A model generated the notes under the pieces. That model was given only the letters and a program-made list of their open reading frames with translations. It made no database searches and was not told the origin of the DNA. A stretch of 64,000 nucleotides of DNA from positions 1 through 64,000 of the forward strand of contig JAJFTV010000060.1 of NCBI GenBank assembly GCA_021372725.1. Direction: 5' to 3'. Source of the DNA: Chloroflexota bacterium (GTDB lineage Bacteria; Chloroflexota; Anaerolineae; Anaerolineales; Anaerolineaceae). Both the position numbers and the translations under genes were made by a program. Below are positions 1 to 64,000 of the stretch, one piece after another. Each line of letters opens with the position of its first letter. The first letter of the stretch is position 1.

Positions 1-270
1 CTCCTTTATAAAAAAACTGCAAATTGGCCGGGGGGCACACCTAGGAGAACTCCACTTGGCTTTACCACAAATTGGTCATTTCTCACCTGACTGATTTCAA
101 CATTTGCAGGCCTGGACTGATAACAAATTTTTACTTGGGCACTGAAAGATTTAGAAGCCAACTGACTGTTAATCAGGCCTACCTGATGGCTAATAAAGCT
201 GCCTTGTACCCATCTCCTTACAATCAAGCGAATTATATTCGCTCGTCTTTCTGTGATTTTTGTTTTATAT
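1..270. other. Left-edge non-coding stretch, nothing recognised
   Basis: No convincing gene is visible here. Short open frames on both strands lack family motifs and recognisable ribosome sites. The one on the minus strand also overlaps the downstream end of the glycosyltransferase-like gene. The only clear structure is a small A/T-rich palindrome at 227-243 (7-bp arms around TAT), followed on the plus strand by T-rich sequence. It could act as a weak terminator for a plus-strand gene lying outside the window, but its stem is short. Confidence 0.5.
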
Positions 271-1881
271 TCAGTCGATGAGTTCATAATACATATATTT
301 ATCATATTGAAAAATCAGATTACCATGTTGTGACAGAAAACCCTTCAGATTCCGTTCATCTTTTGAGTCTTCAATATAAAAGAGGTGTTTACATTCCTGG
401 GGGCCTTTAGTTAGCATCTGCGAATTATTTACTGGTCGGTAGATTGTGGGGATATCCAGAAACCAGGCTGATAGAATAGGGACCGTAGAGTACATACAAG
501 GTGGGTTTATTTCTTGCATTTTTTCAATGACCTGTTCCGGAATTGGTTCCGCCTTTTTTACAGGCGGTAAACCACCATTAAATTCGACATACGTTGATGA
601 AGATAAAACTGTGATGAGTATGGTGAGCAATAAAACATTTTGTAGCTTGATATTCTGTATTTTACCCAGTAATGAAAAGCAAGCCTTGAATAAGCCTGCA
701 AAGCCGAGTACCACAAAGAAACCCAACAGAGGCGTATATATTCTGGCAGTATCAGGTCCCTCGAGATAATTCGCAACGATTACAATATGGATCACAAGAA
801 ATATTAAATAACTATATACCAGTCTCCTTGATTTTTTAAAAAATATCAAGAAGAATGGTAATCCTAACCAGGCAATAATGTATTCTTTAGAAAATAAATT
901 TTTTAACGCAAGAACAACTCGAGTAAACCACCTCGAAAGAAAAGCCCTTTTATGGCCAAAAATAGTGGCAAAGACCGGGGGAGGGGGTGAAAAGCTTTTA
1001 TAGAGCTCGTCGTGAGTTTGTTCGATCTCTTTAATACTATCGATATGTTGCTGTAATGTAAATGTAGGTTCCCCGGTCAAGACGTAACTCCTGATGATAA
1101 ATGGTGATACGACAATAAGAATGCCAAGTCCTAATAATACGCCTTTAGAAAACCATTTCTTTGCCGGAAATCTCGAAACAATAAAATATATCGCAAAAAC
1201 ACCACCAAACAGAGCTAAATTAGGTTTGGATAGATATAACAAACCACACAAAATACCATAGAATAGAGGCTTTGTATTTTTATTGATGACCACGTTGAGA
1301 TTGATTAATATTAGAGAGTAAGTGATGACTTCGTATGAGTCTGATAAAGCCATTTTAAAATAGCTGAATGAGAATAAACTTGCAGTAATGGCGGTCAATA
1401 TAGCGATTAACCGTATAAGGATTGCTTTCCGGCGATCAGTTTCTGCATTTTCTATATTTTGTACTTTAATTACAAATCTGTAGATTAAGCAGCCATTGAG
1501 AAGAAACAAAAAACTGTTCAAGAGTTTGATCACGATTGGAGAAGGGGAAAATATGAGAAAAAGAGCTGCGTAAATTAGAACTTGGAAGGGATGCCGGATA
1601 AAATCCGGATGGTTGATTGTCGTTGGAAAATATGTATAACCCACAGGCAAGATATACTTTGTAATAAAAAAATCGCCACGCATTGTATTCCGGGCTACTT
1701 GAGCTGTATCCATGACCAGGCTGGTGCTGAAGGAGTTAAGCGTAGAAAAAGCGTTTGTTATCTTCATTCCTAATAAGTAGAATACAATGAGGGTTATAAG
1801 CAAACCTATCAGATAAAAATCGACATGGATATTTTTAAAAAGAAAAGATAACTTGGCCTTGTTTGTTTTTTGAGCATTCAT
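271..1881 (-). CDS. Predicted GT-C-fold membrane glycosyltransferase-like protein
   Basis: A 536-residue polytopic membrane protein with about ten hydrophobic segments and a soluble C-terminal tail. After the first membrane segment comes a polar loop with HPDF and RHPFQVLIYAALF, which resembles the first outside loop and the R-x-P-F-x-x-L-I-Y segment of GT39/PMT-type GT-C enzymes that use polyprenyl-phosphate sugars. A specific substrate cannot be assigned. The ATG has a GGAGG 13 bases upstream, which is rather far. It lies 49 bp downstream of fmt on the same strand. Its DNA is clearly richer in A+T than the neighbours (sampled 60-base lines give 25-33% G+C against about 50% in glyA-gcvT), which hints at a different origin. 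The family call is by architecture only. Confidence 0.6.
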   Translation of the reverse strand: MNAQKTNKAKLSFLFKNIHVDFYLIGLLITLIVFYLLGMKITNAFSTLNSFSTSLVMDTAQVARNTMRGDFFITKYILPVGYTYFPTTINHPDFIRHPFQVLIYAALFLIFSPSPIVIKLLNSFLFLLNGCLIYRFVIKVQNIENAETDRRKAILIRLIAILTAITASLFSFSYFKMALSDSYEVITYSLILINLNVVINKNTKPLFYGILCGLLYLSKPNLALFGGVFAIYFIVSRFPAKKWFSKGVLLGLGILIVVSPFIIRSYVLTGEPTFTLQQHIDSIKEIEQTHDELYKSFSPPPPVFATIFGHKRAFLSRWFTRVVLALKNLFSKEYIIAWLGLPFFLIFFKKSRRLVYSYLIFLVIHIVIVANYLEGPDTARIYTPLLGFFVVLGFAGLFKACFSLLGKIQNIKLQNVLLLTILITVLSSSTYVEFNGGLPPVKKAEPIPEQVIEKMQEINPPCMYSTVPILSAWFLDIPTIYRPVNNSQMLTKGPQECKHLFYIEDSKDERNLKGFLSQHGNLIFQYDKYMYYELID

Positions 1882-1930
1882 CGATTGTCAGTACCCTCCA
1901 GAAAATAAAGATCCTGACTTTCCGAACTCA

Positions 1931-2869
1931 TCAAAGCGTCCCCCCGAGCCACTTGTGGTAACCCATGAGAAATGCCTTTCCTTCCATGGGTTTTTTACCG
2001 GCCGGTTGTACCTGGCTGAAAACAAGACTGCCCCCTTTTGCACCAATGGCAGGTCTCTGGTCAATGATCGATTTCCTTCCTGCTACCGCATGGATGTCAT
2101 GTTCTATGTAAGCTTTGTGGATTTTTAAGATTCCGTTATCGAGAGGAATATAACATCCTGGCCAGGGATAGTAAGCCCTGATTTGTCTTTCCAGCAGTTC
2201 CACCGGCTGTGAAAAATCCAGCAACCCATCTTCCTTTTTTAGCAATGGAGCGTATGTCTGGCCTTCAGACGGCTGGGGAACCGGCTCGATAATACCTTTT
2301 AGATAATCCGGCAGCGTCTCTGTGAGCAATGCTGCTCCTGCACCGGCCAAACGCATTTCCAGTGTTTCTGCAGTATCGGTCGAAGAAAGATCCAATGCAA
2401 ATCGGCTCAAAAGCGGCCCGCTGTCCAGCCCTTCTTCCATTTTCATGATTGTGATACCTGTTTGGGTGTCACCGTGCAAAATCGCAGCCTGTATGGGGGA
2501 TGCCCCTCGCCAGCGCGGCAGCAGTGAAGCATGTACATTAAGGCATCCAAAGCGGGGAAGATCAAGAATGTCCTTGCGAAGGATTTTCCCATAGGCAGCA
2601 ACCACGATCACGGCCGGTTTCCAGGCCTTGATTTGCTCGAATGCGGAAGAATTCCCACGCAATCTTTCTGGTTGGATAACGGGCAAATTCAGCTCCAACG
2701 CAGCTTCCTTGACCGGACAGGGGCGAAGCTCCCTGCCCCTGCCGGCAGGCTTGTCAGGTTGTGTGACCACCCCTGCCACGGCAAAATCCTGCACGAGTGC
2801 CTTTAATACCGGAACCGCAAAAAAGGGCGAGCCCATGAAAACGATTGGGTTATCTTCCATTGTACACAT
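1931..2869 (-). CDS. fmt: Methionyl-tRNA formyltransferase
   Basis: Formylates Met-tRNA(fMet) with 10-formyltetrahydrofolate to start bacterial translation; cytosolic. The 312-residue length is typical. The N-terminal formyltransferase domain (about 5-190) carries the catalytic triad in LNVHASLLPRWRGASPI (Asn111, His113) and GLDSGPLL (Asp149). The C-terminal OB-like tRNA-binding domain follows (about 205-312). Two ATGs, at 2869 and 2860, would both suit the family N-terminus, and neither has a good Shine-Dalgarno sequence. No def (peptide deformylase) gene lies beside it, although fmt and def are paired in many bacteria. A divergent plus-strand promoter lies just upstream. The one-carbon donor links it loosely to the SHMT/T-protein gene at 6 kb. 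Confidence 0.95.
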   Translation of the reverse strand: MCTMEDNPIVFMGSPFFAVPVLKALVQDFAVAGVVTQPDKPAGRGRELRPCPVKEAALELNLPVIQPERLRGNSSAFEQIKAWKPAVIVVAAYGKILRKDILDLPRFGCLNVHASLLPRWRGASPIQAAILHGDTQTGITIMKMEEGLDSGPLLSRFALDLSSTDTAETLEMRLAGAGAALLTETLPDYLKGIIEPVPQPSEGQTYAPLLKKEDGLLDFSQPVELLERQIRAYYPWPGCYIPLDNGILKIHKAYIEHDIHAVAGRKSIIDQRPAIGAKGGSLVFSQVQPAGKKPMEGKAFLMGYHKWLGGTL

Positions 2870-2897
2870 TTGATAACTGTCTATTCGTGTGCATTCG

Positions 2898-2926
2898 TTG
2901 ACGATTGAACCATTGTTACATATAAT
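2898..2926 (+). promoter_or_regulatory. Sigma-70-type promoter for the DUF4870 gene
   Basis: TTGACG at 2898-2903 and a perfect TATAAT at 2921-2926 are separated by exactly 17 bases. Transcription would start near 2933, giving a leader of about 65 nt before the ATG at 2997. The match is very close to the housekeeping consensus. Confidence 0.8.
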
Positions 2927-2996
2927 GATTTAGGCGAATAAATTCGATCGTCTAATTATCAACCATTTATCTTATCACAAAATAAAGGGGAATTTT

Positions 2997-3332
2997 ATGA
3001 CTGACCAAAATGTAGAACCCACTGACATCACGAGTGACGATAAATTATGGTGCGCACTGACTTATATATTCTCTCCCATTGTACCGGTAATCATACTCCT
3101 CATGGAAGACAAGAAAGACCGGCCTTTCATTAAAGCTCACAATATGCAGGCGCTCATCCTGGGCATCGTTCTATGGGTGATTAATGTCGTATTGAGTTTC
3201 GTTTATGTGGGTGTTTGCACCAGTGGTTTGACCCTGATCCTCATGATCTATTATGGTTACACAGCTTATCAAGGAAAATACGTCAAAATCCCTGTCATCA
3301 CCGATTTTGTAAAAAAGCAAGGCTGGGAATAA
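2997..3332 (+). CDS. DUF4870 / Tic20-like small membrane protein
   Basis: A 111-residue protein matching the DUF4870 pattern: a polar N-terminus, then DDKLWCALTYIFSPIVPVIILL, a charged MEDKKDRPFIKAHNMQAL loop, and two or three further hydrophobic segments. The K-x-x-P-F-x-x-x-H-x-x-Q-A-L signature between membrane segments 1 and 2 is the hallmark of the family. Function is unknown; the fold is related to Tic20. The ATG is preceded by AAAGGGGAATTTT, a good ribosome site, and by a near-consensus promoter. It is followed after 128 bp by another small-membrane-protein gene on the same strand, possibly co-transcribed. Confidence 0.85.
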   Translation: MTDQNVEPTDITSDDKLWCALTYIFSPIVPVIILLMEDKKDRPFIKAHNMQALILGIVLWVINVVLSFVYVGVCTSGLTLILMIYYGYTAYQGKYVKIPVITDFVKKQGWE

Positions 3333-3460
3333 TCACCGGGGAGGTTGAATTAATTGCCCGCCTTTGGTTGGCAATTTCCCCATTCCAGCCGCAATGATCA
3401 TTAGCTCCATTCCGTTGGCCGCCTCAGTTTACGGAGTGATGGGCGGGTTAAAGTGCAATA

Positions 3461-4474
3461 ATGGAATTGATACTTTCTACAATCTCAGCCGGTGGTCTTG
3501 TTGGCGCGGCAAATCAATATTTGTGTCTCTTAATTGTAGCCATCGCAGCTCGCTTTAATTTAATCACCCTCTCGGATCAAACTGCTTTCCTTTCGAGTTA
3601 CTGGTTCATTGGTATCACTGCCTTCCTTTGGTTGATCACCCTGGCTCCGGCATATTCCTCCCTGCTTTCTCCCGGGATTGGAAATGCAATTAACACAGTT
3701 TCAAACCTGATCAGCGGGTTTTTGGTTCCCGTTTCTTCTGCAATCATTTCCCTGGCTGCCATAGGGGTGATTGTCAATCTGAATCCGGATATGAAACTGA
3801 TGCTGGAGACCTTCAAGATCCTCACCCAGGCTGGAAATTTTGGGCCGACAGGCTATGTCATCGCGGCTGGTGGTGCAGTATCGGCAACCGCACTAACCGG
3901 TTTACGCGCTCTTGCAAAACCTGCCATCAGTACATCGACCGGTACTGCCGGTACGATATCGGCTCCCGTTTATGCCACGCTTGAAAACATTTTTTCAATC
4001 GTGCTGATGGGGATTGCCTACATCCTGGCCAAGGTAAATCCCTGGCTGTTGGTGGCGATCTTTATCATCACCGCTCTCTTTATCGTCGCGATGGTTGTTT
4101 TTGCAATCTCCCAATTCCGCAAGTTAAGAACAGGCATCGGCAAAGTGTTGTACCTCGCACAGATTAATCCCCGCGCAGGGCTTGCCATTATTGTCGAATT
4201 CTTCGTCTGGGGCATCGGGTGGATGACCTGGAAGCAGTGGGGTAGAGGTGTCTTGATGCTGTTCTTCCTGGCATTATGGGGTATCCTGTTTCTTATTGTT
4301 CAACCCATGTTCGTTTCGATATTTGCATTCTTGCCACCTGTCGTCCCTGCAATAGGGTTCATTTCCATTGTGGCCTTGATCATGATCTATTTTGGAATTG
4401 GCCTCCGGTCAGCATCCAGACTGATGAATTACATCGAAAATTCAATGGAGAATAAGGCGACCACCCCCGGCTAG
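3461..4474 (+). CDS. DUF4126 membrane protein
   Basis: A 337-residue polytopic protein. The N-terminal half (about 1-195) fits DUF4126: an Ala/Gly-rich hydrophobic core with PVSSAIISLAAIG, AAGGAVSATALTGLRAL and the STSTGTAGTISAPVYATLE stretch typical of that family. The C-terminal half adds four or five further membrane segments. Function is unknown. No strong Shine-Dalgarno precedes the ATG, and an in-frame stop lies just upstream, so this is the first available ATG. The 128-bp gap after the DUF4870 gene holds only a 7-bp inverted repeat (3352-3358 / 3370-3376) without a T-run, so read-through from the DUF4870 promoter is likely. Confidence 0.75.
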   Translation: MELILSTISAGGLVGAANQYLCLLIVAIAARFNLITLSDQTAFLSSYWFIGITAFLWLITLAPAYSSLLSPGIGNAINTVSNLISGFLVPVSSAIISLAAIGVIVNLNPDMKLMLETFKILTQAGNFGPTGYVIAAGGAVSATALTGLRALAKPAISTSTGTAGTISAPVYATLENIFSIVLMGIAYILAKVNPWLLVAIFIITALFIVAMVVFAISQFRKLRTGIGKVLYLAQINPRAGLAIIVEFFVWGIGWMTWKQWGRGVLMLFFLALWGILFLIVQPMFVSIFAFLPPVVPAIGFISIVALIMIYFGIGLRSASRLMNYIENSMENKATTPG

Positions 4475-4577
4475 ATATCAGGACTCGGTTGGAAAACCCG
4501 CTTCCGGCCAGGTTTCATCCCCCTTCGATTGGAAAAATTTCTCAAAACCTTTATTCAAGAGGTTGTTCGATTTACGG

Positions 4578-4583
4578 TACAAT
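4578..4583 (+). promoter_or_regulatory. Candidate -10 box for the mycoredoxin-like gene
   Basis: GGTACAAT lies 28 bases before the ATG at 4611. The best upstream hexamer is TTCAAG with an 18-base gap, so the -35 is weak. The TACAAT hexamer recurs before several genes in this window. Confidence 0.4.
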
Positions 4584-4610
4584 CTGAAAAATATCTTACG
4601 GAGTGGAAGA

Positions 4611-4898
4611 ATGCAAAACGAAAGCCAAATAGTCATCTATGCAACACAATGGTGTCCCGATTGTCTGCGGGTACGCAGGCTTTTGGATGAGATGAAAATT
4701 GAATATAAGTTGATTGACATTAATCAGGATGAGAGGGGCAAAGAATATGTCATGAGGGTAAATCATGGAAACAAAAGTGTTCCGACAATTCTCTTTCCGG
4801 ACGGAAGCATTCTCGTCGAACCTTCCAACTCAATTTTGTCCCAAAAAATAAACCGATTGAAAACCGATGCTGAAAACAACGTGATTGATCAATCTTGA
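4611..4898 (+). CDS. Glutaredoxin / mycoredoxin-like thiol reductase
   Basis: A 95-residue single-domain thioredoxin-fold protein. The redox motif WCPDC (Cys15, Cys18) follows a beta strand IVIYAT. The cis-proline loop is SVPTILFPDGSILVEPS. The order and the G-N-K-S-V-P-T-I-x-F-x-D-G-S pattern match mycoredoxin-1 of Actinobacteria, which reduces mixed disulfides of low-molecular-weight thiols; the thiol used here is not known. The reading frame extends upstream to 4563, but the ATG at 4611 has GGAGTGGAAGA in front and gives the normal family N-terminus. Its end overlaps the end of the convergent small membrane protein gene by 10 bp. Confidence 0.85.
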   Translation: MQNESQIVIYATQWCPDCLRVRRLLDEMKIEYKLIDINQDERGKEYVMRVNHGNKSVPTILFPDGSILVEPSNSILSQKINRLKTDAENNVIDQS

Positions 4899-5155
4899 GG
4901 TTCGTTGCCTTGACGAGTAGCCCGCACTATTTTTCGAATCAACCAAAAGATGAATACCCCAATAAAAAGACCAAAGGACATCAATAAATAGGCGGTGGTT
5001 AATGGTTTTTCTTTTCCAATCGTGTTCGGATTTGTGTACAGTCTTTGGTTCAATTCATCAACGAATTTTGGATTAGGAGTCACAGGATTCAATGATTTCT
5101 GCAATGTTTGTTCCAATTCGGTAAGTTTTCGGGTATAAGTGGTTGTCGATCTCAT
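4889..5155 (-). CDS. Small single-span membrane protein downstream of ECF sigma factor
   Basis: An 88-residue protein with a soluble N-terminal half and one hydrophobic segment (about residues 55-75) followed by a basic IRKIVRATRQ anchor. The frame also opens from a TTG at 5170, but the ATG at 5155 has GGAGA about 8 bases upstream and is preferred. It starts 21 bp after the stop of the sigma-factor gene, so the two are very probably co-transcribed. Position and size suggest an anti-sigma or accessory membrane protein. However, no zinc-finger H-x3-C-x2-C motif of classical anti-sigma factors is present, so the role is inferred from context only. Confidence 0.6.
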   Translation of the reverse strand: MRSTTTYTRKLTELEQTLQKSLNPVTPNPKFVDELNQRLYTNPNTIGKEKPLTTAYLLMSFGLFIGVFIFWLIRKIVRATRQGNEPQD

Positions 5156-5176
5156 GGATGCTTTCTCCAATAATGT

Positions 5177-5734
5177 TTATTCAACATTCATTTTTTTAAT
5201 CTTGACGCGCAGGGAAATTAATGTGCGGTGGTAAAGGCTTTTCACTGCACCTTCACTCTTGTCCATAATTTCTCCTATCTCGGCATTCGATAATCTGTCG
5301 ACAAATTTTAAGATGACTAATTGCTGACGATCAGCCGGAAGCTTGTGAATCGCTTTCAGCAACAATTCAGTCTCCTGATTTTGTACCAGAGTATTCTCCG
5401 GATGTTCATCAGGCAAATGCAGCCCCTGATGATCTTCGATGGACTCTTCTTTTTTACGGCTGTTATCGCGATGCCAGTTTGCCACCAGATTATGAGCAAT
5501 CCTGTAAAGCCAGGCTGAGAAAGGGATGCCTTTGTCTTCATAAGTATTGATGTGGGCAAGCGCCCTTTGAAATACCTTTGCGGTTAAATCCTCAGCATCG
5601 CATGCATTACCGGTTCTATAATAGACGTAGTTATAGATTCTACCTACATACTCCTGGTATAGTTTGCTAAAGGCATCTGCATCACCCTGGATCGCTTGAT
5701 TGAGGAGTTCATCTTCCGGAGGCAAATCGGACAT
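5177..5734 (-). CDS. ECF-type RNA polymerase sigma factor
   Basis: 185 residues, the usual size for extracytoplasmic-function sigma factors. Region 2 spans about 10-80, with LYQEYVGRIYNYVYYRTGNACDAEDLTAKVF and then FSAWLYRIAHNLVANWHR. Region 4 spans about 125-180, with LPADRQQLVILKFVDRLSNAEIGEIMDKSEGAVKS as the helix-turn-helix. It directs RNA polymerase to a specialised promoter set. The next gene on the strand encodes a one-span membrane protein that may control it. The divergent upstream region (5735-6044) is shared with the GlyA-GcvT promoter and holds three tandem palindromes. I could not find a convincing GGAAC...GTC autoregulatory promoter. Confidence 0.92.
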   Translation of the reverse strand: MSDLPPEDELLNQAIQGDADAFSKLYQEYVGRIYNYVYYRTGNACDAEDLTAKVFQRALAHINTYEDKGIPFSAWLYRIAHNLVANWHRDNSRKKEESIEDHQGLHLPDEHPENTLVQNQETELLLKAIHKLPADRQQLVILKFVDRLSNAEIGEIMDKSEGAVKSLYHRTLISLRVKIKKMNVE

Positions 5735-5875
5735 ATACGCTGCTCTTCCTGTTGATTTTGTTCATATTAACCCAGGCCTTTGATCGAGGTTGCTCATTGA
5801 TGGAGGTTGTTGAATAAGGCTCAAAAGTTTTGGTTCCATTACACCTCATCCCTTTAGACGGAGGTTTTTTCGCAA

Positions 5876-5929
5876 GAGATGGTAACATCTCCAGAGATGG
5901 TGACATCTCCAGAGATTGTATCATCTTTC
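5876..5929. repeat. Three tandem 18-bp palindromic repeats, candidate operator array
   Basis: Units start at 5876, 5894 and 5912. The first two read GAGATGGTRACATCTC plus a CA spacer; each is a dyad with 6-bp arms (GAGATG / CATCTC) around 4 bases. The third is a degenerate copy. The array ends two bases before the -35 hexamer of the glyA-gcvT promoter, the classical place for an activator or a promoter-overlapping regulator. The protein that binds is not known; the neighbouring sigma gene is not itself an operator-binding protein. Confidence 0.65.
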
Positions 5930-5931
5930 AC

Positions 5932-5960
5932 TTGACCCTCATGTTATCGAAGATTAGAAT
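5932..5960 (+). promoter_or_regulatory. Promoter of glyA-gcvT
   Basis: TTGACC at 5932-5937 and TAGAAT at 5955-5960, separated by exactly 17 bases. The start would be near 5967, leaving a 5' leader of about 78 nt. Confidence 0.75.
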
Positions 5961-6044
5961 AGAGGTAGAAACGAACTCCCTTTATGTTACCTTATCCTGG
6001 CATTCGTAACTTGTAAAAATTCTGATTTACCTAAGGAGTAAATA

Positions 6045-9000
6045 ATGAAGGATTTTTTAGTTCGAGGTTCACTATCAGAAATCGATCCGGAAGTAGAAAA
6101 GCTTATCAAGCTGGAGACTGAACGGCAATTTCGGAAATTGATTCTGATCCCCAGCGAAAGTTCTGCACCAGCCGCAGTTCGAGAATCGATGGGTTCAGTC
6201 TTTCAAAATTTATATGCCGAAGGGTATCCCGATGAGGACACCCGTTGGTTGAAAGAAGATGAAATCCTGGATTATCCAACCCAATTAGGGCATTTCAGAC
6301 GTTATGGAGATCCGCGATATTACAAAGGCATGGACTATGTCAATATCGTTGAAGAGCTGGCCCGCCGGCGGGCAGCAGAAGCATTCGCCACCCCAAAAGT
6401 ATCCGCAGACCAGATCTATGTAAATATTCAGCCATTATCGGGCGCCCCTGCCAATAACGCTGTATACACGGCATTGATCAAACCCGGTGACACCATTTTG
6501 GGCATGAACCTGCTTCACGGTGGACATCTTTCCCATGGATCCTCTGTCAATCGATCCGGCATGCTTTACAACGTAGTCCATTACAATGTTGATCCAGAAA
6601 CCGAAAAAATTGACTATGACAAGATGCAGGAACTGGCGAATGAACATAAACCAAAAATCATTATCGCAGGGTACTCATCGTATCCCTGGATCCCTGACTG
6701 GAAACGTTACCGCGAAATTGCCGATTCCGTCGGAGCCTATTTACTGGCCGATATCTCTCATATTGCCGGTTTGGTTGCTGGCGGGGTAGTTCCTTCGCCG
6801 GTTGGTTTTGCTCATGTCATAACATTCACTACCCATAAGACACTCTGTGGACCGCGTGGCGCGGTCATCTTAACCCAGAGTCCAGCGCTATCCAAAAAAA
6901 TTGATAAGGCTGTGTTTCCCGGCGAACAAGGCGGCCCGCATGTCCATATCTTTACCGCACTTGCCACCACATTCAAGATCGCCCAAACACCCGGCTTTAA
7001 ACAGCTTCAAGCCCAAATTTTGAAAAATACGGTGGCCTTGACCAAACGGCTGCAAGAACGAGGAATGAGAATTCCGTTTGGTGGTACCGATACCCACCTT
7101 GGGAATGTAGACTGCCGAACGATCACTGGCGAAAACGGCGTCACTCTTTCCGGCGACCTCGGAGCTCGAATTCTGGACATTGCCGGTATCGTTGTGAACC
7201 GGAATACCATCCCGGGGGACAAAACTGCCCTGTATGCTTCGGGTATTCGATTCGGCACACCCTGGATTACTCAACGCGGGTTCAAGGAAGAAGATACGGT
7301 AAAAGTTGCCGACATCATGGCAGATGTCTTGCTGGGAATTAAACCCTACCCGATGCATACACGCAAAGGTGAAGAAACCCGGGCCAAGATCGATTTTGAA
7401 CTGCTCGAAAACGCCAAACTCCGCGTTCGCGAATTGGCAGAGTCCGCCGGATTCGACGGTGAAAAATCGCACACCGGTTATCCTCACTTCTACTATATCG
7501 ATGACGAGCCTCGTTTGAAGAGCGGCTGGGTTGCCTTTGATTTGAAAGGTGAGAATATTCGCAGCATCGTGAATTATGTTTTCACATCGGATGCAGGAGC
7601 TCTAAAGCCAGGCCAAAGCCAAAAGACCAATCTGGTCACCGACAAAGAAAAACTGGATGCTGTGTTGACTTGCATTGATCCATTCCACTTCAAAGTGACT
7701 GTTTCTCAATCGAAGGCCGGTTTGGCGGCCGCCTGGCTGCGTGATCTCTCCGATGGCTATATTTCCTTTGACCCGGATCTGCAACGGCGGATCCCTGGGG
7801 CATTCGAGGTTACTGAAAGCACGGCTGCTCCTTACACAGCAATTGAAACGGAAATGGTTTCGGCAACCAAGCCTTACTATATCGGGCTCGAAGCAGGCAA
7901 GGGTGAAGCATTACCAAAATTCAAATGGGTCGAACCGGAAAATGTTCTTCTAAAACGAACACCACTTTATGAAGTCCACAAAAAACTGGGCGCAAAAATC
8001 ATCCCCTTTGCCGGCTGGGAAATGCCAGTCTGGTACACCTCGGTTCTTGAAGAACACCTGGCTACACGTCAGGCGGCAGGTTTGTTTGATGTCTCTCACA
8101 TGGCAGTTTATCAGGCTGAAGGGCCCGATGCAGAGGTATTTCTTGACAGCGTTTGCGCCAACGATATCGGTGCATTGAAAGTGGGCGAATCACTCTATAC
8201 GCACCTCCTGGATACAGATGCCAACGTCATTGATGACCTGTTGGTATACCGCCGTGGTGTGGAAAAATATCTGGTAGTTGTCAATGCATCCAACGATGAC
8301 AAAGACTGGGCCTGGTTAAAAGCAGTTCGGGAAGGTAAAGTCATGGTAGATCCTTCCAGACCTTACGCAAAAGCTTTTGGCTGCAATGTGAACTTTCGCA
8401 ATCTAAAAGATCCGGCAGCGGGTGATGAAATGCGGGTGGATATTGCCCTGCAAGGTCGAAAATCCCGCGACATCTTGCTTGCTCTGGGTGTCGACGCCGA
8501 AAACAAAGCTCGAATTATGGCACTGCAGCGCACACAGCTCTGTGAAGCAGAGGTTGGCGGGATTGACCTGGTGGTGTCCAGAACCGGGTATACCGGTGAA
8601 AATATGGCTTTTGAGTTGTTTGTTCACCCTGACCGGGCGGTTGAACTCTGGAATGGTTTAATGAAGGTTGGTGAACCAATGGGATTAAAACCGATCGGAC
8701 TTGGTGCCCGCGATTCACTTCGTACTGAATTTGGCCTGCCATTATATGGCGATGAAATGGGCGGCGTCTTTAATTTGGGCGTTTCCGAAGCCGGTTTCGG
8801 TTCTTATGTAAAAACCTATAAACCCTGGTTTATCGGCCGGGAGGCCTATATCAAACGTGAAGCAGCTCAAAAAGGAATTGTGGTCCGCTTCCGCTTCGAA
8901 GAAAAACGCACCCGCATGGCACATCATGGTAACCCCATTGTAGACAGCAAGGGAAAAGTGATCGGCAAGGTCACCAGTTGTGCAATTGACAGTGACGGTT

Positions 9001-9176
9001 ACCTTACCGGGCAGGCATTTGTGGATGAAAAATATTCCGAAGAAGGCACTGAATTGTTTATCTTTCAGTCAGCATCCGATAAGGCCGAGAAGGCAGCAGC
9101 CTCTCTCGATTTCGGCGATAAAATTACACTTCCCTCCCTGGCTATAGTAGTCAGCCGCTTTGCCAAGCTGAAATAA
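6045..9176 (+). CDS. Fused serine hydroxymethyltransferase and glycine-cleavage T-protein
   Basis: A 1043-residue protein joining two enzymes of glycine/one-carbon metabolism. The N-terminal part (about 10-470) is SHMT (GlyA). It has the PLP-binding lysine in TFTTHKTLCGPRGA (Lys265), the D-x-SHIAGL cofactor loop (236-242) and the LHGGHLSHG substrate region (157-165). A linker region (about 480-630) of uncertain fold follows. The C-terminal part (about 637-1043) is aminomethyltransferase GcvT, with the family start RTPLYEVHKKLGAKIIPFAG, the folate-site VIDDLLVY motif near 728-735 and SRTGYTGE. SHMT makes serine from glycine and methylene-THF; T-protein releases methylene-THF and ammonia from aminomethyl-lipoyl-H. 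A fusion could channel methylene-THF between them. Neither gcvH nor gcvP is nearby. AAGGAG precedes the ATG. Confidence 0.93.
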   Translation: MKDFLVRGSLSEIDPEVEKLIKLETERQFRKLILIPSESSAPAAVRESMGSVFQNLYAEGYPDEDTRWLKEDEILDYPTQLGHFRRYGDPRYYKGMDYVNIVEELARRRAAEAFATPKVSADQIYVNIQPLSGAPANNAVYTALIKPGDTILGMNLLHGGHLSHGSSVNRSGMLYNVVHYNVDPETEKIDYDKMQELANEHKPKIIIAGYSSYPWIPDWKRYREIADSVGAYLLADISHIAGLVAGGVVPSPVGFAHVITFTTHKTLCGPRGAVILTQSPALSKKIDKAVFPGEQGGPHVHIFTALATTFKIAQTPGFKQLQAQILKNTVALTKRLQERGMRIPFGGTDTHLGNVDCRTITGENGVTLSGDLGARILDIAGIVVNRNTIPGDKTALYASGIRFGTPWITQRGFKEEDTVKVADIMADVLLGIKPYPMHTRKGEETRAKIDFELLENAKLRVRELAESAGFDGEKSHTGYPHFYYIDDEPRLKSGWVAFDLKGENIRSIVNYVFTSDAGALKPGQSQKTNLVTDKEKLDAVLTCIDPFHFKVTVSQSKAGLAAAWLRDLSDGYISFDPDLQRRIPGAFEVTESTAAPYTAIETEMVSATKPYYIGLEAGKGEALPKFKWVEPENVLLKRTPLYEVHKKLGAKIIPFAGWEMPVWYTSVLEEHLATRQAAGLFDVSHMAVYQAEGPDAEVFLDSVCANDIGALKVGESLYTHLLDTDANVIDDLLVYRRGVEKYLVVVNASNDDKDWAWLKAVREGKVMVDPSRPYAKAFGCNVNFRNLKDPAAGDEMRVDIALQGRKSRDILLALGVDAENKARIMALQRTQLCEAEVGGIDLVVSRTGYTGENMAFELFVHPDRAVELWNGLMKVGEPMGLKPIGLGARDSLRTEFGLPLYGDEMGGVFNLGVSEAGFGSYVKTYKPWFIGREAYIKREAAQKGIVVRFRFEEKRTRMAHHGNPIVDSKGKVIGKVTSCAIDSDGYLTGQAFVDEKYSEEGTELFIFQSASDKAEKAAASLDFGDKITLPSLAIVVSRFAKLK

Positions 9177-9185
9177 ACAGATATA

Positions 9186-9219
9186 GCGGGCTAGAAATAG
9201 CCCGCCTTAATTTTTTTTA
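9186..9219 (+). terminator. Intrinsic terminator after glyA-gcvT
   Basis: A 7-bp G/C-rich stem GCGGGCT / AGCCCGC (9186-9192 and 9199-9205) with a 6-base loop, followed by a run of eight T at 9211-9218. It lies 10 bp after the stop codon, so the aminotransferase downstream probably has its own promoter. Confidence 0.85.
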
Positions 9220-9255
9220 TCAGCTACCTCATAAACATTTATTAAGGAGACAAAT

Positions 9256-10482
9256 ATGCAAACACTGTGGGAAAGCAGATACGCTCAACGGATGAAAGGA
9301 ATGAAAAGTTCTGCAATTCGGGATTTGCTCAAAGTGGTCGAGCAGCCTGGGATGATCTCATTCGGCGGCGGTTATCCGGCCCCTGAAGTGTTCCCCGTGA
9401 AGGAATTCTCTGAAGCCTGCCAAAAAATCTTAAGTGATCCAGCAAAATCAAAACTGGCACTGCAGTACGGTGGAACTGAGGGTTATTTACCTCTTCGCGA
9501 GATGATTGCCAGACATACCAACCGTTTTGGCATTAATATCACTGCGCAGAATGTTCTAATCACCTCCGGGTCACAGCAAGCTTTGGACATGCTCGGTAAA
9601 GTTTTCATCAATCCCGGAGACCACATCCTGGTTGAATCACCCACTTACCTGGGAGCCTTGCAGGCCTGGAATGCCTATCAGGCAGAGTACATTACTGTTA
9701 ACTCGGATGACAAGGGCATAAAGACCGATGAGCTTGAAGAGGCATTGCGCAGAGGCCCCAAATTCATGTACCTCCTGCCCAATTTCCAGAACCCCACCGG
9801 GGTTACAATCCCGCTGGAACGACGAAAAATTATCGTTGAATTGGCAGAAAAATATGGCGTTCCGATTGTCGAAGATGATCCTTATGGACAACTTCGGTAT
9901 GAAGGAGAGCATATCCCTCCGGTCAGCGTCCTGGATGACATCATCCGGCATGAGCAAGGAAACGCAAATACTGGCAATGCCATATACATGAGCACTTTCT
10001 CCAAAATTCTGGCTCCGGGTTTGCGTCTGGCCTGGATAATAGCCCCCGTCAATGTCATCACTCGTCTGGCCCAGGCAAAACAAGGCATGGATCTGAATAC
10101 TTCATCATTCATCCAATTCGTCGCCTACGAAGTCGCATCGGGTGGTTTTCTCGATGAGCATATTAAGCTAATCCGCAAGGTTTACCGCGAACGCCGTGAT
10201 GCGATGCTCGATTCTCTCGAAGAGCACATGCCTGACGGAGTGAGATGGACCCATCCCGAAGGCGGCCTCTTCCTGTGGGTTACCTTGCCGGAAGGATGTA
10301 ATGCAAATGACCTTTTCAAGAAGGCCATCGAGCAAAAAGTCGCCTTCGTATCCGGTGAGTCATTCCACCCGCACGGCGGCGGCGAAAATACCATGCGCCT
10401 GAACTTCTCCTTCCAAAATCCTGAAACGATTAATGAAGGGATCTCACGATTGGGGAAAGTTCTACGCGAAGCACTAAAATAA
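9256..10482 (+). CDS. PLP-dependent aminotransferase, fold type I (2-aminoadipate/aromatic type)
   Basis: 408 residues. Visible class I/II aminotransferase landmarks are PNFQNPTG (175-182), the EDDPYGQLRY cofactor aspartate/tyrosine (206-215), the Schiff-base lysine in STFSKILAPGLRLAW (Lys250), and an arginine near the C-terminus in NTMRLNFSF for the substrate carboxylate. The short N-terminus (RMKGMKSSAIRDLLKVVEQPGMISFGGGYPAPEVFP) is typical of the LysN/2-aminoadipate and aromatic aminotransferase branch related to MocR. The exact amino donor cannot be read from sequence. AAGGAGACAAAT precedes the ATG. It follows the glyA-gcvT terminator and is itself followed by the MITE-like element in a convergent gap. 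Confidence 0.9.
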   Translation: MQTLWESRYAQRMKGMKSSAIRDLLKVVEQPGMISFGGGYPAPEVFPVKEFSEACQKILSDPAKSKLALQYGGTEGYLPLREMIARHTNRFGINITAQNVLITSGSQQALDMLGKVFINPGDHILVESPTYLGALQAWNAYQAEYITVNSDDKGIKTDELEEALRRGPKFMYLLPNFQNPTGVTIPLERRKIIVELAEKYGVPIVEDDPYGQLRYEGEHIPPVSVLDDIIRHEQGNANTGNAIYMSTFSKILAPGLRLAWIIAPVNVITRLAQAKQGMDLNTSSFIQFVAYEVASGGFLDEHIKLIRKVYRERRDAMLDSLEEHMPDGVRWTHPEGGLFLWVTLPEGCNANDLFKKAIEQKVAFVSGESFHPHGGGENTMRLNFSFQNPETINEGISRLGKVLREALK

Positions 10483-10510
10483 CAAAATCAGAAAATTGTT
10501 GATATTATAA

Positions 10511-10802
10511 CGGGGCTGTCTCAAAAGTCAACTTCAAACTTTTGAGGGTGTTGAACAAGTCCTCTTATTTGGATGGTGGTATTGTATAACTTGCGCAAAA
10601 CGAGGTCATTGCCAATTTCACCGCCGTCACCCAACCCCCCGTCCCCCCTTCCCAAGACAGGAAGGGGGTGAAAATCCCTTTCTCTGGGGTTTTTTGAGCC
10701 GTTTTGCGGCTCAAAAAGCCCCAGAGAGTAGTTACTTTGGAAGTTTTTCAGCGGGGAAAGAGCATACCTGGAGTGGCTGTCTGCACTTTTGAGACAGCTC
10801 CG
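10511..10802. mobile_element. MITE-like element with 18-bp terminal inverted repeats
   Basis: A 292-bp stretch in the convergent gap between the aminotransferase and kinase genes. Its ends are inverted copies of CGGRGCTGTCTCAAAAGT (10511-10528 and 10785-10802, one mismatch). Inside are three hairpins: 8-bp arms at 10521-10545, 9-bp arms at 10644-10668, and a very long one at 10681-10727. It has no transposase gene. No target-site duplication is evident. A much shorter structure with the same end sequence lies at 49997-50054. It could equally be a structured bidirectional terminator; the MITE reading is inference. Confidence 0.55.
10681..10727. repeat. Long 21-bp hairpin inside the MITE-like element
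   Basis: Arms 10681-10701 and 10707-10727 pair along 21 positions, with one G-T wobble, around a 5-base loop TTTTG. The arms begin TCTCTGGGG and end GAGCCG. This is far stronger than an ordinary terminator stem and would fold stably in RNA of either strand. Confidence 0.85.
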
Positions 10803-10839
10803 TTTCTTTTCGATCATATTTTCTGCACCGGATGAAATG

Positions 10840-12543
10840 TTAACGCATCTTCCAGAGCTTAAAATCCTTGAGGATGGAACCGCCAATGAATTCCCGTAAT
10901 AGCGAATTATCCGGGATAAGATCGATATCCAGAGGTAGAAACCATTCCAACAGCGAAAGCAGTCTTTTGGATTCTATATATTCGGGAGATCCGTACGGCA
11001 CCTGCCTTAACACCGGTTCTGCAAGCGGTCGCAGGGCAGACAATTCGTAGGCCATGGCCGAGTTAAAGATCTCATTAGAATTTTCCTGGTAAGGAAAGAC
11101 ATACTTTCGCTCGCCACGACGAACAGATTCCCACCGTTTTATGGTCTGTGTAGCCGTGTAGCCACGCTCACGCGAATCGCGCACAATTCTGCGGATAAGA
11201 CGCGTGTCCGTCGTGGAAATCCGGTTGTAACGGTCAAGATTAAGCTGGGTCAAACAGGAAACGTACAGTTTGTGCGTTTGTTCGCCGGGGAAGTCCTCCA
11301 GCAAGCGCGGATTGAGGCCATGAATGCCTTCCAGCAGAATTATCTGGTTGTTTGAAAGTTTTACCGAATCGCCAGGTTCACTCACCCCTTTCGGGAAGTT
11401 ATAACGTGGCAGCCTCACCTCATTACCGGCAATCAGTTCACGCAGACAGGAATTCAACAAATCGGTATTGACAGCCTCAATCGATTCAAAATCGTATTCC
11501 CCAAATTCATCCCTGGGTGTTTCCTCTCGATTGACAAAAAAATTATCCAATTCCACCGGATAGGGATCAGCGCCCTGGGCAAGAAGTTGAATGGAAAGCC
11601 GTTTTGAAAAGGTCGTCTTTCCTGACGAAGATGGCCCGGCGATCAGGATGATCCGGATTTTATCTTGATGGGCAATGATTTGAGAAGCAATATCACTGAT
11701 TTTCTGTTCGTGAAGCGCTTCAGATATCAATACCACTTCATGAATTTTGTTATCCCGGATGGCATCGTTGAGTGCCCCTACATTGGGTATACCCATCCGG
11801 TCCAGCCATTCGCCATATTGTCTGAAACTGCGTACCAGGGTAGGCGATTCGGGTAGTGGTGGAAGCTCATTCGGACGGTGACGGCGTGGAAAACGCAGAA
11901 CAAAACCTTCTCCCAGGGGCTTCAAATCGAACCAGCGCAGGTATCTCGTCGAAGGGACCATGTACCCATGATGGTAGTCCTGATGTTCGCCCAATTTGTA
12001 CAATATCAGATACGGTTTTGTGCGATATTTCAGCAGACGGGTTTTATCGGTTTGACCTTTTTTCTGGAAATATTCCATTGCATATTCCAGGGTCACCTGT
12101 TGGCGTTCAAATGGCATGTCCAGCTTAACCAGTTCGCGCATCCGTGTTTCGAGAATAGACAGTTCATCCGCAGATAGTGGGGGACGGTTGGTCACCTCAC
12201 AATAGTAACCGCCGGATGAAACCGAATGATCCACGGTCAACATGACATTGGGGAAAATGTCTTCAAAGGCAGATTCCAGCAGAAACGTGACAGACCGCCG
12301 GTAAATCCGTGCTCCATCTGCACTGGCGATATCCACTGGTTGTACCCGCGCATCCATGTTGATTGGATAAGTCAGCTCTCTAAGCTCGGAATTTACAATA
12401 CCCCCCACGATGGCTAATTTGTGCCAGTCGGGCATTGCCTTAAAAAATGTTTCCAGGGTGCTTCCGCGCGGGCCAGTGTATACTCTTCCATCCGGTAACA
12501 GGACTTCGACATCTGGGCTCAGGCTGGTTTCTCTTATTTCCAT
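10840..12543 (-). CDS. TGS-domain nucleoside (uridine) kinase family protein
   Basis: About 567 residues from the ATG at 12543, which has AAGGA ten bases upstream; an in-frame ATG at 12564 lacks one. The N-terminal ~65 residues form a TGS-like domain (EVLLPDGRVYTGPRGSTLETFF). A region resembling the second additional domain of threonyl-tRNA synthetase follows (about 80-230), with YHHGYMVPSTRYLRWFDLKPLGEGFVLRFP. The C-terminal half is a uridine kinase/phosphoribulokinase domain with P-loop AGPSSSGKTTFS (about 302-313) and LDNFFVNREETPRDEFGEYDFE as substrate region. Such proteins are annotated as nucleoside kinases and phosphorylate uridine or related nucleosides; the substrate here is not proven. 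It is a single gene converging on the aminotransferase. Confidence 0.85.
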   Translation of the reverse strand: MEIRETSLSPDVEVLLPDGRVYTGPRGSTLETFFKAMPDWHKLAIVGGIVNSELRELTYPINMDARVQPVDIASADGARIYRRSVTFLLESAFEDIFPNVMLTVDHSVSSGGYYCEVTNRPPLSADELSILETRMRELVKLDMPFERQQVTLEYAMEYFQKKGQTDKTRLLKYRTKPYLILYKLGEHQDYHHGYMVPSTRYLRWFDLKPLGEGFVLRFPRRHRPNELPPLPESPTLVRSFRQYGEWLDRMGIPNVGALNDAIRDNKIHEVVLISEALHEQKISDIASQIIAHQDKIRIILIAGPSSSGKTTFSKRLSIQLLAQGADPYPVELDNFFVNREETPRDEFGEYDFESIEAVNTDLLNSCLRELIAGNEVRLPRYNFPKGVSEPGDSVKLSNNQIILLEGIHGLNPRLLEDFPGEQTHKLYVSCLTQLNLDRYNRISTTDTRLIRRIVRDSRERGYTATQTIKRWESVRRGERKYVFPYQENSNEIFNSAMAYELSALRPLAEPVLRQVPYGSPEYIESKRLLSLLEWFLPLDIDLIPDNSLLREFIGGSILKDFKLWKMR

Positions 12544-12735
12544 GCTGACAGTTTCCTTAATCATAAAATAATTTCAAATGAATGAATTGATTAATCATAC
12601 CACTGCCAGAAATCCATCAAATAAATGCAGTCATTTCACAGGTAATCAAACACGTTTCTCGTCGTTTTAGCCATGACAATGGAGGATAATTCCAAAAGGT
12701 TATCGGCCAAAACAGATTTCGAACCTTTTTCAGCA

Positions 12736-12744
12736 TGGTACAAT
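12736..12744 (+). promoter_or_regulatory. Extended -10 promoter, possibly giving a leaderless sanA-like mRNA
   Basis: TGG at 12736-12738 directly before TACAAT (12739-12744) forms an extended -10. The GTG at 12752 is 7 bases downstream, where transcription should begin, and it has no well-spaced Shine-Dalgarno. This fits a leaderless transcript. No clear -35 is seen. Confidence 0.45.
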
Positions 12745-12751
12745 TTAGGGC

Positions 12752-13423
12752 GTGTTGCATAAAATAATTAAGGTAATCCGGCGAATGGTACTAATCGCAA
12801 TCATTTTCGTAATACTTGCAATAGGGCTCTCTCGTTTGATCACCGAAGCTTACAGTCTAAACCGCATTTTCAGCGTCCAGGAAGCACCCGAGGTTCCGGT
12901 GGGCATCGTTTTTGGAGCAGGCCTGAACAAAGACGGCACAGTAACTGCTGTACTTCGACATCGTGTTGAAGCTGCAGCGGATTTATACTTTCAGGGCAAG
13001 GTACAAAAGCTCCTGATGAGCGGTGATAACCGGTTTGTTGATTATAATGAGCCGGGCGCCATGTACAGGTATGCGGTTGAGTTGGGAGTCCCTCCTGAAG
13101 ATATTGTCCTTGATTATGCCGGACGACGTACGTATGATACCTGTTATCGCGCCAGAGATATATTTCAGGTCAAGAAGGCATTGTTAATTACACAGCGCTT
13201 TCATTTACCCAGGGCGCTGTTCATTTGCGGTCAGTTAGGTTTGGAAGCGTATGGCGTTAATGCAGATCAGTTACCTTACCGTTTAGCGTCTCATCTGATT
13301 TGGAACCTGAGAGAAGTCCCCGCAACGTGGGTTGCGATTTGGGAAGTGCTGATTTCCAAACCGCTGCCGGTGCTCGGAGATCCTGAACCAATTTTTATTG
13401 ATCCCGAAACAAACAGGGACTAA
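12752..13423 (+). CDS. SanA/YdcF-like DUF218 membrane-anchored protein
   Basis: 223 residues: one N-terminal membrane anchor (about 10-30, VLIAIIFVILAIGL) and a DUF218 domain (about 48-190). Family landmarks are PVGIVFGAGLNKDGT, the GKVQKLLMSGDN segment, YDTCYRARDIF and ITQRFHLPRALFICGQLG. SanA of E. coli (SfiX) affects vancomycin sensitivity and envelope integrity; the biochemical activity is unknown. Start choice is open: the GTG at 12752 would suit a leaderless message, while an ATG at 12785 would shorten the N-terminus by 11 residues. It is followed 68 bp later by the HD-hydrolase gene. Confidence 0.8.
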   Translation: MLHKIIKVIRRMVLIAIIFVILAIGLSRLITEAYSLNRIFSVQEAPEVPVGIVFGAGLNKDGTVTAVLRHRVEAAADLYFQGKVQKLLMSGDNRFVDYNEPGAMYRYAVELGVPPEDIVLDYAGRRTYDTCYRARDIFQVKKALLITQRFHLPRALFICGQLGLEAYGVNADQLPYRLASHLIWNLREVPATWVAIWEVLISKPLPVLGDPEPIFIDPETNRD

Positions 13424-13491
13424 CAAATTTTTAAATGTCCAACCCTGCCAAATCATGGCAGATTATCAATATTAAAGCTTATTGGAGAAAA

Positions 13492-14067
13492 ATGGACCGT
13501 TCACAAGCATTGCTCATCGTAAATCAATATATTAAGAATCCAAACCTGATCAATCACATGTACGCAGTGGAAGCAGCCATGCGGTTTTATGCCAATAAAT
13601 TGGGTGCAGATGCAGATTTGTGGGCAAATACCGGTTTACTCCACGATTTTGACTGGGAAATTCACCCTACCGCGGAGGAACATCCTTCCAAAGGGGCAGA
13701 AATTCTGAGGAATCTGGCTGTCCCCGAAGTGATAGTCCGGGCAATTCTTTCACATGGAAATCGTGACGGGATTGTACGCGAAACCCCCATGGAAAAAGCC
13801 CTCTACGCCTGTGATGAAATCACCGGGCTGATCACCGCTGTTGCTCTCGTACGCCCCTCCCGCTCGCTGTATGACCTGGAGCCAAAATCGGTCAAGAAAA
13901 AATGGAAAGATAAAGCTTTTGCAGCAGGAGCAAATCGTAAGGAAATTGAAGATGGAGCCCTTGAGTTCGGCGTCGATCTTTGGGGTGAACATGTCGAAAA
14001 TGTGATCCTTGCCATGCGGACGATTGCCCCTCAATTGGGACTTGTCGGAAATTTGGATCCGTCATAA
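13492..14067 (+). CDS. HD-domain metal-dependent phosphohydrolase
   Basis: 191 residues from the ATG at 13492, chosen because TTGGAGAAAA precedes it; the frame runs further upstream to 13435 without a ribosome site. The HD core is complete: NHMYAVEAAM (first His), GLLHDFDWEIHP (His51-Asp52), ILSHGNR (third His) and ALYACDEITGLI (last Asp). The size and the E-I-H-P...H-P-x-K-G pattern match the HDIG-type stand-alone hydrolases of Firmicutes and Chloroflexi, whose substrates are mostly undefined. It is probably co-transcribed with the SanA-like gene. Confidence 0.85.
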   Translation: MDRSQALLIVNQYIKNPNLINHMYAVEAAMRFYANKLGADADLWANTGLLHDFDWEIHPTAEEHPSKGAEILRNLAVPEVIVRAILSHGNRDGIVRETPMEKALYACDEITGLITAVALVRPSRSLYDLEPKSVKKKWKDKAFAAGANRKEIEDGALEFGVDLWGEHVENVILAMRTIAPQLGLVGNLDPS

Positions 14068-14121
14068 CAGGCACAGAATTTGCATACCATTACCCATATA
14101 TATCTTTGATGGGAGAATCTC

Positions 14122-15216
14122 ATGGCATTAAAGGGTAAAGGGTTCATGATATGGAAGGTGCGTGATTGCGAAGGCGGCAGCCCGTCTTTAATCAAGAACG
14201 CAGCAAAGAGCGCCAATCTCACACATGTCCTTATCAAGATCGCCGATGGTGTGAACTCTTATAACATTGTCAATAATGTCGATCAGGCCGCTCCGGTTAT
14301 ACAGACTTTACAGGCAAATAATATCAAAGTATGGGGATGGCATTATATTTATGGATCCGATCCTGCCGGCGAAGCGGCAATTGCCATTAAACGGGTAAAA
14401 AATCTCAATTTGAATGGTTACATCATCGATGCCGAATCCCAATTCGAAGTGTCCGGTATGTCTACCAGGGCCAGCACCTTCATGACCAAGCTGAGAAATG
14501 GTTTGCCGGATACCCCGGTTGCTTTAAGCTCCTTCCGTTTTCCAACCCTCCATTCCGGTTTCCCATGGAAAACTTTCCTGAATAAATGTGACTACAACAT
14601 GCCCCAGGTTTATTGGCAGGCAGCCCACAATCCTGAAGCTCAATTGAAACGCTGCGTTCAGGAATTTAATAATCTCGAACCAAAGTTGCCTGTCATGCCA
14701 ACCGGACCGGTTTATAAATATGGTGACTGGCAGCCAACTGCACAGGATATGGTTGAATTTCTGAATGCAGCCCAAACCCTTAAATTAACATCTGCCAACT
14801 TCTTTACCTGGGATTATCGAAGTACACTCTCCACTCTATGGGATACAATCGCCGCTTACCCCTGGGTGGATGCAGATTCCGCCCTGAAAGTGCCTGCGCT
14901 TTACATTACGGCCCTTAATTCCGGAAAAGCGACCCAGGCTGCATCGTTATACCGGTCAGACGCCGTACATATCACTGCCAATCAAACCGTTCAGGGTACC
15001 TTACCCATTCTTGATTGGTACAAAACATTCCTGACCACTACTTTACCCAATGCCAGGTTCGCTCTAACCAAGTCGGAAGGAACTGCCAAGTCCATGCATT
15101 TTTCCTGGACCTGCACTTCATCGGCAGGCAAAGTAGATGATGGTTACGATACGATCGGTATGCTAAATGGGAAGATTGTCTATCATCACAGTCAGTATAA
15201 AATTACACCTGCTTAA
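14122..15216 (+). CDS. TIM-barrel glycoside-hydrolase-like protein with C-terminal SnoaL-like domain
   Basis: 364 residues with no signal peptide or membrane segment. The N-terminal ~250 residues read like a GH25/DUF1906-type barrel: [48 protein letters not shown] (an acidic D-x-E at a strand end, the expected catalytic site) and [10 protein letters not shown]. Residues ~262-364 look like an NTF2/SnoaL domain ([24 protein letters not shown]). I know no characterised protein with this pair, so no substrate is assigned. GGGAGAATCTC precedes the ATG. Its TAA and that of the convergent gyrA-like gene share one TTAA palindrome at 15213-15216. Confidence 0.6.
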
Positions 15217-17672
15217 TTCGACGAACCGCCTTTTTCCCAAAAATCGATTTCATCCAAAATGTGCGTCAATTGATAGACTGAATCACCTTCCCGTAGAGTG
15301 AAAGCCGGTTTTCCACGTACATTACGTCTTGAGACAGGAACAATATCCACTCGTACATATTTTGCTGCCCCTTTCTGAAAGTGTACAATACCTTGCTGGT
15401 TGGGTTTTCCGAACAGGCAGCCGACAATTTCTTCATCCTCTTTGAGTTTACAGGCAATGACCCCCTGCCCGTACCGGCCCTGAACAGGAATCGATTCGGT
15501 ATCTATTCGCCAGGCCAGGCCGTTATTGGCCAATAGCAATAGCCCGCCCTCTTTTTTAATCGAAAATGCACCGATTAAGACATCATCGTCTGATAATTTG
15601 ATGCCATTTACACCCGCAGCCTGCAACCCCATAACACGGATTTCCTTTTCCGAAAAACGGATCAGCATACCTTTGGCTGTCACCAGGCAGATATCCGATT
15701 CTCCATCCGTGATCAGTGCTTCGACGACGTTATCCTGATCATTCACCTTTGTTAAAACAAATTCTGTCGAGGATGGGCCAGGCAAGTCGGATACAGATGA
15801 TCTCTTGATCAATCCTGATTGGGTGACTGTGGTCACATAACAATTTTCCACCTTGATGGGCGAACCGGGGATGCTGAAGAAAGCAGCCACCAGGTCACTT
15901 TCGTTAATGGATGAAAATTTGGAAACCGATGCGCCTTCCTGGAAATTATCTGTTTCAGGAAGTGCGGATACGCGGGTAGAAAATGCTTTTCCTTCTTTGG
16001 TAAGGATATAAACGAGATGGTGCGTATCCGTTTTACATAACCAACTCGGGGCTTGTTTGCCGGTCACATGCGGTAATTTTTCAGTTGCTGAACGGGCGAT
16101 GATCCCTTCATCGGTCATTCCAAGCCATACTTGTTGAACCGGCATCATATCAGAGATGGTCAGCATCGATTTGATAGCCTCACCATTTACAGCCGACACG
16201 ATTTGCGTTCTGCGGCGATCACCATATTTATCCCGAATTTCTTCAAGTTCGGTCTGGACCAGCAGGCGAATTTTTTTGGGGGATTTTAGCAGTTGTTCCA
16301 GCTCTTTTATGTGAGCGATAATCTCTTTATATTCCTCCTCAATCTTCTTCCGCTCCAATGCCGCCAGCCGGCGCAGTTGCATATCAAGGATCGCATTGGC
16401 CTGAATTTCGGAGAGTTTGAACCGTTGTATTAACCGGGTGCGGGCCTGGTCAACATCAGCAGCCTTGCGTATCAGAGCAATAATCTCATCGATATTGTTT
16501 ACTGCTACACGAAGACCGGCCAATATATGCTCACGCTGTTTTGCTTTCTCCAGATCAAATTCGCTGCGCCTGCGAACCACTTCAATTCGGTGATCAAGAT
16601 AGATCTTAATAGCCTGTTTCAGTGAAAGCAGTCTTGGCTCATTATTGACCAGGGCCAGAATTGTCATTCCAAATGTGGTTTGAAGTGCGGTCTTATGATA
16701 CAGGTCTGTCAAAACCTTTTCCGGATCTGCAGTTTTGGATAATTCAATGATGATTCGCATTCCGTTGCGATCTGATTCATCGCGTATATCTGAAATGCCT
16801 TCAATTTTTGTATCACGCGCCAGTTCAGCGATGCGCTCGATGAGGGAAGATTTGTTGACGGCATAGGGCAGCTCAGTCACCAGGATGCGATTCCGCCCTC
16901 TACTCATTTCTTCCAGATGAACCACGCCTCGAACAATAAATCGGCCGCGTCCGCTGGAATAGACCGATACCAGGTCATTCTTTTCCCCATCCATCAGAAC
17001 GATCCCGCCGGTTGGAAAATCAGGGCCCTTTACAAATTCCATCAAGTCAGAAGTCGATACTTCATCCAGTTTCTCCCAATGCGAAAGCATATACACCATT
17101 GCATTGGACAGTTCATTAAGGTTGTGCGGTGGTATATTGGTGGCCATACCCACTGCAATGCCGCTGGTTCCGTTCAAAAGAAGGTTGGGCACTGCGGCAG
17201 GCAGTACATTGGGTTCTGATAATGTTCCGTCAAAATTGGGCGAGAAATCAACAGTATTCCGATCCAGTTGATTTAATATCTCCATCGCCATCGGGAGCAG
17301 ACTCGCTTCGGTATAGCGCATGGCTGCCGGCGAATCACCATCGATGCTGCCAAAATTGCCCTGCCCATCCACCAGCGGATACCGCATACTAAAATCCTGG
17401 GCCAGTCTGGCCATGGCTTCATAAACCGCCACGTCACCGTGCGGATGATATTTACCCAGAACCTCTCCTACAATTCTGGCAGACTTGCGAAAACCAGAAT
17501 CGGGACGTAAACCCATATCATGCATGGCGTACAAAATCCGCCTCTGAACCGGTTTCAACCCATCTCTTGCGTCCGGTAAAGCACGGGAAACGATGACACT
17601 CATGGCGTAATCCAGGTAAGCCTGCTGCATTTCCTGTTCAATATCAATCTTTTTGACGGTGCCAATTTCCAT
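15213..17672 (-). CDS. gyrA: Type IIA topoisomerase A subunit (GyrA/ParC family)
   Basis: 819 residues; the DNA breakage-reunion subunit. The catalytic tyrosine is in AAMRYTEA (Tyr120). The helix-turn-helix reads [19 protein letters not shown] (70-87), followed by [12 protein letters not shown] beta-pinwheel C-terminal domain follows (about 500-810), including [10 protein letters not shown]-type tower elements and [15 protein letters not shown]. The canonical GyrA box Q-R-R-G-G-K-G is not visible at the expected place, where [16 protein letters not shown] stands. The protein may therefore decatenate more like ParC. Residues equivalent to E. coli GyrA Ser83 and Asp87 are Val81 and Glu85. No B subunit is nearby. 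A near-consensus promoter and AGGA precede the ATG. Confidence 0.88.
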
Positions 17673-17707
17673 AATTCCTCGTTTGGTATTGTAGGGGTTA
17701 CAAGGCT

Positions 17708-17736
17708 ATCTTACAAAAATTCCGCCATTTCGTCAA
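17708..17736 (-). promoter_or_regulatory. Promoter of the gyrA-like gene
   Basis: On the minus strand TTGACG (17736-17731) and TAAGAT (17713-17708) are 17 bases apart. The leader would be about 30 nt. It lies just downstream of the rpoC terminator, so the gene is probably transcribed separately from rpoC. Confidence 0.75.
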
Positions 17737-17738
17737 TG

Positions 17739-17768
17739 AAAAACCCCCGGGCGGCAGCGCTCGGGGGC
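17739..17768 (-). terminator. Intrinsic terminator after rpoC
   Basis: On the minus strand CCCCCGAGC and GCCCGGGGG (17767-17759 and 17752-17744) pair around a 6-base loop with one A-C mismatch, followed by TTTTT (17743-17739). It lies about 20 bp beyond the rpoC stop. Confidence 0.8.
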
Positions 17769-17785
17769 TGGAGAAATCTGGGCGA

Positions 17786-20700
17786 TTATTCTTCGCCGGT
17801 CAAATTCTTCAAGGTAATTTCGGAAAGTGTATCCAACTCGAGTTCCTTCTTTTCACCCGACTCTTCTACCCCCTTTTGGGTATTCCTGGGATGGTCATTT
17901 TGGAAACGCCTGGCACTGGTTGGATCAAAACGATCAGGGCTAAAACCGGTTCCTGCAGGGATCAGTTTACCGATGATCACATTTTCCTTAAGGCCAAATA
18001 ACGGATCTTCGGTGGAAGCGATTGCCGCGCCTGCCAACACTTTGATGGTATGTTGGAATGAAGCAGCCGACAGCCATGATTCGGTGCTCAAAGATGCTTT
18101 GGTTACGCCCAGCAGCACTTCGGCATATTTTGCGACCTGTTTGCCTTCCAGGGCTAATTTTTCATTCACCTGGCGTACTTCCAGTCGATCTACAAGATCC
18201 ATCGGCAGGTAAGGAGAATCGCCGGGGCGGGTAATCTGCACTTTGCCAACCATTTTGCGAACAACCACTTCAAAGTGCTTGTCATTGATGTTTTGCCCCT
18301 GGGCACGATATACCTTCTGAATTTCTGTCAGCAAATACATCTCGCATGCCTCACGGCCGTTTATGCGCAGGATGGTATGAGGATTTAACGAACCTTCTGT
18401 CAATGGTTGGCCGGCTTCCACTTTATCACCGTCTTTGATAATCATACGGGAATTGCTGGGAATATCATATTCTTCCGATTCCTTTTGTTCATAAGAGACG
18501 AAGATTTTTGAACCCTCCAGACGGACACGCCCGGCATTTTGAGCAGTAATGGTGGCCTCACCAAGATTTGCCAGCACGTCATTGATCTCCACCTGGTCTT
18601 CATCCTTGACAAGGATCGTCCAGTCTTCCGGGATCTCAAAAACATCACTGACCATCTCGCTTCGTTCAACACGAACCATTCGTTGATCGCTGTAGCGGTC
18701 GGATTCGATGATGTAGGCGGTACCTGCGATGGCAGAGACAACTGCTTCACCTTTCGGCTGGCGGCGTGCTTCGAAGAGCTCTTCTACACGGGGAAGACCG
18801 GTGGTGATATCGCTGCCTGCGGCAACACCGCCTGTATGGAAGGTACGCAGGGTAAGCTGGGTACCCGGCTCACCAATGGACTGTGCAGCCACTGTACCAA
18901 CAGCGGCACCCAACTCAACCATTTTTCCTCGCCCAAGATCCATGCCATAACAATGGGCACAAACACCCTGGATAAGTTCGCAGGTAAATGGTGACCTTAC
19001 TTTTACGTCTTCCACCCCGGCATTGGCGATTAAACGCACGAGATCATGATCTAACATAGCTCCAGTTTCGGCAATAATTTCACCGGTCTTTGGATCTGCC
19101 ACAGGGCCGGCAAGCAGACGGCCATACAAACGGGATGACAAGGATTGACCGGCAACGTTGTCCGATTTGTGTATCCACATTCCCTCTTTTGTACCGCAGT
19201 CTTCGGCATTGATGTTGATATCCTGGGCGATATCGACCAAACGGCGGGTCAGGTAACCTGCATCAGCAGTACGCAATGCAGTATCCGCCAGACCTTTACG
19301 GGCGCCATGGGTGGAGATGAAGTATTCCAGTGCGGTCAGGCCCTCACGGAAATTCGATTGAATAGGCAGGCGAATAATACGCCCGGCAGGATCTGCCATC
19401 AGGCCACGCATTCCGGCTAACTGCGAAATAGGGCCAAAACCGCCCTTGGTAGCACCTGAATTCGCCATGGTCGACAAATTGCCGTAAGGATCCATGTGAA
19501 CCCGAACAGCATCGGAAACTTTTGTGGTCGTTTTTTGCCAGATTTCGATGATCCGTTCATTGCGTTCCTGTTCAGTTAGCAAACCACGGCGGTAATCACG
19601 ATTAAGGCGGTCAACCTCTTCCTGTGAGGCTGCCAGGATTTCTTTCTTTTGAGGAGGAATGGAGATGTCCGCGACAGCCAGTGTGGAACCGGAACGCATG
19701 GCATACTCAAAACCAATATCTTTGATTTTATCAGCCACTTCCGTTGTGACTTCCTGCCCGCTTACCTCATAGACGGACGCAATGAGATCCTTTACATCAC
19801 CTTTATCCAGCTTTTGATTAACAAACTGAATGGCAGGTGGCAGGATTTGATTAAAGATCACTCGCCCGACAGTGGTATCAATGATGCGGTGGCGCTGCCG
19901 TTTCATTCGTTCACCATCATCGTTGTACCAGGTGTGTGTATAAACCTTGATTCTGGTATGCAGCTCGATCTGTTCCAACTGGTAGGCCAGTTCTACTTCG
20001 TCCAGGTCACCAAAGACGCGACCATCACCTTTATGAGGGCGATCATCCGCCTGGGTAAGGTAATAAACACCCAGAACCATATCTTTGGATGGGCTGATGA
20101 TCGGTTCACCATCGGCAGGCTTGAGCAGGTTTTTTGATGAAAGCATCAAATTTCTGGCTTCCCACACTGCCTTTCCGGAAAGGGGAACATGAACAGCCAT
20201 CTGGTCACCATCAAAGTCTGCATTAAAAGCGGTGGTTACCAGCGGGTGAAGCTGAATGGCACTACCCTCGATAATGATCGGCTCAAATGCCTGAATGCCC
20301 AACCGGTGAAGCGTAGGAGCGCGGTTCAGCAGGATTGGCCGGTCGCCGATGACTTCTTCCAGCACCTCCCAAACCTCAGGGCGGTTTCGCTCGATAAAGC
20401 GGCGGGCACCCTTGACATTGGAGGCATATTCGCGCGAAACCAGCCGTGCAATCACGAATGGACGGTAGAGTTCCAGCGCCATCGTCTTGGGCAAACCGCA
20501 TTGATACAACTTAAGTTTTGGCCCAACCACAATCACGGAGCGGCCGGAGTAATCGACGCGTTTCCCAAGCAGATTACGGCGAAAACGGCCTTTCTTTCCT
20601 TTGAGCATATCGCTCAAGGATTTCAGTTCCCGGCGTCCCCGGCGGGACAATGCTTTTCCGCGCTGTGAATTGTCAATCAGGGAATCAACTGCTTCCTGAA

Positions 20701-22096
20701 GCATACGTTTTTCATTCCTGACAATGACATCCGGTGCACCGAGTTCAAGCAATCGTTTCAGACGGTTGTTACGATTGATGACGCGCCGGTACAGGTCATT
20801 CAGATCGGACGTCGCAAAGCGTCCGCCATCCAACTGTACCATTGGGCGCAAATCAGGCGGGATAACCGGTAAAACGGTTAATATCATCCATTCCGGTCGA
20901 TTGCCTGAACGGCGAAATGCTTCGATTACCTTCAGACGACTGGTAGCTTTTTTCCTTTTTTGCTTGCTGCGGGATGTTCTAAGTTCTTTCCACAGTTCTT
21001 CGGAAATTTGATCCAGGTCCAGCCGTTTGAGAATATCGTAAAAGGCTTCAGCGCCCATGTCAGCGCGAAATACCTGACCCCAGCGTGATTTAAGCTCACG
21101 ATAGCGGTTTTCGGTTAAAAAGGTAAACTCACGCAGCTCATGAAGTTCATCGCGTTGGGATGCGTTTTGATTCTGGTCAATAACAGACTGGTCCTCAAGC
21201 TGGTTGCGTAAAGCTTCCATTTGTTCATCAGCTTCTGCACGAACCTGGTCAATCTGCAATTTAATTTCTTCCACATCCCGGGTTTGGTGTTCCTTGAATT
21301 CGGTTTCAATTTCATCCAGCCGTTCTTTGACGATTTTCTGGACTTTTGTAATATGTTGGGATGCAATCGTTTCACCAACTTCTGCGATGACCGCGCCGGT
21401 TTTTGTAAACATGATTGCCTTGCGGATCGATTTTCCCAATTTTTCCTGAAGCTCGCGTTCAAGCTCCTGACCCTCATGCATGACCGGTTCAAGCTCTGCG
21501 GCAATTTGCTCATCAGAACGTTTTTCCAGGTCTGACCTCTGCCGTCGAAGATCTTCTATCTTTCGATCACGGTCTGTCTTGACCTCAAGAATTTTTGTAT
21601 TGATCTGATCAGCTTGCTCCCGCTCGGATATGCTAATTTCGTCTTCCAGACGTTTAAGCGCCTTTTGGCGGGCATCTTCATCCACATACGTGATGATGTA
21701 TTGAGCAAAATACAGTACGCGATCCAGATTACGGCGTGAGATATCCAGCAATAAGCCAAGATACGAAGGAATACGGCGCGTGTACCAGATATGCGCAACA
21801 GGTGAGGCCAGATCAATATGGCCCATTCTTTCACGCCGCACGGAAGACCGGGTTACTTCAACCCCGCATTTGTCACAAATAATCCCTTTGTAGCGAGGAT
21901 TTTTATATTTACCGCAATAACACTGCCAATCTCGTTGAGGGCCAAAAATTGCTTCGCAAAACAGACCATCCTTTTCGGGGCGCAGCCTGCGATAATTAAT
22001 GGTTTCCGGCTTCAGTACTTCACCGTATGACCAGCTGCGAATTGTTTCCGGAGAGGCCAAGCTGATACGTAATGCAACTAAACCTTTTGTTTCCAC
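17786..22096 (-). CDS. rpoC: DNA-directed RNA polymerase subunit beta'
   Basis: 1436 residues from the GTG at 22096, chosen because AGAGGAGG sits 8 bases upstream and the family N-terminus ([26 protein letters not shown]) follows. The first zinc site is WQCYCG...IICDKCG (Cys59, 61, 74, 77). The catalytic Mg loop is NADFDGDQ (625-632, Asp627/629/631). The trigger loop region and second zinc-site cysteines ([13 protein letters not shown]) are present. Between about 140 and 335 lies an unusually long, highly charged, coiled-coil-like stretch before the [17 protein letters not shown] segment. rpoB is not upstream; the preceding gene is a histidine kinase. A dedicated promoter and a structured leader precede the gene. 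Confidence 0.97.
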
Positions 22097-22144
22097 CCAG
22101 ATGCCTCCTCTTTCGATCTGTAAATGTTGTATAATACAAACCAC

Positions 22145-22168
22145 GCGCAAAGGCTTTTTCCTTCGCGC
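22145..22168 (-). repeat. Leader hairpin upstream of rpoC
   Basis: GCGCGAAGG and CCTTTGCGC form a 9-bp stem (one G-U pair) with a 6-base loop in the rpoC 5' leader, about 50 nt before the GTG. In the mRNA it is not followed by a T-run, so it does not look like an attenuator. On the opposite strand it is followed by TTTTT and would resemble a terminator. Confidence 0.6.
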
Positions 22169-22211
22169 TTTTTGGATAAAGTGTCATTCATTGACATACA
22201 TGCAAACGAAA

Positions 22212-22241
22212 ATTATATCACGATATCATATCAAAAATCAA
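22212..22241 (-). promoter_or_regulatory. Dedicated rpoC promoter
   Basis: On the minus strand TTGATT (22241-22236), an 18-base gap and a perfect TATAAT (22217-22212). It sits between the histidine kinase stop and rpoC and would give a leader of about 110 nt. Confidence 0.75.
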
Positions 22242-22279
22242 GTGTTTGATTGGATTTGATTTCGTTTATTTTCATCATT

Positions 22280-25200
22280 TTATTCTTTTTCCGGATTACA
22301 GGGCAATGCAAAGTAAAAACTGCTACCCTTTCCCAACTGACTATCCACCCAAACCTTTCCGCCTAACCGTTCTGCAATCGTCTTTACTATCGAAAGACCC
22401 AAACCGGTGCCTTTTTGACGAAAAGCAGCCCGTTGGCCAACTCGATAAAACTTTTCAAATATAAACTTTTGATCCAGCGGGGCAATCCCGAACCCGTTAT
22501 CCTTTATTTCAAAGATGACATTGCCGTCCTTGTGAACGGTCGAGATTTCTACCCTCCCTCCGTTGGGGGTGTACTTAATCCCATTTTCCACCAGATTAAG
22601 AAGTGCATGCTGCAAAAGCATGGGATCAGTCCGAATAGGTATACCCGTTTCGGTGGTTTCTTTTATGATAAGTTGAATATTCTTTTGAAATGCCTTTGAA
22701 TCCATCCGTACTGCGATTTTTTCAACCACATCCACCGTATTGACATTTGCCAGATGAATGCCCTCGTCTGTCTCGATCCTTCCCAAATTGAGAATGTTGT
22801 CCACCAATTCGTTCATTTGTTGAATGGTTGCGGTCATTTTCTGTGTGATATTCTTCTGTTGTTGATTTGTTTCACCCACCAGATCCAGCATCCTGATGTA
22901 TCCCCTCATCAATGACAATGGCGATTGAATTTCATGACTGACGGTGGACACAAATTCTGATTTAAGAGTATCAAGATCCTTATATCGTGAGACATCGCGT
23001 AGCAGACATATCTTGCCTACCTCGCGATTTGTTGATTTTACCTCGTTAATACTGACAGTATAGGTTCTTCCCCCTGTCATGGTAAGCTCCCTGGTTATGG
23101 AGCCTCCTTGCGTAGTCTGTCGAATCATTTCTATCAAGATATGATTCGTTACAACCTCGTCGACCGGTGCACCGCTGTCATTCCGCATGATCAATTGAGG
23201 AACTTCCATGGCCGCCGGGTTCAATAATAAAAGCCGGTTATTCGAATTGAATACCAGAATTGGATCAGGAGACGAATTGATGACGGCTTCCATCCGTTGT
23301 CGTCCGATTTCCACGGATTGAAAGAGATTGGCATTGGCAACAGCTAGCGAAGCCTGTCCTGCAAGAGCGGTAAAGAAACTGATATCCGTTTCAGAAAATT
23401 GTTGTGGATTTTCAAACGCGGCCCACAAAATACCGTCACTGACATTTTCACGTTGAAGTCGAAAGGCAGCCAATGAGCCTGGAATATGTCGATACCCTTT
23501 TAATCTCCCTGCCTGACTACAATCCGTCAGGATCAGCACCTGTTGATCACGCAATAAATCCGTGATGACCTCGTCCAGGTCTTCATAAGAACCTGAACGG
23601 GGCCCAATACCGTATGAATATGAAATCCTGGGTGTTGCATCCAGATGATCGTTATCGAAAAACACGGCTCTGGCAGATGAGGCATTTTTCCCCAGAAATG
23701 ATTCCAATACCGGCAGTATTGTCTTGCGAGGATCCAAATTATAAGCCGCAGCCTGACTCACTTTCAACAATGAATTAATGTCCTTTAACCGGGTTTTTAA
23801 TCCATGTCGCATCTGTTCAAATGCCACCGTCAATTGCCCCACTTCATCCGGGCTATGAACCAGCAATGGGCGGTCCAATTGACCTTTGGAAATCTGGGTT
23901 GCCTGTTCTGCCAGCAAATGCAGATGGCGGGTCGTTTGGGATACCAGCCTTTGAATGAAGAAGATAACTGTGATGAAAATTATGGCAATCGCAATAAGCA
24001 ACGGAATGGCAATATCCATCGCCATTCGTTGAACCTGAATACTGGGTACCGAAAGCACCACTGTCCACAATTGATCAGCGGCATGCTGATAGTAAATATA
24101 ACGCGGAGCTTCTCCTGGATTAGTTTGCTCATAAAACCGGTCATCCTCGGAGATGGATCCATAATTCCGTGTCATGACAAATTCCGGTTCAGTATGAAAC
24201 AGTACTCTCGATTCCTCATCGAGAATCCATCCTTCACCACCGCTTTCCTCTACTGTTTCAATGGCCTGAATTGCAGTTTTCGTAAAAGGATTGGTTTGTA
24301 AATCAGCACGCCCAATCAATGCACCTTGAAAGACTCCCTTTTTGTCTGTAAGGGGTGCAACAAAAACGATCCGGGCACTTTTTTGGCCGGCTACCGGAGA
24401 TACAGCAAAGGTTTGTACAGGCGTCCCTTCTTTCGCAAGCTGCCAGGCTTCAAGCTCTTCTGGCAGTACCTCGAATGAATTTGTGCCCGGAAAGCTTTCT
24501 TTGAGCTTTCCGTTAATATCCAGAATCCGTAGATCAGTGAAAAACGGGATTGAAGTCAATGTTGCATTCAGATCTGTTTTTCCTGCGGAGAGAAGATCCT
24601 CTCCAGCATAATCGAGGATCAGATTCTGGCCTGTTTCAATAAAATAAGGTAATGTTCCCGCAGCAACATCGGATAAATTATCCAGCTTGTCTTCCAGAAG
24701 TTCCCTGGCGGCGATACCGGCAGTCAACCAGGTCCCTATCAGAAGAATGATAAATGAACCGACAAAAATAGGCAGCAATCTTGCCATAAATTTCATCGAC
24801 AGGCTTTTATCCCATGGGAGCCATCCGCTTACCTTGCCCGGAGCCCAGCTTTTGACACCGTAAAGGTAAAAAACCTCGCTGACGATACCGGCCAACAGAA
24901 ATTCGATGAAATGTGCGGTGATCACCGGCCACGATTGGGTCAACGCGAAATCCAATCGAATGGCTGTTTCGCCGTTGGAAGAGAAAAACAAACCCAGCAT
25001 TGTAACCGGGATGAAAAGCAATGGTACGGCGGCGGCGGCAGCCAATGGATGCTGCAGAAATTCAAAAAGTGAAGATCGATAACGCTGTTGAAAAAACCAG
25101 GACAGAACCAAACCCATTCCGGCGTATTCCAGAATTGTAAAAAGGCTGTGCGTGTCCCACAAACCGATTAAAATACCTGCAAATGCACCCAGAACCATGG

Positions 25201-25534
25201 TCGAAAATGGGTTGAGAAACCCGGCACAAAGCGCAACCGGTATCATGGAGAATACCATCACCGCGCTGGAATGATAGATGGTGGGAAAAGCCAGTGGGAG
25301 AAGGTTGTTTGAACCCGGAAAATGAAAACCAAAAAACAGGGTGAATACACCTGTCAGAAGAAATAAAACTGAATATTGCACCCAATGATGGGATTTGACA
25401 TTTGATTTGACTGGATTTTTTATTGCGAATACTATCAGGGCAGCCAACAACAAAACCAGGCCTGCCCATCCAATTAGATCCGGCGGGTAATCATAATATG
25501 GATATGAGGACAACAAGTTCATTATAAATTGCAT
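22280..25534 (-). CDS. Large membrane sensor histidine kinase (orphan)
   Basis: 1084 residues. In order: a multi-span N-terminal membrane region (about 20-225); one span (about 252-272); an extracytoplasmic Cache-like sensor (about 280-500); one span (about 506-528); HAMP (about 530-583); a GAF-like domain (about 595-740); a PAS domain (about 745-850); HisKA with the phosphorylated His867 in STVSHEIQSPLSL; and a HATPase domain (about 965-1080) with NLVENGIKYTPNGG, DNGFGIAP and GTGLGLSIVK. It senses something outside or at the membrane and phosphorylates a response regulator. No regulator gene is nearby. The C-terminus is kinase only, with no receiver. ATGs at 25534 and 25522 are both possible; neither has a Shine-Dalgarno. 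Confidence 0.93.
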   Translation of the reverse strand: MQFIMNLLSSYPYYDYPPDLIGWAGLVLLLAALIVFAIKNPVKSNVKSHHWVQYSVLFLLTGVFTLFFGFHFPGSNNLLPLAFPTIYHSSAVMVFSMIPVALCAGFLNPFSTMVLGAFAGILIGLWDTHSLFTILEYAGMGLVLSWFFQQRYRSSLFEFLQHPLAAAAAVPLLFIPVTMLGLFFSSNGETAIRLDFALTQSWPVITAHFIEFLLAGIVSEVFYLYGVKSWAPGKVSGWLPWDKSLSMKFMARLLPIFVGSFIILLIGTWLTAGIAARELLEDKLDNLSDVAAGTLPYFIETGQNLILDYAGEDLLSAGKTDLNATLTSIPFFTDLRILDINGKLKESFPGTNSFEVLPEELEAWQLAKEGTPVQTFAVSPVAGQKSARIVFVAPLTDKKGVFQGALIGRADLQTNPFTKTAIQAIETVEESGGEGWILDEESRVLFHTEPEFVMTRNYGSISEDDRFYEQTNPGEAPRYIYYQHAADQLWTVVLSVPSIQVQRMAMDIAIPLLIAIAIIFITVIFFIQRLVSQTTRHLHLLAEQATQISKGQLDRPLLVHSPDEVGQLTVAFEQMRHGLKTRLKDINSLLKVSQAAAYNLDPRKTILPVLESFLGKNASSARAVFFDNDHLDATPRISYSYGIGPRSGSYEDLDEVITDLLRDQQVLILTDCSQAGRLKGYRHIPGSLAAFRLQRENVSDGILWAAFENPQQFSETDISFFTALAGQASLAVANANLFQSVEIGRQRMEAVINSSPDPILVFNSNNRLLLLNPAAMEVPQLIMRNDSGAPVDEVVTNHILIEMIRQTTQGGSITRELTMTGGRTYTVSINEVKSTNREVGKICLLRDVSRYKDLDTLKSEFVSTVSHEIQSPLSLMRGYIRMLDLVGETNQQQKNITQKMTATIQQMNELVDNILNLGRIETDEGIHLANVNTVDVVEKIAVRMDSKAFQKNIQLIIKETTETGIPIRTDPMLLQHALLNLVENGIKYTPNGGRVEISTVHKDGNVIFEIKDNGFGIAPLDQKFIFEKFYRVGQRAAFRQKGTGLGLSIVKTIAERLGGKVWVDSQLGKGSSFYFALPCNPEKE

Positions 25535-25562
25535 ATTAAAAGCCGATCAGGATCGCAGTTAA

Positions 25563-25571
25563 ATTATAGCA
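25563..25571 (-). promoter_or_regulatory. Extended -10 promoter of the histidine kinase gene
   Basis: The minus strand reads TGC directly before TATAAT, a perfect extended -10, ending 28 bases before the first ATG. No convincing -35 lies 17 bases upstream. It indicates transcription separate from cmk. Confidence 0.55.
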
Positions 25572-25619
25572 TTGGTTCAACGGATAATAATCTCACATCC
25601 GCCAAATTACCCCGCCAGA

Positions 25620-26339
25620 TCAGATCCGGGAGGATAGATTTAACAGGTTTTTTACTTTTTCAAATACCTCGGCGATGGAAAGATGCTCTGTATCGATGAT
25701 AATCGCATCATCGGCAGGTTTCAACGGAGCGTAGAGTCTGCTGGAATCTTTTTCATCTCTTCCCCTTAAAGACGATAATACCTCCTCGTATCGAACGGCT
25801 CTTCCGGCACCGATCTCTTCCTGATAACGGCGACGGGCCCGTTCTTCCAGAGATGCTTCCAGATAAATCTTTAAATCCGCATCCGGGATCACCACCGTAC
25901 CGATATCTCTGCCGACCATGACAACTTTGCCGCGTTTGCTTATATTGCGTTGATGTACGGTCATGGCTGTTCTTACGCCTGGATAAGCCGATACGAGCGA
26001 AACAAACTGGTTTACCCGCGCCGTACGCAATTCCTGCGTGACATCTTCACCATTGACCAGAACATCAAATTTTCGACCATCATTTTTGGATGGCGGCAGG
26101 ACATCAATCAAAATATCCTCCGCAAGTTGGGTAATGATTTCCTCATTCTCCACAGAGCCAAATCGCCTGAGTCCTTCCAGGGTCACCGCCCGATACATGA
26201 CGCCTGTGTCAAAATAGAGATATTTCAGGTAATCAGCCAGCAGCTCAGCGATAGTGGATTTCCCCGAAGCGGCGGGGCCGTCAATGGCAATACGGCTTGG
26301 ATATTTATTGTCGGGGTCAGTTGGTTGGCAGCAATTCAT
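25620..26339 (-). CDS. cmk: Cytidylate kinase
   Basis: 239 residues. It phosphorylates CMP/dCMP with ATP in nucleotide metabolism; cytosolic. P-loop IDGPAASGKST (19-29), FDTGVMYRAVTLEGLR, VMVGRDIGTVVIPDADLKIYLEASLEERARRR and the acidic lid with RDEKDSSR are all standard for bacterial Cmk. The N-terminus is about 14 residues longer than usual (CCQPTDPDNKYPSR). The start codon lies 23 bp inside the end of the GT-C gene upstream, so it is translated at the end of the glycosyltransferase operon. This is an unusual partner; cmk is more often next to rpsA or plsC. Confidence 0.95.
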   Translation of the reverse strand: MNCCQPTDPDNKYPSRIAIDGPAASGKSTIAELLADYLKYLYFDTGVMYRAVTLEGLRRFGSVENEEIITQLAEDILIDVLPPSKNDGRKFDVLVNGEDVTQELRTARVNQFVSLVSAYPGVRTAMTVHQRNISKRGKVVMVGRDIGTVVIPDADLKIYLEASLEERARRRYQEEIGAGRAVRYEEVLSSLRGRDEKDSSRLYAPLKPADDAIIIDTEHLSIAEVFEKVKNLLNLSSRI

Positions 26340-28038
26340 TGGCTTCGTACCCAGGAAATTGATCTACTCTTACCCAAAGGATGATCGATTTATCAATATA
26401 GGGCGTTTCGCGCACGAAAAACCACCGAAACCATCCCCAGGTGTCCAAATCGTCCCAGACAGGCTCCCGGGAAAGAATGAAATCCTGACCGGCATACTGA
26501 TTTTCCAATAAGAGCTGTTCGGATGAATTCGTAATGACCATCTCGGGATCAAAAGTTGCCGGTAAAACCTGGACCTGTTTGATATTATCATTCATCCTTA
26601 ACGACCATTCCAATGCTTTCGAATCGATACCGGAAATTAAGACCGACGGTTGATTGCCGGTTCCAATATTCCAGCGCTGGTAATCCGCCAGTGTTTTCGT
26701 AAACAGATCCTCATCGACAAAATTGTTCGAAAGCCAGACCTCCTGCTTAAGTTCCGCCTGCGATGTAAGAATATTCCAGATTGTTGAGATATGGTTGGCA
26801 AATAATAAAATGAAAACGGCTCCAAATAATGCCCTGGTAGCGGTACTCACCGACCATTCCCATACCGTAAGACCGGCAGCGAGAATAATGATCAATAATG
26901 AGCCTAAAATACTGACTATGCGCAGTTGCATTGAAGTATTGTCAACAACTGAGCCGGTGAAAATCCCTTTTAAATTCATCCCGCTAAAGACGAAAGCGAT
27001 CAGAATGATTGCCAAAAGTCCAAAATACGGTATTTTCTCCACATCGTCCAGTGAATAATCGGCCAGAATATATTTGCCCAGTAACGTCCATAAAGGTATG
27101 ATCATCCAGGGGAAAAGAGAAAATCCCCTGGCAGGATACAGGAGAATAAGAATTAATGATGCCAGAGACCAGAACGAGAGAACAACGATTATGGGATCAC
27201 GGCGCTGAAAAGCGATCACAATAGCGACAATTCCAAGCAGCACCGGAAGCGCTTCGTAAAAAATCAAACTCCATAATGTTGTACTGATCGACATGGCCTG
27301 AGGCTGAGACCAGCCTTCGACAAAAGCAGCTAAACCTGAAAAAAGACCACCCAGGCCTTCCGGGATCGTCAGGAATACAGAGAAAACCAGGAATGCGGTG
27401 ATGCCAAAACCGGTCAAAAAATGTTTCCACCTGAAATTCCATCCATCCTTTTCTTCCATCTGATGGTCATTTTGATTTTCAGTTTTGCCTGTTTTTCGAA
27501 ATGCAAAATAACCGGCCCCGGTTAAAATGGAAACGGATAATCCAAACCAGACCGATGGCCCCACCAGAAGTGCCAGAGCACCAAAGATTCCTGCCAGGGC
27601 TGATCGGCCGCTGACAAGAAATCCCAATGCAAACAGGAAAAATGTGATGCCAAATATCGAGCCGTCGGCCATTCTGGAAGTTATGATCAGGCCGGGATCG
27701 ATAGCAAGTCCGAATGCCAATAACAGAGCAGGCAAATCGCCCAGATGCTTCTTGTACAAAATCGGGGTGAATACGATGAGGGAACCCACGATGGCAGGCA
27801 AAAAACGAGCCCAAAACTCGCTGGCTTTTAGAAAATAAAACAGCACAGATGTCAACAGCACATACCCGGTTTGCGCGCCGAAAATTACATCCAAACCTCT
27901 CGATAAATGAAATGCGTTGATTGCCGCAGCAGCTTCACTCTCCGATAAAGGAGATATCCCCAACTGATAAAAGTGCTGAATTATGGCGAGGCAAAAAATT
28001 GCTGCATAAAGCGCAATTTCAACAGTCCTTTTTTTCAA
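26317..28038 (-). CDS. GT-C-like polytopic membrane protein
   Basis: 573 residues with about 12 hydrophobic segments. After the first span it has LGISPLSESEAAAAINAFHLSRG, which matches the acidic outside-loop position (D/E-E-A) of GT39/ArnT-like GT-C enzymes, and later WARFLPAIVGSL. A soluble C-terminal part (about 440-570) ends the protein. Such enzymes take a sugar from polyprenyl phosphate and transfer it outside the membrane; donor and acceptor are not known. The start is a TTG in a TTGA overlap with the stop of the DUF2298 gene upstream, with AAGGAGA about 10 bases before it; no better start exists nearby. It overlaps cmk by 23 bp. Confidence 0.7.
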   Translation of the reverse strand: MKKRTVEIALYAAIFCLAIIQHFYQLGISPLSESEAAAAINAFHLSRGLDVIFGAQTGYVLLTSVLFYFLKASEFWARFLPAIVGSLIVFTPILYKKHLGDLPALLLAFGLAIDPGLIITSRMADGSIFGITFFLFALGFLVSGRSALAGIFGALALLVGPSVWFGLSVSILTGAGYFAFRKTGKTENQNDHQMEEKDGWNFRWKHFLTGFGITAFLVFSVFLTIPEGLGGLFSGLAAFVEGWSQPQAMSISTTLWSLIFYEALPVLLGIVAIVIAFQRRDPIIVVLSFWSLASLILILLYPARGFSLFPWMIIPLWTLLGKYILADYSLDDVEKIPYFGLLAIILIAFVFSGMNLKGIFTGSVVDNTSMQLRIVSILGSLLIIILAAGLTVWEWSVSTATRALFGAVFILLFANHISTIWNILTSQAELKQEVWLSNNFVDEDLFTKTLADYQRWNIGTGNQPSVLISGIDSKALEWSLRMNDNIKQVQVLPATFDPEMVITNSSEQLLLENQYAGQDFILSREPVWDDLDTWGWFRWFFVRETPYIDKSIILWVRVDQFPGYEANELLPTN

Positions 28039-30644
28039 GGTAGCGTCTCTCCTTCGATATTCTGGTAAATACTTTCAGGAACTTCAAATATTCTAACCGT
28101 ATCATTTTCATAGACGATTCCAAGATTTCGGATGAATTTCTCTTCATTGACGTGATAGGTATTGTTTTCATAACTGCCAATGTAAATATAGTTTACACTG
28201 TATTTTTGAAGCAAGGCCAATGTTTCATCCCAGTTATTGCTCTGGTAGATCTGCTTGATATCCTCTTTACGGCTTCCCATTTCATCGTAACCACCACGCC
28301 ATTGGCTCTCGTGACCCGGCCATCCCAACACGGTGGACAGCCCGCTAAAGGTGGAGATTCTCGCATATCCGGAATAGCTGCCTCCCACGGCTTCCAGGAT
28401 GACTCCATCATCAGCCTCTACCAGCCATTCGATTGCCTTCATATCATCCGGCGAATACTGTTCGATATGCTGCGCTCCGTTGAGTGAGAGTGACTGCAAA
28501 TCAATGCCCTTTACTTTCATGCTTAACCCAAACCAGGGATAGGCCAGACACATCAATAACACCACCGACCATAGAACTCCAAAAAGAGATTTTTTCCAAC
28601 TCGTCAATGATTTCCATAACAACACAGAAACTGCCGCGGCAGCGATGCTCCAAAGTATCCAGGTCTGGAAATAGAATTTGAATATGGTATTGATACGCCA
28701 GCCAAACTGGTCACGCAGGTAGAAAAATTCAGGGAAGATGACCAGCCCAAGTCCCAGCAGAATAAGCAATAATATAAATGCGTTGTTTCCGGCGACATGT
28801 TCCTGATCACTCTGCGAGGGTTTCTTACGGGCAGAAAGTAAACCCCACACCAATACTACCATGATGCCTGCCGTCAACCATGTTCCCGGTTGAGTGACCC
28901 GCAGCTTGACGGAGGTCCAGATATCGGCCGGGCTGGTGATGCCCTGTACGCTGTAAAAGAGATTGCCCCATTGAATCAGTTTTTCTGCCAATGGATTGGC
29001 AGCGCCATCTCCCAACATACTGTTTCCGATGACCGGCAGCAATACACCCAGCCAACCCAGCAAATAGGACAAAAGTCCAAGCCCAACCAAAACCAGTGCA
29101 GCAAATTTGATGCCGCGCCTGAAAATAAATTTAATATTGCCCTTGTTAACCTGCGAGAACAACCACCAGCAGAGAGGAAACAGAAGCGGCAGGAACATCA
29201 CCCAAAAATGGATGCCGCGGGTGAAGAAAAACAGGCTGGGCAGCAATCCGCCTGCCTGTGATGAAAAACCAACATAGAATGGCAAGAATAATAAAACGCC
29301 AACGATACCCATGAGAATACAAAACGTGAGGAATTCCAGTAATCTCTGCCATCCCCAGCCCAGTGCTTGATATCGTTGGTATACATATACTGCACCAAAC
29401 AACCCGACATAAATTGGAAAGTCCCAGGTATTCAGGAATCCAAGGCTGCCGGTAATCAATGCCGCTATCCAGAAACTTCCATTGGAGAGCAGCGGAAAAA
29501 TTGTCAGATTTTGCAAAGGGATGGTTTTCCCGTGAAACCACTCCCCGGCCCACTCAAACACTGAAATGCCAGGCTGATTTTCTGATCGGAAGGTCAGGAA
29601 AAAATTGAAAGCAAATGAAATTGCCAGAATGACAAACGGCATGGACAGTACATGCGGATGGAGATCTGCCAGATAATATGAAAAGAAAGGAAATTCATCG
29701 ATGATTTCTCGTGATTGACCTGAGGCCGTGTAATCCTGTAACACGCGTGAGGCACGCCACCACCAGATGCCCGCCGGTCTTTCAGGTATCCAGGAGTACG
29801 GGCTCGTTGGCGCCTGGACGATCTCCTGAATATCCAGCCAGCTCCAAAACCTGGATTGAAGCGTGCCCTCCGCCGTGGTTTGCCAGAACAATCCCCGGCT
29901 GTGAAGCATTTCCAGAAAACCTTCCATGTTGCTGACAATCAACACATAAAGCGGCCCCAGCAGCGACCATACCAGATTGGTTGATTTCCCGTCCTGTTCG
30001 TTTGCCGTTTCCCTTGACCGTCCCAATCCTGAAATCAGTGAATAGACCAGGCTGAAGGCTGCCACGCCCGTCAATGCAAACCACAAAGCGCTGGCCAGGT
30101 TAAATCCCACCCAGGCCGTCGTGCCTGTGATTTTGATCAACATGGCTGCCATGACATAGCCGAAGTAATAGTATGAAATGGCATAACCGGATAACCACGG
30201 GTCCTGGGGTGGGAAACTGTCTGCACGCAGGATGGAGGTGATAAACGCCAGCTCCATCGGCTTCTCGGTACCAGATACCTCGGGGGCGGTGGCACGGATA
30301 AACGTCCACAGTGAAAACAGGACCAGGAATACCAACTCGGTGAATAGTATCACCCGCCGATGATCTTTGATCCAATCACGCAGTTCCTGCCAGCGTCCTT
30401 TCCGCAGGCAAATCGCGCTGATGATAACCAGCACAGCCCCTGCCAGCAGCAGACCCCCGGGCGTATTCTGGCTCAAACCGAGCATGTTCATCAGCCAGAA
30501 AAAATATCCCCATACCAGCAAACCCAGAACTTTGGAAAGGCCAAACCCACGGTCTTTCAACCTCGAAAAGACGCAAAAAGTGATCGGGAAGGTCAGCCAG
30601 CCCAGACAAAAAATCACCAGGTACCAAAGGAGAAAATCGATCAT
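28035..30644 (-). CDS. DUF2298 (Chlor_Arch_YYY) membrane protein
   Basis: 869 residues with 15 or more hydrophobic segments. The family signature is complete: GTEKPMELAFITSILRADSF, then FPPQDPWLSGYAISYYYFGY with the YYY triplet at 158-160. Farther on come DEFPFFSYYLADLHPHVLSMPF and, near the C-terminus, FYLRDQFGWRINTIFKFYFQ. The family occurs mainly in Chloroflexota and archaea; its chemistry is unknown, though the architecture resembles GT-C glycosyltransferases. The C-terminal soluble part ends with a Tyr-rich segment. It shares a 4-bp stop/start overlap with the next gene and starts 18 bp after the giant fusion gene. Confidence 0.9.
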   Translation of the reverse strand: MIDFLLWYLVIFCLGWLTFPITFCVFSRLKDRGFGLSKVLGLLVWGYFFWLMNMLGLSQNTPGGLLLAGAVLVIISAICLRKGRWQELRDWIKDHRRVILFTELVFLVLFSLWTFIRATAPEVSGTEKPMELAFITSILRADSFPPQDPWLSGYAISYYYFGYVMAAMLIKITGTTAWVGFNLASALWFALTGVAAFSLVYSLISGLGRSRETANEQDGKSTNLVWSLLGPLYVLIVSNMEGFLEMLHSRGLFWQTTAEGTLQSRFWSWLDIQEIVQAPTSPYSWIPERPAGIWWWRASRVLQDYTASGQSREIIDEFPFFSYYLADLHPHVLSMPFVILAISFAFNFFLTFRSENQPGISVFEWAGEWFHGKTIPLQNLTIFPLLSNGSFWIAALITGSLGFLNTWDFPIYVGLFGAVYVYQRYQALGWGWQRLLEFLTFCILMGIVGVLLFLPFYVGFSSQAGGLLPSLFFFTRGIHFWVMFLPLLFPLCWWLFSQVNKGNIKFIFRRGIKFAALVLVGLGLLSYLLGWLGVLLPVIGNSMLGDGAANPLAEKLIQWGNLFYSVQGITSPADIWTSVKLRVTQPGTWLTAGIMVVLVWGLLSARKKPSQSDQEHVAGNNAFILLLILLGLGLVIFPEFFYLRDQFGWRINTIFKFYFQTWILWSIAAAAVSVLLWKSLTSWKKSLFGVLWSVVLLMCLAYPWFGLSMKVKGIDLQSLSLNGAQHIEQYSPDDMKAIEWLVEADDGVILEAVGGSYSGYARISTFSGLSTVLGWPGHESQWRGGYDEMGSRKEDIKQIYQSNNWDETLALLQKYSVNYIYIGSYENNTYHVNEEKFIRNLGIVYENDTVRIFEVPESIYQNIEGETLP

Positions 30645-30662
30645 CGCAGAAGACTCATTTCC

Positions 30663-33600
30663 CTAATTTGTATCCAATACCTTGTAGATCGTCGTATCTT
30701 CGGAATTGTAAACTTCTGTCCATAAATCCTGGTTCCATTCCTCAAATTTAGCCATTCCGGTCAACCCATAGTAAGCCTTTTCAAGCTGACCGACGATAAT
30801 ATACTGCACATCATATTTCTCCAGGAAGTCTTTCGTAAACTGCCGATCCAGTGTGCTGTAAAAATTATCAATATCCGCGATCCGATCCGTCACCCAGGTC
30901 GAAGAAACCGTGCCGCGCTGCTGGCGTTGGTGCCAGTTCCAGCCTACCACACCGGGGAGACCGGTGTAAATGGTATACCGGCTGCCCCACCGGTATTCAG
31001 GTGTATTGGCTTCGACGATAACCGGTGTCCCTTCAACGTTTTCCTGCATCCACAATATCGCCTCGTAATCCTGGTTCAAATCCATATTGACATCACTATC
31101 CCAATATTGGGAAGTCGCCATGTAGGCCATGCCATCGAGAGTGTGGGGTGCATCCACACTGATCCGGTCACGGATTTTATCGATGCCGCCGAAGACGGTA
31201 AACAGCGCGGCCGCACCAAACAATATGGCCAATGAGATCTGCCAGAATTTACGCCAGCCAGGCTGCCATTTCCCACTGACCGCCGGGAACACCCAGATCA
31301 ATGAAGCGGCGGCGCTGACCGAGAAAAGTGTCCAGGCTTGCAGATAGAATTTGAACACCGTATTCATCCGGCCCAAATCCCCTTCCAGGACGATCAACTC
31401 CACCGCCAGCGTAAGAACCAGCGCAGTGCCGACCATGAACAAAACCACCCGCTTCATATCGTCAATCCCAGGCCGCAGCAGCAGGATCAAGGCCCACGCG
31501 GCGCCCAACAGTGCGATCCAGCCCATACCAATATGCAATATGATTGTGGCGATGATCGCACAAAACAGGATCACAACACCTGCCTGAATGACAAATTTAT
31601 ACGGCCGTAATTTGGCCAAAGCAGAAACCGGGGTTTCAGCCAGCCACTGACGGGTTTCCCAGAACATCCAGGAGAAGATCAAAAAGAGGAATAATCCCCA
31701 ATGTGTGAGATAGGACCAGGCCGGGGAACGTTCGCCTTCCCAGATTTGAACCGAATTGTAACTCTGGCCATACCATTTCGCAAAAGGAGCATAAAGGAAG
31801 AAAGTGAGAAATACCAGGCCGCCTGTTACCATGACGGCCAGAATGATCCGCTTCCAGAGCGGAGCAATATTGATCTTTAGCTTAATCCCGCTGCCACTTC
31901 GAAGCAGTTTATAAAGAACGGCCACCGCGGCCAGGGTGAGATAGGTGGGTGTATCCCAGGTATTGGTAGGCCGCAGCGCACCGATGATAAGCGCACCAAA
32001 CAGGATGACAACCCCCATCTCCAGCCACTTTTTACCGGCCGGCTGTGCTTCATCCAGAAATTTGAATTTGATGAAAGATACCGCCCAACAGAGCGCCAAA
32101 ACGGTGATTGGCAGGGAAATGAGATGGGCGTGAAGATCCGCATAAAGGAAGGTGAACAAGGGGAATTCGGTAATCGGCTCGTTGGGGTAAACACGGCTGG
32201 GTATCCAATACCAATCCCCTGCACCATAAGGCAGACTTGCACCCTGGATATAATTTCCCACACCCTGCACCGTCCAAACGAGGCGGGTAAAGATGTTTGA
32301 CCCGTCGATATTCCCACCCGGTGCAGCAAGCTTCATGATGCCATGCCAGATCATCCGGATTGTGCCAAGGTTCCCGATGAAAATCATCAAAACGGTTGTG
32401 ACAATTCCCCCAATAAACCCTTTTGGATCCCCTGACAGCCAGCCCAGGGACTTCACTTTGTTCTGGCTATTTTTTATTGTGGAGGATATCGATCCTGTAA
32501 TAGTGCTGCCGAGGGAAAATGCACCCATCGCCAGAAAAGCCATCAAGGTTGGAAGGATGAAGTTATAGGCCACCGATGGTACAATCCCCAGCCATTTGAC
32601 CGGCACTCCCACCAACACAAATCCATAATAATAATAATTGATGTACCCGCCTTCATACCAGGGATCATACGGAGGGAAGGTTCTGCTCTTCAATATCGCG
32701 TTGAAATACGAGAAATCCATCGGCTTCTCACCCCCCTTGTAAGGGTGCCAGAGATCCGGATTACCCAAACGGATGAGAAGATCAAAACCAAATACAGCCA
32801 GGAACAACAGCTCCACCAGCAGGAAATACCGCCATTTCTCCCGGAATTCGGCAATGATCTCCTCTCGATATCGGCGGAAGATGAAAACATTCGCCAATAC
32901 CAAAACTGCGAAGGAGATACTGATGGTCAGCCGGGTAAAGGCGACACCGGATGAGCCCAGAATCCACACCATGAAGGCTAAGATCATCAACCCGAAAAGT
33001 TTGGTCAGTGGATAGCCGCGGTCATTCAGACCCCCAAAAACCAACCGGGTCAATGGATATACGCACCAGCCGATGATTGTGATCACCAGATACCACACGA
33101 TCAATCCCAACCAGGGATAACGATTCACCAGGGAGCTGCGGTCAAATAACTCTGACCAGGTTCCTTCCTTCTGCTGTTGCGCCCAGCTTTCTTCTGAAAG
33201 AACCAGATTTCCCTTATATTCGGTGGCTTCCTTGGGCGTCAGATGGATGGCTTTGGTTAGATCCACCGCACCCAGAATTTCCTGTACCTTTTCGGATGAA
33301 TAATCCTCTGTTTTGCGAAAAATGAGTACCTTGGGATGGTCATAGACCGTGAAGGCTTCTTCGGCGAATTGCGTATTAATGTGGATCGAACCCAGCACAG
33401 GATCGGATTGGAAAACCTGCACCAGTTCAAAACCCAGTTCCCCCTTGAACATACCCGGTTCGGCAACGGAATAACACCAGGTAATTTCCTTTTCATCGGG
33501 GCAGCCAATCAAGGCCCGGTAATAGGCCGTCGTCAGCGGATAACGTTCCGGCACCCGTACTGTTGTTCCCCACTGCCGGTTTGAGCTGATAAAAATCGTA

Positions 33601-35999
33601 TCGGCCTGATCCAGGTTCAGGGTAAAGCGGTCAAGCTTGTCCTGGTTATCATCCCAGTACATCTCAAAATTCAATTCGGTTCGATACAGTCCATTGTAAT
33701 AATCAAAAACGTTGTTATCGTACAGGTTATAGGGCAGAGAGTCATCCCATGATGATTCGAGCACCTGTTTGCTGCCATAAAAGGCAATATCGCCTTCACC
33801 CTCCAACACCCGAATTTGCACCGTAATATACTGATCCGGTGTAACCGGGATCGGCCTGGAGAATTGCACCAGATAATCATCTCCGCGCGCGTCACCCTGC
33901 CGGGCAAATTTACCTTCCAGGGTTGTCGAATTTACAACCGGCTGTCCATCAACGGTCTGGATGATGCTTACTTCCAACGTCTTTACAGAATCTGATCCGG
34001 TCCAATCCACCACATGCGGGAAGTAGACCTCTGATAACATGCCCTCGACCGATGGTCGGACGGTAATCATGCTATCGTTTCCGGTATTCAATAATTCCAC
34101 CGGCTCCAACAAAGCCTGTTTTAACTGGCGGGTTTCATTGAGATAGGTCAAAGTGATGGGTCCTGCCAGTTGAACCACACTGCCGGGCTCCATCACCTCG
34201 ATGTGCAAGTAATACGTATCGCCGGCATTTACCCATAAACTGGAATAAAAATCCAGGGAATATGAATTCCCGCGTGGATCATTGGCATCCACCGGAAAAT
34301 TGGATGAGGTGGTGGCAGATGACAATGCCGGGGTATCCTCACGCTGCGAGCTGATCCAGGCATTGAAATTAATCACACCGGTTTCGGTACTTTTTCCAAA
34401 CAGGTGTGAAAAATTGATACTGGAGAGAGATCCATCGTATTGGGCAACGAACTCCAGCACAACAGGTTTCTCATAGGTGGTATCGGTGGTCAACGCGTAC
34501 GATACCGGCTGGTTGAAGGTTTCCTCGTCCATCTCGATGTGCAGATTGATGGGGCCGGGAACATTTTGATAAATCCACTCACTGGCTGCGATGCGGGTGA
34601 CCGGCTTTGTATAGATCCGTGTGAAAGCGAATGCCCATGCAAATGTAGAAAGCAAAACAACAACTCCAAGAACACCCGCAATGATCTTGTTATAGGGCAG
34701 TTTTCGACCGGCAATTTTTGGCTTTAACGACCACACATACACTACCAGCCAGGCGGCAATGATCTCCAGCATGGCATAAATGGGCAGAAAATAGCGCATG
34801 CTGCTGGTGAAATTTAACGATTGCCAGACAAAATAAATCGCCGTCCAGCCCCATAAAAGCGCATGGTCAAACCATTCTCCCTTGAAAATCCTGTACCCCA
34901 TCCAGAGAAAACCGATACAGGCCAGCAGGCCCAATGGCAGTCCCAAACCCCATTTGACCATGTTTTCCAGGCCAAATGACAGCGGCCGGCGCGCCCATTG
35001 CAATGCGGGTGGTGAATCAACTTCGCCACTACTTTGCCCGCTCAGCTCAACCATGTTATCGACCCATTTCTGATTGGGAAGAATCCCCAGAAAACCCGGG
35101 CCGGTAAAAGCATAAGGCTGGAAAATGCGGAAGACAATGATACTGACGACCGCCGCCACGATCACGTTGCGGATGAGAAAAGGAAGGGAATTTTTACGTT
35201 CCTTCGGTGAAAACCTGACGAAATTCAACAAGACTGCACCGGGCAGAAGAATTGCCAGCGGAGCAACGCTAATCTTCGATGCCAGCGCCATCCCAAAAGC
35301 AATCCCAAACAGGATATACGGCGGCACAGTACCCCAGCGCGTCAAAAAAGAAAATACGATTTTTTCCGGCGTATCTTCATCGATATCGGCAAGTTGGGAA
35401 TAATCCTCAGCTTTGGTAAACCTTAATATTCGGACCGCCAGATAAAACGTCAACACCGAGAACAGATTGGCAAAAATATCCACCGTAAAATAATGAGATA
35501 GTTGTATCTGGAGCACCGAAAAAGCCGCGAAAGCCGCCGCCAGCAGGCTGACGGCTCTTTTACGATACAGGTTTTGCGCGATCATGTAGATCAGAACGAT
35601 CGTTATAAGGTCTGCTACTGCACTGACCGCCCTGCCTACCAGATAGACTTCACTGTAACCGGTCTTGCCTATCCATTCGGCGATATAGCGGACAGTAAAC
35701 AATGGCAGCGTGCCATAAACGTAAAAACCGTATCCACGGTTATGCGGGTTCAGGCTGGATTCGTCGGTATTGAAATACTCCCCCAACCCCTTGACTGGAG
35801 ATATTGAACTCTCCACCATGGTAAGAAAGCGCTCATCAGGATGAAGATGCTGATCTTCATCCCAATCCAGGCCGACAAATCTGAAGTACCCGCCCAGGAT
35901 CAGAATGACTACCAGCAAGAGATCCCAATACGACACCGATTTGCGGCGCTTGGTTTCTTCTTGTTTCAATGAGGTACCGGTTTCGATGTTCTCTGTCAT
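30663..35999 (-). CDS. Giant fusion: GT39-like glycosyltransferase plus DUF2298 membrane protein
   Basis: About 1778 residues from the ATG at 35999; a TTG at 36029 would extend it inside the previous gene. The N-terminal part (about 30-480) is GT-C/PMT-like, with GLDWDEDQHLHPDERFLT as the catalytic acidic loop. A large beta-rich extracytoplasmic region (about 480-960) follows. The C-terminal part (about 970-1778) is a full DUF2298 module, with GGEKPMDFSYFNAILKS, FPPYDPWYEGGYINYYYYGF (near 1120) and EFPLFTFLYADLHAHLISLP. The C-terminal module is paralogous to the separate DUF2298 protein downstream, suggesting tandem duplication followed by fusion. It probably transfers or remodels sugars at the outer face of the membrane; substrates are unknown. 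It sits 13 bp downstream of the preceding GT gene. Confidence 0.9.
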   Translation of the reverse strand: MTENIETGTSLKQEETKRRKSVSYWDLLLVVILILGGYFRFVGLDWDEDQHLHPDERFLTMVESSISPVKGLGEYFNTDESSLNPHNRGYGFYVYGTLPLFTVRYIAEWIGKTGYSEVYLVGRAVSAVADLITIVLIYMIAQNLYRKRAVSLLAAAFAAFSVLQIQLSHYFTVDIFANLFSVLTFYLAVRILRFTKAEDYSQLADIDEDTPEKIVFSFLTRWGTVPPYILFGIAFGMALASKISVAPLAILLPGAVLLNFVRFSPKERKNSLPFLIRNVIVAAVVSIIVFRIFQPYAFTGPGFLGILPNQKWVDNMVELSGQSSGEVDSPPALQWARRPLSFGLENMVKWGLGLPLGLLACIGFLWMGYRIFKGEWFDHALLWGWTAIYFVWQSLNFTSSMRYFLPIYAMLEIIAAWLVVYVWSLKPKIAGRKLPYNKIIAGVLGVVVLLSTFAWAFAFTRIYTKPVTRIAASEWIYQNVPGPINLHIEMDEETFNQPVSYALTTDTTYEKPVVLEFVAQYDGSLSSINFSHLFGKSTETGVINFNAWISSQREDTPALSSATTSSNFPVDANDPRGNSYSLDFYSSLWVNAGDTYYLHIEVMEPGSVVQLAGPITLTYLNETRQLKQALLEPVELLNTGNDSMITVRPSVEGMLSEVYFPHVVDWTGSDSVKTLEVSIIQTVDGQPVVNSTTLEGKFARQGDARGDDYLVQFSRPIPVTPDQYITVQIRVLEGEGDIAFYGSKQVLESSWDDSLPYNLYDNNVFDYYNGLYRTELNFEMYWDDNQDKLDRFTLNLDQADTIFISSNRQWGTTVRVPERYPLTTAYYRALIGCPDEKEITWCYSVAEPGMFKGELGFELVQVFQSDPVLGSIHINTQFAEEAFTVYDHPKVLIFRKTEDYSSEKVQEILGAVDLTKAIHLTPKEATEYKGNLVLSEESWAQQQKEGTWSELFDRSSLVNRYPWLGLIVWYLVITIIGWCVYPLTRLVFGGLNDRGYPLTKLFGLMILAFMVWILGSSGVAFTRLTISISFAVLVLANVFIFRRYREEIIAEFREKWRYFLLVELLFLAVFGFDLLIRLGNPDLWHPYKGGEKPMDFSYFNAILKSRTFPPYDPWYEGGYINYYYYGFVLVGVPVKWLGIVPSVAYNFILPTLMAFLAMGAFSLGSTITGSISSTIKNSQNKVKSLGWLSGDPKGFIGGIVTTVLMIFIGNLGTIRMIWHGIMKLAAPGGNIDGSNIFTRLVWTVQGVGNYIQGASLPYGAGDWYWIPSRVYPNEPITEFPLFTFLYADLHAHLISLPITVLALCWAVSFIKFKFLDEAQPAGKKWLEMGVVILFGALIIGALRPTNTWDTPTYLTLAAVAVLYKLLRSGSGIKLKINIAPLWKRIILAVMVTGGLVFLTFFLYAPFAKWYGQSYNSVQIWEGERSPAWSYLTHWGLFLFLIFSWMFWETRQWLAETPVSALAKLRPYKFVIQAGVVILFCAIIATIILHIGMGWIALLGAAWALILLLRPGIDDMKRVVLFMVGTALVLTLAVELIVLEGDLGRMNTVFKFYLQAWTLFSVSAAASLIWVFPAVSGKWQPGWRKFWQISLAILFGAAALFTVFGGIDKIRDRISVDAPHTLDGMAYMATSQYWDSDVNMDLNQDYEAILWMQENVEGTPVIVEANTPEYRWGSRYTIYTGLPGVVGWNWHQRQQRGTVSSTWVTDRIADIDNFYSTLDRQFTKDFLEKYDVQYIIVGQLEKAYYGLTGMAKFEEWNQDLWTEVYNSEDTTIYKVLDTN

Positions 36000-36012
36000 T
36001 CTAGCTCTGTGA

Positions 36013-38196
36013 TCACCCTTGAACGTCAACAGTCGTAGGGTCTGGCGGAACCAAGAGTATCCAAAAATCCTTGCCTGGCAGCTCGCTGGTATGCAGCCAA
36101 TAGGAACACTGTGGATACATGGCCTGTAAATCCAGAATCGACTGCTGATCTTCTGGCTTTATGATAAACAACTTTGCCCCTGTTTGCGAGAGTGTTTGAG
36201 AGAAATCCTCCGGCCAAAGGGCATAATCTTTATCCGGAAATCCGGCGTTGATGCCCACCAGACGGGTATCCACCCAATATGGGAAGGGCACCACATAGGC
36301 AGTGTCCCGGCTGCCAATGGTTGAATCGGCGAAACCGCGGATGATTTCCCCAATTTCAGATGTATTCCACGCCCCTGACATGAATTGCTGATCAAACTGT
36401 TTGAAAACCAGGTTATAGTCCTGGTTGATCGTTGTCAGCAAGAGAAAAATGCCCAGAACCGAAGCCAAAACTTTCCCATATACCTTATGCCATTTGACCA
36501 GCCGTGAGAGCACGTATTCCAACAGTATGGCGATCATGATAAAAACCGGTATCATTGCACCGCCTGTCCGGTTCAGCGACGGGTTTTCATCCGGAAAGGC
36601 AAGCGAGAGAATAGACGGCATCATCAGCAGCGGAATGGAGACGAGTAAAAATAGATCCACCCAATCATGCTTGCGGATATAACGGATGATCACGTAAACG
36701 ATGCTCAGGAAGAACAAGGCAGCCGGAACCACCGCCAATGCCGGACGGCCAGGTATGGAATGAACCCAGATCGAACCATTGTCCCAGAAAAACATGACAA
36801 GAGCTCTCCACAGGTTGGAAAAAAAGACCAAAATAGCCGGCTGAGTGTAGGCCTGTTCAAGGGTGCCCATGCGGGTGAGTGTGCGATAAAAGAACATATC
36901 CGGATCGTCCACCATGTAACGGAGCAGTGGGATGAAAACAAGCACGGCAACGAATGCCAGCACACAAAATGCAAACAGCACCTGTTTTCGATGACCCCTG
37001 GACTGCGGATGAAGCATATAAAGAATGACCGCCGCCGCCACTACAAATGGAACAAATCGCATTGGGCTGTATCCGTGCAGACCCAGGCCCAAAAACAGGC
37101 CCGACAGAAGAAAATCATTCCACGACCGTCTTTTTAATCCGCGGATCAGAAAATACAGAACCGGTGCGGCAAAGAGTGGGTAGAGGGGAAAGCGCAGGCC
37201 AATCCGCGAGATCACGTTGGGCCAGTAGGCGATGCCAGTAAACAAGAATGCGAATAAACCTGTCCACCGCCCGCCCAACTCTTTACCAAGCAGATAGATA
37301 AAGGGCAGCGCCAGCAGGCCTGCCAGTGCAGTCCCGATTTTAAGGCTCATGAACGACAGACCGGTACCGAAGATCTTCGAGACGGCGGCTGTCAGATACA
37401 TCTGGATGAACTCGCGCCCCGTATTGCGGGGAAAATAGATCCAGTGATCTCCATTCAGCACATCGGCAACATCCAGCAGTTTTTCGGCATGATCACTGAA
37501 CATTTCTCCCGGTACCTCATCCAGCCGATAGAAACGGAAGAATACCACCAACACGATGGATGCCAACAGGATGATTGTCCAGGGAGTAATCGTGAGCTTG
37601 ATGCGAGGGTGTTTGAGAAAATTCAGCAGCCTGTCGGAGAGCCTGGGATGGTCAGGTTTATCCTGCCAGAAAGCATAAATCCCCAGGCCGATGGACGTCA
37701 GCCAGGAAACAGTATTGATCAGGTTGAACTGGTGGCTGGAAAAAGTCAAAAACGCCAGAAACCCAAGCACCAGGCTGGCGATTAATGCCTTGCTTTTCAC
37801 TCGCACAACCGGAAACGCTGAAGACGGTGCAGGCTGGATATCGGCAGGCTCGATATTGGAAGATTTGCGAAGCACATAAACCAGAAACATGACCAAAGAG
37901 ACAGCATAAGCGGCTATGGCAAGCCCGGTTTGGCGTGCCTGCGGCTCCAGCAGCGCCTGGGAAATGATGGCAATCAGAACAGAAAGCACCAACAGCCACG
38001 GAAAACGGTTTTGGGATGCGGGAATACCGATATTTTCAGACGCAGATTCTTCTTCCGTATGATCGGGCGGGTTCTGAACTGCCGAAGCCAAAGCATTCCC
38101 GTCAGCCAACTCATCCTCGTAAGGAATAAGAATCTTTTCCCTTTGCCAGGGATTTAAGATGGATTTCAAATAATCCAGTACGCTGGGTTCTTTCAT
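36013..38196 (-). CDS. GT39-family (PMT/ArnT-like) membrane glycosyltransferase
   Basis: 727 residues. A hydrophilic N-terminal ~65 residues, then about four spans (about 68-190) that look like an added module. The main GT-C unit starts with FFRFYRLDEVPGEMFSDHAEKLLDVADVLNG: the acidic E-x-F-S-D-H-A loop after the first span is typical for GT39. YLFPRN-like Y-F-P-R-N-T-G-R-E-F-I-Q-M-Y and RIGLRFPLYPLFA follow. A soluble C-terminal tail (about 610-727) resembles those of its neighbours. It is the first gene of the giant membrane-protein run; a candidate TACAAT -10 lies at 38236-38241 on the minus strand. The sugar donor is expected to be polyprenyl-phosphate linked. Confidence 0.8.
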   Translation of the reverse strand: MKEPSVLDYLKSILNPWQREKILIPYEDELADGNALASAVQNPPDHTEEESASENIGIPASQNRFPWLLVLSVLIAIISQALLEPQARQTGLAIAAYAVSLVMFLVYVLRKSSNIEPADIQPAPSSAFPVVRVKSKALIASLVLGFLAFLTFSSHQFNLINTVSWLTSIGLGIYAFWQDKPDHPRLSDRLLNFLKHPRIKLTITPWTIILLASIVLVVFFRFYRLDEVPGEMFSDHAEKLLDVADVLNGDHWIYFPRNTGREFIQMYLTAAVSKIFGTGLSFMSLKIGTALAGLLALPFIYLLGKELGGRWTGLFAFLFTGIAYWPNVISRIGLRFPLYPLFAAPVLYFLIRGLKRRSWNDFLLSGLFLGLGLHGYSPMRFVPFVVAAAVILYMLHPQSRGHRKQVLFAFCVLAFVAVLVFIPLLRYMVDDPDMFFYRTLTRMGTLEQAYTQPAILVFFSNLWRALVMFFWDNGSIWVHSIPGRPALAVVPAALFFLSIVYVIIRYIRKHDWVDLFLLVSIPLLMMPSILSLAFPDENPSLNRTGGAMIPVFIMIAILLEYVLSRLVKWHKVYGKVLASVLGIFLLLTTINQDYNLVFKQFDQQFMSGAWNTSEIGEIIRGFADSTIGSRDTAYVVPFPYWVDTRLVGINAGFPDKDYALWPEDFSQTLSQTGAKLFIIKPEDQQSILDLQAMYPQCSYWLHTSELPGKDFWILLVPPDPTTVDVQG

Positions 38197-38581
38197 ATCT
38201 TCAATGGCACCTTGATCAAGTCACAATCTTACAACATTGTACGGGAAATGGCAATCATGATGACAGAAATACCCGGTCAGAGAATCTACTATCCCAACCA
38301 TTACATACTGGCTATTCCGGGTTTGATTGCGAGCGATGCCATGGGGCTGTCTCCCAAGAAACTTGAAGTTGGATATGCAGGAACAAGATGGGCATAGTGT
38401 TTCGGATGAGATCATCCTGGCGAAACTATCCTCATTGTCACGCTGAACGCAGTGAAGCGTCCGCCCAAGAGTCTGTGTCACAATTAACTTGATAGGAAAA
38501 GGTGTGTTTCCACCTTTGGCGTGTTAATCACCAGGCTCAAGCCCGGTAAGCATTGGCCATTACCTGTGTCCCACAACCGCA
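38197..38581. other. 385-bp gap with repeat fragments
   Basis: Non-coding between the methyltransferase and the GT39 gene. It contains a single copy of GGGGCTGTCTC (38344-38354), matching the end of the MITE-like element at 10.5 kb. It also contains a stretch around 38435-38480 (GTCACGCTGAACGCAGTGAA) of a kind seen as dispersed repeats in many bacterial genomes. A 7-bp hairpin at 38498-38517 is followed on the minus strand by TTTT, possibly a weak terminator after the methyltransferase. A TACAAT hexamer at 38236-38241 (minus) could be the -10 for the GT operon. Confidence 0.45.
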
Positions 38582-39385
38582 TCAAGCACTTTTATGGGTA
38601 ACGTAAAAGGAATAGGATCCCCTGGGTTGCTCTTTCGGCTCCAGATAGTACGGTCGGAGCAGCTTTTCCAGCCACCCCAGGTTCCAGCGTGTGGGGGCCA
38701 GGATCCAGCGTCCCGCCAATCTTTTTGCCACCAGCGAAGGCACACCGAAATAATGACCCCATTCCAGCACACCCAGGGCATCCGGTGAAAAATAATCCCA
38801 TACCTGGTCGATGATGAGATGATTGCGGGCTAAACGCTCACCCCATACCTGTTGTGAATCACAGTGATGATGGCGTGAAATCTTGTTGAACCATTTGCGA
38901 TAGCCGGCAGCCAGTTTTTTCCATCCCAGGCGCTCCAGAAAGCGTGATATCGATAAATTATGTGTGAAGTTCTGGTTGGGAACACAAAAAATAAAACTGG
39001 CTCCCGGTTTCAGCACCCTGGCCGTCTCGGTAATCACCATATCCACATCCGGAATATGCTCCAGAACCGAATTGCTGATCACGGTATTGAAGGTATCCTC
39101 CGGAAAGGGCATTTTCCCACCATCCGCCTGTAAGACCAGCTTGTAGGCGCCTGTTTTGGCAGCCAGACCGAGTTGTTTTCGCCAGGGATCCATCCCTGCC
39201 TCAATCTTCCTGTCAAAGGCAATCGAAGCAAAATTGCCATCTCCACACCCCAAATCGAGCACAGGCTCCACAAGTGACAGATCCTGGTAAAACGTCGCTT
39301 CCACTGCCCGTAACAGAGCCCGGAAATACGGCAAATCCCGCAGATTTAACCACAAGTAATCTTTTTGTTGTTTTGAATCCATCAT
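38582..39385 (-). CDS. Class I SAM-dependent methyltransferase (Methyltransf_11 type)
   Basis: About 267 residues from the ATG at 39385, which places the start 28 bp after the upstream glycosyltransferase stop; a longer frame overlaps that gene and has no homology-like N-terminus. Motif I is PVLDLGCGDGNFAS (about 41-54). FNTVISNSVLEHIPDVDMVITETARVLKPGASFIF is the motif IV-VI stretch typical of ubiquinone/menaquinone-type and sugar methyltransferases. The acceptor cannot be read; neighbours (GT4, sugar epimerase) suggest a glycan or glycolipid intermediate. It is the last gene before the 385-bp gap. Confidence 0.85.
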   Translation of the reverse strand: MMDSKQQKDYLWLNLRDLPYFRALLRAVEATFYQDLSLVEPVLDLGCGDGNFASIAFDRKIEAGMDPWRKQLGLAAKTGAYKLVLQADGGKMPFPEDTFNTVISNSVLEHIPDVDMVITETARVLKPGASFIFCVPNQNFTHNLSISRFLERLGWKKLAAGYRKWFNKISRHHHCDSQQVWGERLARNHLIIDQVWDYFSPDALGVLEWGHYFGVPSLVAKRLAGRWILAPTRWNLGWLEKLLRPYYLEPKEQPRGSYSFYVTHKSA

Positions 39386-39413
39386 GATTTTTCGGGTAAA
39401 TCTCTTACGTTTT

Positions 39414-40589
39414 TCATTGGTTGTTACGGCTGATGTCGGCTGCAATTTCGTCAAACAAATCTTCATAAGCAGCCGCAACCGTATCCGGTCGATACTGGAT
39501 GGCAATCTCTTCCGCATCCTGGTGATATGCATCGGGGCGCGATACTATTTCTTTCACCGCGTCCGCCAGAGCAGCAGAATCACCGATCGGGATCACCTTG
39601 CCCATCTTGTGCCGTACAGGCGGCACACGCACTCCCGGCAAATCGGACGCAATTGATGGAACCCCGTTGATCATGGCTTCGATCTGTACCAGGCCAAATG
39701 CCTCGGTTGAATTCAGGCTGGGGATCACCAGCACATCGATGTTGGGGTAAAAGCAGGCGATTTGTTGGGGGTTAAGATTTCCCAGAAACTGCCAATGACC
39801 GCTGTCAATATAACGTTGAATCTGCGGGTTCAACCGTTCAAAATACTTCTCCTCCCCATAAATATTTTTGTATTCACCCGCGAACCAGACTTTTGCCTGG
39901 GGATACTGCCCGAAAATGGAAGGCAGTGCAGCCAATAACACTTCAACCCCTTTTTCGGTTGCAAAACGGCTTGCCATGCCGATGACCGGTTTTTTTTCAT
40001 CCGGATTATACTGAGCGCGAAAGCTTTCGATTTCTTCTTTGGCGACTGCCGGCAGCTCAACAGGCGGCGGTATGATGCGCACCTTGTCCAGATACTTCTT
40101 TAACATTTTGGAGTGGTCGGCATAATCCTGTGTATAAGTGACAAATCTATGCGTAAATTGCGATGTCAGCCGGTTCATCACATTGACGGCTACATTGGCC
40201 GTTTTGCTGACCAAACCTTTGGGCATTTGCAAGTCACAATGATAGGTGACAACGGTGGGTTTCTTGAGAAGCCTGCCCCGCAAGGCAATCCCGGCCGCGT
40301 CGAATTGAGGCAAGTGCAGTTGGATGCAATCGTTCTCCAATGCCAGTCTGCTGGCAAGCGGGCCAAATGTGGGCATGATAACACCCTTGCTGATGCGAAA
40401 AAGCACCGGGGCCCGAATCACATTAACTCCATCCATCACCTCACGGGTTGGTAAATGAGGGTCGTATTGTGAGGTCAATATGGTCACTTCGTGGCCACGC
40501 TTGACCCAGGCTTTGGCCAGCCGTTCAGCATAGATTGTCAATCCGCTGGTATGGGGGCGGTAATAAGTTAAAACTGAAAGGATTTTCAT
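39414..40589 (-). CDS. GT4-family glycosyltransferase
   Basis: 391 residues, GT-B fold. The N-terminal Rossmann domain has YYRPHTSGLTIYAERLAKAWVKRGHEVTILTS and VVTYHCDLQMP. The C-terminal donor domain has GMASRFATEKGVEVLLAALP and the E-x7-E motif in STEAFGLVQIEAMINGVPSIASDLPG. It uses a nucleotide-activated sugar in the cytoplasm, typically building a lipid-linked or envelope glycan. No membrane segment is present. It lies 6 bp downstream of the epimerase gene and is followed by the methyltransferase, forming a compact sugar-modification operon. Confidence 0.93.
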   Translation of the reverse strand: MKILSVLTYYRPHTSGLTIYAERLAKAWVKRGHEVTILTSQYDPHLPTREVMDGVNVIRAPVLFRISKGVIMPTFGPLASRLALENDCIQLHLPQFDAAGIALRGRLLKKPTVVTYHCDLQMPKGLVSKTANVAVNVMNRLTSQFTHRFVTYTQDYADHSKMLKKYLDKVRIIPPPVELPAVAKEEIESFRAQYNPDEKKPVIGMASRFATEKGVEVLLAALPSIFGQYPQAKVWFAGEYKNIYGEEKYFERLNPQIQRYIDSGHWQFLGNLNPQQIACFYPNIDVLVIPSLNSTEAFGLVQIEAMINGVPSIASDLPGVRVPPVRHKMGKVIPIGDSAALADAVKEIVSRPDAYHQDAEEIAIQYRPDTVAAAYEDLFDEIAADISRNNQ

Positions 40590-40595
40590 CCAATT

Positions 40596-41627
40596 TTATC
40601 CACGGAATAATGAGCGGTTTTCTTGAACCCAATAAAACAACTCACTAATGCCCATCTTCACATCAATTTGCGGTGACCAGTCGAGCTCTCTTTTTGCTTT
40701 GCTGATATCGGAGACATAAACCAGTTGATCACCGGGTCTCCAGCCTGCCCATTTTACCGGGATCTTTTCACCCAACAGCCGTTCCAGTATCGGTGCGAAC
40801 TGTTTCCAAATGGAGATGGTATTGGCAGCCCCACCGCCGATATTGAAGACCTGGCCGGCGCAATGGTCGATCCGCTCGATGCAGTGGTCATAGGCATTCA
40901 GCAAATCACTGACAAAGAGAATATCTCTCACCTGCTTCCCATCGCCGTAAATGGTGATAGGCTTCCGTAATATGGCTGCGATGACGAACCAGGCAACCCA
41001 GCCCTGGTCTTCAATTCCAAACTGCCGCTTGCCATAGATGCAGCTTTGCCGTAATACAACAGTCGGCAGGCCATAAATACGATAATAATCCCGCGTATAC
41101 TGGTCTCCGGCTCCTTTTGAGCAGCCATAAGGGGAGTGAAAATCCAGCGGATGTTTTTCAGAAATCCCGCCCGGAAAATCCTTGTAACGATAGTGGTCGG
41201 TTTCCTGGATTACTTCTACATCTTCCATCCCGCCGTAAACCTTGTTGGTGGAAGCAAATAGGACGATGGGCTTCCTGGGCGATTTTCTGGCTGCTTCCAG
41301 CATATTAAATGTCCCATTTGCATTGATTTCAAAATCTTCACGCGGATCTGTTACGGAGGTGGTTACAGCAACCTGTCCGGCAAGATGAACAACCACATCC
41401 ATGCCGGCAACCGCTTTTTCCAACAAGGTTTCGTCACGCACATCTCCCTGAACCAGGTGAAAAGACTCTTTACCGTGCTGTTTGCGAAGCCAGTCAAGAT
41501 TGTTGTCTGCTCCCTTGCGGGACAGGTTGTCATAGATATGTACTTCCTCACCGCGCCCGAGCAGTTTGTCAACATAATTGGATCCAATAAATCCCGCACC
41601 GCCTGTGACCAAATATTTTAATTTCAT
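40596..41627 (-). CDS. NAD-dependent sugar epimerase/dehydratase (CDP-paratose 2-epimerase-like)
   Basis: 343 residues, extended SDR family. The NAD-binding GGAGFIGS is at 9-16, the catalytic FASTNKVYG at 124-132, and the YxxxK pair is Tyr167/Lys171 in SPYGCSKGAGDQY. The segment YGKRQFGIEDQGWVAWF is characteristic of the CDP-paratose/tyvelose epimerase branch rather than of GalE. It works on a nucleotide sugar in the cytosol; the exact sugar is uncertain. It overlaps the upstream membrane protein gene by 4 bp and precedes GT4 by 6 bp. Confidence 0.85.
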   Translation of the reverse strand: MKLKYLVTGGAGFIGSNYVDKLLGRGEEVHIYDNLSRKGADNNLDWLRKQHGKESFHLVQGDVRDETLLEKAVAGMDVVVHLAGQVAVTTSVTDPREDFEINANGTFNMLEAARKSPRKPIVLFASTNKVYGGMEDVEVIQETDHYRYKDFPGGISEKHPLDFHSPYGCSKGAGDQYTRDYYRIYGLPTVVLRQSCIYGKRQFGIEDQGWVAWFVIAAILRKPITIYGDGKQVRDILFVSDLLNAYDHCIERIDHCAGQVFNIGGGAANTISIWKQFAPILERLLGEKIPVKWAGWRPGDQLVYVSDISKAKRELDWSPQIDVKMGISELFYWVQENRSLFRG

Positions 41628-42694
41628 TCTTCACACCTTGCTACCGGGTTTTCAGTTTCATCCTTTTGTTTCATTTTTCTTGAGAGATTGAACAAACTAT
41701 CCAAGGATTGTTTTTCCTTTATCAATCCATAAACCCCAAAAATGGCGGTAATAGCAATCTGGAGGAAATGCATGACGACCGCGTACGCCAGGGCATTGGA
41801 GTAGGAGGTGCCCAATACCTTGAGGGCAGCAACAACCGAAGCCTCAAATACACCCAACGCAGCCGGTGCAGATGGAATCGCAATTCCCATGGCCAGGATT
41901 GAGTTGACAAACACTCCCCACCAAAACTGGGGTGCCGGGATGATGGAAAACATCATCACATAGTACATCAGCACTGCCACACCCCATGATGAGCCAATCG
42001 CTAAAAGACACACCAAAAACTGGCGAAAATCGGTCAGGATGGAAAAACCGCTCAAAAAAGTTGCAATTTGCGGCTGGATATATTTGCTCACCCAGGGCCA
42101 CTTCTTTCCAACTTTCTGAATCCATGCCTGGATCACCTCATTTTTTCTGGCCATGATATAGAGTGCAAACAAACCGCAAACAACCAGCACGAGCACCACA
42201 ATGGCCACCGTTTTTGCCCAGCTCATTTCCAGTACCAGGGGTAAAACTGCCAGCAGCAGGGCGGCAGCAAAAAATAAATCAAACGCCCGTTCAATGACAA
42301 TTCCGGAAAGAACTTTGGTCACTCCCAGCCCGCTGGATTGACCCAATACAACCGCTTTGCCTATTTCACCGGCCCGCAGCGGCAGGATATTATTCAGCAG
42401 GTACCCCACGTTGATCGCCCGAAAAGTCTGTGCCATCCCTGCTTTTCCGGAAAGGATTACCTTCAAAGCCAATGCACGCAGAATCAACCAGAAAACAACA
42501 AAAAACACTCCCGGGATGATATAAATTAAATTGATTGTCGAAAACGCAGCAGAAAGCTCCTCGAAGCTGACCAGGTGAAATATGGCATAGAATGCGATAG
42601 CACTGATGACCACCCCAGGCAGCCAGCGGCCAGCTTCACCCAGGTGTGATTTACGGGGTCGTGGTTCAGACCCATTGGAGCCTGTATTTTTCAT
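41624..42694 (-). CDS. LPG-synthase-TM / UPF0104 family membrane protein
   Basis: 356 residues with about eight membrane spans and a charged C-terminal tail. The conserved [22 protein letters not shown] followed by [13 protein letters not shown], and [17 protein letters not shown] further on, are the signature of the membrane domain of lysylphosphatidylglycerol synthases and related proteins such as AglD-like partners. The aminoacyl-transferase domain of MprF is absent. Such stand-alone proteins are often in glycosylation clusters and may move or modify lipid-linked intermediates. Four-base overlaps join it to lepA upstream and the epimerase downstream. Confidence 0.85.
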
Positions 42695-44490
42695 TCATCC
42701 TCGAGTTTTATCACGGCCATAAAAGCTTCCTGGGGGATTTCGACATTCCCGACCATCTTCATTCGCTTCTTGCCGCGTTTTTGTTTCTCCAGCAGTTTTC
42801 GTTTGCGGGTGATATCACCCCCATAACATTTGGCCAATACATCTTTTCGAAGCGCCTTGATATTGGCCCTTGAGATTACTCTGCCGCCGGCATAAGCCTG
42901 GATGGGCACCTCGAATAACTGGCGCGGAAGGAGTTCTTTTAGCTTGGTAACAAGTCTCTGGCCTTTGTGATAGGCAAAGTCTTTGTGAACGATAGTTGTA
43001 AAAGCGTCAACCGGCTCATTATTGACCAGCAGTTCCAGTTTGATCAATTTTTCCGGTCGATATTCGACAAAAGAATAATCCATCGAGGCATAACCGCGCG
43101 TTCTCGATTTGAGGTCATCGAAGAAATTGACAATCATCTCGGAGAGTGGTATTTCATAGATCAGTTGAACACGATCTGGCGCAGGGTATTCTTCTTCCTT
43201 ATATATACCTCGTCGTTTTCGAACCAGATCCATAATGGTTCCATAATATTCGGTTGGGGTAATAATCTGCAAACGCATCCAGGGTTCACGAACTTCAGAA
43301 ATCAGGCTCTCATCAGGAAGCAGGGCAGGAGAATCGACCTTGATTATTTTCTGGTCCATTGTCATCACTTCATATTCCACGGATGGAGCAGTAACCACAA
43401 TATCCAGATCATACTCACGTTCCAGTCTTTCCTGGATGATTTCCATGTGGAACAGTCCCAAAAAACCGCATCGGAAACCAAAATTGAGAGCCTGGGATGT
43501 TTCCGGAACAAAAACCAGCGAAGCATCATTGAGTTGGAGTTTTTCCAACGATTCGCGAAGGTTCGGATAATCCTCCCCTTCCACCGGGTAGATGCCGGCA
43601 TACACCATCGGTTTTACCTGCCGATAGCCCGGCAGCGGCTCAGTGGCAGGTTCATCGGCCATTGTGATGGTGTCACCCACACGGCAGTCATGAATTACTT
43701 TCAAACCGGTCGCAATATACCCCACCTCGCCGGCGCTGAGTGCAGCACAAGGTTTCATCACCGGCGAAAAGTAACCGATCTCCACCGGTGTAAGATCCAC
43801 ACCTGAAGACATCACCCGCAGCTTTGAATTCTTATCAAACCGTCCATCGATTACCCGGATGTATGCCACAACGCCTTTATAGGAATCGTAATGGGAGTCA
43901 AAAACGAGTGCCCGCAGAGGGTATGACTGGCGGTCTGCTGGCGGAGGTACTTTTTCGACGATCGCTTCAAGCACCTTGTCGATATTGATACCTTCCTTGG
44001 CGGAAACCCTTAGTATTTCATCTGGATCCGTTCCCAACAGATGGTATATATCCTGGGCAATTTCATCGGGCCGGGCTGAAGGCAGATCAATTTTGTTGAT
44101 GACAGGCAGAATAACAAGATCTGCTTCAAGGGCAAGATACAAATTCGCCAGCGTTTGAGCTTCAATGCCCTGCGTGGCATCCACGATTAACAAAGCCCCT
44201 TCACAAGCCGCCAGTGCCCGGCTGACTTCATAATTGAAATCCACATGCCCTGGGGTATCAATCAGATTGAGTTCATAATCCTTCCCATCCAGCGCGTGAT
44301 ACGCCATACGCACTGCGGATGCCTTGATGGTGACCCCTTTTTCCCTTTCAAGATCCATGCTGTCCAAAACCTGTTCCGTCATGTCACGGTCAGAAATGGT
44401 GCCGGTTGTTTGCAGAAGCCGGTCAGCCAGCGTGGATTTTCCGTGGTCAATATGTGCAATAATGCAAAAATTGCGAATATGGGATGTCAT
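42691..44490 (-). CDS. lepA: Elongation factor 4 (LepA) back-translocase GTPase
   Basis: 599 residues, normal length. GTPase motifs: G1 AHIDHGKST (12-20), G3 DTPGHVD (78-84), G4 NKID (132-135). The EF-G-like domains and the LepA-specific C-terminal domain follow ([30 protein letters not shown]). It acts on the ribosome during initiation or elongation under stress. A TATACT at 44507-44502 (minus) lies about 12 bases before the ATG; no Shine-Dalgarno is evident, so translation from a very short leader is possible. It overlaps the LPG-TM gene by 4 bp and follows tlyA by 36 bp. Confidence 0.97.
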
Positions 44491-44526
44491 AATCGGCTAG
44501 TAGTATACCCTGAATCGTTGATTAAT

Positions 44527-45381
44527 TTACAGATCAGTCCCATCCAACCCCCGGGCACGCCAGGCATCCTGGGGCAAATCAATGTCCTTGTTCGTTTTAT
44601 CCACCAGCAGCTCATCTATTCTGGCTGAGCCATCGATGCTGTTCAGGCGCGGATATTCAAGGTGGATCAGAAATTCGATGTTGCCCTTCGGCCCGGTGAT
44701 CGGCGAAAGAATCAGGCCATTGATCCCCCATCCTTCATTTTCTGCGTAGGCCATGATCTTGCTCAGAACCGCCCGGTGGACAGCCTTATCGCGAATCACG
44801 CCTTTTCCACGGGCGGCTTCTTTTCTTCCAGCTTCAAACTGTGGCTTGATCAAGGCAACGACCTGGCCTCCATCCGGTTTCAGCCAATGCTGGATAACCG
44901 GCAGAATCGTTTCCAGTGAAATAAAGGAAACATCAATTGTTATAAAATCCACAGCTTCCGGTAAAGATACGAGGTATCTGGCGTTGGTGTTTTCCATCAC
45001 CACCACGCGCGCATCCGTTCTCAGCTTCCAATGCAGAATGTTATGTCCCACATCGATGGCATAAACCTTTTGTGCGCCATGGGCAAGCATGCAATCGGTA
45101 AAGCCGCCGGTGGAAGCCCCTACATCGGCGCACACCAGGCCATCCAGCCGGTTTATACCAAATTCATCCAGGGCTTCTTCCAGCTTTTGAGCACCTCTGG
45201 ATACATATTTCATCGATTCCTCCAGAGAGATTTGCGCATCAGGATCCACCATGACGGATGGCTTTAAAACGACCTGTCCGGCAATACGGACCTGTCCGGC
45301 CATGATGAAACGCTGCGCCTGCGAACGGCTTTCTGTGAGCTTTCTTTCAACAAGTAATTGATCCAACCTGATCTTTTTCAT
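44527..45381 (-). CDS. tlyA: TlyA-family rRNA 2'-O-methyltransferase / hemolysin A homologue
   Basis: 284 residues. An N-terminal S4 RNA-binding domain (1-60, IRLDQLLVERKLTESRSQAQRFIMAG) is followed by an FtsJ-type SAM methyltransferase domain with DVGASTGGFTDCML (86-99), a conserved acidic DVGHN, and KPQFEAGR as the catalytic-lysine segment. In Mycobacterium, TlyA 2'-O-methylates 16S and 23S rRNA and sets capreomycin sensitivity. The C-terminal ~35 residues (SIDGSARIDELLVDKTNKD) are an extra tail. GAGGGAGA lies right before the ATG, and a GGTTAAAAT -10-like box is just upstream in the gap shared with the divergent ubiA gene. Confidence 0.93.
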   Translation of the reverse strand: MKKIRLDQLLVERKLTESRSQAQRFIMAGQVRIAGQVVLKPSVMVDPDAQISLEESMKYVSRGAQKLEEALDEFGINRLDGLVCADVGASTGGFTDCMLAHGAQKVYAIDVGHNILHWKLRTDARVVVMENTNARYLVSLPEAVDFITIDVSFISLETILPVIQHWLKPDGGQVVALIKPQFEAGRKEAARGKGVIRDKAVHRAVLSKIMAYAENEGWGINGLILSPITGPKGNIEFLIHLEYPRLNSIDGSARIDELLVDKTNKDIDLPQDAWRARGLDGTDL

Positions 45382-45469
45382 TCTCCCTCTATTTTAACCG
45401 GGACATCGAATGATAGCAGACAAATCCTTTCAAATCTGAAACGAAAACCGAAAGCACAACCCACCATCC

Positions 45470-45478
45470 TGTGATAAT
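45470..45478 (+). promoter_or_regulatory. Extended -10 before ubiA, suggesting a leaderless mRNA
   Basis: TGT followed by GATAAT (45473-45478) forms an extended -10; the ATG at 45487 is 8 bases downstream and has no Shine-Dalgarno. An overlapping TATAAT at 45478-45483 is too close to the ATG to serve it. Confidence 0.45.
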
Positions 45479-45486
45479 ATAATCCC

Positions 45487-46356
45487 ATGTTCCGGGGATT
45501 AATTAAATCAATGCGACCTCGCCAATGGACGAAAAATATCTTCCTGTTGGCAGCGATTGTCTTTGATCGACAGCTCACAAACATGGATGCCTTGCTGAGA
45601 ACAATTATCGGCATCGTCATTTTTTCATTATTATCCAGCAGCATTTACCTCATCAACGATATCGCCGATATCGAGGCAGACCGTAATCATCCGGATAAGC
45701 GCAAACGTCCCATTGCCAACGGTATTGTACCTGTGAAAACGGCTGTGATAACAGCCATCCTGTTGATCATTATCACCCTAGTCCTTGCCTTTTTCCTCTC
45801 GACCGGCTTTGGCTGGATCTGTGTTCTTTATTTTGCCATTAACATGGCTTATTCGAAATGGCTTAAACACGTTCCGATCATCGATGTCATGGTTCTTGCG
45901 TCTGGATACGTTTTACGGGTTGCCGCCGGTGTTTCGCTGATTGTTGTGGAACGGTTTTCTCCCTGGCTGTATGTGGTGACAACCTTGTTCGCCTTGTTAG
46001 TCGGTTTTGGGAAAAGGCGAACGGAACTTAACATCCTTCAGGAAGAAGCCCATAACCATCGCCGTGTTCTGGATGGGTACACCATCCCCTTTCTTGATCA
46101 ATTGATAACCATTGTATCCAGTACGATCATCGTGGCATACAGCCTTTACACATTCTCGGCGCCCAATTTGCCTGCCAACCACAGCATGATGCTGACAATC
46201 CCGTTTGTCATGTATGGCATTTTCCGCTACCTGTATCTGATTCAGGTTAAGGAACTCGGTGGTGCCCCGGAAGAGCTCGCGCTGACTGACCGCCCTCTGC
46301 AAGCTACCTTCCTGCTGTGGGGTTTTCTCATATTGCTCATTTTTTACCTTACTTGA
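45487..46356 (+). CDS. UbiA-family polyprenyl-phosphate phosphoribosyltransferase (DPPR synthase-like)
   Basis: 289 residues with eight or nine membrane spans. SMRPRQWTKNIFLLA and the first Mg-binding motif YLINDIADIEADRNHPDKRKRPIANG (55-79), then SKWLKHVPIIDVMVLASGYVLR, match decaprenyl-phosphate phosphoribosyltransferase (Rv3806c type). That enzyme moves phosphoribose from PRPP to polyprenyl phosphate to start decaprenyl-phospho-arabinose/ribose synthesis. Other UbiA members are less similar in these motifs. The product would be a donor for GT-C enzymes, of which this window has several. It heads a plus-strand operon with mevalonate kinase 11 bp downstream. Confidence 0.85.
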   Translation: MFRGLIKSMRPRQWTKNIFLLAAIVFDRQLTNMDALLRTIIGIVIFSLLSSSIYLINDIADIEADRNHPDKRKRPIANGIVPVKTAVITAILLIIITLVLAFFLSTGFGWICVLYFAINMAYSKWLKHVPIIDVMVLASGYVLRVAAGVSLIVVERFSPWLYVVTTLFALLVGFGKRRTELNILQEEAHNHRRVLDGYTIPFLDQLITIVSSTIIVAYSLYTFSAPNLPANHSMMLTIPFVMYGIFRYLYLIQVKELGGAPEELALTDRPLQATFLLWGFLILLIFYLT

Positions 46357-46367
46357 GGCATTCGATT

Positions 46368-47348
46368 ATGCCTGCCATCTCCGCTTCTGCTCCAGGTAAA
46401 ATCATCCTATTTGGTGAACACGCGGTCGTCTACTCAAGACCCGCCATTGCGATTCCGCTCATGCAACTCAAGGCGACAGCCTTTTTTTTGGCCGATCCGA
46501 CAGCTCCACTTGGAAATATAAAGCTGACCGCTGCCGATATCGGTATGCAAACAAATCTGAATGACCTTGCTGAAGATCACCCATTTAGAGTTTTATTTCA
46601 ATTAGTGCAAAATCATTTTCAACTGGATCATTTTCCCGCCATGTCGGTGAAAATTCGCTCCGAAATACCCATTGCGGCTGGCCTTGGATCGGGAACCGCT
46701 GTATCCGTGGCGTTGATCCATGGATTGTCCCTTTTTCTGGGTGCCAAGCTTTCGGCAGCGCAAATCTCCGCCTTGGCCTTTGAAGTGGAAAAGGTTTATC
46801 ATGGAACTCCATCCGGTGTGGATAACACGGTCATCACTTATGAGAAGCCTGTTTTCTTCATGAAGGATCATCTGCCAGAACCGATTTATGTTGGTAATGA
46901 CTGTACTTTTCTCATCGCTGACACCGGCATCAAAAGTATGACTTCCAGTGTGGTTGGAGAGGTGCGAATAAATTGGGAAAATAATAGAAAACATTATGAA
47001 TCGATTTTTGACTCAATCGCCTCCATTACTCAGGAAGCAAAAGAAATGTTGATCTCCGGCGATGAAAAACAGATTGGTGAATTAATGAACAAAAATTACC
47101 ATCTGTTGGTACAAATGGGGGTCTCCTGCGATCCACTGGATCACCTGGTAACCGTCGCACTGCATGCCGGGGCGCTGGGAGCCAAACTTTCCGGAGCCGG
47201 TAAAGGAGGCAATATCATCGCCCTGGTTCAGGAATCATCCGCCAGGGATGTCAGACTGGCCCTTGAAAATGCGGGTGCGACCAGAGTGATTCAGATCACG
47301 TTGAATAAAACCGAGTCGACTAAAACGGCAAAGAAAGTCATCTCCTGA
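46368..47348 (+). CDS. mvk: Mevalonate kinase
   Basis: 326 residues from the ATG at 46368, which has TTGAGG upstream and gives the family start SASAPGKIILFGEHAVVYSRPAIAIPL. GHMP motif 2 is PIAAGLGSGTAVSVAL (101-116), with HGTPSGVDNTVITY (145-158, catalytic Asp152) and motif 3 KLSGAGKGGNIIAL near the C-terminus. It phosphorylates mevalonate to mevalonate-5-phosphate. The next gene, 3 bp away, is isopentenyl phosphate kinase, so this belongs to an alternative (archaeal-type) mevalonate route. HMG-CoA reductase/synthase and the decarboxylase are not in the window. Confidence 0.95.
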   Translation: MPAISASAPGKIILFGEHAVVYSRPAIAIPLMQLKATAFFLADPTAPLGNIKLTAADIGMQTNLNDLAEDHPFRVLFQLVQNHFQLDHFPAMSVKIRSEIPIAAGLGSGTAVSVALIHGLSLFLGAKLSAAQISALAFEVEKVYHGTPSGVDNTVITYEKPVFFMKDHLPEPIYVGNDCTFLIADTGIKSMTSSVVGEVRINWENNRKHYESIFDSIASITQEAKEMLISGDEKQIGELMNKNYHLLVQMGVSCDPLDHLVTVALHAGALGAKLSGAGKGGNIIALVQESSARDVRLALENAGATRVIQITLNKTESTKTAKKVIS

Positions 47349-47351
47349 CCT

Positions 47352-48152
47352 ATGGAACCGGTAACCTATCTAAAACTTGGCGGGTCGCTCATTACCAATA
47401 AAAAAATGCCCCATACGCCGCGGCTTGAAATCATCGAAAGAGCTGTAACCGAGATAAAGGACGCATTGGCTCAGGCTGACATCGGCAAGTTGGTCATTGG
47501 GCACGGTTCTGGCTCCTTTGGGCATGTTCCGGCCAAAAAATACCAGACTCGTGACGGAGTTTATGATCCAGCCCAGTGGCAAGGGTTTGTGGAGGTTTGG
47601 AACGAAGCCCACGCCCTGAACCAGATCCTGGTTGAAGCCTTTGCGAAGACAGGATTGCCGGTCATGGCGTTTCCGCCCTCAGCGATGATCATAACCGATC
47701 ATGGTCGTATCCATGCCTGGAATTTGGAACCGATTCTGAAGTCTGTAGAAAAAGGCATCATCCCCCTCGTGCAGGGAGATGTCGTTTTTGATCTGGCGCT
47801 GGGAGGGACAATCCTCTCAACAGAAGAGATTTTTGCTGAACTGGCAAATCACCTGCCGCCATCCCGGGTTTTGCTGGCAGGTGTTGAAAAGGGTGTCTGG
47901 CAGGATTTCCCGAAACACACTAAACTGATTCATAAGATTGGAATAAATAACTTTTCCGAGCTGAACCAGATCGCAGGGGGAGCCGAAGCAACGGATGTGA
48001 CCGGAGGAATGCTGGAAAAGATACGCGTTCTGATGAATATCATCGACCGGTTTCCCCAATGTAAAGGGTTGATTTTTTCAGGCATGGAGACCGGCAGTAT
48101 CGAAAGAGCTCTCTTGGGAGAAACCCCGGGAACTCTCGTTTCATCAAATTGA
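47352..48152 (+). CDS. ipk: Isopentenyl phosphate kinase
   Basis: 266 residues, amino-acid-kinase fold. YLKLGGSLIT (6-15) holds the ATP-phosphate lysine. IGHGSGSFGH (49-58) ends in the histidine that distinguishes IPK from other members of the fold. A C-terminal GGMLEKIRVLMNI segment matches the family. It converts isopentenyl phosphate to isopentenyl diphosphate, the last step of the alternative mevalonate pathway in archaea, some Chloroflexota (described in Roseiflexus castenholzii) and plants. It begins 3 bp after mevalonate kinase, presumably translationally coupled; the dGTPase gene follows at 13 bp. Confidence 0.93.
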   Translation: MEPVTYLKLGGSLITNKKMPHTPRLEIIERAVTEIKDALAQADIGKLVIGHGSGSFGHVPAKKYQTRDGVYDPAQWQGFVEVWNEAHALNQILVEAFAKTGLPVMAFPPSAMIITDHGRIHAWNLEPILKSVEKGIIPLVQGDVVFDLALGGTILSTEEIFAELANHLPPSRVLLAGVEKGVWQDFPKHTKLIHKIGINNFSELNQIAGGAEATDVTGGMLEKIRVLMNIIDRFPQCKGLIFSGMETGSIERALLGETPGTLVSSN

Positions 48153-48165
48153 AGAGGGATCGAAA

Positions 48166-49317
48166 ATGCTATATTCCCGATTGAAAATGGAAGAGACTGA
48201 AGATAGAACGCTGGCCAGTTATGCGAGCCATTCAAGTGCATCGAGAGGCAGATTTTATCCTGATGAAGAACCTGAATATCGAACCATTTTTCAACGCGAC
48301 CGTGATCGTATCATTCACACGACTGCTTTCAGGCGGCTGGAATACAAAACCCAGGTTTTCATCACCGATGAAGGGGATTACTACCGCACGCGCCTGACCC
48401 ACACGATGGAGGTTAATCAGATCGGCAGGACCATTGCACGTGCGCTGGGTGCAAATGAAGATCTCACGGATGCCATTTCACTGGCCCATGATCTGGGACA
48501 TCCTCCTTTTGGGCATTCCGGTGAACGTACCCTGTCACGCCTTATGCTGGAAAACGGCGGCTTTGACCATAACAGGCAATCTTTCCGCATTGTGACCGAA
48601 CTTGAACAACGCTATCCTGATTTTCCTGGGCTGAACCTGTCCTGGGAAGTATTGGAAGGGATGGTAAAGCACGAAACAGAATATGACCGGGCCGACGCCA
48701 AGGATTTCAACCCCGATTTACGCGGTCACATCGAAGCACAAATTGTAAATGCAGCAGACGCCCTGGCTTATTCAGCCCATGATTTGGATGATGGCCTCCG
48801 CTCCCAAATGATCTCACCCCGCCAACTGGAAGGCATTGAACTCTGGGAACTGCTGGTGGATCACACCAATGTAAATCCGTATCACATGGAAGAACTCAAC
48901 CGGCATATTCTGATTCGCAAATTGATCGGGGTCGAGGTCACAGATGTGGTAGAGAACACCATAAAAAAGATCCACCAGAGCGGCGTTAAAACTGCAGAGG
49001 ATGTCCAAAAGCTCTCTTATAACGTGGTTTCCTTTAGCGAGGATTTGCATCGCAGAAACCGTCAATTGATGGATTTTTTGTATCGCGAATTGTATAACCA
49101 TTACAGGGTTGTTCGAATGGCACAAAAAGCTGACAGAATCATCACAGATTTATTCGAAGCTTATCATACTCACCCTGAAATATTGCCAAATCATATCCAG
49201 CAGACTGTGGAAAAAAGAGGGTTGGAGCGAACGATCAGTGATTACATCGCCGGCATGACTGACCGGTTTGCAATAGATGAACACCACAAGCTTTTTGAAC
49301 CTGGGCGGCTGCCATAA
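48166..49317 (+). CDS. dgt: Deoxyguanosinetriphosphate triphosphohydrolase-like protein
   Basis: 383 residues. Full HD fold of the dGTPase family: FQRDRDRIIHTTAFRRLEYKTQVF (43-65), RLTHTMEVNQIGRTIARALG (His79), SLAHDLGHPPFGHSGE (His108-Asp109) and a later NAADALAYSAHDLDDG Asp. The length fits the shorter type-2 dGTPase-like subfamily. It hydrolyses dNTPs to nucleoside plus triphosphate, controlling dNTP pools. GAGGGA precedes the ATG. It is the last gene of the ubiA-mvk-ipk run, with no obvious pathway link to it. Confidence 0.93.
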   Translation: MLYSRLKMEETEDRTLASYASHSSASRGRFYPDEEPEYRTIFQRDRDRIIHTTAFRRLEYKTQVFITDEGDYYRTRLTHTMEVNQIGRTIARALGANEDLTDAISLAHDLGHPPFGHSGERTLSRLMLENGGFDHNRQSFRIVTELEQRYPDFPGLNLSWEVLEGMVKHETEYDRADAKDFNPDLRGHIEAQIVNAADALAYSAHDLDDGLRSQMISPRQLEGIELWELLVDHTNVNPYHMEELNRHILIRKLIGVEVTDVVENTIKKIHQSGVKTAEDVQKLSYNVVSFSEDLHRRNRQLMDFLYRELYNHYRVVRMAQKADRIITDLFEAYHTHPEILPNHIQQTVEKRGLERTISDYIAGMTDRFAIDEHHKLFEPGRLP

Positions 49318-49503
49318 TCAATTTTCAAAATTTCAGGTAAAATAGCTTTCGTCTTGAATGGATAGATTTTTTCATCACTCTGGATGCAGGCTTTTTTCAC
49401 CTGAATGTCTTCTTTGGCAATAAGATTAAACCTGCTTCCCTACCCATCATTACGTTATCCATATTAGACAAGTTTTTTTATAAGATGCAGGAGCAAATCA
49501 GGA

Positions 49504-49974
49504 ATGGACAATAGTGAGCATTACTTGACCGCACTGGGTGCCAAAAAAATAAAGGAAGAGCTTGAACAGATGAAAGCTGAGGGTAGACAATCCATTTCTG
49601 CCCGCCTGAAAGCTGCCATTGAAATGGGAGATCTGTCAGAGAATGCCGACTACACATCAGCAAAAGAAGACCAAGGTTTTTTGGAAGGCCGTATCCAGGA
49701 ACTGGAATTCCTGTTACAAAACTCGATCATCATCGATGATATGGATAAGGATAAATCGTTGGTAAGCATTGGGGATACAGTGACGATAAAAGAAGGAAAT
49801 TACCCTGAAGAAACCTATTACGTTGTTGGTTCGAAAGAAGCCGATCCAAGAAATGGGATGATTTCCCACATATCTCCCCTCGGCAGGGCCATCATCGGTC
49901 ACAAAGCCGGCGAACAAGTCAAGGTCGATACACCGGATGGACCCGTGATGTTTACCATTATTCGTATCGAATAA
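49504..49974 (+). CDS. greA: Transcription elongation factor GreA
   Basis: 156 residues. An N-terminal antiparallel coiled coil (about 1-75; LTALGAKKIKEELEQMKAEGR...MGDLSENADYTSAKEDQGFLEGRIQELE, with the acidic D-L-S-E-N-A-D-Y tip that enters the RNA polymerase secondary channel), then the FKBP-like C-terminal domain ending in ISHISPLGRAIIGHKAGEQVKVDTPDG. It rescues backtracked RNA polymerase by RNA cleavage. GCAGGAGC sits about 10 bases before the ATG. It is separated from dgt by 186 bp, so it probably has its own promoter, and is followed by the inverted-repeat terminator at 50 kb. Confidence 0.97.
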   Translation: MDNSEHYLTALGAKKIKEELEQMKAEGRQSISARLKAAIEMGDLSENADYTSAKEDQGFLEGRIQELEFLLQNSIIIDDMDKDKSLVSIGDTVTIKEGNYPEETYYVVGSKEADPRNGMISHISPLGRAIIGHKAGEQVKVDTPDGPVMFTIIRIE

Positions 49975-49996
49975 TCTCTTCCATAGTAAAAAACAC

Positions 49997-50054
49997 GAGG
50001 CTGTCTCAAAAGTCAAAGCAGGGATTCTATTTCCTGGTTTTTTGAGACAGCCCC
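49997..50054. terminator. Bidirectional hairpin sharing the MITE-like end sequence
   Basis: GAGGCTGTCTCAAAA (49997-50011) and TTTTGAGACAGCCCC (50040-50054) pair over 15 positions with one mismatch around a 28-base loop. It lies between the convergent greA and a hypothetical gene. The arm sequence is the same as the terminal repeat of the 292-bp element at 10.5 kb. It could be an internally deleted copy that now serves as a terminator. Confidence 0.65.
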
Positions 50055-50074
50055 TTTCAAATCACCTCTCTCTT

Positions 50075-51181
50075 TCAGGCTTTTGGCCAGATGGAAAGAT
50101 CTATTGTGATTCTGTCAAAATAGCTGTTTTCTGGTAGAGCACTTTGACCGTAAGTCAAATCAACCACACGGGCTTCGAGTTGAAGAGTGGCGGTTTCCAG
50201 CAAAATCACTTTATCCATTTCCAGCATGATGGGCTCACCTTTCGATACTACCCGCTGGCTGATTACCGGGTCATGGAAGGAATATTCGCTCATCAAAACC
50301 TTCGTGACAGTCTGGATGTCATTCTTGTCAAATAGCCAGATTTCCAGGGCGGCTACTTTTTTCGGTTCGCCAACACCGATCGTCTCAGAAATTCCCACAC
50401 CACATTCCCCCAGAAATTCCCCGCCGGGGGAATCGATACTGAAGGAATCATCATAAAGATCGTCACCAATGGCAAAGGTTGTCATAAAGCGGGCGATGGG
50501 TGTTTCGTTATCCGTTTCCACAGAATGGACTGTTTCCCGTACTTCCTGAACAGGTTGTTCGGTGTGCCTTTTTGTCTGCAAGAGATTCCCTGTTCGTTTT
50601 CGCAGCACCAGGACATATAATAAAGCTCCCCCCACCAGCAGCAACATTAACAACAAAATGCCGAGAAGTAAAAGCGGTTTGAATTTTGCTTTCCCCTCTG
50701 TAGTCACTTCTTCCGTGGTTGTCGTCGGTACGGTTTGATCGGCGGAGACAATCACAGTGACTTCAGTCGCCGGTTGTGCCTGATCAGCCGGCTTCGTGGG
50801 CTCCTGAGCTACCGCACCCTCATTTGCCAGAGGTACACCGACCAGCAAGCCGAATGCCGAAATATCCGCGGCCTTAAGGTGAGATTGACTCTGAACCTGA
50901 TCAAACAGACTTGGTGCGTCATCGCCCAATTCTTTCCACCGGTTTAAAGCAAGCAAACTGTCCTGATTGGAAGCATAGGATTCGATTGTCATGCTTAAGA
51001 AATCAACCTTGACATCCTCGCGCAGATGTTCCGGAGCGGCATCCGTCCATTTAACCGGTACCAGACCCCAACCGAGAACTGGCAGCCCGATAATCAAACC
51101 TGCTATAAATGCTACAATAGCGATAACGAGAGGTTTTTTCAGACTTTGGCGAACAACCTCAATCGTTCCTTTAAGGTTCAT
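50075..51181 (-). CDS. Unrecognised two-span membrane protein
   Basis: 368 residues, no family recognised. It has a membrane segment at about 18-40, an intervening part (about 41-167) that ends in an Ala/Thr/Pro-rich linker (EPTKPADQAQPATE, TVPTTTTEEVTTEG), a second strongly hydrophobic segment at about 169-193, and a C-terminal domain of about 140 residues with a beta-rich pattern (FMTTFAIGDDLYDDSFSID, EIWLFDKNDIQT). Both spans together would place the linker outside and both ends inside. An ideal GCAGGAGG lies before the ATG. It is the last gene of the ffh-to-topA line, 153 bp after topA, and converges on greA. Confidence 0.7.
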   Translation of the reverse strand: MNLKGTIEVVRQSLKKPLVIAIVAFIAGLIIGLPVLGWGLVPVKWTDAAPEHLREDVKVDFLSMTIESYASNQDSLLALNRWKELGDDAPSLFDQVQSQSHLKAADISAFGLLVGVPLANEGAVAQEPTKPADQAQPATEVTVIVSADQTVPTTTTEEVTTEGKAKFKPLLLLGILLLMLLLVGGALLYVLVLRKRTGNLLQTKRHTEQPVQEVRETVHSVETDNETPIARFMTTFAIGDDLYDDSFSIDSPGGEFLGECGVGISETIGVGEPKKVAALEIWLFDKNDIQTVTKVLMSEYSFHDPVISQRVVSKGEPIMLEMDKVILLETATLQLEARVVDLTYGQSALPENSYFDRITIDLSIWPKA

Positions 51182-51333
51182 TTATATTCCTCCTGCTTTG
51201 CCGCATAATTTATTGATCTTAAGGATGTCTGATGCCTGGTTTTTGTGCGATGATCATTCACCATTCATCAGCACAATCCCCTGCATGAATTGCGAAAAGG
51301 CGGCATAATAGAAGAAAGATGCAATAAATATGC

Positions 51334-53634
51334 CTATTCCACAGCTTGAGTTTCGATTTCTTCGATTAAAAATTCTTCCTGACAGTTCAAGCATTGTACT
51401 TTTTTCTTGTTCGTAATCACCAGCAAACCCTGGCAATTGGGACAGGGAGTTTTGACAGGTTCCTTCCAGGAGGTAAATGCACAATCCGGGTAACGCGAAC
51501 AGCCATAAAAGATACGTCCTTTACGGCTTTTACGTCTGACAATCTCGCCGGTTTCACAAAGAGGGCAATGAATATCCATCTTGTCCAGCCATGCTTCAGT
51601 GTAACGGCACTCAGGGAAATTGCTGCAACTGATGAACTTTCCAAATCGTCCCCAGCGAATCACAAGGTCATGACCACACAACGGACAAGCGCGTCCGATT
51701 TTTTCCATCTCCGTCTTATTCTCAGGCATTTCTTTCTGTGCCCTGGCAACCTGTGGTTCGAAAGACTGATAAAAATCACTGACCACTTTCGTCCACTCGC
51801 TTTCGCCTGCCGCGACTTTATCGAGTTTCGATTCCATGCCGGCGGTAAAACCCACATCCACAATATTGTCAAAATATTCAACCAGTAAATCGTTTACCAG
51901 AAAACCTGTTTCGGTTGGAATAAGGCGTTTGTTTTCTCGAAATACATAACCGCGTGCCTGAATGGTGGTGAGGATGGGTGCATAGGTGGACGGCCTGCCA
52001 ATACCATACTCCTCCAGTGCCTGCACCAGCGAAGCTTCGGTAAAGCGCGGTAATGGTTGGGTAAAATGTTGTTCCGGGAGTAAACGAATCAATTCCTGGC
52101 GTTGGCCTTCTTCAAGATTTGCCGGAATTTTTACTTCTTCGTTTTCATCGGTTTTTTGATCTTCATCTTTTGCTTCCTCGTAGACAACCATAAACCCGGG
52201 GAAACGCATGGTGGAACCTGAAGCGCGGAAAAGAAATTCCTGATGAGCATGTGTAGCCATTACATCTACACTAAGAGTATCGAAGATGGCGGCTTCCATT
52301 TGCGAAGCGACAAAACGCTGCCAGATGACCTGGTACAGCCGAAACTGGTCGCGCGAAAGCAAATCCTTGATTTTTTCGGGCTTGCGCAGCACCGACGTGG
52401 GACGAATCGCTTCATGTGCTTCTTGTGCGCTCTTTGCCCTTGTCTTGTAAACAGGCGGAACGGACGGTACATACTGTGACCCGTAAGTACCCAAAATGAA
52501 TTCACGGGCTTCTATTTGTGCCTGTTCGGCAATATTCGTCGAGTCTGTACGCATATAGGTGATTAATCCTGTCGAGCCTCCCTCGCCGATATCCAGGCCT
52601 TCATATAATTGCTGGGCAACACTCATCGTCTTTCGGGCGGTGAAACCCAGTTTACGGGATGCTTCCTGCTGCAGAGTACTGGTGATGAATGGCCCTGACG
52701 GTTTACGGCGACGTTCTCCTCGTTTGATTTTGGAGATGGCATATTCTGCTTTTTCAAGATGCTCGAGGATGACGTTCACATTTTCCTGACCAGGCAGGCT
52801 GGGTTCCTCGCCATTGACACGGACAAGTTTGGCGATAAAGCTGTCTTTTCCGTTTTCCGGTTTCAATTCCGCGCTGATTGTCCAGTATTCCACCGGGTTG
52901 AAGGCATCGATCTCGCGTTCTCTTTCGACGATCAAACGCAACGCAACTGATTGAACACGGCCTGCAGAGAGTCGGTTACGAACCTTCTCCCATAAGATTG
53001 GGCTTATGCTGTACCCCACCAGCCGGTCGAGTATGCGCCGCGCCTGCTGCGCATCGACCAAATCCATGTTGATGCTGCGTGGGTGGTTAAATGCATCCGA
53101 AATGGCATTTTGTGTAATTTCGTGGAAGATAACACGCTGCGATTTTTGGGGGTCGATTTCGGCTGCTTCAAGCAAATGCCAGGCGATGGCTTCACCTTCG
53201 CGATCAGGGTCGGTGGCTAGGAATACTTCTTCCGCCTTCTTCGCAGCAGCTTTTAACTCCTTGACCAGCTCTCTTTTTTCATTGGGGACGCGATAGCGGG
53301 GCGTAAAGTTGTTTTCTACATCAATACTCAATGAGGAGCGGAGCAGATCGCGGACATGTCCAACGGAAGCCTTGACAGTGTATCCTTTGCCAAGATACCT
53401 GCCTACGGTACGCGCCTTGGCCGGGGATTCGACAATTACCAATTTGCCATTCCGCTCGACAACCGGAACCGGTTTTTGCATCCCCTCATGAGCAGGCGTT
53501 TGGCCTATCCGCACCATGTTTGTGCCACAGACCGGGCAAACCCCGCGTGTAATAGGCCTGGCTGATCGGTTATATTCCGGAACAGGGTTTTGAATTTCTC
53601 TTTTTTCTCTGCATTTAACGCAATAAGCTTCCAA
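51334..53634 (-). CDS. topA: DNA topoisomerase I with extra N-terminal zinc ribbon
   Basis: 766 residues. It relaxes negative supercoils by single-strand passage. The N-terminal ~50 residues form a zinc ribbon (AYCVKCREKREIQNP...GVCPVCGTNMVRIG) of DUF5679 type, not found in E. coli TopA. The TOPRIM domain follows (VIVESPAKA with Glu69; DPDREGE 142-148). The catalytic tyrosine is in TGLITYMRTDS (Tyr360). Three C-terminal Cys4 ribbons are visible (CPLCGHDL...CSNFPEC; CPLCETGE...CSRYPDC; CPNCQGL...CLNC). The start is a TTG with GGAGCTGAAAG in front, 10 bp after manC; the zinc-ribbon cysteines begin immediately after it, supporting this start. Confidence 0.95.
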   Translation of the reverse strand: MEAYCVKCREKREIQNPVPEYNRSARPITRGVCPVCGTNMVRIGQTPAHEGMQKPVPVVERNGKLVIVESPAKARTVGRYLGKGYTVKASVGHVRDLLRSSLSIDVENNFTPRYRVPNEKRELVKELKAAAKKAEEVFLATDPDREGEAIAWHLLEAAEIDPQKSQRVIFHEITQNAISDAFNHPRSINMDLVDAQQARRILDRLVGYSISPILWEKVRNRLSAGRVQSVALRLIVEREREIDAFNPVEYWTISAELKPENGKDSFIAKLVRVNGEEPSLPGQENVNVILEHLEKAEYAISKIKRGERRRKPSGPFITSTLQQEASRKLGFTARKTMSVAQQLYEGLDIGEGGSTGLITYMRTDSTNIAEQAQIEAREFILGTYGSQYVPSVPPVYKTRAKSAQEAHEAIRPTSVLRKPEKIKDLLSRDQFRLYQVIWQRFVASQMEAAIFDTLSVDVMATHAHQEFLFRASGSTMRFPGFMVVYEEAKDEDQKTDENEEVKIPANLEEGQRQELIRLLPEQHFTQPLPRFTEASLVQALEEYGIGRPSTYAPILTTIQARGYVFRENKRLIPTETGFLVNDLLVEYFDNIVDVGFTAGMESKLDKVAAGESEWTKVVSDFYQSFEPQVARAQKEMPENKTEMEKIGRACPLCGHDLVIRWGRFGKFISCSNFPECRYTEAWLDKMDIHCPLCETGEIVRRKSRKGRIFYGCSRYPDCAFTSWKEPVKTPCPNCQGLLVITNKKKVQCLNCQEEFLIEEIETQAVE

Positions 53635-53644
53635 CTTTCAGCTC

Positions 53645-54751
53645 CTATAGATATTGATTACGGCTATCCGTTTTTAATTTCTTAACGATCTCTTTAACAT
53701 CCTGAACCTTTTCCCGACTGCAAACCAGCAAAGCATCTCCGGCATCAATCAGGATGAGATTTTCCACACCAATGGTCACAATCAGCCGGCCGGTTTCATC
53801 GGATAATACAATTGAATTTTTGGTATCCAATCCAATAAAGTTTTCATGCCGGATGATATTACCATCATTATCTGCCGGGAGTACATCGTAAAGCGAATCC
53901 CACGAACCTACATCATTCCAGCCCAAATCTGAAACCGGAATGACGGCTACATTCTGTGCATTTTCCATGATCCCATAGTCAATGGTCTGGGGTTTGATTT
54001 TTCCCCAAACACCGGTGATATCCTGATTCCAGTCGGGACGCTCAATTTTCATACAAATTTCATCCAGAATATGGGATAAATCGGGCATTTGCCGGTTAAT
54101 TTCTTTCAGAATGTCGGAAGTCTTCCATATAAACATGCCCGAGTTCCAGTCGTGATCACCCATGGCGATAAAGCGCTGGGCATCCTGCAGGACAGGTTTT
54201 TCCTTGAACCGTACCGCACGGTAGGTATTCAACCCCTCAAAATCACCTATCGGTTCACCACGCTGAATGTATCCATATCCGGTTGAAGGAAAAGTTGGTT
54301 CAATCCCCAAGGTAACCAAGTAATCCTGTTGGCTTAGTTGATAGCCGGCCTTCAATGCTTTTTGGAATTTGGATACATCCTCAATGTAATGGTCAGCCGT
54401 CAGTACAGCCATAACGGCATTTCTGTTTTTATCCTGCAATGCGATGGCAGCCAGTCCAACAACCGATGCAGTTCCGCGCGGAAATGGTTCGATCAGGTAG
54501 TTTCCGGCCGGGATCGAAGGGCACAGTTTTATCAATTGTTCAGCCTGTTCCCTGACTGTCACCACAAAAATACGATCCGGTGGGAATAAACCTTCCAGTC
54601 TGTCAACAGCTATATTGAACAAAGACCGGTTATCGATCAGCTCAAGCACCTGTTTGGGACGGTTCTGTCGGGAAAGCGGCCATAGACGCGTTCCCCCGCC
54701 CCCTGCCATGATAACCGCATAATAATTATCCAGGGCATCATCCATCGCCAT
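53645..54751 (-). CDS. manC: Mannose-1-phosphate guanylyltransferase
   Basis: 368 residues. The nucleotidyltransferase signature is MAGGGGTRLWPLSRQNRPKQ (15-34), with later VTLGIEPTFPSTGYGYIQRG and WNSGMFIWK, and DLGWNDVGSWDSL near the sugar-phosphate site. It makes GDP-mannose from GTP and mannose-1-phosphate for glycan synthesis; cytosolic. It lacks the phosphomannose isomerase domain of the longer bifunctional enzymes. AAAGGA precedes the ATG at 54751; the start overlaps the end of dprA by 14 bp. It is inserted between dprA and topA, which are neighbours in many bacteria. Confidence 0.93.
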   Translation of the reverse strand: MAMDDALDNYYAVIMAGGGGTRLWPLSRQNRPKQVLELIDNRSLFNIAVDRLEGLFPPDRIFVVTVREQAEQLIKLCPSIPAGNYLIEPFPRGTASVVGLAAIALQDKNRNAVMAVLTADHYIEDVSKFQKALKAGYQLSQQDYLVTLGIEPTFPSTGYGYIQRGEPIGDFEGLNTYRAVRFKEKPVLQDAQRFIAMGDHDWNSGMFIWKTSDILKEINRQMPDLSHILDEICMKIERPDWNQDITGVWGKIKPQTIDYGIMENAQNVAVIPVSDLGWNDVGSWDSLYDVLPADNDGNIIRHENFIGLDTKNSIVLSDETGRLIVTIGVENLILIDAGDALLVCSREKVQDVKEIVKKLKTDSRNQYL

Positions 54752-55859
54752 TTTTCCTTTCGTAATCAGAATTCAACTCTCTGATAACAGAGTAATTCAT
54801 ATTTCCTGTTTTATACACCATGCCTTTGAGTTCCAGCAAGGTTAATGTGGATGAAATGACTGCCATGGGTAGACCGGTTTTTACATAAATTTCATCGACA
54901 TGGGTGGGATAGTCACCCAATACCTGCAAGAGTTGGGCTTCCACTTCACTTTCGGGCAGCAGTTTTCTGGCTGATTTGGATTGATCGATATGTTTGTATT
55001 GCAATACTTCAAGGATTTCATCAAAATCGACCAGCGGCCGGGCACCCTGTTGAATCAGATAATTGGTTCCTTTGCTTTGGGCAGCATAAATGCTCCCAGG
55101 AACGGCAAATACTTCCCGGCCCTGTTCCAATGCGAAGTTACAGGTAATCAAGGCACCGCTGGTATTGGCAGCCTCGATAACCACCGTGGCGGCAGACAAC
55201 CCGGCGATTATCCGGTTGCGCGGCGGAAAATTGATACCCTCTGGTGCCGTACCGGGCGCATAATCGCTGATCACCGCTCCTTGCTGTATGATTTGCAAGT
55301 AAAGCTGGCGATTCTCAGGTGGATAAATTACGTCCACGCCACAGCCCAGAACGGCAATGGTTCTCCCACCAGCCTGAAGCGAAGAATGGTGAGCCACAGC
55401 ATCGATACCCCTTGCCAATCCACTCACTACCGTAATGCCATGCCGGGCAAGAAAAGCTGCCAGCTCTGAGGCGACCTGTTTGCCATAACCGGTCATGCGG
55501 CGGGTTCCAACCACCGCCACCGCCCATTCATCTTCACCGGTAATTTCTCCAAGAGTATATAAAACGGGTGGAGGTTGATCTATCTCGCGCAGTTTTTTGG
55601 GATACTGATCATCCTCCCGGATAAGGATATGGATCCCCTTCTGTTGAAGGCCGGCAAATAATTCCTCAGGGTTGATATCCTTACGCTGATCGACAACCTG
55701 GGCAGCCAGTTTTTCACTCAGGCCTGCCGCAATCAGGGCGTCCAGGGGCGCATTCCAGGCAATCGAGAGATCGCCGAAAAATTGGAGCAATTTCTGCATC
55801 CGTACTGCTCCAATTCCACGAATGTGATTGAAACCTACCCAATAGACTCGCGAATCCAT
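54738..55859 (-). CDS. dprA: DNA processing protein DprA (Smf)
   Basis: 373 residues. An N-terminal helix-hairpin-helix region (GFNHIRGIGAVRMQKLLQFF), the central Rossmann-like DprA domain (about 65-290; AVVGTRRMTGYG, VVSGLARGIDAVAHHSSL, TIAVLGCGVDVIYPPENRQLY, INFPPRNRIIAGLS, EQGREVFAVPGS) and a C-terminal winged-helix domain (about 310-370). It loads RecA on incoming single-stranded DNA in natural transformation. It starts 4 bp after rimM, without a clear Shine-Dalgarno, so translation is likely coupled. Confidence 0.95.
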   Translation of the reverse strand: MDSRVYWVGFNHIRGIGAVRMQKLLQFFGDLSIAWNAPLDALIAAGLSEKLAAQVVDQRKDINPEELFAGLQQKGIHILIREDDQYPKKLREIDQPPPVLYTLGEITGEDEWAVAVVGTRRMTGYGKQVASELAAFLARHGITVVSGLARGIDAVAHHSSLQAGGRTIAVLGCGVDVIYPPENRQLYLQIIQQGAVISDYAPGTAPEGINFPPRNRIIAGLSAATVVIEAANTSGALITCNFALEQGREVFAVPGSIYAAQSKGTNYLIQQGARPLVDFDEILEVLQYKHIDQSKSARKLLPESEVEAQLLQVLGDYPTHVDEIYVKTGLPMAVISSTLTLLELKGMVYKTGNMNYSVIRELNSDYERKNGDG

Positions 55860-55863
55860 GAAA

Positions 55864-56427
55864 TCAATGCCATTCAGGAGGGGATATGATCATCTTTCGA
55901 TTTTCGAGATCGATCCGTTTTATTACCTGCTCAATCGCGGGAACCAGCACTTCCTTCCCCTCGTTGGTTTTGATCAGATAAACATCATTTGCGCCGGTTT
56001 CCAATATCTCGGTCAGTTCACCCAGATAATCACCCTGTTCGTTGTAAACGTCAAGCCCTAAAAGCTGATGGAAATAGTATTCTCCAACCGGGAGTGGGGG
56101 GAGTTCTTCTGCTTTTACGTAGACCATTTCGTTGCGGAGTGATTCCACATCTTCAGGCTTTTCCTTGCCTTTGAAGTGGATAATCAGACCCTTGTTATGT
56201 AACCTTGTTCCAGCAACGGTCTCTATATGGCGTTGTTCGCCAATATAAACCTGTTTTCCGCTGTGCAGCCTTTCCGGAAAATCAGTTATGACATCAAAGA
56301 GCACTTCCCCTTTTAATCCATGTGCTTTTTTGATCTGCCCGACAACTAAGTACAACGGCTCGCCTTGTGGGGGCGAGCCTGTTGATCTTTGTTCATCATT
56401 CTGGCCGGATGATCGCTGCAGATTCAT
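55864..56427 (-). CDS. rimM: Ribosome maturation factor RimM
   Basis: 187 residues. The first ~24 residues are a polar extension; then the RimM domain (LVVGQIKKAHGLKGEVLFDVITDFPERL, about 26-100) and the PRC-barrel (about 110-185; YYFHQLLGLDVYNEQGDYLGELTEILETGANDVYLI...VLVPAIEQVIKRIDLENRKMII). It binds ribosomal protein S19 and aids assembly of the 30S head. The ATG overlaps the khpA stop by 4 bp, the classical rpsP-khpA-rimM arrangement; trmD, which often follows, is absent here and dprA is in its place. Confidence 0.95.
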   Translation of the reverse strand: MNLQRSSGQNDEQRSTGSPPQGEPLYLVVGQIKKAHGLKGEVLFDVITDFPERLHSGKQVYIGEQRHIETVAGTRLHNKGLIIHFKGKEKPEDVESLRNEMVYVKAEELPPLPVGEYYFHQLLGLDVYNEQGDYLGELTEILETGANDVYLIKTNEGKEVLVPAIEQVIKRIDLENRKMIISPPEWH

Positions 56428-56660
56428 CTTGGCTCAACAACATCCAGGTAAACTTGTTTTCCTTCCCTTACCGCCACGACCCGTGACAACACTCGCATTG
56501 CATTGGCTACCCGGCCGCCTTTTCCGATGACGCGCCCCATATCTTCCTTGGCTACCTGAAGCTGCAAGCGGATCTTGTTCCCCGATCGATCCTGGCGCAC
56601 CCTCACTTCCATTGGATTATCCGCCAGGGATCGCGCAATATATTCAATTAGTTCTTTCAC
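56424..56660 (-). CDS. khpA: KH-domain RNA-binding protein KhpA
   Basis: 78 residues from a GTG at 56660, chosen because AAAGGACAAGA precedes it and the family N-terminus (KELIEYIARSLADNP) follows directly; a TTG at 56684 would add eight residues. The single KH domain contains the G-x-x-G loop in RVIGKGGRVANAMRVL. KhpA proteins bind RNA, often with KhpB, and influence cell size and small-RNA-based regulation. It sits between rpsP and rimM as in many Gram-positive genomes. Confidence 0.93.
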   Translation of the reverse strand: MKELIEYIARSLADNPMEVRVRQDRSGNKIRLQLQVAKEDMGRVIGKGGRVANAMRVLSRVVAVREGKQVYLDVVEPR

Positions 56661-56743
56661 TTCTTGTCCTTTCCCGGACTTCAAACCAGGATTCCAGATT
56701 TTACAGGATTATTTCAAGAGAGATCAGATTGTCCGCTGATCCA

Positions 56744-57088
56744 TTAATCCAATCGAGTTTTAACACTTACTTTTCGATTGCTGAAATATTCATTTGATTC
56801 TGCCATCAGGGTCTCAAGGCTTTCGCCTGATTTGAAACGCTGAAAGCGGTCAAGGATTCCTGTATTTTTAAACAGACGCTCCACAGGTTCACTTAATTGT
56901 GCACCATTTGTCATCCAATGATAAACCCGATCCTCTTTGACTTCCAAAGTGAACGGTTGTGTACGGGGATTGTAATTTCCCAGAATTTCAAGAAACTTCC
57001 CGTCACGCGGGCTTTCACCATTGGCGGCAATAACTCGATAACTAGGCTGATTGCGCAAACCGACTCGTCGCAAACGAATTCGTACCAT
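56744..57088 (-). CDS. rpsP: 30S ribosomal protein S16
   Basis: 114 residues, a little longer than the E. coli protein (82) because of a C-terminal extension (about 85-114). The N-terminus MVRIRLRRVGLRNQPSYRVIAANGESPRDGKFLEILGNYNP is the standard S16 signature. GGAGAATTAC lies before the ATG. It lies 108 bp after ffh and 83 bp before khpA on the same strand. Confidence 0.97.
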   Translation of the reverse strand: MVRIRLRRVGLRNQPSYRVIAANGESPRDGKFLEILGNYNPRTQPFTLEVKEDRVYHWMTNGAQLSEPVERLFKNTGILDRFQRFKSGESLETLMAESNEYFSNRKVSVKTRLD

Positions 57089-57196
57089 TTTTTGTAATTC
57101 TCCTGATCCTGTCGTAAAATTTTTATTATGTAGGCGCCTAAAATGCGGAAGAGTTTGAGGGTACGCGGAAAGGAAGCGTCTCTCCCAATTTTATCG

Positions 57197-58519
57197 CTAA
57201 CGAAATAAACGTGATAAATCCTTTGTCCCTGATTTCTTGATCGTTTTAAACATACGCTGCGCATCACGAAATTGCTTCATAACACGGTTGACATCCTGGA
57301 CATCCGTGCCGGAACCACGTGCAATTCTCCTTCTCCGGCTGGCATTCAGTATATCCGGATGACGTCGCTCCTGGATGGTCATCGAATTAATGATGGCTTC
57401 AGTCATCTTCATCTGATCCTCAGCCTGTCCCTGCGGCATGACCTTGGCTGCTGCGCCCATACCACCAGGCAGCATTTCAAGGATTTGCTGTAAAGGTCCC
57501 ATCTTGCGGATTTGTTTCAGTTGTTCGGTGAAATCTTCAAGAGAGAACTCACCCGCCAACATTTTTTGAGCCTGTTTTTGCGCCTGTTCCTGGTCAAAAG
57601 CGCTTTCTGCCTTTTCAATCAGACCCAGGATATCGCCCATTCCCAAAATCCGCGAGGCAAGCCGTCCGGGGTCAAATGTTTCAAGCGCTTCAACGCCTTC
57701 GCCGGTACCCAGATATTTGATGGGGACGCCGGTTACACTGCGAATGGAGATGGCGGCACCGCCGCGGGCATCTCCTTCCATTTTGGTCAGAATGAGACCG
57801 GTCAGTGGGATTGCATTTCGGAAGCCCTCTGCAATACTCAAAGCCTCCTGCCCGATCATGGCATCGATGACCAGTATGGTTTCAGCTACATTCACTTTGG
57901 AATGGATGGCGGTGAGCTCATCCATCAATTCCTGGTCCAACTGTGAACGACCGGCTGTATCGACGATCATCACTGTGTAACCACCTTTTTGAGCCGTTTC
58001 ATAGACTTGCTGAACCATTTTTGGCGGCGTTACACCGGCAGTGTGGAATACTTCCACTCCAATCTTGCTGCCTAATGTTTGCAGTTGTTTCACGGCAGCC
58101 GGCCGATAAGGATCGGCAGCAACCAACATGACCCTTTCTCCCTGCGAACGCAGAAGACGGGCAAGTTTGGCTGCCGCAGTGGTTTTACCGGAACCCTGCA
58201 AACCTACCAAAATCACAACTCTTGGTTTTGTACCACTTAAATTGAGAGGAGCGGGTTCTCCCAGTGTTTTTATCAGTTCTTCATGAACGATCTTGATAAC
58301 TTGCTGGGCAGGATTTAGCGCCTTGGAAACTTCAGATCCAACAGCACGTTCCCGTACACGCTTGATGAAATCCTTGACTACGCTGTAATGAACATCTGCT
58401 TCCAGCAACGCAATACGAACCTCCCGCATGGCACTATCCACGTCTTCAACAGACAACTTGCCATGCCGGCGAAGGTCCTTAAAAATATCATTAAGACGTT
58501 CCGACAGACTTGCAAACAC
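57197..58519 (-). CDS. ffh: Signal recognition particle protein Ffh
   Basis: 440 residues. N domain (about 1-90), GTPase G domain with VGLQGSGKTTAAAKLA (105-120), VAADPYRPAAVKQL, VDTAGRSQLDQELM and LTKMEGDARGGAAISI, then the Met-rich M domain (about 300-435; GGMGAAAKVMPQGQ, SRRRRIARGSGTDVQDVNRVMKQF) that binds SRP RNA and signal peptides. The start is a GTG with AGGA about ten bases upstream. A near-consensus promoter about 70 bp upstream makes it the first gene of the ffh-rpsP-khpA-rimM-dprA-manC-topA line. Confidence 0.97.
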   Translation of the reverse strand: MFASLSERLNDIFKDLRRHGKLSVEDVDSAMREVRIALLEADVHYSVVKDFIKRVRERAVGSEVSKALNPAQQVIKIVHEELIKTLGEPAPLNLSGTKPRVVILVGLQGSGKTTAAAKLARLLRSQGERVMLVAADPYRPAAVKQLQTLGSKIGVEVFHTAGVTPPKMVQQVYETAQKGGYTVMIVDTAGRSQLDQELMDELTAIHSKVNVAETILVIDAMIGQEALSIAEGFRNAIPLTGLILTKMEGDARGGAAISIRSVTGVPIKYLGTGEGVEALETFDPGRLASRILGMGDILGLIEKAESAFDQEQAQKQAQKMLAGEFSLEDFTEQLKQIRKMGPLQQILEMLPGGMGAAAKVMPQGQAEDQMKMTEAIINSMTIQERRHPDILNASRRRRIARGSGTDVQDVNRVMKQFRDAQRMFKTIKKSGTKDLSRLFR

Positions 58520-58586
58520 TTATCTTTTTTCCTACTCACAAGGCGTTTCCTATTATATAGGATATTGGGTACGCCCGCAAACCTGC

Positions 58587-58615
58587 ATTTTAGCTTGGTT
58601 AGGTGGAAAGGTCAA
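58587..58615 (-). promoter_or_regulatory. Promoter of the ffh operon
   Basis: On the minus strand TTGACC (58615-58610) and TAAAAT (58592-58587) with a 17-base gap. Transcription would start near 58580, about 60 nt before the ffh GTG. Confidence 0.8.
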
Positions 58616-58872
58616 GGGTGTTATAGTAGAATTGATTTTCACTACAAGATCGGGTATGTTAAACCATATCATCACTCCCTGTCAGAGTAAGCGCACGAGT
58701 TTCTGGACTTGATCCAACAGATGGTGTCGTAACGGTGGGTTGAGTCGGCAAGCCTTTCATCAGCGGTCATCTATCCATAACCAAACAGGTACTAAAGGGT
58801 TATATAAAGTAATGTTTTCCATCCAGGCAACTGAGTTTTGTATGAGATGATCACTATGAAAAAGAGGGATAA
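58616..58872. other. Upstream region of degV, no gene seen
   Basis: The rest of the 353-bp divergent gap between ffh and degV. It has no convincing open frame, tRNA or SRP-RNA-like tetraloop sequence. A GAGGGA ribosome site directly precedes degV. An A/T-rich TATATAAAG at about 58802 could be part of the degV promoter but lacks a clear -35. Confidence 0.4.
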
Positions 58873-59730
58873 ATGTCAAACACTGCCATAGTAACTGATA
58901 GCACCACCAGTATTCCACCTGAATTAATCGCTGAGTACTCTATCACTGTCCTGCCATTGAACATTATCTGGGGAAACGAAACATTTATGGAAGGTGTGGA
59001 TATTCAAACCGATCAATTTTATGATCGTCTGAAAACCAATAAAACCCTGCCCACCACCTCACAACCCAGCCCGGAGCTCTTTCGCAGAGCCTATGAAAAG
59101 CTGCTGAATGAGGGAAAAGAGATACTCAGTGTTCATATCTCTGCCCGTTTATCTGGTACGGTGTTTTCTGCCCTTCAAGCCCGCAGCATGCTTGATTCAG
59201 ACAGGATTGAGGTGGTTGATTCACGCCTCACTTCAATGGCTTTAGGCTTTCCCGTTCTTGCGGCGGCGCGAGCCGCAAAAGAAGGGGCCAGCCTTGACGA
59301 ATGCAAAGCGATTGTTGAACGCTGTTGTTTAAATGCCGGGGTATTTTTTACTGTAAGCACTCTCGAATACCTGCATAAAGGCGGCAGAATCGGCGGCGCC
59401 AGCGCATTTTTGGGTACTGCCCTGGATCTAAAACCAATTCTGACGCTCATTGACGGAAAAATCGAGCCGATTGAGAGAGTACGGACGATAAACAAAGCAT
59501 CTGAACATCTGATTGATCACCTCAAAAAGCAGGTTGGGAAAAAATCCCCTCTCAATTTCGCCATCATACATGCCATGTCTTATACGGAAGGGCAAAAATT
59601 GCTGGATAGGGTAAGCGACGCTTTTCCAACCAGCCAAATCGATTCGGCTCTGATCTGCGATATCAGCCCGGTTATTGGCGCCCATACCGGTCCCGGAACG
59701 TTGGGCATTGCCTATATGACTGGTATCTGA
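58873..59730 (+). CDS. DegV-family fatty-acid-binding protein (FakB-like)
   Basis: 285 residues. The N-terminal lobe begins IVTDSTTSIPPELIAEYSITVLPLNIIWG and contains TLPTTSQPSPELF. The second lobe has VSTLEYLHKGGRIGGASAFLG and ends ISPVIGAHTGPGTLGIAYM, all standard for DegV. Members bind a single fatty acid and, with the kinase FakA, feed exogenous fatty acids into phospholipids. No FakA (DAK2) gene is present in the window, so a FakB role is plausible but not shown. GAGGGATAA precedes the ATG. Confidence 0.92.
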   Translation: MSNTAIVTDSTTSIPPELIAEYSITVLPLNIIWGNETFMEGVDIQTDQFYDRLKTNKTLPTTSQPSPELFRRAYEKLLNEGKEILSVHISARLSGTVFSALQARSMLDSDRIEVVDSRLTSMALGFPVLAAARAAKEGASLDECKAIVERCCLNAGVFFTVSTLEYLHKGGRIGGASAFLGTALDLKPILTLIDGKIEPIERVRTINKASEHLIDHLKKQVGKKSPLNFAIIHAMSYTEGQKLLDRVSDAFPTSQIDSALICDISPVIGAHTGPGTLGIAYMTGI

Positions 59731-59809
59731 CGTTTTTAGGACAAATATCATCTGGTATTCCGTCAAACATGATTCAATGATTTCATTTTTACATAACGGA
59801 ATACTTTAA

Positions 59810-59866
59810 GCTCTGTCAAAGTAAAAAAGTATTGGTGGCAAATGTTAACATGAGCTTTGACAGAGC
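59810..59866. repeat. 57-bp inverted-repeat unit between degV and DUF1015
   Basis: GCTCTGTCAAAG (59810-59821) and its exact complement CTTTGACAGAGC (59855-59866), 12 bp each, flank a 33-base A/T-rich loop. It sits 4 bp before the terminator. It could be a second transcription stop or a tiny mobile-repeat remnant. Its sequence is different from the GGGGCTGTCTCAAAAGT family. Confidence 0.7.
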
Positions 59867-59869
59867 ACT

Positions 59870-59900
59870 AGGGGCTGTTTACTTTTAACAGCCCCTTTTT
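59870..59900 (+). terminator. Intrinsic terminator after degV
   Basis: A 9-bp stem GGGGCTGTT / AACAGCCCC (59871-59879 and 59887-59895), extended by one A-T pair, with a 7-base loop and TTTTT following. Confidence 0.9.
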
Positions 59901-59910
59901 CCCCGCTCTT

Positions 59911-59919
59911 TGGTACAAT
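59911..59919 (+). promoter_or_regulatory. Extended -10 promoter of the DUF1015 gene
   Basis: TGG directly before TACAAT (59914-59919), 28 bases before the ATG. The upstream terminator occupies the -35 region, so this would rely on the extended -10. Confidence 0.5.
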
Positions 59920-59947
59920 TCAGACATCATTTTGATGGAGAATTCCG

Positions 59948-61264
59948 ATGAAAAATTATCCGGACATAGGTATCCAGGTGGCGGATCTTTTACTTCCCAA
60001 ACCGGGACTGAATCTAACCCAGTGGTCTGTTATCGCATGTGATCAATTCACCTCACAGCCCGAATATTGGGAAAATGTCAAAAAAATTGTGGGCAACAGC
60101 CCATCAACCTTAAACATGATTCTTCCTGAAGTATTCCTGGGAAAACCGGAAGAAGAAGAACAGACTGCGCTGACTCGTGAGAAGATGGCCGAATACCTGG
60201 CCGGTAACGTCTTTGTCGAAAAGGAAGGCATTGTCCTTGTCGAACGCAAAGTGGATAATAAAACCCGTCATGGGCTGGTTCTGGCGCTGGATCTTGAACA
60301 GTACGATTACAACAAGGGATCAAAAAGCCTGATCCGTGCTACAGAAGGCACCATATTGCAGCGGCTGCCACCGCGCATTAAGATTCGCGAAGGAGCCCCG
60401 CTGGAGCTTCCCCACATTCTTGTCCTGATCGATGACCCGGAAAAAACCGTCATCGAACCATTCATTAACCGCAAAGCCGAACTCCAGAAAATTTATAATT
60501 TCAATCTTATGCTGGGCAGTGGCCATCTGACCGGTTACATGATCCATCAGGACCAGCATATCCATCAATTGGTCCAGGCATTAAGAAAACTTGCCGAACC
60601 TGAAACATTCCGCAAGAAATACGATGTCGATGAAAAATACGGAATTCTATTATTTGCGATGGGTGATGGCAACCATTCACTGGCAACAGCCAAAGCGATC
60701 TGGGAAAAGAATAAATCCGTTGTTGGAATGGATCACCCTTCACGTTACGCCCTGGTGGAAATTGAAAATATCCATGATTGCGGGCTGGAATTTGAGCCAA
60801 TTCACAGGGTCATGTTTGAAGTAAAAGACGACCTGGTTTCAGCCATGCGCAGCTTTTATCAGGATGATTTGCGGATTGTCAAAGTAGGCAGTGCTGCCGA
60901 GATGAAAAAAATGGTCGATCAGCAGAAACCCGGAACCCATGCAGCGGGTTTGATCTCACCAGAAGGTTTTTCCGTTGCTTACATCAGCCACCCTCAATCC
61001 AACCTTGCGGTGGGTACAATCCAGCCTTTCCTGGATGAATGGATGGGTAAAAGAAAAGCAGGCGAACTGGATTATGTGCATGGGGCCGAAACCGTGATCG
61101 ATCTGGGTACTGAACCCGGAAATCTCGGCATTTACCTGCCGGCCATGGAGAAATCAGATTTGTTCAAGACCGTCATCCTGGATGGTGCACTGCCAAGAAA
61201 AACTTTTTCGATGGGTGAGGCACACGAAAAACGATTCTATCTGGAATGCCGGCGGATTTCCTGA
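59948..61264 (+). CDS. DUF1015 family protein
   Basis: 438 residues, soluble. Family landmarks are WSVIACDQFTSQPEYWENV near the start, RATEGTILQRLPPRIKIREGAPLELPHILVLIDDPEKTVIEP (about 118-160) and FAMGDGNHSLATAKAIWE (about 236-253). DUF1015 proteins are widespread in anaerobes and often lie by serine or D-3-phosphoglycerate metabolism genes; the activity is unknown. GGAGAATTCCG precedes the ATG. It is a single gene between a terminator upstream and a bidirectional terminator downstream. Confidence 0.9.
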   Translation: MKNYPDIGIQVADLLLPKPGLNLTQWSVIACDQFTSQPEYWENVKKIVGNSPSTLNMILPEVFLGKPEEEEQTALTREKMAEYLAGNVFVEKEGIVLVERKVDNKTRHGLVLALDLEQYDYNKGSKSLIRATEGTILQRLPPRIKIREGAPLELPHILVLIDDPEKTVIEPFINRKAELQKIYNFNLMLGSGHLTGYMIHQDQHIHQLVQALRKLAEPETFRKKYDVDEKYGILLFAMGDGNHSLATAKAIWEKNKSVVGMDHPSRYALVEIENIHDCGLEFEPIHRVMFEVKDDLVSAMRSFYQDDLRIVKVGSAAEMKKMVDQQKPGTHAAGLISPEGFSVAYISHPQSNLAVGTIQPFLDEWMGKRKAGELDYVHGAETVIDLGTEPGNLGIYLPAMEKSDLFKTVILDGALPRKTFSMGEAHEKRFYLECRRIS

Positions 61265-61290
61265 TTAGTGATCCGGCAATCATAGTGAAT

Positions 61291-61340
61291 ATTAAAATTC
61301 ACCCGGAACAGGTCAAACCATTTCCGGGTGAATTTTTAAT
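61291..61340. terminator. Bidirectional terminator between DUF1015 and M23 genes
   Basis: AAAATTCACCCGGAA (61294-61308) pairs perfectly with TTCCGGGTGAATTTT (61322-61336) around a 13-base loop, flanked by A and T runs on both sides. It is well placed for the two convergent genes. Confidence 0.9.
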
Positions 61341-61343
61341 CGC

Positions 61344-62336
61344 TTAATGATCTGGTGTAGTAAGGCTTTCTTCCTGTTCAAGGAATATTTGGAAAATTGA
61401 CATCGGATCCACTGCTATCAATTCGCCGCTGGTTCGCCACCAAAGATATTCCGCCCGTTCTTCATCCGTTGTCGCCGTATCATAAAATGCCATCTGGCTG
61501 ATAATCAATCCCGATTTTCCCACCCGCGTTTCCAGGTGAAGGTGGGCTTCCACCGTCTGGCTCTTGCCCAGAAGATTAATCTGCTCTCCGCAATTGAACC
61601 AGGTGCCAATTTCGACCGTTGGTTCATCCAACAAATGGCCATAAAAATGATACAGCGATTCATCCGGTTCAATCTCCAGGTATTCTCTCAGGAAGAGTGG
61701 CAGGTCATCATATTTCGTCTCGAGAATAACCACATTCCCGATCGGCGGCCGGTTGACGGTGATCCCTGCAACTTGCCCGGACAATATCGCCTGTACAGGG
61801 ACTTCATACAAATACTGCCCGTGAAAATTATACGAGCCGAGATCCACCCCGTGATGTCCCAAATCCGATAACTGGTTGGGAACATTGAACGGCTGTGAAA
61901 TGATGGTTTTCAATTCCTGAATTTCGACGCCATCGATGGGGGAACACAATTCGGCAGTGGCTGTTGCCAGTGAGGGGATTGATGCAAAGGTGGAAAGTCC
62001 CTCCGATGGTGTCGGCTGCCTTGCCGGTGGAGTGGTTGAAGATAAAACAGCGCCATCCAGGGATGAATTTTTTCCGGCCGGCGGAGTTTGCGAGAAAACC
62101 GGGTTGGCAGCCACGTGGGCCAGTGTCTGGCCGACTGCCTCACTAACCAGTTGCGATAATTGACGATCCGCCTGCGTGGCCTGGATTTTCGACCTTGCCC
62201 AAAACCCGAAGATCAAAATGATGCCTAAAAGAACGATAAACAGGACATTTCTGAAAAATGGAACCTTTGATTTTTCAGGGCCTGTCGTCATCCCGCTATT
62301 CTTTGGCTGGGTCTGATCGTTTTTCTCCTGTTTCAT
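61344..62336 (-). CDS. Membrane-anchored M23 (LytM-type) peptidase
   Basis: 330 residues. A charged cytoplasmic start, one membrane span (about 30-47), a Ser/Thr/Pro-rich linker (about 75-125), and a C-terminal M23 domain (about 150-320). The zinc ligands are present: GHHGVDLG (H-x3-D) and AHLHLE (H-x-H), with YGHL supplying the usual additional histidine. These enzymes cut peptidoglycan cross-bridges or regulate amidases. The ATG at 62336 is preferred over a TTG one codon upstream. An extended -10 (TGGTATAAT) lies upstream. Confidence 0.82.
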   Translation of the reverse strand: MKQEKNDQTQPKNSGMTTGPEKSKVPFFRNVLFIVLLGIILIFGFWARSKIQATQADRQLSQLVSEAVGQTLAHVAANPVFSQTPPAGKNSSLDGAVLSSTTPPARQPTPSEGLSTFASIPSLATATAELCSPIDGVEIQELKTIISQPFNVPNQLSDLGHHGVDLGSYNFHGQYLYEVPVQAILSGQVAGITVNRPPIGNVVILETKYDDLPLFLREYLEIEPDESLYHFYGHLLDEPTVEIGTWFNCGEQINLLGKSQTVEAHLHLETRVGKSGLIISQMAFYDTATTDEERAEYLWWRTSGELIAVDPMSIFQIFLEQEESLTTPDH

Positions 62337-62449
62337 CAATTCTGCCGATCACAATGCAGGTTGTGTTTTTGCATCTGTCCTGTATTCATGGAATTCATGA
62401 CCATACTGATTGAAAAAGAAGTGCTCCTGGTTCGTTTTGGAGCGAAAAA

Positions 62450-62458
62450 ATTATACCA
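62450..62458 (-). promoter_or_regulatory. Extended -10 promoter of the M23 gene
   Basis: The minus strand reads TGG then TATAAT, ending about 114 bases before the ATG. There is no good -35. The rest of the 285-bp divergent gap (62337-62621) holds a plus-strand TATAAT at 62562-62567, which may serve the PD40 gene, and no open frame of note. Confidence 0.5.
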
Positions 62459-62621
62459 TACGAGGTTTTTTTTCGTATTTAAACCTTACAAGGCAGGGTA
62501 AAGCGATGGAAAATAACAATATTACAATGTGAAATGACAAAAAAATACATGCCTTGATGTGTATAATGATGTAGTAAGAATTTCTCATTCTTCCGTAGAA
62601 TGGCGGTTGGTTAAGATTCCC

Positions 62622-64000
62622 ATGGCAAATGGCAAAAAGCCCGGTAAAAGGGGAGTTTTTCTAATTCTTGTTACATTGGTGGTAATGCTTCCTATTGGCG
62701 TAAGTTTCACGCGCCCTGAAATGGATATTCCAGATCCCTCCACCACGCTGATTTCTTCCACACCGGCGGCGTCCACTAATACACCTTTTATGGAAATCCC
62801 GACTGTTACCCCATCGCCAATCATTGATCCATCACCCGTTACCCCGCAAGAAATTATCCCGCTCCTTAATCAAACATCTGTAATCCTCTCGATGATGGCT
62901 GAAAGCCATTACCAATTATTTATTTACGATCCGCTTTCATCGTCATTTACCCAACTGACCGATCATTCCTGGGATATCATTACGCCGGCCATCAGTCCGG
63001 ATGGAAACTTTCTGGCATTCAGCTCAAATCGGGATGGGTTTTGGGATCTTTATATCCTGGATGTTTCAAATGACGCTCTTACAAAATTGACCAATACCCC
63101 CCAATATGACGCTGCTCCCGCCTGGTCACCGGATGGAAAGTGGCTTGCCTACGAAACTTATGCAGAAAACAATCTGGAAATTCAGATCATTTCAACTGTT
63201 CCCGGAGATACTACATTAATTCGCCTTACCGAAGACCCTGCTTCAGATCATTCGCCAGCCTGGTCACCTGACGGCCGTTACCTGCTGTTTGTTTCCGACC
63301 GCTCAGGCGATGACGAAATCTGGGGAGCAGATTTACACACAACGCAGGACCGGTTTGCGAATATGAGCAACCGGCCGTCAACAGTTGATCGTGAGCCAAA
63401 CTGGTCATCCGATGGAAATGTATTGCTCTGGTCCAGTACAGAGAATGGTTCGAGCTGCATCCTCCGCCAGGAGATGGGAACCGGCAATCCGGAAACCATC
63501 GTCACTGGCAGCCAGCCTCATTTCAACCCGGATGGAACAACATTATTAGTCATCAACCAGGGTCCCTCCGATTCCCTGATCAGTACCTACTCGATGGAAA
63601 CAAGGAGGATCACAAACGTGCCGTCCATTTTGCCGGGAATGATTAACGGGCTGACCTGGATACCAGGCTTAACATTGAACCTGGTGACGGAAAGCGTGCA
63701 AAAAATGGACGGAGACGTAACCGTAACCAAACCAGATCAGACGATTTCGGGAGCGGATAATCAATCCGGGGACAATAATGCCCTCCTCCTGTTGGAAGAC
63801 ATCAACGTTCCGTATCCTTACCTGGTCGCTGATGTCGTGGATGACTTCGGCACTTTACGGCAGCAGATTGAACAATTAATTGGCTGGAATTTTTTGGACA
63901 ATTTGGAGAATGCTTTCATTCCAATTACACAGCCTCCATCCCCCGAAATGGAAGACTGTTGGTTATACACCGGCCGGGCAATTGCCATCAATACCTCCCC
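62622..64000 (+). CDS. PD40 beta-propeller (TolB-like) exported protein, cut at window end
   Basis: 459 codons are visible and the frame is still open at the last base. The N-terminus (ANGKKPGKRGVFLILVTLVVMLPIGVSF) is a signal peptide or anchor. A Ser/Thr/Pro-rich linker follows (about 35-85). At least three PD40 repeats are visible (SPDGNFLAFSSNRDGFWDLYILD; SPDGKWLAYETYAENNLEI; SPDGRYLLFVSDRSGDDEIW), forming part of a six-blade propeller, and the remainder beyond ~350 is a different region of unknown fold. The product is predicted outside the membrane. The role is unknown; TolB-like propellers usually bind proteins or sugars. Confidence 0.8.
   Translation, partial: MANGKKPGKRGVFLILVTLVVMLPIGVSFTRPEMDIPDPSTTLISSTPAASTNTPFMEIPTVTPSPIIDPSPVTPQEIIPLLNQTSVILSMMAESHYQLFIYDPLSSSFTQLTDHSWDIITPAISPDGNFLAFSSNRDGFWDLYILDVSNDALTKLTNTPQYDAAPAWSPDGKWLAYETYAENNLEIQIISTVPGDTTLIRLTEDPASDHSPAWSPDGRYLLFVSDRSGDDEIWGADLHTTQDRFANMSNRPSTVDREPNWSSDGNVLLWSSTENGSSCILRQEMGTGNPETIVTGSQPHFNPDGTTLLVINQGPSDSLISTYSMETRRITNVPSILPGMINGLTWIPGLTLNLVTESVQKMDGDVTVTKPDQTISGADNQSGDNNALLLLEDINVPYPYLVADVVDDFGTLRQQIEQLIGWNFLDNLENAFIPITQPPSPEMEDCWLYTGRAIAINTS

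What the first reader, a model, noticed from the sequence alone, without database searches (positions are those of the whole stretch)
25620..38196. Run of giant GT-C/DUF2298 membrane proteins, including a 1778-residue fusion
Four consecutive genes encode polytopic proteins; one joins a GT39-like unit, a large beta-rich extracytoplasmic region and a DUF2298 module, and the next gene is a stand-alone DUF2298 paralogue. DUF2298 has no known chemistry. The fusion to a glycosyltransferase unit argues that DUF2298 acts on the same polyprenyl-linked sugar substrate or its product. The four genes are tightly spaced and cmk ends the operon.
Basis: partly seen in the sequence, partly recalled or inferred. 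Interest (0 to 1): 0.7.

Follow-up and report, generated by a model that had tools for sequence, protein, structure and literature searches.

The report
DUF2298: unrecognised GT-C glycosyltransferase family
Four neighbouring genes in an Anaerolineae (Chloroflexota) genome encode sugar-transferring membrane enzymes, and the "domain of unknown function" among them (DUF2298) is predicted to have the fold of lipid-linked-sugar transferases such as the oligosaccharyltransferase, so its long-unknown chemistry can now be tested directly.

Summary
On the minus strand, 25620-38196, four tightly spaced genes encode polytopic proteins and cmk follows: PMT_2 protein (727 aa), fusion (1778 aa), stand-alone DUF2298 (869 aa), Agl23/TIGR03663-like protein (573 aa). 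The fusion is not a local oddity: in 60 named loci with a fused gene (mostly Anaerolineae) the stand-alone gene is beside it in 59, usually in the order GT4-methyltransferase-PMT_2-fusion-DUF2298-Agl23-like-cmk. NCBIfam already names the family (TIGR03662). New here: a confident AlphaFold2 model (pLDDT 94) of the DUF2298 protein matches GT-C glycosyltransferases (ranks 1-39; STT3 Z 14.0; next fold Z 5.1), not a transporter. Invariant E127, D327-x-H329-x-H331, R650-x-N652 and K656 sit where GT-C enzymes carry their active site; D-x-H-x-H recalls AglB's D161-x-H163. The fused N-terminal half is a second GT-C enzyme (AglB Z 29.9) without sequence similarity to DUF2298, so the fusion is two GT-C enzymes in one chain. 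Fused and stand-alone DUF2298 modules are ancient paralogues with intact motifs. Most likely: paired or sequential extracytoplasmic transferases using polyprenyl-linked sugars. Donor and acceptor are unknown; no activity has been shown.

The parts
30663..35999 (-). Fusion gene, 1778 aa: GT-C enzyme 1 + beta-rich region + alpha/beta domain + DUF2298 (GT-C enzyme 2)
   Evidence: conserved in named loci
34560..35972 (-). N-terminal GT-C membrane unit of the fusion (model residues 10-480), invariant P54-D55-E56 motif in the first outer loop
   Evidence: (AfAglB Z 29.9; yeast STT3 Z 28.2, rmsd 4.1 over 374; Pmt4 27; ArnT 26)
33210..34550 (-). Extracytoplasmic beta-rich region (484-747) and alpha/beta domain (748-930) of the fusion
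30678..33113 (-). DUF2298/TIGR03662 module of the fusion (paralogue clade F)
28035..30644 (-). Stand-alone DUF2298/TIGR03662 protein, 869 aa (paralogue clade S); GT-C core from about residue 86, C-terminal globular domain 725-856
30264..30266 (-). Codon of E127, first-outer-loop acidic residue, invariant in 105 modules
29652..29666 (-). D327-x-H329-x-H331 motif at the EL2/TM4 junction, invariant in 105 modules; proposed metal site
26317..28038 (-). Divergent Agl23/TIGR03663-type protein, 573 aa; its relatives keep an acidic [ST][DE]xEA first-loop motif (this copy SESEA)
36013..38196 (-). PMT_2 (GT39-like) protein, 727 aa, SDHAEK first-loop motif
25620..26339 (-). cmk, (d)CMP kinase; last gene of the run
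38582..39532 (-). SAM-dependent methyltransferase, conserved upstream neighbour
39414..40589 (-). GT4 cytoplasmic-type glycosyltransferase, conserved upstream neighbour
40596..41627 (-). SDR, sugar-nucleotide dehydratase/epimerase type
41624..42694 (-). LPG_synthase_TM (PF03706) membrane protein

Best explanation
DUF2298 is a family of GT-C (GT-C-A type) glycosyltransferases. Each module takes a polyprenyl-phosphate- or polyprenyl-pyrophosphate-linked sugar at the outer face of the cytoplasmic membrane and transfers it to a glycan, lipid or protein acceptor. A site made of E127 and D327-x-H329-x-H331 (probably metal-binding) and R650/N652/K656 (probably holding the lipid phosphate) does the chemistry. 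The fusion joins two complete GT-C enzymes in one chain; the stand-alone DUF2298 protein is its ancient, co-inherited paralogue and works next to it, as a partner subunit or as the next enzyme. The GT4, SDR and methyltransferase genes build glycan or precursors inside the cell, and the Agl23-like protein moves or uses the lipid-linked sugar. Shown: gene order, conservation, paralogy, predicted fold. Inferred: catalysis, metal, side of the membrane, order of steps. Unknown: sugar and acceptor.
For: Model of the 869-aa protein: pLDDT 94.0, pTM 0.95. Foldseek PDB: the seven hits with E <= 1e-3 are all GT-C: STT3A, DPY19, AftA. VIA: ranks 1-39 all GT-C-A: STT3 Z 14.0 (472 residues, rmsd 7.5), ALG12 13.6, AftA 12.5 (491 residues, rmsd 5.2), DPY19 12.3, Pmt 12.2, AglB 11.8, ArnT 11.0; next row FtsW 5.1; C-terminal domain against AfAglB-S2 C-terminal domain Z 9.5, rmsd 2.8 over 112. 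In 105 modules from both paralogue clades R117, E127, R300, E317, D327, H329, H331, N405, R650, N652, K656, E751, Y757 never vary; by the model's helices most of these lie in outer loops or at their helix ends. AfAglB uses D47, R154, D161, H163, E360 (PMC7226087). Conserved glycan locus in 60 named loci: stand-alone DUF2298 59, PMT_2 49, Agl23-like 49, methyltransferase 42, GT4 41, cmk 40. Co-occurrence with TIGR03663: 188 genomes both, 8 and 4 one only, 101 neither. F and S modules lie on the two sides of a branch with support 99, apart from one truncated F gene. A DUF2298 gene on a Pseudobutyrivibrio plasmid lies among polysaccharide genes.
Against: No sequence match to any solved structure, and profile comparison finds no sequence kinship even with the GT-C unit it is fused to, so homology rests on a predicted fold. 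Z 12-14 is moderate for a helical protein and the top GT-C families are tied. No WWD motif of oligosaccharyltransferases (0 of 105). Co-occurrence is partly clade structure. A GT-C-like fold does not prove transferase activity: Agl23, which belongs to the companion family, translocates a lipid-linked oligosaccharide in liposomes (PMC11182771).
Confidence: 0.72

Rival explanations
1. DUF2298 is a GT-C-fold lipid-linked-sugar flippase/scramblase or accessory subunit, not a transferase; the true transferases are the PMT_2 units beside it.
For: Its most constant companion family, TIGR03663/Agl23, is reported as a flippase for hexose-P-dolichol, and purified Agl23 translocates M5GN2-PP-dolichol in liposomes (PMC11182771); co-occurrence in 188 of 196 genomes.
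Against: Thirteen or more invariant polar residues, an intact D-x-H-x-H motif in both paralogues and a C-terminal domain like that of AglB point to chemistry rather than transport.
Confidence: 0.15
2. A sub-hypothesis on the donor: DUF2298 uses a polyprenyl-phosphoryl pentofuranose (ribose or arabinose), like the mycobacterial arabinosyltransferases.
For: A decaprenyl-phosphate phosphoribosyltransferase relative lies in the same window (45487-46356, over two NCBIfam cut-offs; E 1e-46 to PDB 8j8j) and such a gene co-occurs with DUF2298 in 183 of 196 genomes against 7 of 105. AftA gives the longest alignment at the lowest rmsd among the top rows (491 residues, 5.2 A) and, unlike STT3, aligns from residue 18, so also over part of the N-terminal helices.
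Against: AftA is tied with other GT-C families in Z; the phosphoribosyltransferase is on the other strand, in a separate gene cluster, and close to DUF2298 in only part of the order; no DprE1-type oxidase (PF04030) in the window's genome; co-occurrence is partly clade structure.
Confidence: 0.18
3. A sub-hypothesis on the reaction: DUF2298 is an en-bloc transferase that moves a polyprenyl-pyrophosphate-linked oligosaccharide onto protein or another envelope polymer, in place of an STT3-type oligosaccharyltransferase.
For: STT3 is the top structural match and the C-terminal domain resembles AglB's; D-x-H-x-H sits where oligosaccharyltransferases have the metal-binding D-x-[DEH]; 100 genomes of the class hold no clear STT3, only weak hits of at most 43 bits over parts of the profile.
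Against: No WWD sequon-binding motif (0 of 105); Z values tied; acceptor unknown.
Confidence: 0.2

Closest known systems
TIGR03662 Chlor_Arch_YYY / Pfam PF10060 DUF2298
   Same: Both modules are full-length members far over the cut-offs
   Different: None; these are members. The family has no assigned chemistry in the libraries used
STT3 / AglB / PglB oligosaccharyltransferases (PF02516)
   Same: GT-C-A fold, acidic residue after TM1, D-x-H at the EL2/TM4 junction, C-terminal alpha/beta domain
   Different: No sequence similarity found, no WWD motif, three extra N-terminal helices, a third motif residue H331
AftA and other mycobacterial arabinosyltransferases
   Same: GT-C-A fold; AftA aligns 18-857 at 5.2 A over 491 residues
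   Different: No sequence similarity found; EL1 motif is E-K-P-M, not the D-D recalled for that group (own knowledge)
PMT / ArnT type (PMT_2)
   Same: The N-terminal half of the fusion and the 727-aa protein belong with these
   Different: DUF2298 itself has no PMT_2 match
Agl23 / TIGR03663
   Same: The 573-aa neighbour is a distant relative, in the usual position after DUF2298
   Different: 44 bits against a cut-off of 126; [ST][DE]xEA in place of HHDES

Membership tests
GT-C glycosyltransferase superfamily (DUF2298 module) | GT-C-A fold | tested here: met
   the 39 best PDB matches by VIA are GT-C-A; next Z 5.1. Predicted model, not a solved structure
GT-C glycosyltransferase superfamily (DUF2298 module) | Conserved acidic residue in the first outer loop | tested here: met
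   E127 in 105 of 105, 8 residues after the core's first helix 96-119
GT-C glycosyltransferase superfamily (DUF2298 module) | Transfer from a polyprenyl-linked donor | not testable with these tools
   needs an assay
STT3/AglB oligosaccharyltransferase | Match to PF02516 | tested here: not met
   no PF02516 match in either protein at E 0.01
STT3/AglB oligosaccharyltransferase | WWD motif in the C-terminal domain | tested here: not met
   0 of 105
STT3/AglB oligosaccharyltransferase | D-x-[DEH] metal motif at the EL2/TM4 junction | tested here: inconclusive
   D327-x-H329-x-H331 is invariant and placed there by the model's helices, but no coordinates to measure
TIGR03662 Chlor_Arch_YYY | Score over the curated cut-off of 300 bits | tested here: met
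   510 and 472 bits
TIGR03663 / Agl23 (573-aa neighbour) | Score over the curated cut-off of 126 bits | tested here: not met
   44 bits, E 1e-11; a distant relative, not a member
PMT_2 / GT39-like (N-terminal half of fusion) | PMT_2 score over 26.1 bits and an acidic EL1 motif | tested here: met
   30.1 bits, partial, 131-209; D55-E56 in 56 of 56; fold
   transporter rows only at Z about 4 or Foldseek E above 0.02 with low TM-scores

The most novel reading that the evidence does not exclude
DUF2298 is a separate, metal-dependent en-bloc glycan transferase family, using a D-x-H-x-H site, that does in Chloroflexota and some archaea what STT3-type oligosaccharyltransferases do elsewhere, and that is run as a pair of ancient paralogues, one of them fused to a second GT-C enzyme.
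Probability: 0.17. Interest if true: 0.85.

Novelty: new variant of a known kind. Interest (0 to 1): 0.5.

Why it matters
DUF2298 (TIGR03662) is listed as of unknown function; only two papers in the searched library even name it. Placing it in the GT-C fold, with named candidate catalytic residues, turns 'unknown membrane protein' into an enzyme hypothesis that a point mutant and a glycan analysis can settle. It also points to a conserved glycan locus in Anaerolineae, a group whose envelope chemistry is poorly known. Whether Pfam already places DUF2298 in its GT-C clan could not be checked here; if it does, the fold assignment is less new, and the active-site and locus anatomy remain.

Tried and rejected
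PDB sequence searches with the DUF2298 and N-half profiles: nothing meaningful. Profile-profile comparison of the two GT-C halves: first only their shared overlap, then no similarity. Rejected: degenerate, inactive neighbours; the first-loop acidic residues are kept in the P3-like, P4-like and TIGR03663 families. Rejected for this genome: an arabinose donor by the DprE1 route (no PF04030). Literature searches found no characterised DUF2298 protein and nothing useful on Anaerolineae wall sugars. Promoter and terminator scans were not informative.

Full report
Observation. The run of genes is as described. On the minus strand lie a 727-aa PMT_2 protein (36013-38196), the fusion (30663-35999, 1778 aa from ATG; 1788 from an upstream TTG), a stand-alone DUF2298 protein (28035-30644), a 573-aa protein (26317-28038) and cmk (25620-26339). 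Spacing is 13 nt, 18 nt, a 4-nt overlap and a 23-nt overlap. Pfam and NCBIfam confirm DUF2298/TIGR03662 twice and PMT_2 twice; the 573-aa protein is a distant relative of TIGR03663, 'flippase activity-associated protein Agl23'. The genome has no other DUF2298 copy.

Is it special to this genome? No. 201 of 301 Chloroflexota genomes carry DUF2298 over the cut-off, most with two copies. Eighty named loci, nearly all Anaerolineae, were fetched. They hold 59 fused and 84 stand-alone full modules, and the fused gene is usually just upstream of the stand-alone one. Across 60 loci with a fused gene the usual order is (LepA-LPG_synthase_TM-SDR)-GT4-methyltransferase-PMT_2-fusion-DUF2298-Agl23-like-cmk: stand-alone DUF2298 in 59, PMT_2 49, Agl23-like 49, methyltransferase 42, GT4 41, cmk 40. 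Some contigs end inside the locus, so these are lower bounds. In other families of the phylum two DUF2298 modules are joined in one chain of 2500-2900 aa. I recall that the NCBIfam notes for TIGR03662 and TIGR03663 already mention tandem copies and co-occurrence; this was not checked here.

Two paralogues. A tree of 59 modules separates the fused (F) from the stand-alone (S) modules with support 99, and each side follows host lineages. FastTree was used and two long branches meet on the S side, so deep order is unsure. One F-clade module (L103, a rumen MAG) stands without the N-terminal unit.

Fold of DUF2298. From 105 modules AlphaFold2 gave a model of the stand-alone protein with pLDDT 94.0 and pTM 0.95. 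Foldseek finds seven PDB chains at E <= 1e-3, all GT-C (STT3A, DPY19, AftA). VIA ranks 39 GT-C-A chains first: STT3 14.0, ALG12 13.6, AftA 12.5, DPY19 12.3, Pmt 12.2, AglB 11.8, ArnT 11.0, PglB 9.5; the next is FtsW at 5.1. The core starts near residue 86; residues 1-85 are three further helices. The C-terminal domain (725-856) matches the AglB-S2 C-terminal domain at rmsd 2.8 over 112 residues. Z values within the GT-C families are tied, so the fold does not choose the subfamily.

Active-site anatomy. In all 105 modules R117, E127, R300, E317, D327, H329, H331, N405, R650, N652, K656, E751 and Y757 are invariant. Reading the model's helices back from a C-terminal domain taken to be outside: E127 follows the first core helix by eight residues, D327-x-H329-x-H331 precedes and opens the helix 330-352 after a long second outer loop, N405 lies in an outer loop between two membrane helices, and R650-K656 opens a late helix on the outer side. 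This resembles oligosaccharyltransferases, where AfAglB has D47, R154, D161, H163 and E360 (PMC7226087). The WWD motif is absent (0 of 105).

The fused unit. The N-terminal 995 residues gave a model with pLDDT 87.9. Its membrane part is a clear GT-C enzyme (AfAglB Z 29.9, yeast STT3 28.2 at 4.1 A over 374, Pmt4 27, ArnT 26), with invariant P54-D55-E56. A beta-rich region and an alpha/beta domain follow. The two GT-C halves share no detectable sequence similarity. So the fusion is two GT-C enzymes in one chain, with a third (stand-alone DUF2298), a fourth (PMT_2) and a probable fifth (Agl23-like; family link only, not folded here) in the neighbouring genes.

Context. DUF2298 and TIGR03663 occur together in 188 of 301 genomes, one alone in 8 and 4, neither in 101. 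Agl23 of Haloarcula is described as a flippase for hexose-P-dolichol and moves a lipid-linked oligosaccharide in liposomes (PMC11182771). A decaprenyl-phosphate phosphoribosyltransferase relative lies in the same window, and such genes co-occur with DUF2298 in 183 of 196 genomes against 7 of 105. Both counts were made from the printed tables and are partly clade structure. The window's genome lacks a DprE1-type oxidase. No clear STT3 was found in 100 genomes of the class.

Mechanism. Best supported: extracytoplasmic transferases with polyprenyl-linked donors, paired or acting in sequence on one envelope glycan. Fold and conservation are computed results; catalysis, metal and membrane side are inferred; donor and acceptor are open. 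Rivals are a flippase or accessory role; sub-hypotheses are a pentofuranose donor and en-bloc transfer in place of STT3. The stated confidences of the last two overlap with the main explanation.

Verdict. A confirmed observation, an ordinary arrangement for its phylum, and a supported and testable answer to what DUF2298 is. Interest 0.5.

Noticed in passing
45487-48152 (+): Decaprenyl-phosphate phosphoribosyltransferase (UbiA family), mevalonate kinase and isopentenyl phosphate kinase in a row: an archaeal-type mevalonate branch beside a polyprenyl-phosphate pentose enzyme.
   Followed up: partly
53645-54751 (-): Mannose-1-phosphate guanylyltransferase-like protein (TIGR01479, 297 bits, below cut-off): possible GDP-mannose supply.
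   Followed up: no
L103:8345-10810: F-clade DUF2298 module without the N-terminal GT-C unit in a rumen MAG; its relative Flexilinea flocculi (L087) has the full fusion. Real loss or an assembly effect.
   Followed up: partly
L044:6097-13593, L050:4890-12935: Chains of 2500-2700 aa with one N-terminal unit and two DUF2298 modules, followed by yet another stand-alone DUF2298 gene.
   Followed up: partly
L037:7195-8156, L038:10721-11329: Small frames of 117-203 aa between the fusion and the stand-alone DUF2298 gene in several Anaerolineales; not identified.
   Followed up: no
G000:C164:13256-13849 (own genome, outside the window): A TIGR03663 match over the cut-off in a 1164-aa frame, so the 573-aa window protein is a divergent second relative.
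   Followed up: no
10840-12564 (-): 574-aa protein whose C-terminal half is uridine kinase-like; N-terminal half not examined.
   Followed up: no
NZ_CP054708.1 601111-601905: Halarchaeum plasmid codes for a DUF2298 C-terminal part near the end of the circular record with no gene listed there; reason not settled.
   Followed up: partly
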